From contig NZ_JAGGOW010000037.1 in assembly GCF_018614135.1 (NCBI RefSeq), forward strand, positions 1-33,873: DNA of 33,873 bases, given 5' to 3'. The notes under the pieces are model-generated. The model worked only from the letters and a program-made list of their open reading frames with translations, was not told the DNA's origin and did not search any database. Positions 1 to 33,873 of the stretch are shown piece after piece. Position numbers and translations under genes: made by a program. Position 1 is the first letter of the stretch. Each line of letters opens with the position of its first letter. This DNA is from Streptomyces sp. ISL-66. GTDB taxonomy: Bacteria > Actinomycetota > Actinomycetes > Streptomycetales > Streptomycetaceae.

Positions 1-93
1 CAGGTCATGCCTTCGACAGAGGGGACACAGTCATACCGGGCCCGGAGGCCAGCGGCCCCATTGCAGGACCGCGAAAAAGATAACGGGGGGGGG

Positions 94-1866
94 TCAGCTC
101 TCGCCGGCGGCACGGACCGCCTGCGGTGCCTCTTCGCCCGCTCCGTCGGCAGGGGCGGCGCCCTCGTCACCGCCGGCCCATTCGGGCTGCCGCGGCCGCT
201 GGGGCAGCAGGAACGTCAGCAGGAAGCCCAGGACGATGACGCCCACTTCGTACCAGAGGACCTTGCCGGTCGCCTTGGCGTAGCCCTCCTCGCGCGCCTT
301 CACGGACGCGTCGGCCAGCGCCTTGCCGACCTTCTCGGCCGCGCCGGCGGGCACGGCCGACTCGGGGACGATCTGCTTGCAGGCCGCGGGTACCAGGCCC
401 GAGTCGCCCTCGTCCGAGCTCGCCTTCGCACAGGCACGGAAGTTGACCGCGATCTGGTCCTGGGCGGACGCCGCCACTCCGACGGCGGCGAGCTCCTTGC
501 GCAGTTGTGGGAGCGCGGCGTCCGCGCCCGCCACGGCCTGCGAGGTGAGCAGGTTGAAGAAGAGGACGCCGATCACGGCGACACCGGCCGCCGCGCCCAG
601 CTGGTCGGCGGTGCTGAGGACGCCCGAGCCGGAACCCGCGTGCTCCACCGGCACCCCGCCGAGGACGATGTCCACGACCGGGGAGATGACGAAGCCGAGG
701 CCGAGGCCGAGCACCGTGAGCGAGGGGGCCAGGTTCCAGCCGCCCACGTCGGCGCCGTAGTGGTTGATGGTCCAGATCAGGGCGACCATGCCGACGCCCA
801 TGATCACCATGCCGATGCTGAGCACCTTGCGGCCCATCTTGAGCGCGAGCACCGCGGAGAAGGAAGCGGTGATCATCGCGCCGAAGGAGAACGGGATGGT
901 GGCCAGACCGGAGGCCAGCGGCGAGAAGCCGAGGCCGACCTGGAGGTACAGGGTGAAGGGGAAGAACAGACCGGCGATGATCGCGAAGAAGCTCAGCATC
1001 ACGACGAGGCCGGCCACGAAGGACCGCTCCTTGAAGAGGCTGGGCTCCACGAGCGCCGAGCCGTCCCGCGCCGCCTTGCGGACCTCGTACACGCCGAAGA
1101 CCACGAACAGCGGGATCGAGCAGGCCATCGCGATGAACGTCCACGCGGGCCAGCCGGATTCGCCGCCCTGGATCAGCGGGAACAGCAGCGCCAGCAGGGC
1201 GGCCGTGATCAGCGCGACGCCGACCAGGTCCAGCCGCTTGACCTGCTCGGAGCGCGATTCGCGCACGTACATCGCGACACCGATCAGCGCGATGATGCCG
1301 ATCGGCACGTTGACCAGGAAGATCGGCCGCCAGGACCAGCCGAACAGGTCCGCGTTGACCAGGATGCCGCCGAGCAGCGGGCCGATCATCGCGGCGATCC
1401 CGGACAGGGCACCGAACAGGCCGAAAACGGCCGCTCGTTCCTTCGGCGGGAACGCCACCTGGAAGATCGAGAGGCCTTGTGTCATCACCATGGCGCCGCC
1501 GAAGCCCTGAAGCACCCGGGCGGCGATCAGCATCTCCGTGCTCTGCGCGATGCCGCACAGCAGCGAAGCGAGCACGAACGAGACGATGCCCGCCGTCAGC
1601 AGGCGTTTGCGTCCGAGCATGTCGCCGACCCGGCCGACCGTGATCAGGCTGAGCGCGAAGGTGAGGGTGTAGGCAGCGGCAACCCACTGGAGCGCGGCCT
1701 TGCCCGCTCCCAGATCGGTCTGCAGCACGGGAAGCGCCACGTTCACGATCGTCGTGTCGATCAGGTCGAGGGCGATGGCCACGAGGATCACGGTGGCCGC
1801 GCGCCACCGTTGCGGATCGGGCTCCTTCTCCCCTTCTGGGTACACCTTGTTCTCCGCCTCGGTCAC
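94..1866 (-). CDS. MFS drug exporter, DHA2 (14-TM, EmrB/QacA-like) type
   Basis: A 590-aa integral membrane protein, probably a proton-driven exporter of the cluster product or a related toxic compound. Visible signatures are the DHA2 start motif LDLIDTTIVNVALP (about residues 33-46), motif A GRVGDMLGRKR (78-88), and a motif C-like stretch ending in GPLLGG in the fifth helix. Repeated hydrophobic segments follow to about residue 560, and the C-terminal tail is hydrophilic. The GTG start at 1866 is chosen because AAGGAG lies 8 bases upstream; the gene then reads VTEAENKVYPEG. It diverges from the hydrolase at 2222, and the 169-bp palindromic element sits between the two promoters. Substrate cannot be told from sequence; self-resistance or export is inferred from position. 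Confidence 0.9.
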   Translation of the reverse strand: MTEAENKVYPEGEKEPDPQRWRAATVILVAIALDLIDTTIVNVALPVLQTDLGAGKAALQWVAAAYTLTFALSLITVGRVGDMLGRKRLLTAGIVSFVLASLLCGIAQSTEMLIAARVLQGFGGAMVMTQGLSIFQVAFPPKERAAVFGLFGALSGIAAMIGPLLGGILVNADLFGWSWRPIFLVNVPIGIIALIGVAMYVRESRSEQVKRLDLVGVALITAALLALLFPLIQGGESGWPAWTFIAMACSIPLFVVFGVYEVRKAARDGSALVEPSLFKERSFVAGLVVMLSFFAIIAGLFFPFTLYLQVGLGFSPLASGLATIPFSFGAMITASFSAVLALKMGRKVLSIGMVIMGVGMVALIWTINHYGADVGGWNLAPSLTVLGLGLGFVISPVVDIVLGGVPVEHAGSGSGVLSTADQLGAAAGVAVIGVLFFNLLTSQAVAGADAALPQLRKELAAVGVAASAQDQIAVNFRACAKASSDEGDSGLVPAACKQIVPESAVPAGAAEKVGKALADASVKAREEGYAKATGKVLWYEVGVIVLGFLLTFLLPQRPRQPEWAGGDEGAAPADGAGEEAPQAVRAAGES

Positions 1867-1927
1867 GGTGGCTCTCCTTGATAGACGAGTGGCCGTCAGC
1901 AGTGTGGCGACGTCCGCTCGAGCCGCG

Positions 1928-2096
1928 CTAGTGCCGCGTCAGGCAACGTTTGCCCGTCAAGGAGCGGCGTCCGGTGCGTGCTCTCGGCGTGCCGGCCGGA
2001 AGCCCTCGTACTGGACGTACTTGGGCTTTCGGCCGGTGCGGCGAGAGTGCGTGCCGGACGCCGCGACGGGGCGAACGTTGCCTGACGCGGCACTAG
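1928..2096. mobile_element. MITE-like palindromic element with perfect 23-bp terminal inverted repeats
   Basis: Bases 1928-1950 are the exact reverse complement of 2074-2096, and both outer ends are CTAG. The inner arms (about 1966-2005 and 2023-2062) are also largely complementary, so the whole 169 bp can fold into one long imperfect hairpin around a GTAC...GTAC centre near 2013-2022. No transposase is encoded. The ends can be read either as 23-bp terminal repeats or as 19-bp repeats (TGCCGCGT...) flanked by a duplicated CTAG target, as made by some IS families. It lies in the 355-bp gap between two divergent genes (1867-2221); the rest of that gap holds no other convincing element. From memory, similar palindromes occur between genes in Streptomyces; this was not checked. 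Confidence 0.75.
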
Positions 2097-2221
2097 AGAG
2101 CGTGCCGACTGGTTCCGGCCACGCCGGCGGCCCCCGGCCGGGCTCCATCGGGAGTCGAGGAGGCACCCCGACCATGCCCCCGGGCAGCGGCGCCGGCCGC
2201 TCCGGAAGGGGACCTGCGGAC

Positions 2222-2917
2222 ATGAGGCTGTACCTGCTGAGGCTGGGCACCATCGCCGGACTGGAGGCGCCGGTACCCGGCTATCTGATCCGTACCGACG
2301 AGGGCGTCAACGTCCTCGTCGATACCGGCGCCCCCGTCGACCCGTCGCCCGGTGCCCGCATCCGCGTGGACGCCGGCCAGGACGTGGTGACCACGCTCGC
2401 CTCGCTCGGACTGACCGCCGACGACATCTCCTACGTGGTCTGCTCGCACCTGGACCCCGACCACTCCGGCTTCCACGCGTCCTTCCCCGGCGCCGAGTTC
2501 GTCATCCAGCGCGAGCACTACGAGCTCGCCCGCTCCGGCGGCGATCCGCGCTTCGAGGCCACCCGCGCGCTGTGGGACCTCCCGGGGCTGAACTACCGCA
2601 CCGTGGACGGCGACACCGAACTGCTGCCCGGCATCGAGCTGCTGGAATCCGGCGGCCACGTCCCCGGCCACCAGTCGGTCCTGGTGCGCCTGCCCGAGAC
2701 CGGCCCGGTGCTGCTGGCCGTCGACGCGATCCCCATGGCCATCGCCATGGACCCGGACGACCGGCCCGTCTTCCCCTTCGACCAGGACGAGAAGGCGGTC
2801 CGGGAGAGCACCCGCAAGCTCATCGGGGTCGCCTTCGACGAGAACGCCCTGATCGTCCACGGCCACGACGCCAAGCAGTGGGAGTCGCTGCGCGTGGCCC
2901 CCGAGTACTACGCGTAG
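2222..2917 (+). CDS. Metallo-beta-lactamase-fold hydrolase (N-acyl homoserine lactonase-like)
   Basis: A 231-aa cytoplasmic protein with the fold and layout of AiiA/AttM-type lactonases. The metal motif is S-H76-L-D78-P-D80-H81-S-G, where the usual second His of HxHxDH is Asp. Later ligand candidates are the His residues in GGHVPGHQS, the Asp in LAVDAIP and the His residues in IVHGHD. The ATG at 2222 is chosen for an AAGGGGA ribosome site about 9 bases upstream and because it begins the fold directly (MRLYLLRLG). The next gene starts 10 bases after the stop, so the two form an operon. In this cluster it could open a lactone, hydrolyse a thioester or ester, or act on the product; quorum quenching is not implied. 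Confidence 0.85.
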   Translation: MRLYLLRLGTIAGLEAPVPGYLIRTDEGVNVLVDTGAPVDPSPGARIRVDAGQDVVTTLASLGLTADDISYVVCSHLDPDHSGFHASFPGAEFVIQREHYELARSGGDPRFEATRALWDLPGLNYRTVDGDTELLPGIELLESGGHVPGHQSVLVRLPETGPVLLAVDAIPMAIAMDPDDRPVFPFDQDEKAVRESTRKLIGVAFDENALIVHGHDAKQWESLRVAPEYYA

Positions 2918-2927
2918 GAGGAACGGC

Positions 2928-3254
2928 ATGAGCGGCGAACGCATCCGCGTGGTCATCTACCTCCGCGCGCCCGAGGGCGAAGCGGAGCAGTTGGAGAAGA
3001 CCTACCGCGAGATCAGCTGGGTACGGGGCGAGGGCGCGGGCACCGCGATCGCGGGCCTGGTCCGCAGCGAGCTGCTGCGGGACGTCGACCGGCCCGGGGA
3101 GTACCTGCTGCACAGCGAGTGGGAGACCCTCGAGGACTACCGCACCTGGCAGTTCGGACCCGACCACAAGGACAACCCCTCGGCGCTGCGGCCCTACCAG
3201 GACCGCTCCCGCGGCCGGCACTACGCCGTCTACGGGATCACCTCCGAGGACTGA
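2928..3254 (+). CDS. Small dimeric alpha-beta barrel protein, antibiotic biosynthesis monooxygenase (ABM)-like
   Basis: A 108-aa protein of the size and pattern of the ABM/ferredoxin-like dimeric barrel family. It has a first beta strand (IRVVIYLRAP), a helix (EAEQLEKTYREIS), strands including YLLHSEWETLEDYRTWQFG, and a final HYAVYGITSED strand. The W-E-x-x-E-D-Y-R-T-W segment resembles the core of this fold. Members oxidise aromatic or quinone rings without cofactors, or act as cyclases or heme/dye-binding proteins, so the reaction cannot be named. GGAGGA lies 5 bases before the ATG. It shares an operon with the upstream hydrolase and is closed by the hairpin at 3272-3307. A role on an aminophenol or quinone intermediate is inference. 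Confidence 0.7.
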   Translation: MSGERIRVVIYLRAPEGEAEQLEKTYREISWVRGEGAGTAIAGLVRSELLRDVDRPGEYLLHSEWETLEDYRTWQFGPDHKDNPSALRPYQDRSRGRHYAVYGITSED

Positions 3255-3271
3255 CCCCGTACGGAACGCAC

Positions 3272-3307
3272 CGGAGGCCGCCCGAGCACCCGCTCGGGCG
3301 GCCTCCG
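3272..3307. terminator. Bidirectional intrinsic-type hairpin
   Basis: GGAGGCCGCCCGAGC (3273-3287) pairs perfectly with 3292-3306 around a 4-base ACCC loop; 3272 and 3307 add one more pair. It lies between two converging operons (ABM-like gene ending 3254, cupin ending 3349), so it probably ends both. There is no U tract, as is usual in Streptomyces. Confidence 0.85.
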
Positions 3308-3348
3308 TGCCGTAGGGCATCAGTGCGGCGTCAGTGCGGCATACGGCG

Positions 3349-3756
3349 TCAGCTGACGGCCTCGGCCGGTTCCACCGGCGCCTCCCACACCACCAGCATG
3401 AGCGCGCCCTGCTCGGTGCGCGGCGCGTGCACGCTGCCCGGAGGCATGACGAGCATCGAATGCGCCGGGTGGCGGCCGTCCTCGGTGATCAGCTCTCCCT
3501 CCAGCACCAGGATGATCTCGAAGCTCGTGTGCCGGTGCGGGGCCGCGCTGGCGCCGGGGTGGTAGCGGACCAGGGAGGCGGCGGGTCCGCCCGGCCCGGT
3601 CTGCGCGGTCGTGTAGAGCGGGAACACCTCCACCCCGACCCGGCCGTCGGCGGTCATCGGCGTGAACTTCAGCTTCCGCTCCAGCTCGCCGGGCCGGTCC
3701 AGGCCCTCGACCAGCAACGGCGCGGTGGCCGAAGTGTCGTTCTGCGTGACGGTCAT
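3349..3756 (-). CDS. Single-domain cupin protein
   Basis: A 135-aa protein with one cupin barrel. Motif 1 is PGASAAPHRHTSFE with metal-ligand candidates H74, H76 and E80; motif 2 is MPPGSVHAP with H110. A full ligand set suggests a metal-bound enzyme (dioxygenase, isomerase or hydrolase) rather than a dead sensor, but the substrate is not readable. Its ATG overlaps the TGA of the ligase gene upstream (ATGA, 3753-3756), which indicates translational coupling and a shared pathway. It is the last gene of the long minus-strand operon before the hairpin at 3272-3307. Confidence 0.85.
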   Translation of the reverse strand: MTVTQNDTSATAPLLVEGLDRPGELERKLKFTPMTADGRVGVEVFPLYTTAQTGPGGPAASLVRYHPGASAAPHRHTSFEIILVLEGELITEDGRHPAHSMLVMPPGSVHAPRTEQGALMLVVWEAPVEPAEAVS

Positions 3757-5660
3757 CTCGTCGGTTCCCCAGTTCCTCGCGGTGCCACGGATGGCGACGG
3801 TGTAGCCGGTGCCGCCGCAGTGCCGGTGGAGCCGGGGTCGTTCCCCGGGCCGGTGCCGGTGCCGGCACCGGTGCCCCCGCCCCCGCCCCCGCCCGCGCCG
3901 GCACCGGTGCCGGTGCCCGACGTGTACGGGGCCGGGCCCGCGGGCCCGGCGAACAGTTCCCGTACCTCCCGGCGGCGGATCTTGGACGAGGCCGTGCGCG
4001 GCAGACCGGCGGCGAAGCGCAGTCGCTCCGGCCGGGCCACCGAGGACAGGGCCAGGGCGGCGTGCGCCAGGATCCGCGCGGCCAGCGCCCCGTCCGGCTC
4101 GTGCCCGGGAGCGGGCACCACCACGGCCAGCGGCACCAGACCGCCCTCGGGATGGTCCACCGGGACCACGGCCACCTCGGCGACCGCGGGATGGGTGCGC
4201 AGCGCCGCCTCCGCCTCGTACGGCGAGACCCGGTGCCCGTACGACTTGAACACGTCGTCGCGCCGCCCCAGCACCCTGATCCACCCGTCCGGCGTCCGCT
4301 CCCCGAGGTCCCCGGTCGCGTACCGGCCCTGCCCGAGCACCCGTTCGGTGCGCTCGGGATCCTCCAGGTAGCCGGCCATCACGCCGACGGGCCGCTCGCC
4401 GTCGAGCTCGACGCAGATCTCGCCGGACCCGGAAGGCTCCCCGCTGTCGGGATCGCACAGGACGATCCGGTAGCCGGGCAGCGGCCTGCCCAGCAGACCG
4501 GCCCGGGGCGCGGTGCCCGGGGTGGTGCCGATCAGGGCGGTGGTCTCGGTCTGCCCGTAGCCGTCGCGCACCGGGACCCCCCAGGCGGAGCGGATCTCGT
4601 CCGCGAGGCCCGGGGGCAGCGGCTCGCCCGCGCTGGTGGCCTCGCGCAGCCGGGGCGCGGCCGCGCCGAGGTGCGGCCGCAGGGCCTGCCACAGGCTCGG
4701 CGGGGCACAGAAGCTGTCCGCCGCCCGGTCGCGCAGGATCCCCGGGAGCAGGGCAGGGTCGGGCGGGCCTTCGGGCAGCGCCACGATGGTGGCCTCGGCG
4801 TTCCAGGGCACGAAGAAGCTGCTCCAGGAGTGCTTGGCCCAGCCGGGGGAGGAGACGTTGACGTGCCGGTCGCCGGGCAGCAGCCCGTTCCAGTAGAGGC
4901 TGGAGAGGTGCCCGGCGGGATAGCTGAGGTGCGTGTGCGCCACCAGCTTGGGCGCCGAGGTCGTCCCCGAGGTGAAGTAGCAGAAGGCCACGTCGTTCGA
5001 CGGGGTCGGCCCGTCCGGGAAGAACCGGCCCGTCTCGCCGAGCGCGTCGCGGTAGTCGGTCCATCCCGGGACCCGGCCGGACACGCAGATCCGCAGCCCG
5101 GGCACCGGCACGCCCGCGAAGACGCGCGCGCTGGAGGCCCGGCACACCACGTGGTCGATGCGGCCCCGGCCGACCCGGTCGGCGGCCTCGGCGGCGGTCA
5201 GTTCCGGATGGCAGGGCACCAGCACCGCGCCGGTCTTCATCCCGGCGAGCAGCACCTCCCACAGCTCCCGCTGGGTGCCGAGGACCACCATGACGCGGTC
5301 GCCGCGGCGCACACCGAGGCCGGTGAGCCATACGGCGACCGCGTCGGAGCGCCGGGACAGCTCCTCGTACGAGACGCTCTCGGCGCCGCCGTCGCGGTCC
5401 AGGAGCTCGAGCGCGGGCCGGGCATTGCCCGCCGCGACCACGTCGAACCACTCCAGCGCCCAGTTGAAGTGCTCCGGACGGGGCCAGCGGAAGAGCTCGG
5501 CCGCGGTGTCGAGGTCACTGCGGTGGCGCAGCAGCAGGTCCCTGGCCGCCCGGAAGCCGTCGGAGGCCGCGGTACGCCGCGCCGCCCAGTAGGGGGCGGC
5601 GGCGTCCTCAACGGTGGGCGCGGGGCGTGTCCGCGCCGGTAGGGGCGTCCGCGCGCTCAC
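3753..5660 (-). CDS. AMP-forming acyl-CoA synthetase-like ligase with a low-complexity C-terminal tail
   Basis: A 635-aa adenylate-forming enzyme closest in look to the benzoate/medium-chain acyl-CoA synthetase branch. Landmarks are the P-loop YFTSGTTSAPK (about 225-240), YGQTET (about 367), YATGD (about 445) and the C-terminal catalytic Lys in PRTASSKIRR (about 560); the SPGWAKHSWSSFF stretch is typical of the branch. The GTG at 5660 overlaps the stop of the fusion gene (GTGA) and has GGAGGA upstream. From about 575 the protein runs into a Gly/Thr/Ala/Pro-rich tail not normal for the family, and its end overlaps the cupin start. It should activate a carboxylic acid as AMP ester and then CoA ester or amide. 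Candidates are 3,4-AHBA or the product of the mutase-flavoprotein. CreM, a ligase homologue of cremeomycin synthesis, instead uses ATP with nitrite, so that chemistry stays open. Confidence 0.88.
   Translation of the reverse strand: MSARTPLPARTRPAPTVEDAAAPYWAARRTAASDGFRAARDLLLRHRSDLDTAAELFRWPRPEHFNWALEWFDVVAAGNARPALELLDRDGGAESVSYEELSRRSDAVAVWLTGLGVRRGDRVMVVLGTQRELWEVLLAGMKTGAVLVPCHPELTAAEAADRVGRGRIDHVVCRASSARVFAGVPVPGLRICVSGRVPGWTDYRDALGETGRFFPDGPTPSNDVAFCYFTSGTTSAPKLVAHTHLSYPAGHLSSLYWNGLLPGDRHVNVSSPGWAKHSWSSFFVPWNAEATIVALPEGPPDPALLPGILRDRAADSFCAPPSLWQALRPHLGAAAPRLREATSAGEPLPPGLADEIRSAWGVPVRDGYGQTETTALIGTTPGTAPRAGLLGRPLPGYRIVLCDPDSGEPSGSGEICVELDGERPVGVMAGYLEDPERTERVLGQGRYATGDLGERTPDGWIRVLGRRDDVFKSYGHRVSPYEAEAALRTHPAVAEVAVVPVDHPEGGLVPLAVVVPAPGHEPDGALAARILAHAALALSSVARPERLRFAAGLPRTASSKIRRREVRELFAGPAGPAPYTSGTGTGAGAGGGGGGGTGAGTGTGPGNDPGSTGTAAAPATPSPSVAPRGTGEPTR
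3851..3921. repeat. Short tandem/inverted repeats (GGTGCC, GGCACC, GCCCCC units) inside the ligase 3' end
   Basis: The plus strand shows runs of GGTGCCGGTGCCGGCACCGGTGCC followed in turn by CCCGCC-type repeats and then the complementary hexamers again. This encodes the Gly/Thr/Ala tail of the ligase. The repeats are self-complementary and prone to slippage. Confidence 0.7.
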
Positions 5661-8600
5661 CGCTGGTCCTCCTCGTCCTCGGCGGCGAGGACGCCCCGCC
5701 AGCGCTTGCCGACGACCAGGCCGCTGTACTCGCCGCCCTGCCTGCGGGCCCCGGACAGCGCGTCCTCGGCGATCGCGTCGGCGTCGTTCAGGAACTCGCC
5801 CCAGACCCCGGGCCGCGCGCTGCCCACCTGGGTGAACCAGCGGGTGAACTCGGCCGGGATGCCGAGGACGTAGACGCCCTCCTCGGGCTTGCCGTCGGCG
5901 CGCACCGGGTGGAAGGGGGATCCGGTGACGTGCACCCCGCCGGTGGCGAACTCCTCGCCGTCGTGGTCCCGGTTGACGTAGGCGGTCAGCAATCCGGACG
6001 CGTAGAGCCGCGAGTTCAGACCGCCGGGCCGGCGGCGCAGGTCCGGTTCGGGGATCCGGGCGTCGACCACCGCGTCCAGCGAGGTGAGGCTGCCGGCGAC
6101 CTGCGGGGACTCGATGGTGAACCGTCCGGCGCCGGAGGCGGCCGCCGGGTCGGCGGCGAACCGCACGCCCGGCCCCGCGATCCGCAGCACGCCCGACTCC
6201 ATCAGCGCGAGGACCTCGTACAGGCGGACCATCGGCGGCCCCGTCGTCAGCTGGGAGACGAGCGGGACGAACTCCTGGAGGAAGTCCCGGCTGTGGGAGG
6301 CCGGCGTGAGACCGGAGAAGTCCACCGCGGTGCGGATCACCCCGCGGACATCGCGGATGGCGTCCAGGGCGGCCTTCACCGGGCCCTCGGAGTTGCCCTC
6401 CCGGGCCAGCTCCAGGTCCTTGAGCAGGAAGGCGGTCAGTTCCCGCTGGAACTCCTCGGCCCCGGCGAAGCGGCGGCCGCGGAACGGCCGCGCCCAGGCC
6501 TCGATGTCCACCGGGGGCAGGTCGCCCATGCCCCGGTGGGCGGCCACCCGGGCCAGTACGGCCCCCGGGTCGCCCGGGTCGTGCAGGACGACGTCCTGCA
6601 CCTCGTTGGCGAACTTCTCGGCGATGTCGGGGCCGTAGAGGCGCTTGAGGTGGGTGGAGTAGTAGACCAGCCCCACCTCGGTCAGCAGCCAGGGCAGCAC
6701 GTCGCGGCGGAAGTCCAGGCGTCCGCGGTCGCGCAGGGCGCGCATCCGCTCGTGCGTGAACAGCCGCGGTCGGTAGGTGTGGTGGGGGCCCTTCTGGTTG
6801 CGGCCGCGCGCCAGCAGCGGTACCCCGCCCCGCGAACCCGCGATCAGCTGCGGCTCCCGGCCGCTGGGCAGGTAGCGCAGCCCTCCGGCCCCGCTGCCGC
6901 CGTTCGCGACGTAGCGGCCGCCGCGTCCGGTGGTGAGCGCGGAGACCACGTCGTAGAAGGACAGCCCGAGGCCGAGGATGCCGACGCGGGACCCCGGCTC
7001 GATGCCGTCCAGCGGCATGTCGATCGCGGAGTCGCCGCGCACGTACCGCAGGTGGGGGTGGTCGTCGGCGAACGCGGCCAGCTCCTGCTGGTCGGAGCGG
7101 AGTTCGGGCAGCGGGTGCCCGGTCGTCAGCACGACGCGGTCGGCCCGCAGGTGGCGGCCGTCGCTCAGGGACAGCAGGTACCCGCCGTCCGGCTCCTTCT
7201 CCATGGTTTCGACGGACTGGCCGGATATCCGGCGCAGCCGCAGGACGTCGGCCGGGAGGCCCTGCTCGACGCGGTCCAGCGCGTAGGAGAGGTAGCGGCC
7301 GTAGACGGCGCGCGAGGCGCATTCGTCCGGGTCGGCCGCCTCCGGGTCGACGGTGCGCCACCACTCGTACAGCGAGGGCCCCGCGCCGGCCCGGTGCGGG
7401 CCGCCGTCGGGCCGCCCCGAGAAGATGGTGACCTCGCCGGAGACCGTGTTCATCAGGGACCAGTCGGGCTGGTCGGTCCGCCAGATCCGCCCGGTGCCCA
7501 CCTGGTGGGCGTCCACGGCGTAGACCTCGACCGGACGCCCCGGCGGCTTCTCCGCGAGACGGGCGGCGAGCCGTTCGAGCACGGACAGGCCCCGCGGCCC
7601 GGCGCCCACCACGGCGACGCGGTACGGCTCCTCGTCCTTGGCGTCGGGCAGTTCGAGCGGGGCGCCGGTCCAGTCGGCCTCCGCGGCGGCGTCCAGACCC
7701 AGCAGGTCGTGGCGGTCCGCGGTGTACCGGAGCATCTGCAGGAGGCGGTCGGCGGTGACCGCGTTGCGGGGCGTCGTGCGGCTGGGCGCCGGCAGCGGCA
7801 GCCGGCCGGTCCGGGTCCAGTACAGGCGGCCCTCGCCGTCGATGGCGGCCTGCGTCAGGCCCTGGTTGTCCTCGTGCAGGCAGAAGGGCACGTCCAGGAT
7901 CCCGGCGGAGAAGGCCCGTACCAGCGCCTCGCCGACGTCGCCGCTCAGCGAGAGGGTCGCCTCGATCATGGCGCGGGCCTCGGCCAGCACCTCGCCCGGG
8001 TCGACCTCGTGGCCCCAGGGGACCTGGCTCTCGGACCGGGCGCGGGAGGCGAGGGCCGAGGCGGAGCGCAGCGAGGCCAGGTTCTCCTCGACGGTGGGCA
8101 GCCGGATGGCCTCCACCGGGGTCTTGACGATCAACCGCTGGGCGCCGCCCCGGACGGCGAGTTCGGCGCTGCGGTCCATCAGGAGCTGCGCGCCCTGCCG
8201 GGTGCCGGGGAAGACGCCCATGTACGTGTAGAGCACGATGTGCCAGTCGACGCCCTCAGGCAGCCATTCGGCGGCCAGCATGCGCAGGGCGGCGAGCGCC
8301 TCGACGTCCTGGCGCACGTCGGTCTGCTGGGCGTAGCTCAGCGAGACGCTCGGCACGCCCTGCTGGGCGAAGAAGAGGGCTTCGAGCAGGCTCATCGCGA
8401 CGAGGAGGGACGGCGGGCACAGCTGGCCCATCAGGCAGCCGCCGAAGGTCTCCAGGTGGGCGCGCAGGCCGCCCGCGCGGCTGAGCTCCGCGAACTCCGC
8501 TGTCGCCTGGCGCCAGTTGCTGACCGAGGTGGCGAGCGGGGTCCGCCCGTAGGGCAGGCAGTACGAGACCGGGCCGCCCTCGCTCGCGGACAGCCCGGCC

Positions 8601-8998
8601 CCGACCATCGTCTGGAAGATCGCCCGGGGGGTGGCCGAGCCGTGCCGGACCTGGACGGGCCGGCCCGCGCCCTCGGCGGCCACCCTGACGGTGGTCCGCG
8701 GTCCGTGGACCACGATGGGGAAGCCGTTGAGCCCGTTGCCCGCGGCGAGCGCGGCCCGCGCGTGGTCGTGTTCGCCGACGCGGGTGTAGGCGTCGAGGGT
8801 GATGGTCCCGACCGTGGGGAAGGGCAGCGCACGGACGGCGCGCAGTCCGGCCGCCATCGTGTCGGCGTCCGCCATGCCCATCCGCGGCTGCACCACCAGC
8901 CGGCCCGAGGCGGCCGACCGCCGTACGAACTCGCCCAGATCGGCGGGGCGGCCGCCCCCGGCAGGATGGTTGCCGCCGTGCGGAAGCATCTGCGTCAT
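5657..8998 (-). CDS. Fusion protein: glutamate mutase large (epsilon) subunit + FAD/NAD(P)-dependent oxidoreductase
   Basis: A 1113-aa two-part enzyme. Residues 1 to about 440 match the TIM-barrel large subunit of coenzyme-B12 glutamate mutase. The substrate residues known from the Clostridium cochlearium enzyme all have counterparts: R39, R73 and R118 (the arginine claw), E140, Y146 and Y150 in SEGGPVSYCLPYGR. It should therefore interconvert L-glutamate and 3-methylaspartate with the small subunit at 9245-9778. From about 455 a flavoprotein begins: VAVVGAGPRGLSVLERL binds FAD, VGILGLGLSFYDVVSAL (about 670) is a second dinucleotide site, and the C-terminal GIPAEFTRWFTQVG is typical of the COG4529-like FAD/NAD(P) family. 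There is no stop or frameshift between the parts. Its ATG overlaps the stop of a 46-codon ORF, and its stop overlaps the ligase start. Inferred role: oxidation, perhaps N-oxidation, of the mutase product. Confidence 0.88.
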   Translation of the reverse strand: MTQMLPHGGNHPAGGGRPADLGEFVRRSAASGRLVVQPRMGMADADTMAAGLRAVRALPFPTVGTITLDAYTRVGEHDHARAALAAGNGLNGFPIVVHGPRTTVRVAAEGAGRPVQVRHGSATPRAIFQTMVGAGLSASEGGPVSYCLPYGRTPLATSVSNWRQATAEFAELSRAGGLRAHLETFGGCLMGQLCPPSLLVAMSLLEALFFAQQGVPSVSLSYAQQTDVRQDVEALAALRMLAAEWLPEGVDWHIVLYTYMGVFPGTRQGAQLLMDRSAELAVRGGAQRLIVKTPVEAIRLPTVEENLASLRSASALASRARSESQVPWGHEVDPGEVLAEARAMIEATLSLSGDVGEALVRAFSAGILDVPFCLHEDNQGLTQAAIDGEGRLYWTRTGRLPLPAPSRTTPRNAVTADRLLQMLRYTADRHDLLGLDAAAEADWTGAPLELPDAKDEEPYRVAVVGAGPRGLSVLERLAARLAEKPPGRPVEVYAVDAHQVGTGRIWRTDQPDWSLMNTVSGEVTIFSGRPDGGPHRAGAGPSLYEWWRTVDPEAADPDECASRAVYGRYLSYALDRVEQGLPADVLRLRRISGQSVETMEKEPDGGYLLSLSDGRHLRADRVVLTTGHPLPELRSDQQELAAFADDHPHLRYVRGDSAIDMPLDGIEPGSRVGILGLGLSFYDVVSALTTGRGGRYVANGGSGAGGLRYLPSGREPQLIAGSRGGVPLLARGRNQKGPHHTYRPRLFTHERMRALRDRGRLDFRRDVLPWLLTEVGLVYYSTHLKRLYGPDIAEKFANEVQDVVLHDPGDPGAVLARVAAHRGMGDLPPVDIEAWARPFRGRRFAGAEEFQRELTAFLLKDLELAREGNSEGPVKAALDAIRDVRGVIRTAVDFSGLTPASHSRDFLQEFVPLVSQLTTGPPMVRLYEVLALMESGVLRIAGPGVRFAADPAAASGAGRFTIESPQVAGSLTSLDAVVDARIPEPDLRRRPGGLNSRLYASGLLTAYVNRDHDGEEFATGGVHVTGSPFHPVRADGKPEEGVYVLGIPAEFTRWFTQVGSARPGVWGEFLNDADAIAEDALSGARRQGGEYSGLVVGKRWRGVLAAEDEEDQR

Positions 8999-9135
8999 CG
9001 GGGCTCCTTCGTGGGCACCCCGGCCCTTGGGCCGGGAAGGGAGCGGAGCTCCTGTGGAGCGGGGCGGGTGGAACCGCCGCGCCGCCGGGGCGGAGCGGCG
9101 TTGTCAGTGCCGGGTACTGCGTTGATCGCGTGCAT
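8995..9135 (-). CDS. Possible small peptide gene (46 aa), coupled to the fusion gene
   Basis: An ATG at 9135, preceded by GGAAGGAAC about 6 bases upstream, opens 46 codons rich in Pro, Arg, Ala and Gly. The TGA overlaps the ATG of the mutase-flavoprotein gene (ATGA, 8995-8998). The third-position G/C share is about 80 percent, lower than neighbouring genes, and there is no recognisable domain, signal peptide or membrane segment. It may be a leader ORF that couples translation, a true small protein, or chance. It fills most of the 246-bp gap between the two mutase genes; the remaining 9136-9244 shows only a CTAG-containing stretch near 9229. Confidence 0.35.
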   Translation of the reverse strand: MHAINAVPGTDNAAPPRRRGGSTRPAPQELRSLPGPRAGVPTKEPR

Positions 9136-9244
9136 CCGAGGTGTTCCTTCCGTATCGAGCCGACGCCGGGTCGGCGCAGTCCGTCGGCCCGGACGTTCGG
9201 CTGCGCGCGCCTTCCCCGGTCACCGCACTAGGACGGGGCGGACG

Positions 9245-9778
9245 TCAAAGCGCTCTTCCCTCTGTCGCCCGGCGCGGCTCCGGCCTGGCCTCGGCGCCGC
9301 GCTCCGACGGCAAGGACAGGGCGGCCTGCGGGCTCCCGCCGGGCAGCGCACCGAGCAGCCGGCTGACCAGGGAGGGGTCCGCGGTGTCGGTGAACACCGC
9401 GTCGAATCCGGCGTCTATGAGCTCCTGGGCGGCCCGGTCGCCGGTGTCGCCCGTGATCCCCAGCTTGCCGCCGATGATCACCGGGGTCTCCCCGGCCACG
9501 GGATCCGCGCGGAGCGTCCGTATCATCCGGGCGCCGTCGAGCCGGCCGTGGCCGTTGACGGTGCTGATGACCACCGCGTCGGGGCGGATCCTGCGCACCG
9601 AGTCGATCAGCAGCTGGTCGGGGACGCACGGTCCGAGATTGACGACCTCATTGCCCATCTCCTGGAGCAGGAGCTGTAGGAAGACGAGATTCCAGGTATG
9701 GGAATCCGAAGAGACCGTAGACAGCAGGATCCGCCGCCGTCCGTCTCGTGGGACCACCGTCCTCATATGCGTGCTCAT
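9245..9778 (-). CDS. Glutamate mutase small (sigma) subunit, cobalamin-binding
   Basis: A 177-aa B12-binding domain protein, partner of the fused large subunit. The base-off/His-on signature is present in variant form: SSDSHTWN carries the Asp and the cobalt-ligand His of DxHxxG but has Asn for the last Gly. ISTVNGHG stands for the SxL segment, and VIIGGKLG gives the GG motif. The first 130 residues cover the whole domain; the remaining tail (PSERGAEARPEPRR) is hydrophilic and probably disordered. The ATG at 9778 has GAGAGAG directly upstream; an in-frame ATG four codons later is possible. It lies in one operon with the gene ending at 9818 (39-bp gap). With the large subunit it should make 3-methylaspartate. 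Confidence 0.88.
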   Translation of the reverse strand: MSTHMRTVVPRDGRRRILLSTVSSDSHTWNLVFLQLLLQEMGNEVVNLGPCVPDQLLIDSVRRIRPDAVVISTVNGHGRLDGARMIRTLRADPVAGETPVIIGGKLGITGDTGDRAAQELIDAGFDAVFTDTADPSLVSRLLGALPGGSPQAALSLPSERGAEARPEPRRATEGRAL

Positions 9779-9817
9779 CTCTCTCTCGTGGACTGATGAA
9801 GGACAGGCAACGACGCG

Positions 9818-10777
9818 TCAGCGCAGGGTGACGAGCTTCCACATGCCTTCGAACGCCCGCTTGATCAGCGTTTCGCGGTTACTGATGAAGGAGGTCACCA
9901 GGTACTGCCCGGGCTCAAGTGACTGGGACAGCACGGCGGTCGAGCCGGGGGAGAGGGGGGTGATTCCGGACGGAACGCCGCTGAACGGGTACACGGGCGG
10001 CTGCTGGCCGTGGGCCAGCGCGTCCATGCACGCGGAGACGTCGGCGGCGCTGGCCCCCGCGGTCACCCGCAGGAACATCACTTCGTTGAGCTGGGAGGTC
10101 TGGTTCACGACGGTGAACTCGCCCCGCGCCCCCAGGTCGCTGCCGATCAGGTAGCGGCCGGCCGGCCCCTCGTCGTACGCGGCGATGAGCTCGGGGGCCC
10201 AGCGCGGAACCGTGACGGAGGGGCGGGCCGGCGCGCCGACCCGGATGCTGCGCACGAGCTCGGGGCGGGCCGGGTCCAGGAGCGTGTAGTCGAGCAGGTG
10301 GTACGTGCCGGGGGTGAGGATCCAGGAGATCTCGATCTTCCCGCTGGCCTTGGTGACGGCGGGCCCGCCGAAGTACTGGGCCTCGGAGTCGATGAGCGCC
10401 AGCGCGGCGTGCCGCTCCGCCGGATCCTTGGAGGTGGCGGCCGTCTGGTAGTGCGTCAGGAAGGCCGCCAGGGTGACGCCGGCGCGCAGCCGGACGAGCC
10501 CCAGCGGGCGCTGGACCTTCTCGTCCGTGGTGCTCGCCACGAGCGTCACCGGGCCCGCCGGCACCCGGTCCGTGGTCAGCCGGATCCCGTCGGCGCCGGC
10601 CACGGCGCCGATCACGGCCGTGTCGGTCCGGTGGCGGCCGTCCTGCCCGCCGTGGGCGAGGGCGGGGGCGGCCGGCAGCAGGGTCGCGGCCCCCGCGCCC
10701 ATGCCGATCAGAAGTCTGCGTCGTGCGAGTCCGTGTCCAGAACCCTGCGAGTCCGCGGCGCTTGGGGTCGCGTGCAT
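9818..10777 (-). CDS. Tat-exported protein of unknown function with two similar beta-rich halves
   Basis: A 319-aa protein I cannot assign to a family. The N terminus has a twin-arginine type signal (ARRRLLIGMGAGAATLLPAA, cleavage near APALA). The mature part appears to hold two related halves of roughly 110 and 120 residues. Each has a strand-rich start (GPVTLVAST; GEFTVVNQT), an R-x-x-A-G-V/A-x-x-A turn into a helix, and a closing LxPGxYxL/VxxY/F strand. That layout recalls a duplicated cupredoxin-like sandwich, but no clear copper ligands are visible. The ATG at 10777 is chosen for GGAGGAACC just upstream. It is the first gene of the minus-strand operon containing both mutase genes and diverges from the SDR. 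Tat export suggests folding with a cofactor before export. Confidence 0.8.
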   Translation of the reverse strand: MHATPSAADSQGSGHGLARRRLLIGMGAGAATLLPAAPALAHGGQDGRHRTDTAVIGAVAGADGIRLTTDRVPAGPVTLVASTTDEKVQRPLGLVRLRAGVTLAAFLTHYQTAATSKDPAERHAALALIDSEAQYFGGPAVTKASGKIEISWILTPGTYHLLDYTLLDPARPELVRSIRVGAPARPSVTVPRWAPELIAAYDEGPAGRYLIGSDLGARGEFTVVNQTSQLNEVMFLRVTAGASAADVSACMDALAHGQQPPVYPFSGVPSGITPLSPGSTAVLSQSLEPGQYLVTSFISNRETLIKRAFEGMWKLVTLR

Positions 10778-11027
10778 CTGCGGTTCCTCCTCCGTCCCGG
10801 CCGTGCCGGCCGCGACGCTGCTGGCACCCGGGGGTGCGGATTGGTTGTCCGGGATGCGGCATGCTCCGCAGAGCGCCTCAAGAGCGACTTCAGGCCTCAT
10901 CGAGAGACGGGCCCCTCACGGGGCCGCGGGACCTCCCGTACGAGAGGCCGATGCAGGCGTTCTCTAGCGGACTTCGGCACGATGCGGCGGGTCACGAGAT
11001 CCGGCGACACGCCCCGCAGGAGGCTCC

Positions 11028-11780
11028 ATGTCCACCCGTACCGCGGTCATCACCGGTGCGAGCAGCGGGATCGGTGCCGCGACCGCGCGCCGGCTCGCCG
11101 CCGAGGGCTACCGGGTGGTGCTCACCGCGCGGCGCAAGGACCGCGTCGAGGCGCTCGCCGAGGAGCTGGCCGCGGCCGGACACGAGGCCGTGGCGCACGC
11201 CCTGGACGTCACCGACCGCCGGGCGGTACGGCACTTCGCGGACGGCCTGGACCGGGTGGACGTCCTGCTGAACATCGCGGGCGGGGCGATCGGCACCGAG
11301 ACCGTCGCCGAGGCCGACCCGGACGACTGGACGGCGATGTTCGCGGTCAACGTCGTCGGGGCCCTGCAGATCACCCAGGCGCTGCTGCCCGCCCTCGTCG
11401 CCTCCGGCGACGGCACCGTCCTCGTCCTGTCCTCCACGGCCGGACTGCTGCCCTACGAGGGCGGCGGCGGCTACGTCGCCGCCAAGCACGGCGCGCACGC
11501 CCTGGCCGGCACGCTGCGGCTGGAACTGTGCGGCAGCCCCGTACGGGTGATCGAGGTCGCGCCCGGTCTCGTCCGCACCGAGGAGTTCGCGCTCAACCGG
11601 TTCCGCGGCGACGCCGAGCGGGCCGCCGCGGTGTACGACGGCGTCGCGCGGCCGCTGACCGCCGAGGACGTCGCCGACACCGTGACCTGGGCGGTGACCC
11701 GTCCCGGTCACGTCAACATCGACCTGCTGGTGGTCCGGCCGCGCGCCCAGGCGGCCCACCACAAGATCCACCGCGGCTGA
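11028..11780 (+). CDS. Short-chain dehydrogenase/reductase (SDR)
   Basis: A 250-aa classical SDR. It shows TGASSGIG (9-16) for NAD(P), NIAGG in place of NNAG, the catalytic S136 in SSTAG, and Y149-V-A-A-K153. The ARRKDR segment after the second strand, with two Arg, suggests NADP(H). The overall pattern resembles the YdfG/serine dehydrogenase group of broad alcohol dehydrogenases. AGGAGG precedes the ATG. It diverges from the Tat-exported gene at 10777 across a 250-bp gap and is followed after 103 bp by the multicopper oxidase. Substrate unknown; it may oxidise or reduce a side-chain carbonyl of the product. Confidence 0.9.
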   Translation: MSTRTAVITGASSGIGAATARRLAAEGYRVVLTARRKDRVEALAEELAAAGHEAVAHALDVTDRRAVRHFADGLDRVDVLLNIAGGAIGTETVAEADPDDWTAMFAVNVVGALQITQALLPALVASGDGTVLVLSSTAGLLPYEGGGGYVAAKHGAHALAGTLRLELCGSPVRVIEVAPGLVRTEEFALNRFRGDAERAAAVYDGVARPLTAEDVADTVTWAVTRPGHVNIDLLVVRPRAQAAHHKIHRG

Positions 11781-11883
11781 GGACCGTCCCCCGCGCGGCC
11801 GGTGCGCACCATCGGCGCTCTAGCGCGGGGCGAGCCGACTCGGCCTGAATGCGCTGAGGAGACACCCGGGAAGAGGAGACAGC

Positions 11884-13323
11884 GTGCTGACGCGCAGACA
11901 ACTGATCAAGGCAGGCGCAGCCACCGGCCTGATCGCCGCGGCGGCCCCCGCCGGGGTCGCCCTCGCCGGCACCACGGCCGCGGCCGGACCGGCGAGCCTC
12001 TTCGCCGTACCGCTGCGGATACCCAAGGTGCTGCGCCCCACCTCCCGCGGGCGCGGCGGCGGTTCCCGGGCCGGGTACGACGTCTACCAGCTGACGACCC
12101 GCGAGGTGGAGAAGACCATCTTCGCGGGCACCCGGACGAAGATGCGCCTGTTCAACGGCGAGCTGATGCCGGTCATCCGGGCCACCCGCGGCCGGCCCGT
12201 GGTCATCGAGCAGGTCAACGCCCTGGACGTGCCCTTCTCCATGCACCTGCACGGAGGCCACGTCCCGGCTTCCTCGGACGGCCACCCCAACCACCAGGTG
12301 TCGCCCGGCGGCAAGAGGGTCTTCTACTATCCCAATGACCAGCGCGCTTCGACGATGTGGATGCACGACCACTCCCACGACGCGCACGCCGAGAACATCT
12401 ACCGCGGCCTCGCCGCCTCGTACATCCTCACGGACGACTTCGAGGCGGGGCTCCCGCTGCCCAAGGGCCGGTACGACGTGCCGCTGCACCTGCGCGACGC
12501 GCAGTTCGCCGAGGACGGCTCGCTGGTCTACGAACCGGACGGCTTCATGACCCGTTCGACCATCCTGGTGAACGGCGCCCCGCGCCCGTACTTCGAGGTC
12601 GCCGCGCGCAAGTACCGCTTCCGGCTGGCGAACACCTCCAACGAGCGCGCGTTCCTGCTCCAGCTCGGCCAGGGCGACGAGATGACGCACATCGCCTCCG
12701 ACGGCGGTCTGCTGCCCGCCCCGGCGTCCGCGCGCGTGCTGGAGATCTGGCCCGCCGAGCGCCAGGAGATCGTCATCGACTTCTCGCGCTACCCGGTCGG
12801 CTCGAAGGTCGTCCTGCGCAACCTCATCGGCTTCGCCGGCGAGGCCCCCGAGGTCATGCGCTTCGACGTCGTGCGCACGGCCGCCGACCCGAGCCGCGTG
12901 CCCGCCACCCTGCGGGCGAACCCGGACATCGGCACGCCCACGGTGGAGCGCTCGTTCGTCATGAACTTCGACCCGGCGACCGGCCACCACCTGATCAACG
13001 GCCAGCACTTCGACATCAACCGGGTGGACCTGCGGCCCAAGCTCGGGGTCACCGAGCTGTGGACCGTCGAGAACACCGACGTCCGCTTCGGCATCCCGCA
13101 CTCCATGCACACGCACCTGGAGCACTTCCAGGTCGTGGAGCGCGACGGCGTGGCGCCCGCGCCCGGCGAGGCGGGCCTGAAGGACACCGTCACGGTCATG
13201 CCCGGCAAGACCGTCAAGTTCAAGATCAAATTCACCGACCACGCCGGTCTGTTCATGTTCCACTGCCACCTGATGGGCCATCTCAACATGGGAATGATGG
13301 GCCAGATGGCCGTGGAGAACTGA
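11884..13323 (+). CDS. Tat-exported multicopper oxidase (CotA/phenoxazinone synthase-like)
   Basis: A 479-aa laccase-type enzyme that would couple one-electron oxidation of aromatic substrates to reduction of O2. The signal is MLTRRQLIKAGAATG with RR and a hydrophobic core. Copper ligands are all in place: HLHGGH (121-126), WMHDHSH (159-165), HSMHTH (406-411) and HCHLMGHLNMGM (460-471), with C461 and axial M471 for type-1 copper. The GTG at 11884 is preceded by AGGAGA. The P450 follows after 65 bp. In a cluster with 3,4-AHBA genes an o-aminophenol is an obvious substrate, and phenoxazinone synthase is a known multicopper oxidase of that type. Export suggests that any such step happens outside the membrane. 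Confidence 0.9.
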   Translation: MLTRRQLIKAGAATGLIAAAAPAGVALAGTTAAAGPASLFAVPLRIPKVLRPTSRGRGGGSRAGYDVYQLTTREVEKTIFAGTRTKMRLFNGELMPVIRATRGRPVVIEQVNALDVPFSMHLHGGHVPASSDGHPNHQVSPGGKRVFYYPNDQRASTMWMHDHSHDAHAENIYRGLAASYILTDDFEAGLPLPKGRYDVPLHLRDAQFAEDGSLVYEPDGFMTRSTILVNGAPRPYFEVAARKYRFRLANTSNERAFLLQLGQGDEMTHIASDGGLLPAPASARVLEIWPAERQEIVIDFSRYPVGSKVVLRNLIGFAGEAPEVMRFDVVRTAADPSRVPATLRANPDIGTPTVERSFVMNFDPATGHHLINGQHFDINRVDLRPKLGVTELWTVENTDVRFGIPHSMHTHLEHFQVVERDGVAPAPGEAGLKDTVTVMPGKTVKFKIKFTDHAGLFMFHCHLMGHLNMGMMGQMAVEN

Positions 13324-13388
13324 CCCGCCCGAGCCCGCCCGCCCCTGAACGCGCCGCACGTCAACGAATCCTCTCTGGGAGGAAGGCT

Positions 13389-14582
13389 GTGTCCGACGAC
13401 ACCGGGGGGCTGCGCTTCCCGTTCCAGCTCAGTCAGCTCTTCACCCCGCCACCGGAATTCCAGCAGCTGCGCGAGACCTGTCCGGTGGCCCGGGTGGAGC
13501 TGCCGACCGGGGACTGGGCCTGGATCGCCACGCAGTACGAAGACGTGCGCGCGGTACTCAACGACGCCCGGCTGAGCCGCGCGGCCGCCACCCGCCCGGG
13601 TGCCCCGCGGCTCGGCCCGGCCAGTCCCGAGCCGGACTCCATCATGGCGATGGACCCGCCCGACCACACCCGGCTGCGCCGGCTGCTCGCCTCGGTGTTC
13701 ACCGGCCGGCAGGCCGAGCGGATGCGCGAGGGCATCGTCCGCACCACCGAGGAACTCCTCGACGTCATGGAGGAGTCCGGGCAGCCCGCCGACCTGGTCC
13801 CGATGCTGGCCCGGCCGCTGCCCATCACGGTCATCTGCGACCTCCTCGGCGTCCCCGACGCCGACCGGGAGGCCTTCCGCGACTGGACCGACGCGGCGCT
13901 GACGCTCGCCCCGAGCGCCGCCGGCGCCGTCACCGACGCCAGGACCCGGCTGGCCGAGTACCTCGCGGAGCTCGTCGAGGCGAAGCGCCGGGGGCCCGGC
14001 GAGGACCTGCTCAGCACCCTGGTCGAGGCGCAGGCGCAGGAGCGGCTGAGCCAGAACGAGCTGATCGCCGCCGCCGCGACCCTGATCACCGCGGGCTACC
14101 ACACCGTGGCCAACTCCTTCGCGAACTCGGTGGTGGCGCTGCTGCGCCACCCCGAACAGCTCGACCCGCTGCGCGGAGCGGAGCGGTTCCCGCTCGCCGC
14201 CGTGGAGGAACTGCTGCGCTGGACCCCCGGGCCGGTCAGCGGCGGCACGATCCGGATCGCCACCGAGGAGGTCAAGCTCGGCTCCGTGATCGTCAAGCCC
14301 GGTGAGGCCGTCATCCCCTCGACGGCCTCCGCCAATCGGGACGGGGCGGTCTTCCCCGGCGCGGACGAGCTGGACCTCACCCGGCCGGAGAACCGGCACA
14401 TCGCCTTCGGCCACGGCATTCACCGCTGCCTGGGCGCACCCCTGGCCCGCATCGAGCTCCAAGTGGCCTTCGGCGCCCTGCTGCGCCGCTTCCCGGGGCT
14501 GCGTCTCGCGGTCGCGCAGGAGGAGCTCGTCTGGGGCGGCGGCATGATCCGCGGGGTCAGCTCGCTACCCGTCGCCTGGTGA
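13389..14582 (+). CDS. Cytochrome P450
   Basis: A 397-aa soluble bacterial P450 of the CYP105/107-like size class. It shows the I-helix AGYHTVANS (where AGxET/DT is more usual, so the acid before Thr is His here), ExxR at E274-L-L-R277, and the heme loop FGHGIHRCLGAPLAR with C347. The GTG at 13389 follows GGGAGGAAG. It is probably co-transcribed with the multicopper oxidase. Its last 26 bases overlap the 3' end of the convergent MarR gene. It needs ferredoxin partners, none of which are in the window. Likely hydroxylation or oxidative coupling on the aromatic product; the substrate is not readable. Confidence 0.92.
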   Translation: MSDDTGGLRFPFQLSQLFTPPPEFQQLRETCPVARVELPTGDWAWIATQYEDVRAVLNDARLSRAAATRPGAPRLGPASPEPDSIMAMDPPDHTRLRRLLASVFTGRQAERMREGIVRTTEELLDVMEESGQPADLVPMLARPLPITVICDLLGVPDADREAFRDWTDAALTLAPSAAGAVTDARTRLAEYLAELVEAKRRGPGEDLLSTLVEAQAQERLSQNELIAAAATLITAGYHTVANSFANSVVALLRHPEQLDPLRGAERFPLAAVEELLRWTPGPVSGGTIRIATEEVKLGSVIVKPGEAVIPSTASANRDGAVFPGADELDLTRPENRHIAFGHGIHRCLGAPLARIELQVAFGALLRRFPGLRLAVAQEELVWGGGMIRGVSSLPVAW

Positions 14583-15078
14583 CGGTGCCGGTGCCGGACG
14601 GCGAGGCGGTGCCCGGCATCTCCCGGGTCACCTCCCTGAGCAGCTGGTTCACCCGCGAGGTGAATGCGTCGAGCAGCTCCAGCTGCGCGTCGTCGTACGA
14701 CTCCAGCAGCGAGCGCATGGCGTCCTTGAGGGGGAGGAACGCCTCGGCGACCTCCTGCTCGCGGCGGCCCGTGGACACGACGATCACCCTGCGGCGGTCC
14801 TCGGGATCGCGCACCCGCTCGATGAATCCGGCCCGTTCCATCCGGTCGAGCACCGCCGTCGTCGCCGACGTGCTCATCCCCGTGATCTCGGCGAGCCGCC
14901 CCGCCGTCAGCCGGGGCTCGCTTCTCGCCAGGTCCACGCACTTCATGTCCGTCGGGTTGAGGCCGAAGTGCTGGGCGATGGCCTGGTGGAGCAGCTGGCC
15001 GCGCCCGCCGTTGTCGCGCACCCCGTCCTCGATCCGCGCAATCAGCTCTGACCTGGGGGAACTTGAAGGAGTTGACAT
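14557..15078 (-). CDS. MarR-family transcriptional regulator (first of two)
   Basis: A 173-aa winged-helix regulator. The recognition region is LTAGRLAEITGMSTSATTAVLDRMERAGFIERV, followed by the wing DPEDRRRVIVV, with long dimerisation helices at both ends. The ATG at 15078 is chosen because GGAGGTG sits 5-6 bases upstream. An 18-bp imperfect palindrome lies 25 bases upstream of the start (15103-15120), so autorepression and control of the divergent gene at 15177 are likely. MarR proteins often release DNA on binding phenolic compounds, which would fit sensing of an aminophenol; that is inference. Confidence 0.88.
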   Translation of the reverse strand: MSTPSSSPRSELIARIEDGVRDNGGRGQLLHQAIAQHFGLNPTDMKCVDLARSEPRLTAGRLAEITGMSTSATTAVLDRMERAGFIERVRDPEDRRRVIVVSTGRREQEVAEAFLPLKDAMRSLLESYDDAQLELLDAFTSRVNQLLREVTREMPGTASPSGTGTVTRRRVAS

Positions 15079-15102
15079 GTGGCACCTCCGGGAGCACCAT
15101 TT

Positions 15103-15120
15103 ATTTCGATGAATCGAGAT
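15103..15120. promoter_or_regulatory. Palindromic operator candidate in the MarR/SRPBCC divergent promoter
   Basis: ATTTCGAT-GA-ATCGAGAT: the two 8-base arms match as inverted repeats at 7 of 8 positions. It lies in the most AT-rich stretch of a 98-bp divergent spacer, 25 bases before the MarR start, and partly overlaps an AT-rich promoter-like region. Size and symmetry fit a MarR dimer site. Confidence 0.65.
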
Positions 15121-15176
15121 TTCCCATCCATGGAGAAGTCCCACGTGCAGGAATAGCTTAACGATGAGGGGAAGCC

Positions 15177-15665
15177 ATGAACACGTCGATGGCGGAGCAG
15201 GCCAAGTGGATCGTCACGGGGACCGTGGACGCGCCGGCCGAGCAAGTGGCCCGGGTCCTGCTGGACGTCCGGGAGGGCGACGCCGGAGTGGAGGGCAACG
15301 CCCTGGTGCTCGCCGGTGACCACGCCGAGGAGAGCGGCGCTCTGACACTCGAAGGCGGACCCGCGCGGTTCACCGGCCGGTTCGGCGCATCGGGCGAGGA
15401 CTACCTCGAAGTCACCGTCGACCGCGAGGCGCACAGCGTCCGCGTGCAGACCTGGTACGGCGGCACCTACGCCGTCGAGCCGGCGGGCGAAGGCAGCAGG
15501 CTGGTCCTGCGCGTCCACAACCTCGTGCCCAACTCCAGCCGCTTCGGCCAGAAGGTCGCCCAGATCGGCGTCGAAGCCCGGCTCGAACGCCGCCTGCAGG
15601 CCGTACTGACCGCCATCGGCGAGCGCCTCGGCTGCGCCACCCGCGTCGGCGCGGCCCTGAAGTAA
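15177..15665 (+). CDS. SRPBCC-like (START/cyclase-fold) small protein
   Basis: A 162-aa cytoplasmic protein that I assign only tentatively. It starts with a strand (KWIVTGTVDAPAEQVARVLLDV) like the first strand and helices of the SRPBCC fold. Alternating strands follow (YLEVTVDREAHSVRVQTWYGGTYAVEPAGEGSRLVLRVHN), then a long C-terminal helix (QKVAQIGVEARLERRLQAVLTAIGERL), as in polyketide cyclase/dehydrase or lipid-binding members. It has GAGGGGA before the ATG and is divergent from the MarR gene with the palindrome between them, so it is a likely target. It may bind the inducer or a hydrophobic intermediate. The hairpin at 15727-15773 follows. Confidence 0.6.
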   Translation: MNTSMAEQAKWIVTGTVDAPAEQVARVLLDVREGDAGVEGNALVLAGDHAEESGALTLEGGPARFTGRFGASGEDYLEVTVDREAHSVRVQTWYGGTYAVEPAGEGSRLVLRVHNLVPNSSRFGQKVAQIGVEARLERRLQAVLTAIGERLGCATRVGAALK

Positions 15666-15726
15666 CCGCGCCGCGGCAGCCGCATCCGGCCACGACGCGG
15701 CCCACGGCCGCCGCGGCCCCAGGAGC

Positions 15727-15773
15727 CACAGCCATCCGGGTCCTCCATTCCCCCGCGGACCCGGGTGGCTGTG
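15727..15773 (+). terminator. Intrinsic-type hairpin after the SRPBCC-like gene
   Basis: A 17-bp stem (15727-15743 with 15757-15773), broken only by one G-T pair, around a 13-base loop, 60 bases after the stop codon. It separates the regulator pair from the secreted-protein operon that starts at 15911. No U tract. Confidence 0.8.
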
Positions 15774-15910
15774 CCATTGTCCGGGCCGCGGCGGCCGCTT
15801 CCGCGTCCGGTCCGCCCGTCAAGGCCTTCTTAAGCCAATCGCGAGGTCGCGGTGTGAGTCTCTGCGCGACCGAACGGCCGCCTGGCCGAGCGGTGTACGA
15901 GGAGGCAAGC

Positions 15911-17263
15911 ATGAGGAAGGACCGAGCGGGCCGCGTCCGGGCCGCGTGCGCAGCGATGCTGGGCACCGCGCTCACGCTCGTCGCGGTGGCCGCCGCCCCC
16001 GCGCCCGCCGCGGGACGCCGGGGCCCCGCCACGACCGACGACACGCTCCTCGTGAGCGTCGGCATGGGCGGGCAGCCGGCCAACGGCCCCAGCGAGAGGG
16101 CCTCGATCAGCGGCGACGGGCGCCTGGTCGTCTTCGCCTCGCACGCAAGCAACCTGGTCCGCGGAGACCGCAACGACTGCAGCGACGTCTTCCTGCGCGA
16201 CGTGAACCGCGGCACCACCACGCGCGTGAACGAGGGCCTGCGCGGCGCCGAGTCCAACGGCTGCACCGGCATCGACCCGATCATCAGCGCGAACGGGCGC
16301 TACGTCGTCTACTCCGCCGACTCCACCAACCTGGTGTCCGGCGGCACCGACGGCAAGTCCCACATCTTCCGTACGGACCTGGAGACCGGCCGTACGGTCC
16401 TGGCCTCCGCGGCGGCCAACGGCGCCCAGGGCAACGGCGACAGCATGCGCCCGACGATCACCGCCGACGGACGCTACGTCGCCTTCGCGACCTCCGCCGA
16501 CAACCTGATCCCCGGCGACACCCCCGCCAGCGTGTGGGACACCGTGGTCCGCGACATGACCACCGGCGCGGTCGTCCGCACCAGCCGGGCCGCCGACGGA
16601 ACCCCCGGCGACGCCGCCTCCGACGGCACCCAGATCAGCGCCGACGGCAAGTTCGTCACCTTCTTCTCCAACGCGGCGAACCTGACGCAGGGAGACAACA
16701 ACCACAAGGTCGACGAGTTCCTGCACGAGCTCGCCACCGGAAGGACCACCCGGCTGTCGGTGTCGCCCGAGGGCGTCGAGTCGGACCAGATCACCATCGG
16801 CGGCACGATCAGCGACGACAACCGCTACACCGTGCTCAACTCGCACGCCACCAACCTGACGGCACAGAGCCCGGCGACCGGCCAGAACCACACCTACCTC
16901 CAGGACCTGCAGACCGGTGAGCTGCGCCTGATCGACAAGGGCGCCGACGGGGTACCCGCCCCCGGCGGCACGTTCTGGGCCAGCATCACCGGCGACGCCC
17001 TGCACATCCCGATGTCCTCCTCCGGCGCCAACCTGGTCGCCGCCGACACCAACAACGTCCGCGACATTTTCGTCGCCGACCTGCCCGGCGGCGAGCTGCG
17101 CCGCGAGAGCGTCTCCAGCACGGGCGAGCAGGGCAACGCGGCCAGCTACTTCCCGGAGGCCGACCAGGACGCCTCCCACGTGGTGTTCACCTCGTACGCC
17201 AGCAACCTGACGGCCGGGGACACCAACGGGCAGCCCGACATCTTCGTACGCCGGCACCCGTGA
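15911..17263 (+). CDS. Secreted TolB/WD40-like beta-propeller protein
   Basis: A 450-aa exported protein: an N-terminal signal (MRKDRAGRVRAACAAMLGTA, cleavage near APAAG) and then about seven repeats of 50-60 residues. The repeat core reads roughly IS-x-DGRYVAF-x-S-x-A-x-NL-x-x-GDTN-x-x-D-x-F-x-R-D-x-x-TG, the pattern of PD40/TolB-type blades. The ATG at 15911 is preceded by GGAGG. Binding rather than catalysis is usual for such propellers. It heads a three-gene block in which all products carry export signals; the next gene begins about 50 bases after its stop or overlaps it. No link to aminophenol chemistry is visible, so the block may be ordinary genome sequence caught between cluster parts. 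Confidence 0.85.
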   Translation: MRKDRAGRVRAACAAMLGTALTLVAVAAAPAPAAGRRGPATTDDTLLVSVGMGGQPANGPSERASISGDGRLVVFASHASNLVRGDRNDCSDVFLRDVNRGTTTRVNEGLRGAESNGCTGIDPIISANGRYVVYSADSTNLVSGGTDGKSHIFRTDLETGRTVLASAAANGAQGNGDSMRPTITADGRYVAFATSADNLIPGDTPASVWDTVVRDMTTGAVVRTSRAADGTPGDAASDGTQISADGKFVTFFSNAANLTQGDNNHKVDEFLHELATGRTTRLSVSPEGVESDQITIGGTISDDNRYTVLNSHATNLTAQSPATGQNHTYLQDLQTGELRLIDKGADGVPAPGGTFWASITGDALHIPMSSSGANLVAADTNNVRDIFVADLPGGELRRESVSSTGEQGNAASYFPEADQDASHVVFTSYASNLTAGDTNGQPDIFVRRHP

Positions 17264-17313
17264 CCCCGGCTCCCACCACCGACACGACCGCCATGCAGAA
17301 AGGGACGCACACC

Positions 17314-18129
17314 ATGGGGATCACCCTCGGCGGGCGCAGGCGCACCGCCGCACTCGCAGCGACGTTCGCGCTGCTGATCGGCGGCCTCGCCGCCGGCATC
17401 GCGCAGGGCGCGACCGGTTCCGAGACGGCCGCCGCGGCCGGCACCACGGTCCCCGGCACGGTCGTGGTCAAGGAGGACGCACACGCCAAGGTGTTCACCG
17501 CCGAGGCCTCGGTGCGCAACAAGCGCGACCTGGTCAAGGAGGTCCACAAGCGCCGCGCCGAGCACCAGAAGGCGCCGAAGGCCCCGGCCCCCGCGGGCCC
17601 GGCCGTGGCCGACGACGACGGCGGCGGCCACGGGGACCAGAGCGGCTTCCCGGTCCGCGACCAGTGGCTGAACTCCGCGCACTCCGAGTGGATCACCGCC
17701 CCGGGCGGCGGCCAGGGCGAGCTCATCGCGTCCGGCGCCGGCTTCGTCAAGGTGCCGTTCATGGAGTACTACGCCATCTTCACGGACACCTCCTCGGACG
17801 TGGCCTGGCTCGGCAGCCGCCCCTTCAACGCCGACAGCATCGAGCACACCGACACCTGGCGGATCGGTTCCGTCGGCGCCCCGTTCTGGGTGGTCGGCGC
17901 GCCGCAGGGCGCGGCCGTCAGGAGCACCGGCAGCCTCGCCGAGGCGAGCTGGAGCACCAGCGTGCAGAACAACTGGTACAGCGAGCACGCCTACGACCAG
18001 GTCGCCTTCTACCCGCCGAGCCAGGACGACTACTCCAACGTCTTCCGGATCAGCCACTCGGTCACCGGCACCTTCCAGTTCGGTTCCTCCTTCTTCACCG
18101 TCACCAGCCAGGACAGGGCCTACAGCTGA
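17314..18129 (+). CDS. Secreted protein of unknown function
   Basis: A 271-aa protein, not recognised. A signal peptide follows a short basic start (MGITLGGRRRTAALAATFAL, cleavage near AGIAQGA). Next comes a charged, probably flexible linker (KEVHKRRAEHQKAPKAPAPAG, then a DDD/GGGHG stretch), and then a C-terminal domain of about 150 residues rich in Trp, Tyr and Ser that looks all-beta and ends in TSQDRAYS. The ATG at 17314 is chosen for AAAGGGA about 9 bases upstream and a normal signal length. A GTG at 17260 overlapping the previous stop (GTGA) would add 18 residues before the signal. Its stop overlaps the next start by one base (TGATG). Confidence 0.8.
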   Translation: MGITLGGRRRTAALAATFALLIGGLAAGIAQGATGSETAAAAGTTVPGTVVVKEDAHAKVFTAEASVRNKRDLVKEVHKRRAEHQKAPKAPAPAGPAVADDDGGGHGDQSGFPVRDQWLNSAHSEWITAPGGGQGELIASGAGFVKVPFMEYYAIFTDTSSDVAWLGSRPFNADSIEHTDTWRIGSVGAPFWVVGAPQGAAVRSTGSLAEASWSTSVQNNWYSEHAYDQVAFYPPSQDDYSNVFRISHSVTGTFQFGSSFFTVTSQDRAYS

Positions 18130-19901
18130 TGCCCACCGCCCACCGGCGCCCGCACCGCTCCCCCCGGGGAGCGGTGCGGGCGCATCGCGCCGCCGTGCTC
18201 CTCGCCGCCGCCGTCGCCGTCGCCGCCGTCAGTGCCTGCTCCCCGCAGCCGGACGGCGCCGCGGCCGGGCGGGAGCCCGGCCGGTCCGTCGCGCCCGCCG
18301 CCGCGCCCCCCGTGGACACCGCCGCCCTGCTCCTCGACTCCTGGGTGAGCGACGGCGCGCGCGGCTGGTTCGTGGACGGCGCCCAGTCCGCCGCGAACTC
18401 CCCCTTCTCCCTCTACGAGACCGCCTGGCGGCTGCGCCTGGCCGCGCGGGCCGGGACCCCGGACGTCCACGTGGACCCGGCCCGGCTCGCCCTGTGGACC
18501 GGCGCAGCCGAAGAGGGCCGGATGGCCTCCTCGGGACTGCCCGCCGTCGCCCAGGTCGGCCTGGCCGTGGACGCCCTCCACGCGGCCGGAGGCAGCGCCG
18601 ACCGCGAACGCGTCGCCCGCACGCTGGAATCCCTGCGCACCGGCGGCGGCTACCGCACCGGCCCGGCCGTCGCCGCCGCCGACCCCGGATCCACCGCCGT
18701 GGCCGTCCGCGCGCTCACGCGGCTCGCCCTGCCCGTGCCCGCGCCGGTCCGCGAGGCCAACCGCACCGCCCTGGCGGCCATGACCACCCGCGACACCGCC
18801 CAGAACCCCAACGGCGCCGCGGCCCTGCTGCAGAGCGCCGGGATGCTGCGCGGCTCCGCCGAGGTGCCCCCGCACACCGCGGAGCTCGTCACCGCGACCC
18901 ACCGCGCGCTCACCGCGCTGGGCGCCGACCCGGTCCGCCTCGTCTCCGAAGCCGCGCTGCGCGCAGCCGCCGACCAACTCGGCGTGGCCCTACCCGCGTT
19001 CGACCCCGCCGCCTGCGCGGGTCTGGTCCGCCCGGACGGAGGCATCGCCCTGCCCGGCGCCACCCGCGGCGATCCGCAGGCCACCTCCGCCGCGCTGGAC
19101 CTGGGCTGCCCAGGGGTGCGGGCGCCGACCGCCGGCGCGCACTCCCGGGCCGGCTGGCCCGCGCAGCAGGCCGCCGAAGGCGCGCTGGGAGCCTCCGCCG
19201 CCGCCGTCGCGCTCTCCGGGCAGACCCGGTCCACGACCGGGTTCGCCCCCGGCCTCGAACGGCAGATCCGCGAGGTCTGGCTGCCCGCCGCGGCCGCCCG
19301 CAAGGCCCCGTACGACACGGCTGCCCTGGTGGAACGCGTAGACCTCGGACTCATCGCCAAAGCCCTGGGCGACGCCGTCGCCCGCGCCGTGGAGGAGACC
19401 CTGCCCGCCCCCTCCACGGACGGCCTGAAACCCGAAGACGACGCACGCCTGCTCCTGACCGCGATCGACGCGCGCGGTACGGATAGGGCCAAGTCCCTGA
19501 TCTGCGAGGCGGGTTCGCCCTACCGCACGGCCGCCGCCCGCACCGCCACCGGCCACTCGGTGGTCCGCGCGGCCTGGCTGCGAGCAGCCTCCGAGACCTG
19601 CGAGGACCCGGAACTGGCCCGCCTGGCCGCGGCGGAGGCCGCCGCCCGGCGCGTAGCCGACGGCGTCTACCGCGCGGGCGGGGACGCCTCCTTCGAAGCC
19701 TCGGTCCTGGGCGTCTGGGCGGAGCGCCCGAGCGCGGACGCCGTGGCCGGCTGGACCCGTGCGGGCCTCTGCTCGGGGGACCGCTGCGCGGAAACCCCCG
19801 CAGCCCTGACCACCTCCGACCACACGTCCCTGCGCACCCTCGCAGCCCTGGGAGCAGCCAGAACGGGCGACTACGCGGCCCTGTTCCCCCTGGCCTTCTG
19901 A
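18129..19901 (+). CDS. Predicted lipoprotein with alpha/alpha-barrel-like (prenyltransferase/terpene-cyclase-like) repeats
   Basis: A 590-aa protein anchored by a lipobox: after a basic start the hydrophobic stretch ends in AVSACS, with the Cys as lipidation site. The rest is helical, with repeated units of the SGLPAVAQVGLAVDALHAAGG and PGSTAVAVRALTRLAL type that recall alpha/alpha-toroid folds, but no DDxD or other catalytic motif is visible. Several Cys residues (DPAACAGL, DLGCPG, LICEAG, SETCED, GLCSGDRC) could form disulfides. The ATG overlaps the previous stop (TGATG), so translation is coupled. It is the last gene before the very strong hairpin at 19922-19984. Function unknown; it probably works at the cell surface with the two secreted proteins. 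Confidence 0.8.
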   Translation: MPTAHRRPHRSPRGAVRAHRAAVLLAAAVAVAAVSACSPQPDGAAAGREPGRSVAPAAAPPVDTAALLLDSWVSDGARGWFVDGAQSAANSPFSLYETAWRLRLAARAGTPDVHVDPARLALWTGAAEEGRMASSGLPAVAQVGLAVDALHAAGGSADRERVARTLESLRTGGGYRTGPAVAAADPGSTAVAVRALTRLALPVPAPVREANRTALAAMTTRDTAQNPNGAAALLQSAGMLRGSAEVPPHTAELVTATHRALTALGADPVRLVSEAALRAAADQLGVALPAFDPAACAGLVRPDGGIALPGATRGDPQATSAALDLGCPGVRAPTAGAHSRAGWPAQQAAEGALGASAAAVALSGQTRSTTGFAPGLERQIREVWLPAAAARKAPYDTAALVERVDLGLIAKALGDAVARAVEETLPAPSTDGLKPEDDARLLLTAIDARGTDRAKSLICEAGSPYRTAAARTATGHSVVRAAWLRAASETCEDPELARLAAAEAAARRVADGVYRAGGDASFEASVLGVWAERPSADAVAGWTRAGLCSGDRCAETPAALTTSDHTSLRTLAALGAARTGDYAALFPLAF

Positions 19902-19921
19902 GGACCGCACACCCGCACCAC

Positions 19922-19984
19922 CCCGTACGCAGCGGAGCGGCCCCGCGGCCATCATGGCCGCGGGGCCGCCCCGCTGCGTACGGG
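19922..19984. terminator. Very long bidirectional hairpin
   Basis: Bases 19922-19952 pair with 19954-19984 around a single central base: 30 of 31 pairs are Watson-Crick, the exception being A19936/C19970. It lies between the convergent lipoprotein gene (ends 19901) and the FAD monooxygenase gene (ends 19994), so it should end both transcripts. The near-perfect arms are longer than a usual terminator. Confidence 0.85.
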
Positions 19985-19993
19985 CATCCGCCC

Positions 19994-21616
19994 CTAGTGA
20001 GCGGCGGCCACGGCCCGGCCGAGCACCGTCTCCAAGTGGCGCTCCAGGGCCGCGCCGTCGTGGGCGCCGCCGCGGAAGGCCACGTAGCCGTCCGGCCGCA
20101 GCAGGAAGACCGCCCCGCGCTGCGCCCCGAACGCCGCGCGCAGCGCACCGTCCGGGTCCGCCAGCGTCTGCGCACCGCCGCCGACCACGCCGCCGAAGGC
20201 GTTGCCCACCACGCGGGCCGTGACGCCGGCCCGGCGGACGGTCGCGGCGAGCTCCTTGGCCGCGAGGCCCGCGGATTCGGCGTCACCCGGGTCCGCGGGG
20301 AAGGCGAGCACGTTCCAGGAGCCCCGTCCGATCAGGCGGAACAGCCGGCCCTCGGGGGCGTGCAGCGCGGCGTCCGGCACCCGGTCGCCCGCGACCGGTC
20401 CCGTCACGTCAGCCGCCCCGTCCACCGCCGCGCCGTCCGGCCGCCCGCTCAGCGGGCTGTCCGGATAGGCCAGCGGCAGGCCGGTGTGGCCCGCCCCCAT
20501 GTGGTCGAGCGCCTCGTACAGCCGGTCGAACGGCGGCACGGGTCCCGTACCGCCCCAGTACGTACGGAGGTTGCGTTCGGCCAGGGCGAGGGCCACCGGC
20601 CGGCGCTCCGCCCCGTAGCTGTCTAGCAGGGTGTCCCCGGCCTCGCCGCGGACCACGGCGGCGAGCTTCCAGCCCAGGTTGAAGGCGTCCTGGATACCGG
20701 TGTTCATGCCCTGGGCGGTCACCGGCATCAAGGTGTGCGCGCTGTCGCCCGCCAGCAGGAGGCGGCCGTCGCGGTAGGAACCGGCGACCGCGTTGTACAG
20801 CCGCACCCGCCAGTTGAAGCGGGCGTCGTGGAACTCCAGGTCGCCCACCCCGGTGACCCGGCGCGCGGCTTCCAGGACCTCCTCGACCTCCGGATCGCCG
20901 GTCCGCCCGGTGTCGGCGACGCCGATGTAGAAGCGGTGGCGCCCGTCGGGCAGCGGCGCGCTGCCCAGCGAGCCCTCCCGCGTCAGGAAGAGGTGGCAGT
21001 GGGAGGGCTCGCCCGGGAGTGAACCCGTCCAGCGCGCGTCGACCTGGAGCAGCTGGGTGCCGGAGTAGTGCTGCTTCTCCCAGGCCGCGCCCATCGCGTC
21101 GCGCACCGAGCTGTGCGGTCCCTGCGCCCCCACCACCCAGCCCGCGCGCGTCAGTTCGCCGGCGCCGTCGGCGGTTTCGAGGCGCACGGTGACCCCGTCG
21201 GCGTCCTGCGCCACGGGCACGGCCGTGAGGCCGCGCTCCACCTCCACGCCGAGCGAGGACAGGTGGCGGGTGAGCATCGCCACGGTGTCCTGCTGCCCGA
21301 TGAGCAGCGGGCGCGGGTACGGGGTGCCGCTCTGGGCGGCGTCGCGGACGTGCGGCGGGTGCCCGGCGAAGTGGTGGGTGCGGAAGGTGTACGGCACGCC
21401 CGAGGCGAGGTACTCCCCGATCGGCAGGCCCATGAGGTCGAAGACCTCCAGGGAGCGCTGCCACACGGTGCAGGCGCGGGTACCGGTCCGCGGCTGCGCC
21501 CGCCGGTCGACGATCCGGACGCGCACGCCCCGCCGGACCAGTTCGATAGCGGTGGTGAGCCCGACCGGGCCCGCACCGGCCACCAGTACCTCGGGACCGG
21601 GTGTCCCGGGCGTCAC
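19994..21616 (-). CDS. FAD-dependent aromatic ring hydroxylase (PHBH-fold, MhpA/PgaE/RdmE group)
   Basis: A 540-aa class A flavoprotein monooxygenase. The FAD site is VLVAGAGPVGLTTAIELV (GxGxxG at 14-19), the middle motif is GAQGPHSSVR (Q165 where Asp is usual), and the GD motif is LLLAGDSAHTLMPVTAQGMNTG. A C-terminal thioredoxin-like domain (about 400-540) is typical of this longer group. The GTG at 21616 overlaps the stop of the methyltransferase gene (GTGA) and has GGGAG 5 bases upstream; an ATG at 21628 lacks a ribosome site. It probably adds a hydroxyl group to an aromatic ring, which the coupled O-methyltransferase may then cap, as in cremeomycin-like ring tailoring. That pairing is inference. 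Confidence 0.9.
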   Translation of the reverse strand: MTPGTPGPEVLVAGAGPVGLTTAIELVRRGVRVRIVDRRAQPRTGTRACTVWQRSLEVFDLMGLPIGEYLASGVPYTFRTHHFAGHPPHVRDAAQSGTPYPRPLLIGQQDTVAMLTRHLSSLGVEVERGLTAVPVAQDADGVTVRLETADGAGELTRAGWVVGAQGPHSSVRDAMGAAWEKQHYSGTQLLQVDARWTGSLPGEPSHCHLFLTREGSLGSAPLPDGRHRFYIGVADTGRTGDPEVEEVLEAARRVTGVGDLEFHDARFNWRVRLYNAVAGSYRDGRLLLAGDSAHTLMPVTAQGMNTGIQDAFNLGWKLAAVVRGEAGDTLLDSYGAERRPVALALAERNLRTYWGGTGPVPPFDRLYEALDHMGAGHTGLPLAYPDSPLSGRPDGAAVDGAADVTGPVAGDRVPDAALHAPEGRLFRLIGRGSWNVLAFPADPGDAESAGLAAKELAATVRRAGVTARVVGNAFGGVVGGGAQTLADPDGALRAAFGAQRGAVFLLRPDGYVAFRGGAHDGAALERHLETVLGRAVAAAH

Positions 21617-22743
21617 GCGCGCTCCCATTCGAGGAGCGAGTGGTACGAGGGCAGTCCCGTGACCCCGCGCAGCGTGAGTCCGGCGCGCGCGGCCAGGGCG
21701 GCGAACTCCTCGACGGTGCGCTCGCGGCCCTTGTTGAAGACCAGCATGCGCAGGTCGTACTCGGTGTTCAGCTGCTTGCCCTCGTCCTCGGCGATGACCC
21801 GCTCGACGATCATGACGCGGCCGTTCTCGCCCGCGGCCTCGGCGCAGCGCTTCAGGATGGCGACGGATTCCTCGTCGTCCCAGTCGTGCAGGATCTGGCT
21901 GAGGACGTACATGTCCGCGCCGGCCGGCAGCTCGTCGAAGAAGCTCTGGCCGACGAGTTCCGTACGGTCGGACAGGCCCTCCGCCTCGAAGCGGGCGGCG
22001 CCGCCCTCCACGGTGCCGGGCAGGTCGACCACGGTGCCGCGGGCGCCGGGGGCGACCTTGAGGATCTCCGCGAGCAGGGCGCCGGTGCCGCCGCCGATGT
22101 CCGCCACGTGGCCCAGCGAGTCCCAGGGATAGCCGGCCGCGGCCGCGGGGGCGAGCTTGCCCTGCACGGCGGCCATCTGGTCGTTGAAGGTGTCCGTCAG
22201 CACCTGGTCGTCGGCGAGGTCGTCCCAGAAGGGGCGGCCGAAGACCTGGTCGTAGCCGGGCTCGCCGGTGCGGACGGCGTGCAGCAGGCCGCCGCAGGCC
22301 GCGAGGTCGATGCGGCCGCTCGCGCCTTCGAGGTCCAGCCAGTGCCGCATCCGCGAGGGGTGGCCGTCCAGGAGGAGCTTGGAGGTGTCGGTGAGCGCGT
22401 AGGTGCCGGCCGCCGTCTCCTCGAAGATGCCGCGGCAGGAGAGGAACCGCAGCAGCCGGCCCAGCGAGTCGGCGTCGGTGGTGGTCTTCGCGGCGAGTGC
22501 GTCACGGGTGTCGATGCCCGCCGCGATGTGGTCGGCGATGCGCAGGGTGGCCGCCACCCGCACCCCGATGGGGGTGAAAACGTCCAGGAAAGCCGGGCGC
22601 CCGCCCGGACCCCGCGGTGTCGTCTGTGCCTGGTTGTCGATGGGAATGCACCTCTTCCGAAAGTCTCCGGTGCCTCTGACGGGCGGGCCGATGGTCCTGA
22701 AGGGGACTCGACACCGGCTCAAGCGCGGCTGGCGGGTTGACAC
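21613..22743 (-). CDS. SAM-dependent O-methyltransferase (plant-type, PF00891 class); start uncertain
   Basis: A class I methyltransferase with a winged-helix dimerisation N-domain (AFLDVFTPIGVRVAATLRIADHIAAG). Its SAM loop is HVADIGGGTGALLAEI (about 213 in the long form) and its catalytic segment is LSQILHDWDDEESV (His about 286). It should methylate a phenolic hydroxyl. The start is a problem: the only ordinary upstream codon in frame near a ribosome site is GTG at 22743, with GGGAGG just 2 bases before it, giving 376 aa with an odd N terminus. Homologues usually start near IPIDNQAQTTP, where GGAAGAGG stands before ATT (22647) and ATC (22641) codons. A rare start codon or a small frameshift is possible. 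The downstream hydroxylase is coupled by a GTGA overlap. Confidence 0.88.
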   Translation of the reverse strand: MSTRQPRLSRCRVPFRTIGPPVRGTGDFRKRCIPIDNQAQTTPRGPGGRPAFLDVFTPIGVRVAATLRIADHIAAGIDTRDALAAKTTTDADSLGRLLRFLSCRGIFEETAAGTYALTDTSKLLLDGHPSRMRHWLDLEGASGRIDLAACGGLLHAVRTGEPGYDQVFGRPFWDDLADDQVLTDTFNDQMAAVQGKLAPAAAAGYPWDSLGHVADIGGGTGALLAEILKVAPGARGTVVDLPGTVEGGAARFEAEGLSDRTELVGQSFFDELPAGADMYVLSQILHDWDDEESVAILKRCAEAAGENGRVMIVERVIAEDEGKQLNTEYDLRMLVFNKGRERTVEEFAALAARAGLTLRGVTGLPSYHSLLEWERA

Positions 22744-22766
22744 GGCCTCCCGTATCTCTCTAAATT
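22737..22766 (+). promoter_or_regulatory. Promoter candidate for the SgcJ-like/MarR operon
   Basis: TTGACA (22737-22742) is followed after 18 bases by TAAATT (22761-22766), which fits a -35/-10 pair of the housekeeping type, about 50 bases before the ATG at 22817. The -10 box is embedded in the palindrome at 22757-22771. Confidence 0.6.
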
Positions 22767-22771
22767 AGAGA
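22757..22771. promoter_or_regulatory. Perfect 15-bp palindromic operator, plus a half-site repeated 32 bp downstream
   Basis: TCTCTAA-A-TTAGAGA is a perfect inverted repeat covering the -10 box. The half-site AAATTAGAG (22762-22770) recurs exactly at 22794-22802, 32 bp (three helical turns) away on the same face. Such AT-rich symmetry stands out in this GC-rich DNA. The MarR protein encoded in the same operon (23398-23919) is the likely ligand. Confidence 0.75.
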
Positions 22772-22816
22772 TGCACGGAAACAGAGAAGAACGAAATTAG
22801 AGCGAAGGGGACCGTC

Positions 22817-23320
22817 ATGAAGACCGCCACCGTCACCAGCCCCGCCGTCCACGGCGAGGTCCGCGTCCTGCTCGACGAGCTGTCCGACCACTGGAACCGC
22901 GCCGACGCCCGCGGCTACGCCCGGCTCTTCACCCCGGACGCCGCGTACGTCCAGTTCAACGGGGTCGTGCTGGACGGCCGGGCCGAGATCGAGGACATGC
23001 ACGACCTCATGTTCCGCACGATGCTCTACGGCACCCGGCTGCTGTGCGAGACGATCGAGAGCGTCCGCCTGGTCGACGAGAACACCGCGGTCGTGGTCTC
23101 CACCGGAGCGGCACTCTTCCCCTGGCAGCACGAGGTCACCGCCAAGCGCCTGTCGCGGCAGACGATGGTCCTGGTCCGCTCGGAGGGGCGCTGGATGATC
23201 GCGTCCTTCCAGAACAGCAGGGTGAAGCTCTTCCCGACCTCCGGACCGCTGTTCGAGGTGGCCTCCAGGGCCGTACGCTTCCGGGTCGACCGGGCCCTGC
23301 GCGCCCGGCAGGGCCGCTGA
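22817..23320 (+). CDS. SgcJ/EcaC-like (SnoaL/NTF2-fold) protein
   Basis: A 167-aa protein of the NTF2-like cone fold. The segments LLDELSDHWNRADARGYARLFTPDAAYVQFNGVVLDGRAEI, ending in IEDMHDLMF, are typical of the SgcJ/EcaC/DUF4440 group. A second half of strands (NTAVVVSTGAALFPW; RQTMVLVRSEGRWMIASFQNSRV) completes the sheet. Roles in the family are mixed and often undefined in antibiotic clusters (oxidative tailoring, isomerase-like or binding). GAAGGGGA lies about 7 bases before the ATG. It is the first gene after the palindromic operator, followed by the MarR gene, so it is probably induced by the ligand that regulator senses. Confidence 0.8.
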   Translation: MKTATVTSPAVHGEVRVLLDELSDHWNRADARGYARLFTPDAAYVQFNGVVLDGRAEIEDMHDLMFRTMLYGTRLLCETIESVRLVDENTAVVVSTGAALFPWQHEVTAKRLSRQTMVLVRSEGRWMIASFQNSRVKLFPTSGPLFEVASRAVRFRVDRALRARQGR

Positions 23321-23397
23321 CCGGCAAGGACGCCGCACACATGCGGGTCCCCGCCAGTACTCTGGCCGCACCGGACCGGCAGAGAGGCAGCTCGAGG

Positions 23398-23919
23398 ATG
23401 CAACCGCACGGCGACGAAGAGGACCGCTCCTTCAGCACCCTGATGTCGCTCGCGACCGCACTGCGGGTGCAGGCCGCGCGCACCGTCCTCTTCCAGTCCG
23501 CGGTGGCCCAGTCGGTGGGCCTGAACGCCACCGACTTCAACTGCCTGAGCCTGCTCGACCTGGAAGGCCCCATGACGCCCGGGCGGCTCGCCGAGCGCGT
23601 CGGGCTCAGCCGGGGAGGAGCCATCACCGCGGTGATAGACCACCTCCAGAAGGCCGGGTTCGTCCACCGCCGCCCCGACCCCGCGGACCGCAGACGGGTC
23701 ATCGTCGAGGCCGTCCCCGAGGCGTTCGCGGAGCGGGTCGAGACCGTCTTCGCCGAGTACCGCGCGGCCCTCGGAAAGCTGCTCTCCGGACTGACCGCGC
23801 AGCAGCAGCAGCTGTTCCTGGAGATCACCACCAAGGGCAACGAGATCTTCCACACCGAGACCCTGCGGCTGCTCTCCCGCGACCCGGTCAAAGCCCCGAA
23901 GGCCACCGCGGCCTCCTGA
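23398..23919 (+). CDS. MarR-family transcriptional regulator (second of two)
   Basis: A 173-aa winged-helix regulator: MTPGRLAERVGLSRGGAITAVIDHLQKAGFVHR is the recognition region, then the wing DPADRRRVIVEAV, with helical ends for dimerisation (TVLFQSAVAQSVGLNATDFNCLSLLDL). The ATG at 23398 gives the standard family length. An earlier in-frame ATG at 23341 would add 19 residues. It follows the SgcJ-like gene by 77 bases, probably in one transcript. The palindrome at 22757-22771 is the natural autoregulatory site and could also control the divergent methyltransferase/hydroxylase pair. About 170 bases after it hold only degenerate GCACCGG/GCCC repeats. Confidence 0.88.
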   Translation: MQPHGDEEDRSFSTLMSLATALRVQAARTVLFQSAVAQSVGLNATDFNCLSLLDLEGPMTPGRLAERVGLSRGGAITAVIDHLQKAGFVHRRPDPADRRRVIVEAVPEAFAERVETVFAEYRAALGKLLSGLTAQQQQLFLEITTKGNEIFHTETLRLLSRDPVKAPKATAAS

Positions 23920-24093
23920 GCACCCAGCCCCGGCACCGGAGCCCGGGCACCGGGCCCCGAGCCCGAGCACCGGCCCCCAGCCCCCGAAACCTTGATCCCA
24001 CCGCACCACCGCGGCTCTAGCGCCTCACGTCACACTCCGGTCACCGGCAGCCCTGTCCGCCGGCCAGAGCGAACCGGATGAGGTGACCCGACC

Positions 24094-24672
24094 GTGCTGA
24101 CCGCCCACTACTCCATCACCCTGCCGGCCGACTACGACATGACCGGCATCGCCCGGCGCGTGGCCGACCGTTCGGATCCCTGGGACCGGCGGGCCGGACT
24201 GCTGATGAAGGCCTTCTGCGTCTCGGAGGTCGAGGCCGGCGGCCACAACAGCTACGCCCCCTTCTACATATGGGCCGATCCGGCCGAGTTCGGATCCTTC
24301 CTCACCGGCGCCGAGTACGCCGGACTGTGCTCCGCCTTCGGCCCGGTGCCGGTCCACACGGGCGTCGTACTCCAGCAGCACCTGGGGACCGCGGGCGCCT
24401 CGTACCTCCTCTCCGAGAGCGAGCCGCTCGGCCCCCTGACCGACCTGAGAGCGACCGCGCGGGCCGAGGAGGCCCGCCACCGGGCCGTCCTCGAAGACCC
24501 CGCCGTCCACTCGCACGTCACCGAACTCGACCCGGCCACCATGACGGTGACCCGCCGCACCCTCCTCCACGAGGGACACGGCGCCCCGCGGCCCAAGGAC
24601 GGCGTGCGCGTACTGCGCGTCCTGCACCTGTCCCGCCCCCCGCGGGACCCGAACCACAACCAGTCCACCTGA
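24094..24672 (+). CDS. DUF4865-type protein (possible mono-oxygenase-fold)
   Basis: A 192-aa protein. The start (LTAHYSITLPADYDMTGIARRVADR), the middle (LLMKAFCVSE, then NSYAPFYIWADPAEFGSFLTG) and the FGPVPVHTGVVLQ segment match my memory of the DUF4865 family, small proteins often found in biosynthetic and stress loci. The fold may be a dimeric ferredoxin-like barrel, but no mechanism is known to me. The GTG at 24094 has GAGGTGA about 8 bases upstream. It is followed after 93 bp by the MMPL exporter. CTCTAGCG at 24015-24022 lies in its upstream region. Function in the cluster unknown. Confidence 0.7.
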   Translation: MLTAHYSITLPADYDMTGIARRVADRSDPWDRRAGLLMKAFCVSEVEAGGHNSYAPFYIWADPAEFGSFLTGAEYAGLCSAFGPVPVHTGVVLQQHLGTAGASYLLSESEPLGPLTDLRATARAEEARHRAVLEDPAVHSHVTELDPATMTVTRRTLLHEGHGAPRPKDGVRVLRVLHLSRPPRDPNHNQST

Positions 24673-24765
24673 CGTCCAGGCACATCCGCCCGGCGCTCGA
24701 GCGAGGCTCCGGCCGCGCTCGACGCCGCTGTGGAGATCTGGGCGAGTTGCCTAGACAAGGAGTGC

Positions 24766-26946
24766 ATGGTGACCACCACCCCGGTCAGGGGCGTCGGCAG
24801 CCCCGCCACGCCGCCACCCCCGCGCAAGACCCTTCTGGAACGCACCGCGGGCTTCAGCCAGCGCCACCGCTGGACTGCCCTTTTACTGTGGACAGTCATC
24901 CTGGTCGGTGTCTGGGGCGGCGCCTCGGCCGTCGGAGACAGTTACCACGACGACTTCTCACTGCCCGGCACCGAAACCCAGCAGACCCTCGAGGTCCTGG
25001 AGGAGCACGGCTCCCCGCAGGTCGGCGACAGCGTGGAGATCGTGCTGCGCGACGAAGCCGGCCTCGCCGGCGCCGACACCAAGCAGCGGGTGACCGCGAT
25101 GCTGGACGAGGTCGCCAAGCTCCCCAAGGTCGCCCAGGTCCAGAGCCCCTACACGGAGGGCGCCGCCGTCTCCAAGGACGGCACGATCGGCTACGCCACC
25201 GTCGTCCTCAAGGGCAAGACCGAGGACATGGAGAAGGCCGACACCCAGCAGATCCTCGACACGGCGCGGAAGGCCCAGACGGACCAGCTCCAGGTCGAGC
25301 TGGGCGGTGACGCCGCCCGCAAGATCGCCGAGCAGGAGAGCGGGGCCGCCGAAGGCACCGGCATGCTCGCCGCGCTCGTGATCCTCGCGATCATGTTCGG
25401 CACGATCATCGCCGCCGGACTGCCCATCATCACCGCCGTGTTCGCCGTGGGCAGCACCCTCGGCGGGATCGTGATCGTCTCGCACGTCTTCACCATCGCC
25501 AGTTACACGCCGTACATCCTGATCCTCGTCGGCCTCGGCGTCGGCATCGACTACGCGCTGCTGATCTTCGCCCGCTACCGCGCCGAACTGATCAAGGGGG
25601 CGAGCCCGGAGGACGCCTCCGCCAAGGCCCTCGACATCGCCGGCCGTACGGTCTTCTTCGCCGGGTGCACGGTCATCGTCGCCCTGCTCGGCCTGGTGGC
25701 GCTCGGCCTCGGCTCGCTCCAGGGCACCGCCGTCGCCCTCGCGCTGACCGTCCTGGTCACCATGCTCGCCTCGCTCACCCTGCTGCCCTCCCTGCTGGCG
25801 ATCTTCGGCAAGCGGTTCGCCCGCCAGTTCACCGCCAAGGCGCAGAAGCGCGTCGCCAAGGGCAAGTCCGCCGAGGGCGGGGCCGCCTGGCGCAAGTGGG
25901 CGACCGGTGTCCAGCGCCGCCCGCTGGCCGGCCTGCTGCTCGCCGTGGTCGCCCTCGGCGCGCTGGCCGCACCGGCCCTCGACATGCGCCTCGGCTTCGC
26001 CGACGCCGGCAACGACCCCGCCGCCTCCACCAGCCGCCGGGCCTACGACCTCCTCGCGGACGGCTTCGGCCCCGGGTTCAACGGCTCGCTCGTGGTGGTC
26101 GCCGAGGGCGACGCCCAGGCCGGCGAAGCCCTGTCGGCCAAGCTCAACACCACCCCCGGCATCGCCGCCGCCACCCCCGCGTTCCCGGCGAACGACCAGA
26201 AGGCGTTCACCGTCATCGTCTTCCCCACCTCCGCACCGCAGGACGCCGAGACCTCGGACCTCGTGCACGAGCTGAGGGACAACGTCCTGCCCGACCTCGC
26301 CAAGCAGCACGAGGCGACGTACCTCGTCGGCGGCGCCACCGCGGCCGTCGTCGACTACTCCGACACCGTTGCCAAGCGCATGCCGGTGTTCATCGCGATC
26401 GTCGTCGGCCTGTCGCTGGTGCTCCTCGTGATCGTCTTCCGCTCGATCCTGATCCCGATCAAGGCCGCTCTGCTGAACCTGCTGAGCATCGGCTCCGCGC
26501 TGGGCGCCATGACGCTGGTCTTCCAGAAGGGCATGTTCGGCATCGAACCGGGGCCCATCGAGGCCTTCCTCCCGATCATGATCTTCGCGATCGTCTTCGG
26601 CCTCTCCATGGACTACGAGATCTTCCTGGTCTCGCGGGTCCGCGAGGAGTGGGACCGTACGAAGGAGGCCGACACCGCCATCCGCGAGGGCGTCGCCCAC
26701 ACCGGATCGGTCATCGTCGCCGCCGGCCTCATCATGATCTCGGTCTTCGGCGCCTTCATGCTGGGCGGTGACCGCATGCTCCAGCAGTTCGGCTTCGGCA
26801 TGGCCGTCGCGGTGTTCGTCGACGCCATCATCATCCGCCTGCTGATCGTTCCGGCCGCCATGCAGCTGATGGGCCGCAAGGCCTGGTGGATCCCGGCCGG
26901 CCTGGACAGGGCCCTGCCCAAGCTCAACCTCGAGAAGCACGGCTGA
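24766..26946 (+). CDS. MMPL/RND-family exporter
   Basis: A 726-aa membrane protein with the two-fold layout of MMPL transporters: TM1 at about 25-45, a first extracytoplasmic loop, then a bundle of five or six helices, repeated after a cytoplasmic linker (about 360-395). The proton-relay motifs are GIDYAL with D262 and LSMDYEIF with D616. It would export a hydrophobic or amphipathic small molecule or lipid using the proton gradient. The ATG at 24766 has AAGGAG 3 bases upstream; the adjacent GTG at 24769 has better spacing and may be the true start. It stands next to two more transporters or transport-like genes. Self-resistance is inferred. Confidence 0.92.
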   Translation: MVTTTPVRGVGSPATPPPPRKTLLERTAGFSQRHRWTALLLWTVILVGVWGGASAVGDSYHDDFSLPGTETQQTLEVLEEHGSPQVGDSVEIVLRDEAGLAGADTKQRVTAMLDEVAKLPKVAQVQSPYTEGAAVSKDGTIGYATVVLKGKTEDMEKADTQQILDTARKAQTDQLQVELGGDAARKIAEQESGAAEGTGMLAALVILAIMFGTIIAAGLPIITAVFAVGSTLGGIVIVSHVFTIASYTPYILILVGLGVGIDYALLIFARYRAELIKGASPEDASAKALDIAGRTVFFAGCTVIVALLGLVALGLGSLQGTAVALALTVLVTMLASLTLLPSLLAIFGKRFARQFTAKAQKRVAKGKSAEGGAAWRKWATGVQRRPLAGLLLAVVALGALAAPALDMRLGFADAGNDPAASTSRRAYDLLADGFGPGFNGSLVVVAEGDAQAGEALSAKLNTTPGIAAATPAFPANDQKAFTVIVFPTSAPQDAETSDLVHELRDNVLPDLAKQHEATYLVGGATAAVVDYSDTVAKRMPVFIAIVVGLSLVLLVIVFRSILIPIKAALLNLLSIGSALGAMTLVFQKGMFGIEPGPIEAFLPIMIFAIVFGLSMDYEIFLVSRVREEWDRTKEADTAIREGVAHTGSVIVAAGLIMISVFGAFMLGGDRMLQQFGFGMAVAVFVDAIIIRLLIVPAAMQLMGRKAWWIPAGLDRALPKLNLEKHG

Positions 26947-27032
26947 GCCGCCCCACCCCGCGCGCGGGTCCGGCGCTGCTGTAGCCCCTCGCGAGCCGCG
27001 GGCGCTTTCCTGACGGTGTGCGGGGCGAAGCG

Positions 27033-27092
27033 CCAGGGCGGCCCCACCGACGGCGGGCATCCCCCCGCCCCCTCGCCGGTGGACCGCCCTGG
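27033..27092. terminator. Nested hairpin in the 327-bp gap between the MMPL and POT genes
   Basis: CCAGGGCGG (27033-27041) pairs with CCGCCCTGG (27084-27092), enclosing CCACCG/CGGTGG and GGCGGG/CCCGCC pairs, so the region can fold into one nested stem. It lies about 90 bases after the MMPL stop. The rest of the gap (26947-27273) is GC-rich with no gene or clear promoter that I can support. It could be a terminator or a leader structure. Confidence 0.5.
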
Positions 27093-27273
27093 ATCCCCCC
27101 TCCCCACCGCGGCGCCCGGGCCCCCTCCTCAGGCGCCGCGCCTGCGCGTCCCGGCCGCCGCCGCACTCCGCGAGCCGTCCCCGAGCAGCCGTCGACCCGT
27201 CCCCGAAGGACCGCCGCGACCCTCTGCCCGTGCCCGAGTGAGTGACCGTACGCACGAGAGGAGACGAAGACCG

Positions 27274-28767
27274 ATGGCCGCCCCGACCCAACCCCGCCTC
27301 GCGCCCCATCCGTCCGGACAGTCCGCCACCGGACTGCTCGGCCAGCCCCGCTGGTTCCTCACCCTGTGGGGCACGGACATGTGGGAGCGCTTCAGCTTCT
27401 ACGGGATGTCGGCCATCCTCGTCCTCTTCGCGACCGCCCCGTCCTCCGACGGCGGCCTCGGCATGTCCAACGAGGACGCGGCCCTCCTCTTCGGCCTCTA
27501 CATGGCCTCCGTGTTCATCGCCTCCGTGCCCGGCGGCTGGATCGGCGACCGCATCCTCGGCTCGTACCGCGCCGTCCTCCACGGCGGCGTCCTGATCGGA
27601 CTCGGCCACCTCTGCATGGCCGTGCCCGCCACCGGCTTCTTCTACCCCGGCCTGCTGCTCATCGCGGCGGGCACCGGCATGCTCAAGCCGAACATGGCGA
27701 GCCTCCTGAGCGCCTTCTACGACCGCCAGGACCGCGCCAGCCGCGACGCCGGATTCGCCATCTTCTACATGAGCGTCCAGGTCAGCGCCCTGATCGCGCC
27801 GCTCGTCGTGGGCGCCGTCGGCGAGGGCGTCAACTGGCACCTCGGCTTCGCACTCGCCGCCCTCGGCATGGGCGCGGGACTCGTCCAGTACGTCCGGGGC
27901 GCCCGCCACTTCGCCGGGGTCGGCGGTGCGCCCGAGCGCTCCGCGACCCCGCTCCAGCGCACCCGCGTCCTGCGCCTCTCCCTCGCGGCCGCCGCACTGG
28001 TCCTGGCCGGCTACGCGGCGGACGCCCTCCTGGGGACCTTCGAGATCGGCCACGTCATGGCGCTCATCGGCCTGCTGTGCGTGGTCTCGCCCGTGGTCTG
28101 CTTCTGGCGGCTCATCCGCAACCCGCTGCTCAGCGCGGGGGAGCGGACCCGGGTCAAGACCTACATCTGGCTCTTCCTGGCCTCGGCGGTCTTCTGGGCC
28201 CTGTTCCTCCAGGGCGGCTCGGTCTTCACCCTGTTCGCCAAGGAGTCCACCGACCGCGAGGTGTTCGGGACCACCGTGCCCGCCAGCTGGTTCCACGCGG
28301 CGATCCCGCTGTTCGTCCTGCTCACCGCGCCCGTCTTCGCCTGGCTGTGGAAGCGCTCCGGGGACCGGATCCCCACCGCCGCGAAGTACGCCGTCGGGAT
28401 GGGGTCCACCGGTTGCGCCTACCTCCTCATGGCGCTCGCCGCGCTCGCCGCCTCCGGCGGAGAGCGCGTCTCACCCCTCTGGCTCGTGACGTCCTTCCTG
28501 CTCCTGGCCGCCGGCGAGGTCGCCTTCGCCCCGGTGGGCATGAGCGCCACCACGGCCATCGCCCCGGCCACCTTCACCAGCCAGATGGTCTCGCTGTTCT
28601 GGCTGTCCGGGGCCCTCGGAGGCGGGGTGGGCGGCAACGCGCTCAAGGTCTCCGGCCACGAGGTCCCGGGCCCGGGCTACTTCCTCGCCCTGGGCCTGGC
28701 CGCCCTCGTCGTGGCCGGCTCCCTGGTCCTGGCCCGCCGCCCGCTGACCCGCCTCCTCGGTGTGTGA
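27274..28767 (+). CDS. POT/PTR2-family proton-dependent oligopeptide transporter
   Basis: A 497-aa membrane transporter of the proton-coupled peptide family. The signatures are WERFSFYG (E38, the ExxERFxYY motif), GGWIGDRILGSYRAVLHGG in the second and third helices, and FYMSVQVSALIAP in place of FYxxINxG. Twelve or more hydrophobic helices follow. The ATG at 27274 opens the protein as MAAPTQPRLAPHP; a GTG at 27239 in frame is possible. Family members take up di- and tripeptides or peptide-like compounds and a few export them. Finding one here hints that the product or a precursor is amide-like or amino-acid-like, but it could serve general uptake. It converges with the tyrosinase-like gene, ending 29 bases from it. 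Confidence 0.9.
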   Translation: MAAPTQPRLAPHPSGQSATGLLGQPRWFLTLWGTDMWERFSFYGMSAILVLFATAPSSDGGLGMSNEDAALLFGLYMASVFIASVPGGWIGDRILGSYRAVLHGGVLIGLGHLCMAVPATGFFYPGLLLIAAGTGMLKPNMASLLSAFYDRQDRASRDAGFAIFYMSVQVSALIAPLVVGAVGEGVNWHLGFALAALGMGAGLVQYVRGARHFAGVGGAPERSATPLQRTRVLRLSLAAAALVLAGYAADALLGTFEIGHVMALIGLLCVVSPVVCFWRLIRNPLLSAGERTRVKTYIWLFLASAVFWALFLQGGSVFTLFAKESTDREVFGTTVPASWFHAAIPLFVLLTAPVFAWLWKRSGDRIPTAAKYAVGMGSTGCAYLLMALAALAASGGERVSPLWLVTSFLLLAAGEVAFAPVGMSATTAIAPATFTSQMVSLFWLSGALGGGVGGNALKVSGHEVPGPGYFLALGLAALVVAGSLVLARRPLTRLLGV

Positions 28768-28789
28768 TCCGGGCCGGTGTGTGATCCGG
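28758..28789. repeat. Tandem 15-bp direct repeat at the POT stop codon
   Basis: CGGTGTGTGATCCGG occurs at 28758-28772 and again at 28775-28789. The POT gene's TGA lies in the first copy and the second copy repeats it out in the short convergent gap, which looks like a small local duplication. Confidence 0.7.
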
Positions 28790-28796
28790 CCGTCGT

Positions 28797-29723
28797 TCAG
28801 TTGCCGAACTGGTCGTAGGAGTAGAACCGGGTGTGGTCGGTCAGCTCCCCGGGCGTCAGCGTGTACCAGGGAGCCAGCTTGGTGTTCACGTCCGGGACGT
28901 CCGCGGTCGGTTCCAGGGGCAGGTAGTGCGGAACGTCCGGGTGCAGCTTCTGCCAGCTGGACCAGAGCTTGTCGATGAAGCAGTGGTGGAGGAAGAACAC
29001 CGGGTCGTTCGGCGACCCGATGTACATCATGTGGCCGCCCACCCACACGTGCCCGGCGCCGTGCAGCTTGCCGAGGCCCGGCTCCCACGGGAACTTGGTG
29101 TAGCCCTCCAGGTGGTTGCGGAAGCTGTTGAAGGGAGCCTCACCGCCCGAGGTGTGGTTCCACGGCGGGCAGTCGTAGACGGTCAGCGCGAGGGTGTCCG
29201 CGAGTTCCTTGGGGGTCGGCAGGTTCGGCGTCAGCGTGCCGAAGTCGCGGACCAGGTAGTCGCGGTCGTCCGTGGTGTAGTGGCCGTTCAGGGGGGCCGG
29301 CTCGGAGCCGTCCGAGACCACGCTGATGTTGAGCTTCCACCCGTTGCGGCGGGCGAAGGGACCGGTGGTCACCTGGCGGTCGCCCGGACGGCCGTTGCCG
29401 CCCATGAAGTCGTCCGCCCACAGAGGGGAATCGGCGCCCTGGTCGGTGGTCCAGTCCCAGTAGGGCAGCGTGACCCTCGGGTCGACCTTCTGCAGCTCGC
29501 GCTCGAAGTGCATCAGGTACTGCCGGTGCCAGGGGAAGAGCCCCGGATTGACGTGCCCGAGCCGCTTGCCGCCCAGCTTGTCGAGGTAGTCCTGCGAGTT
29601 CACCTTGATGTGCAGCTCCACGAACCTGTCGTAGATGCCGCGGCGCTTGATCTCGAGGACGGCGGCGACGAACCTCCGCTTTTCCTCGGGGGTCATGTCG
29701 AGGTGGTTCTTGCGCACGCCCAT
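28797..29723 (-). CDS. melC2: Tyrosinase-like type 3 copper enzyme, probable o-aminophenol oxidase (GriF/NspF-like)
   Basis: A 308-aa binuclear copper enzyme colinear with Streptomyces MelC2. Copper A ligands are H38, H57 and H66 (FPWHRQ); copper B ligands are H221, H225 ([11 protein letters not shown]) and H247 ([12 protein letters not shown]). The residue after H221 is Gly222, where melanin-forming tyrosinases have Asn (LHNRVH); this Asn is linked to phenol hydroxylation. With 3,4-AHBA genes beside it, the better model is GriF or NspF, which oxidise o-aminophenols to quinone imines or nitroso compounds. The ATG at 29723 (MGVRKN) matches the MelC2 start and has GGAGAGAAG upstream. An ATG at 29789 overlaps the caddie gene's stop (ATGA) and would add 22 residues. 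Confidence 0.9.
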
Positions 29724-29785
29724 GCGTCGTCTTCTCTCCGTGTCCTCGGTGTCCTCGGCGCCCTCGCTCTGAACGGCGGGCCCGC

Positions 29786-30181
29786 TCATGCGCTGTGCCC
29801 GTGTCCGCCGGCGGAGCCGGTCTCCTTGGCCGCCAGCAACTGCGCGCCGCGCAGTTCGTCGACGGCCCGCCGGGCCGCGACGAGCGGCGACGCCTCGAGC
29901 CCGTAGTGGCACATCGAGCTCATGTAGGCGTTCTCGCCGAGCTTCATCACGTGCAGCGGCCGGTCGTCTATGTACACGGCCTGGTGCTCGCCCGTGGCCG
30001 CGCCGATCCGGATGGTGCGGCCCTTGTACGTCTCCACCAGCTCGTCGGCGCCGTTCCCGGCGGCCCGCGCGGCGGAGCCGGAGCCGTCGGGGGTGTTCGC
30101 GGTCACGGCGACCAGAGCCGCCGGTACGGCCGCGGCGACGGCGGTACCCGCCGCCAGCTTGACCATGTCGCGTCGTTTCAC
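29786..30181 (-). CDS. melC1: Tyrosinase caddie/copper chaperone (MelC1-type)
   Basis: A 131-aa cofactor protein that loads copper into the type 3 enzyme and helps its export. The N terminus has a Tat-like signal ([20 protein letters not shown]). The domain then reads [53 protein letters not shown], as in MelC1, with the Met-Cys-His copper-handling residues and an aromatic residue near the tip that enters the partner's active site. The last residues are His-rich (GGHGHSA). The GTG start at 30181 has AGAGGAA about 9 bases upstream. Its stop overlaps a possible start of the oxidase gene. It diverges from the aspartokinase gene. Confidence 0.9.
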
Positions 30182-30250
30182 TGCACCACGTTCCTCTCAT
30201 TCGCGGGTGACCTGCGGCGGTCGCGATGCTGCCGAGAGGCTGTGTCGTTT

Positions 30251-30310
30251 GCGTATCGCCCCCGGATGCACCGTCGATACGCGGGGGTTGCGCCCGCGGA
30301 ACGGGCGCAA
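30251..30310. promoter_or_regulatory. Two inverted repeats in the MelC1/aspartokinase divergent promoter region
   Basis: GCGTATCG (30251-30258) is inverted at 30275-30282 around a 16-base spacer. TTGCGCCCG (30288-30296) is inverted at 30302-30310 around 5 bases. Both are perfect and lie in the 193-bp gap between divergent operons, so they are operator or hairpin candidates. No binding protein can be named. Confidence 0.5.
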
Positions 30311-30374
30311 TATGCGGGTCCCGCAGCCTCTTCACCGCAGGCCGGGAACGGTGGTCCGAGGGGCGGTGGAGGAC

Positions 30375-31661
30375 ATGGCGGCACAAGGCGGTGGATCCGC
30401 CGGCGACGTCGTCGTGCGCAAATACGGCGGTAGTTCGCTGGCCACGGACGAACTGGTCCGGCACGTTGCACGACAGATCGCGGCGGCCGTACGGGCCGGC
30501 CGGCAGGTGGTCACCGTGGTGTCCGCACGGGGCGACACCACCGACGAGCTGATCCGCCAGGCCGGGGCCCTCAGCTCCCGGCCGCCGGCGCGGGAGCTCG
30601 ACCAGCTCCTCGCCACCGGCGAGACCGCCTCCTCGGCGCTGCTGGCCATGGCCCTGCAAGAGCTGGGAATCCCGGCCGTCGCGCTGGCCGGCGGACAGAG
30701 CGGAGTGCTGGCCACCGGCCCGCACGGCGCCGGGATCATCGTCGCGGTCGACACCGAGCGCATGGTGCGGCTGTTGGACGCCGGGCAGACGGTGATCCTC
30801 GCCGGCTTCCAGGGGGTCACCGCCGACGGGGACACGATCACCCTCGGCCGCGGCGGTTCGGACACCACCGCCGTCGCCGTCGCCGCCGAACTGGGCGCCC
30901 GGGTCTGCGAGATCTACACGGACGTCGACGGCATCTTCACCGCCGACCCACGGGTGGTGCCGGGCGCCCGGCTGATGCCGGTCGTCGGCATCGACGTCAT
31001 GGCGGAGCTGGCCTTCGCCGGAGCGAAGGTCATGCACTCGCGGGCGGTGGAACTCGCCGCCCTGTACGGGGTCGACATCCACGTGGGCCACTCGGCCGGC
31101 TCGGCGATCGGCACGCGCATCACCAACGAAGACGGAGCGGACATGCTCGAAGACAAGGCCGCCGTGACGGCGGTCGTCCACGATCCCGAAGTGGCGCGGG
31201 TCACCCTCAACACCACCGGCAGCGGCGAGGACCCGGCAGCCGCCGCGTTCCGGCTGCTGGCCCGCCAGGCCATTCCCTCGGACATGACCAGCGTTTCGCA
31301 GCGCTCCGGCGACGGGCTCGCCCTCGCCCTGACCGTCCACCGCTCCCACTCGGCGGCCGTGGCCGGCGCGTTCCGCGAACTGGCGGGCTCCGGCCGCGAC
31401 CGGGTCGCCGTCGACGACAGCCTGGCCAAGGTCTCGATCATCGGCAAGGGCCTGCTCAACCGGCCCGAGTACGCCGCCCGCATGCTCTCCTCGCTCACCG
31501 GATCCGGCATCGAGGCCGGATCGCTCTCCGCCTCGCAGCTGCGGGTGTCGGTCACCGTGCCCCGCCACGACGCGGAGCGCGCGGTGAGCCTGCTGCACAG
31601 CGAATTCGGCCTCGGGGCGGAGAGCGGCCAAGAACCGCTCCCGTTCGCCCGGCAGCCCTGA
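30375..31661 (+). CDS. ask: Aspartokinase (cluster copy)
   Basis: A 428-aa aspartate kinase, phosphorylating L-aspartate as the first step to aspartate semialdehyde, one of the two substrates for 3,4-AHBA. It has K16[37 protein letters not shown] and [14 protein letters not shown], then two ACT regulatory domains. In the first ACT domain the segment [19 protein letters not shown] differs from the usual D-M-x-x-Q-N-x-S pattern that binds Lys/Thr, so feedback control may be weakened. The ATG at 30375 has GGAGG close upstream; a GTG at 30366 is an alternative. The GriI-type gene follows after 56 bases that contain short CATCCCC-like repeats. Confidence 0.92.
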
Positions 31662-31717
31662 CCCAGGGCGTCCCCGACCCGGCATCCCCGGTATCCCTGA
31701 CATCCCCAGGAGTCCTG

Positions 31718-32530
31718 ATGCTCGCCAACACACCGTTCGCCAGGAGTCTGCGTCTTCAGCGACTCCACCACCACGACCCGCGGCGCCTCCTCGTCGTCCC
31801 CCTCGACCACTCCGTCACCGACGGCCCGGTCACCGGCGGGAACCGGCTCAACTCCCTGGTGGGGGAGCTCGCCGCGCACCACGTGGACGCGGTGGTCCTC
31901 CACAAGGGAGCCCTGCGCTACGTGGACCCCGAGTGGTTCACCCGGACCTCCCTGATCGTCCACCTCAGCGCCAGCACCGTGCACGCCCCGGACCCGAACG
32001 ACAAGTACCTCGTCGCGAGCGTCGAGGAGAGCCTGCGCCTCGGCGCCGACGCGGTCAGCGTGCACGTCAACCTGGGCTCCCTCGAGGAGCGCGGCCAGAT
32101 CGCCGACCTGGCGGCGGTGGCGGAGGCCTGCGACCGCTGGAACGTACCGCTGATGGCGATGATGTACCCCCGCGGCCCCAAGATCGACGACCCCCGGGAC
32201 CCCGCGCTGATCGCCCACGCCGTACAGCTGGCCGCCGATCTCGGAGCCGACCTCGTCAAGACCCTCTACACGCGGTCGCCCGAGGAGATGGCGGACATCA
32301 CCGCGGCCTCTCCCGTCCCCGTGATCGTGGTCGGCGGACCGCGCAACGACGACGAGGCGGCCGTACTCGCGTACGTCGACGAAGCGCTGCGCGCGGGAGC
32401 CGCCGGCGTCGCGATGGGACGCAACGTCTTCCAGGCCCCGGACCCCGGGGCGATGGCGGACAAACTCTCCGACCTCATCCACCACGGGACCCGGGGGCCG
32501 GTGGGCGCACCGGCCAAAGGAGCGGCGTGA
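31718..32530 (+). CDS. griI: GriI-type aldolase (DhnA/class I fructose-bisphosphate aldolase-like)
   Basis: A 270-aa TIM-barrel aldolase. In grixazone synthesis GriI condenses L-aspartate-4-semialdehyde with dihydroxyacetone phosphate to a C7 amino-sugar-like phosphate. Here [11 protein letters not shown] near the N terminus, [11 protein letters not shown] in the middle and the Schiff-base Lys K181 in [14 protein letters not shown] match that family, followed by [12 protein letters not shown] and [14 protein letters not shown] for phosphate binding. It sits between the aspartokinase and the GriH-type gene, exactly as needed for the pathway. CCAGGAG lies about 7 bases before the ATG. Platensimycin and cremeomycin clusters use related aldolases, so the precise aminohydroxybenzoate is inferred from the GriH partner. 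Confidence 0.93.
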
Positions 32531-32627
32531 ACCCCGGGTTCAGCCGCTCACGGACACGGCCGCGCACCCGCGCGGACCGTTCCCCGTCCCCCTCACCAAG
32601 GCAAGCCCCCTGACAAGGAGTTCCACC

Positions 32628-33734
32628 GTGAAGCTCAGCTGGCTCGACATCCGCGCACTCGGCGACGCCAAGGCCGCCATCATCCAGGAGGCGCTGCACT
32701 ACCGGCTCGACGGCGTCGTCGCCGATTCCGTGGACGACTTCGACGGTCTCCCGCCGACCATCACCAAGATCCTCTTCCCGCAGGGCAAGGCCCTGCCGGA
32801 GTCCTTCACCGGCGCCGACGTCGTCATCGTCGACGTGCCCCGGCACCGCGTGACCCCGGCGGAGCTGTCCCTGATCCACCCGGAGGTGGAGTTCGGCCGC
32901 TTCGTCGAGATCATCGACGCGCCGACCCTGGAGGACGCCTGCGAGTCCGCCCGTACCGAGAAGTGGAGCCTGCTCCTCTTCCGCGACCCGACCAAGATCC
33001 CGCTGGAGATCGTGATCGCCGCCGCCGCCCGCTCCGAGGGCGCGCTGGTGACCATCGCCCAGGACGTCGAGGAAGCGAAGATCATCTTCGGGGTACTCGA
33101 ACTGGGCTCGGACGGCGTGATGATGGCGCCGAAGGCCGTCGGCGACGCCGCGGGCCTCAAGAAGTCCGCCGATTCGGACGTCCCGAACCTCAACCTGGTC
33201 GAGCTGCGGATCGTCGAGACCTCGCACATCGGCATGGGCGAGCGCGCCTGCGTCGACACCGCCACGTACTTCGGCAAGGACGAGGGCATCCTGGTCGGCT
33301 CGCACTCCAAGGGCATGATCCTCTGCGTCAGCGAGACCCACCCGCTGCCGTACATGCCCACCCGGCCGTTCCGGGTCAACGCCGGCGCCATCCACTCGTA
33401 CACGCTCGGCGCGGGCGAGCGCACCAACTACCTCAGCGAGCTGAAGGCCGGCAGCAAGCTGACCGCCGTCGACATCAAGGGCAACACGCGGCTGGTCACC
33501 GTGGGCCGCGTCAAGATCGAATCCCGTCCGCTGATCTCGATCGACGCCGAGGCGGCCAACGGCCAGCGGGTCAACCTGATCCTCCAGGACGACTGGCACG
33601 TGCGGGTGCTCGGCCCCGGTGGCGTCGTGCTCAACAGCACGGAGCTGAAGCCGGGCGACACGGTGCTCGGCTACCTGCCGAGCGAGGACCGCCACGTCGG
33701 TTACCCGATCGACGAGTTCTGCCTGGAGCAGTAG
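32628..33734 (+). CDS. griH: GriH-type 3-amino-4-hydroxybenzoate synthase (3-dehydroquinate synthase II-like)
   Basis: A 368-aa member of the archaeal-type dehydroquinate synthase family. In grixazone synthesis GriH cyclises and aromatises the GriI product to 3,4-AHBA. Recognisable parts are the start (KLSWLDIRALGDAKAAIIQEALHYR), LGSDGVMMAPKAVGDA, the GMGERACVDTATYFGKDEGILVGSHSKGM core, and FRVNAGAIHSYTLGAGERTNYLSELKAG. The GTG at 32628 has AAGGAG 7 bases upstream. It is last in the aspartokinase-griI-griH operon, closed by tandem hairpins at 33776-33856. The 97-bp gap before it shows no promoter. Confidence 0.94.
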   Translation: MKLSWLDIRALGDAKAAIIQEALHYRLDGVVADSVDDFDGLPPTITKILFPQGKALPESFTGADVVIVDVPRHRVTPAELSLIHPEVEFGRFVEIIDAPTLEDACESARTEKWSLLLFRDPTKIPLEIVIAAAARSEGALVTIAQDVEEAKIIFGVLELGSDGVMMAPKAVGDAAGLKKSADSDVPNLNLVELRIVETSHIGMGERACVDTATYFGKDEGILVGSHSKGMILCVSETHPLPYMPTRPFRVNAGAIHSYTLGAGERTNYLSELKAGSKLTAVDIKGNTRLVTVGRVKIESRPLISIDAEAANGQRVNLILQDDWHVRVLGPGGVVLNSTELKPGDTVLGYLPSEDRHVGYPIDEFCLEQ

Positions 33735-33775
33735 GACGGCGGCAGGACGGGCAGCAGGACCCGCACCGCCCCCAC

Positions 33776-33856
33776 CGGGGCGGGTACCGGCCCGCCCCGC
33801 ACCTGCCCCGCTCCGCCCCAGCCGGCCGCGCCGCCCTCCCCAGGGCGGCGCGGCCG
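33776..33856 (+). terminator. Tandem hairpins after griH
   Basis: First stem: 33776-33784 with 33791-33799, 9 bp, 6-base loop. Second stem: 33823-33837 with 33842-33856, 15 perfect pairs, 4-base loop. Both follow the stop at 33734 with no gene between, so they should end the aspartokinase-griI-griH transcript. Confidence 0.85.
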
Positions 33857-33873
33857 TCGCCGTACCCGGCGGT

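Follow-up and report, generated by a model that had tools for sequence, protein, structure and literature searches.

The window analysed here, a stretch of 33,873 nucleotides from Streptomyces sp. ISL-66, carries four minus-strand genes encoding a B12-binding small (sigma) subunit (9245..9778), a mutase/N-oxygenase fusion protein (5657..8998), an AMP-forming ligase of the ANL superfamily (3753..5660), and a small metal-type cupin (3349..3756). The fusion gene starts with ATG and runs for 1113 codons with no internal stop and a third-codon-position GC content of 0.96; the frame is thus open across both parts, as an earlier note on this DNA had claimed. The ligase start overlaps the fusion stop by 4 bp, and the cupin start overlaps the ligase stop by the same length. 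In the list of open reading frames, the ligase forms the 3′ part of a long open frame (3753-7364). A 700-residue frame at 3349-5451 was rejected as a gene because its N-terminal part reads the ligase out of frame and the cupin makes up just its end. A cobalamin riboswitch was sought, but no Rfam family matched the window at the gathering threshold; scans of 3200-11200 found no promoter or terminator.

By its domain matches, the fusion protein (1113 amino acids) joins a glutamate mutase large (epsilon) subunit, on its N-terminal side, to a class B-type flavin N-monooxygenase. Its Pfam matches are Met_asp_mut_E (residues 23-413, E 1.7e-88) and NAD_binding_9 (residues 462-628, E 1.9e-35). The AlphaFold model of the fusion has a pLDDT of 83.9 and a pTM of 0.59, and its best Foldseek matches are 8cp2 (TMt 0.92-0.93), then 1cb7 (0.72) and 6h9e (0.73). 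At this pTM, how the halves lie towards each other is uncertain, and a hand-over between them therefore lacks structural support. Split-gene versions also manage without fusion; that 3-methylaspartate may be passed directly to the flavin site stays a suggestion of the earlier note.

The long mutase/N-oxygenase gene is present in many actinomycetes, beside the ligase and cupin genes. In a homologue search, the 7991 candidates sharing most words were scored, 240 homologues were found, and the best 120 were taken. The further fusions of the same order that the earlier note had proposed to look for are abundant: 118 of the 119 other homologues among these listed matches are full-length fusions with this domain order, and the fusion is therefore not an assembly or frame artefact. 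Two proteins among the homologues listed also include the B12 domain. All locus counts below are based on 75 best-matching loci, derived from the best 80 of 528 confirmed stretches fetched with up to 10 kb on each side; the loci may come from related strains, and the counts do not represent independent events. Genes in them were called with a purpose-built codon model rather than a standard annotator.

Among the best 75 loci, the mutase and N-oxygenase halves are fused in 36, encoded by adjacent genes in 16, and dispersed within one locus in L047 and L082, which makes a good case for asking what the fusion buys. Neighbours were counted for the 42 loci that span 18 kb or more, of which 28 belong to the 36 fused and 14 to the 16 adjacent. 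The B12 and ligase genes occur in all 42 and the cupin gene in 41, so that the conserved unit is the B12 subunit, the mutase/N-oxygenase, the AMP-forming ligase, and the metal cupin. The earlier note had overlooked the ligase and cupin of this unit, along with how widespread the fusion is and the lack of a nitrosuccinate lyase gene in its vicinity. The B12 gene lies directly upstream of the fusion or split mutase gene in 52/52 loci, and the ligase gene directly follows the N-oxygenase in 47 of the 52, with a median overlap of 4 bp. In six of the 75 loci, the ligase and cupin are themselves fused into one protein.

The mutase half (residues 23-413; 7760..8932, minus strand) passes the Met_asp_mut_E cut-off (297.5 bits versus 26.6) and misses that of the NCBIfam equivalog TIGR01503 (183.1 bits versus 390.1); by these profiles, it is a divergent branch of the glutamate mutase large subunits (MutE/GlmE). 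When aligned to 6h9e, it contains all six substrate residues that had been named from the clostridial enzyme (R66/R39, R100/R73, R149/R118, E171/E140, Y177/Y146, and Y181/Y150), and N123, Q147, K326, and E330 are also kept. We take Y181 to belong to the substrate-residue set of glutamate mutase. The roles of R66, R100, and R149 (the substrate arginine claw), E171, and Y177 are given in PMC9545868. These substrate- and cofactor-site residues are kept in 117-118 of the 118 listed fusions, and every split or mutase-only row with a letter at these positions keeps them too.

The B12 subunit has 177 residues, as previously noted, and carries the motif DSHTWN in place of DxHxxG. Among 65 gene calls for this subunit, 62 have DxHTWN, one has DxHMWN, and two end before the motif; the partner is present, whereas the final glycine of DxHxxG is missing. 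The pair shares with glutamate mutase (GlmE/GlmS; 1CB7, 6H9E) the large-subunit fold, the ten checked residues, and a separate small B12 subunit encoded upstream. It differs in its fusion to a flavoprotein, in the DxHTWN motif, and in an apparent pairing with an oxygen-consuming enzyme rather than a fermentation pathway.

The N-monooxygenase half (residues 458-1081; 5756..7627, minus strand) has putative FAD and NADP sites and a partly kept arginine cluster. Its closest solved structure is the L-aspartate N-hydroxylase 8CP2 (residues 458-1081, E 5e-96), which binds both FAD and NADP(H), in line with the two dinucleotide sites assigned in the earlier note. The whole half aligns with the enzymes of the CreE/FzmM/Streptomyces sp. 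V2 group (8CP2, 8CP5), with 244 of 587 aligned positions identical, and W51, N62, and most of the arginine cluster are kept. Because the closest solved relative is an L-aspartate N-hydroxylase, N-oxidation parallel to CreE and FzmM, as suggested before, appears to be the right kind of chemistry, although the match does not extend to the oxidation level (hydroxylamine, oxime, or nitro acid).

The eight core residues R13, W51, N62, R266, R409, R412, R416, and R/K577 occur together in 115 of the 117 listed fusions and in 16 of the 17 split enzymes; of eight relatives from loci showing no mutase gene, one has the full set (these residue counts leave out L015, L041, and P0029, whose FAD motif was missed by the pattern). 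W51 is replaced by Y in seven of the eight mutase-free relatives, three of which have a gap at R13. The acidic-substrate site thus seems to travel with the mutase. The aspartate entry chamber (R13, R276, N413, R416, and R577) is incomplete in the window's protein, which keeps R13, R416, and R577 and has T741 and G886 at the positions of R276 and N413, respectively. In aspartate N-hydroxylase, changing N413 to E abolishes hydroxylation. N413 is found in 118/118 listed CreE-like proteins (a set of proteins shorter than 760 residues from the best 120 of 3756 relatives of the strain's own CreE, representing part of CreE diversity) and in one of the 117 listed fusions. V571 is V in 114 of the same 118 and F in 117/117 listed fusions; one of the two peptide patterns used in the locus search, RWF[TM]QVGS, contains this F, so position 571 is unbiased only in the protein homologue search. 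The pocket argument is not uniform, because 13 of the 17 split enzymes retain N413 and more than half of the listed fusions (65/117) retain R276.

A tree with CreE-type enzymes, which the earlier note had proposed, places the flavin half outside the CreE-like clade, with all 17 CreE-like rows on one side of a branch with SH-aLRT 100. Its 80 rows comprise 15 of the 118 CreE-like proteins, the strain's own CreE, 8CP2, five of the 117 listed fusions, the window and fused loci with more than 550 flavin-half residues, and 17 split, two dispersed, and eight mutase-free enzymes; L052, L063, and L073 are left out. The separate clade and the key residues, travelling with the mutase, fit a changed substrate such as 3-methylaspartate, and to this extent the suggestion of a methylated substrate holds. 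We consider it probable that the fusion N-oxidises 3-methylaspartate. The papers listed by literature searches include none on an enzyme joining a mutase to an N-oxygenase for N-oxidised methylaspartate, which agrees with the view that an enzyme of this kind is undescribed.

The nearest matches of the ligase are short-chain acyl-CoA synthetases, those of MbcS type among them, and its MbcS score of 253 bits compares with a curated cut-off of 850. It contains the motif PGWAKHSW, which hints at an anionic acid substrate; K276 and H277 of this motif are conserved in 95% or more of 52 sequences. Assignment as CreM was dropped, since the identity to the strain's own CreM-type candidate is 28% over 213 residues (44 bits); members of the ligase family show 25-29%. 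The cupin (135 residues) has the predicted metal ligands H74, H76, E80, and H110, invariant in 28 rows, in the pattern H/D-x-H-x3-E ... H. HxHxxxE...H is a general cupin metal set. It also occurs in PyrN, according to PMC8664883, which gives the cupin ligands of PyrN and RHS1.

Reading reactions from the domains, residues, gene order, and tree described above, we propose that the fusion and its B12 partner would likely convert L-glutamate to 3-methylaspartate, which the flavin site would then likely N-oxidise. With ATP, a carboxylate would be turned into an acyl-AMP by the ligase, the acyl group would be taken up by the hydroxylamine oxygen of the N-oxidised product, and the cupin would rearrange the resulting ester; the likeliest outcome would be an N-N bond, by analogy with two-part hydrazine synthetases. 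As a whole, this route from glutamate through N-oxidised 3-methylaspartate to ligase/cupin activation and rearrangement is the reading that we favour on balance. The NCBIfam score of the mutase half below its cut-off, the glycine missing from the B12 motif, the uneven pocket changes, and the generality of the cupin ligand set count against it. An N-N step by the ligase and cupin is proposed tentatively, by analogy with the hydrazine synthetases Spb40, PyrN, and RHS1, which also consist of a flavin N-hydroxylase, an adenylating protein, and a metal cupin, the latter two as either one protein or two. In contrast to those systems, the adenylating part here is an AMP-binding/ANL ligase and not MetRS-like, and the N-hydroxylase is of the aspartate type rather than the lysine/ornithine type. 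RHS1 (5UQP) was neither among the four PDB profile hits at E<=0.01 nor in the best 50 of 1768 fold matches. A widespread, newly built actinobacterial N-N machine, in which the fusion makes N-hydroxy-3-methylaspartate and the ANL ligase and cupin, joined in a single chain in some strains, replace the MetRS-like/cupin synthetases, is conceivable but doubtful.

The affinity of the ligase to short-chain acyl-CoA synthetases rather than MetRS-like proteins speaks against an N-N reading. It better suits the main rival, a nitro-acid/nitrite route, to which we give a rather low probability: complete oxidation of 3-methylaspartate by the flavin half would yield 2-nitro-3-methylsuccinate and, with loss of CO2, 2-methyl-3-nitropropanoate, the ligase would make a CoA ester, and nitrite or the nitro acid would be exported. 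PMC10404684 reports that nitrosuccinate made by the aspartate enzyme decarboxylates to 3-nitropropionate. An HPP-family membrane protein is encoded in 27 of the 42 long loci used for the neighbour counts (16/28 fused, 11/14 adjacent), and a plant HPP protein is presented as a nitrite transporter candidate in PMC4137279. However, neither the window nor the loci of its five closest relatives contain an HPP family member, the MbcS match is far under its curated cut-off, and this route leaves both the near-constant cupin and the ligase-cupin fusions unexplained.

The anionic-acid motif of the ligase would also agree with a ring closure, in which the side-chain carboxylate of N-hydroxy-3-methylaspartate is activated, the hydroxylamine oxygen closes 4-methylisoxazolidin-5-one, and the cupin isomerises or opens the ring. 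Although general chemistry allows a five-membered ring, no cyclase-type partner was recognised among these genes and cyclisation is without direct sequence support, so we regard this as unlikely.

A still less probable alternative is that the flavin half makes nitrosuccinate from aspartate, the mutase working solely for a different branch. The half belongs to the family of aspartate N-hydroxylases and keeps most of the arginine cluster, and the genome encodes a nitrosuccinate lyase on contig C220; however, that lyase lies beside its own CreE-type enzyme. A creD query matched none of the 75 best loci at E<=1e-8 (up to 10 kb on each side), and at E<=1e-20 a creD-type match was absent from 13 of 24 other genomes and present in 11, for which a distant lyase is therefore possible. 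For one CreD, the literature gives no reaction with mesaconate, the methylated form of fumarate. Of the 117 listed fusions, 116 have another residue in place of N413, though most split enzymes keep it. The genes resemble the ANS pathway of cremeomycin and its relatives (CreE, CreD, and CreM) in a related N-oxygenase and an ANL ligase, and differ from it in the missing nearby CreD gene and in a ligase that is only a remote relative of the genome's own CreM-type candidate. Degenerate domains are sometimes kept in fusions, but an inactive half with a scaffold role is highly improbable because more than 100 fusions show hardly any variation at the catalytic residues of either half.

If the favoured glutamate-to-3-methylaspartate pathway is correct, a radical B12-dependent carbon-skeleton rearrangement would be wired in one polypeptide to an O2-using flavin N-oxygenase, and a branched amino acid would be fed into N-oxygen, perhaps N-N, chemistry. 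To our knowledge, such chemistry starts only from aspartate, lysine, ornithine, and a few others. The pathway would be related to the nitrosuccinate pathway but work without CreD, and it would offer a simple two-protein test system; the combination of mutase, N-oxygenase, ligase, and cupin would provide a handle for finding the product in many strains.

Genes of aminohydroxybenzoate type at the right end of the window look like a separate cluster, and the idea that those at 19994-33734 (aminohydroxybenzoate type, hydroxylase, methyltransferase) form one cremeomycin-like cluster with the fusion was given up. Eight of nine proteins from this region match none of the 75 best loci within 10 kb, and the ninth, an aspartokinase, matches L080 and L085 only. 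A DHQS-II query found nothing in the five genomes of the closest relatives, a result that is weak by itself as it had no positive control. Upstream of the B12 subunit, a minus-strand gene (9818..10702) encodes a protein of unassigned family, with an N-terminus that we take to be Tat-like from its pattern, and recurs in six of the 75 best loci, all close relatives. An MFS transporter gene (94..1866, minus strand) is part of a block common to the closest relatives, and plus-strand genes for a short-chain dehydrogenase (11028-11780), a multicopper oxidase (11884-13323), and a cytochrome P450 (13389-14582) are common to most of them.

The enzyme families joined in the 1113-aa fusion are known; their combination is new and widespread, and the earlier observation was right and understated. 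Among the papers listed from the open PMC literature, outside which most subscription journals lie, none on a glutamate mutase fused with an N-oxygenase was found, and a paper on heme enzymes for hydrazines (PMC12154649) does not mention methylaspartate, cupin or CreE. The gene (5657–8998, minus strand) starts with ATG and runs without interruption and with a coding-type base composition, which confirms the earlier claim of a frame open across both parts. Pfam places Met_asp_mut_E at residues 23–413 (E = 1.7e-88) and NAD_binding_9 at residues 462–628 (E = 1.9e-35). The top match among solved structures is 8CP2, the L-aspartate N-hydroxylase from Streptomyces sp. V2 (residues 458–1081, E = 5e-96), followed by the clostridial glutamate mutase structures 6h9e and 1cb7 (residues 30–404). 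For the AlphaFold model, which drew on 34 fusions, the mean pLDDT is 83.9 and the pTM 0.59; each half is predicted mostly with confidence, and their relative placement is not confident. Foldseek ranked 8cp2 at the top for this model (TMt 0.92–0.93), then glutamate mutase (TMt 0.72–0.73).

Scanning a single genome of each species yielded 528 confirmed stretches, the best of which were retained as 75 loci. The two halves are fused in 36 of these and encoded by adjacent genes in 16; in L047 and L082 both lie within the locus, but apart. Whether the halves are fused or adjacent, the B12 subunit gene lies directly upstream in all 52 of these loci; an AMP-forming ligase follows directly downstream in 47 of them, usually overlapping by 4 bp. 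In the window, the ligase (3753–5660) starts inside the stop codon of the fusion and the cupin (3349–3756) inside that of the ligase, each overlapping by 4 bp. Of the 42 such loci of at least 18 kb, all contain the B12 gene and the ligase and 41 a cupin; 30 also encode a LysR-like regulator, assigned by reading the sequence, 27 an HPP membrane protein and 26 a vanadium-haloperoxidase-like protein. The ligase itself ends in a cupin in six loci that have no separate cupin gene (L023, L025, L026, L032, L041 and L047), and neither ligase nor cupin was found in the eight loci with a mutase-free N-oxygenase. The conserved ligase–cupin pair that accompanies the fusion makes the next experiment obvious. 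Upstream, 246 bp (8999–9244) separate the stop codon of the B12 gene from the ATG of the fusion, which is preceded by AAGGAG; in the closest relative, L011, these genes share 4 bp. In L020 (5684–8968) and similar loci, the HPP membrane protein, the vanadium-haloperoxidase-like protein and a rhodanese adjoin the unit.

The six mutase residues named in the earlier note all align in the mutase half, and N123, Q147, K326 and E330 are also kept, all ten being residues of the substrate and cofactor site. PMC9545868 describes the arginine claw (R66, R100 and R149) of glutamate mutase and the parts played by E171 and Y177. Among the listed fusions, R39 (6h9e numbering) is kept in 117 of 118 and the nine other residues in all 118; no disagreement is seen in the split (17) and the mutase-only or dispersed (10) rows at positions that have a letter. 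The B12 subunits, taken from the gene calls of 65 loci, have DxHTWN in 62 and DxHMWN in one, two end before the motif, and none has DxHxxG. The DxHTWN-type motif is found even where the locus has a mutase and no N-oxygenase, and judging from these sequences it seems to be a marker of this mutase branch.

The flavin half aligns with R13, W51, N62, R266, R409, R412, R416 and R577 of 8CP2, whereas R276, N413 and V571 are replaced by T741, G886 and F1055. According to PMC10404684, R13, R276, N413, R416 and R577 hold aspartate in an entry chamber; hydroxylation is lost in the N413E variant, the KM for aspartate rises to 4 mM in V571F, and L-aspartate, unlike L-glutamate, boosts the enzyme. Position 413 is Asn in all 118 CreE-like enzymes of the comparison set versus one of 117 listed fusions, the others having Gly (53), Gln (32), Ser (16), Ala (10) or other residues (5). 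Position 571 is Val in 114 of 118 CreE-like enzymes and Phe in all 117 listed fusions, and Arg276 is present in 118 of 118 and 65 of 117, respectively. The split enzymes have F571 in 17/17, N413 in 13/17 and R276 in 1/17. The residues of the core set (R13, W51, N62, R266, R409, R412, R416 and R/K577) all occur in 115 of 117 listed fusions, 16 of 17 split and 117 of 118 CreE-like enzymes, and in 30 of 35 fused loci, the contigs of some of which end early. The set is complete in just one of eight relatives without a mutase in the locus; W51 is replaced by Tyr in seven of the eight, and three are also gapped at R13. The acidic-amino-acid site thus persists where the mutase is present while the aspartate-specific parts differ, as would be expected for a 3-methylaspartate enzyme. 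The N-oxidation proposed earlier is right in kind, given the match to 8CP2; catalysis itself we infer from sequence.

The aspartate-nitrosuccinate pathway requires a nitrosuccinate lyase. One that exceeds the NCBIfam cut-off is encoded in the window's own genome, next to a CreE-type enzyme on contig C220; used as query, it matched none of the 75 loci (E ≤ 1e-8). The genomes of 24 of the 25 named loci were searched at E ≤ 1e-20: 13 gave no match and 11 gave a match, which in some cases may be a related cycloisomerase. PMC13411527 reports that mesaconic acid, a methylated fumarate, did not react with CreD of S. cremeus in the reverse reaction, consistent with a path that bypasses CreD.

The ANL motifs are retained in the ligase, E372 and K560 among them. 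Its top NCBIfam model is MbcS (253 versus a cut-off of 850 bits), and its best solved relatives are a 4-hydroxybutyrate-CoA ligase (8biq) and 3ETC. These relatives, together with the HPP protein near the unit, favor a nitro-acid/CoA route as a possible alternative to a hydrazine synthetase-like pair. Hydrazine synthetases, as described in PMC11705231 and PMC8664883, combine a MetRS-like adenylating part with a zinc cupin in one or two proteins and act on what a flavin N-hydroxylase makes. The cupin residues H74, H76, E80 and H110, which do not vary among 28 sequences, correspond to H50, H52, E56 and H90 of PyrN (PMC8664883). Because such a ligand set is general to cupins, and RHS1 was singled out neither by the cupin sequence profile nor by the fold search (50 matches listed of 1768), the likeness of ligase and cupin to hydrazine synthetase is a working analogy, not membership.

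At the right end of the window lie an aspartokinase, a DeoC-type aldolase, DHQS-II, an aromatic FAD hydroxylase and an O-methyltransferase (29970–33734 and 19994–22743), and a tyrosinase with MelC1 (28797–30166); we take the first three to be a 3,4-AHBA set. The block 94–19901 recurs in L011, L012, L013 and L017, and partly in L014, where the contig ends. The right end did not recur in the flanks of these relatives (up to 10 kb), and DHQS-II matched none of their five genomes in a search run without a positive control. We treat it as a neighboring cluster, probably of aminohydroxybenzoate type, separate from the unit and truncated where the contig ends. Near the start of contig C220 (L010, 400–8727), the nitrosuccinate lyase, CreE-type N-hydroxylase, an O-methyltransferase, an ANL ligase and an aromatic hydroxylase lie side by side, a cremeomycin-like set that may belong with the right end.

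Among the candidates scored in the protein search, 240 proved to be relatives, and 120 of these are listed. The proposed search for fusions of the same order was productive: excluding the query, 118 of 119 listed relatives are full-length (>950 aa; the remaining one has 735 aa), and both Pfam domains occur in all listed rows. P0037 and P0038 additionally begin with a B12 domain. One fused case, open for 1067 aa, is from Pseudomonas frederiksbergensis; the other named ones are mostly from Streptomyces and further Actinomycetota. In a midpoint-rooted tree of 80 sequences, the CreE-like enzymes form one side of a branch with an SH-aLRT of 100. On the other side, the split enzymes diverge close to the base, and the fused enzymes form one clade with mutase-free and dispersed ones nested inside. 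The label "fused" needs four changes, three of them forced by well-supported branches. The simplest interpretation is a single fusion event followed by separations, on a root set at the midpoint rather than inferred.

L055, L056 and L058 contain flavin-half relatives (52–53%) without a mutase; the neighbors in L056 are an HMGL-type synthase, prephenate dehydratase, aconitase subunits, an aminotransferase and TauD, families shared by L055 and L058. P0212 is a 1121-aa protein with Lyase_1 and ADSL_C lyase-type domains and a CreE-type NAD_binding_9. The cluster in L047 (574–21692) encodes LanB-like, PALP and ornithine-cyclodeaminase-like proteins, an ATP-grasp ligase and a P450, along with an N-oxygenase, the ligase–cupin fusion and the mutase subunits, and the N-oxidized unit may there be part of a peptide-like product.
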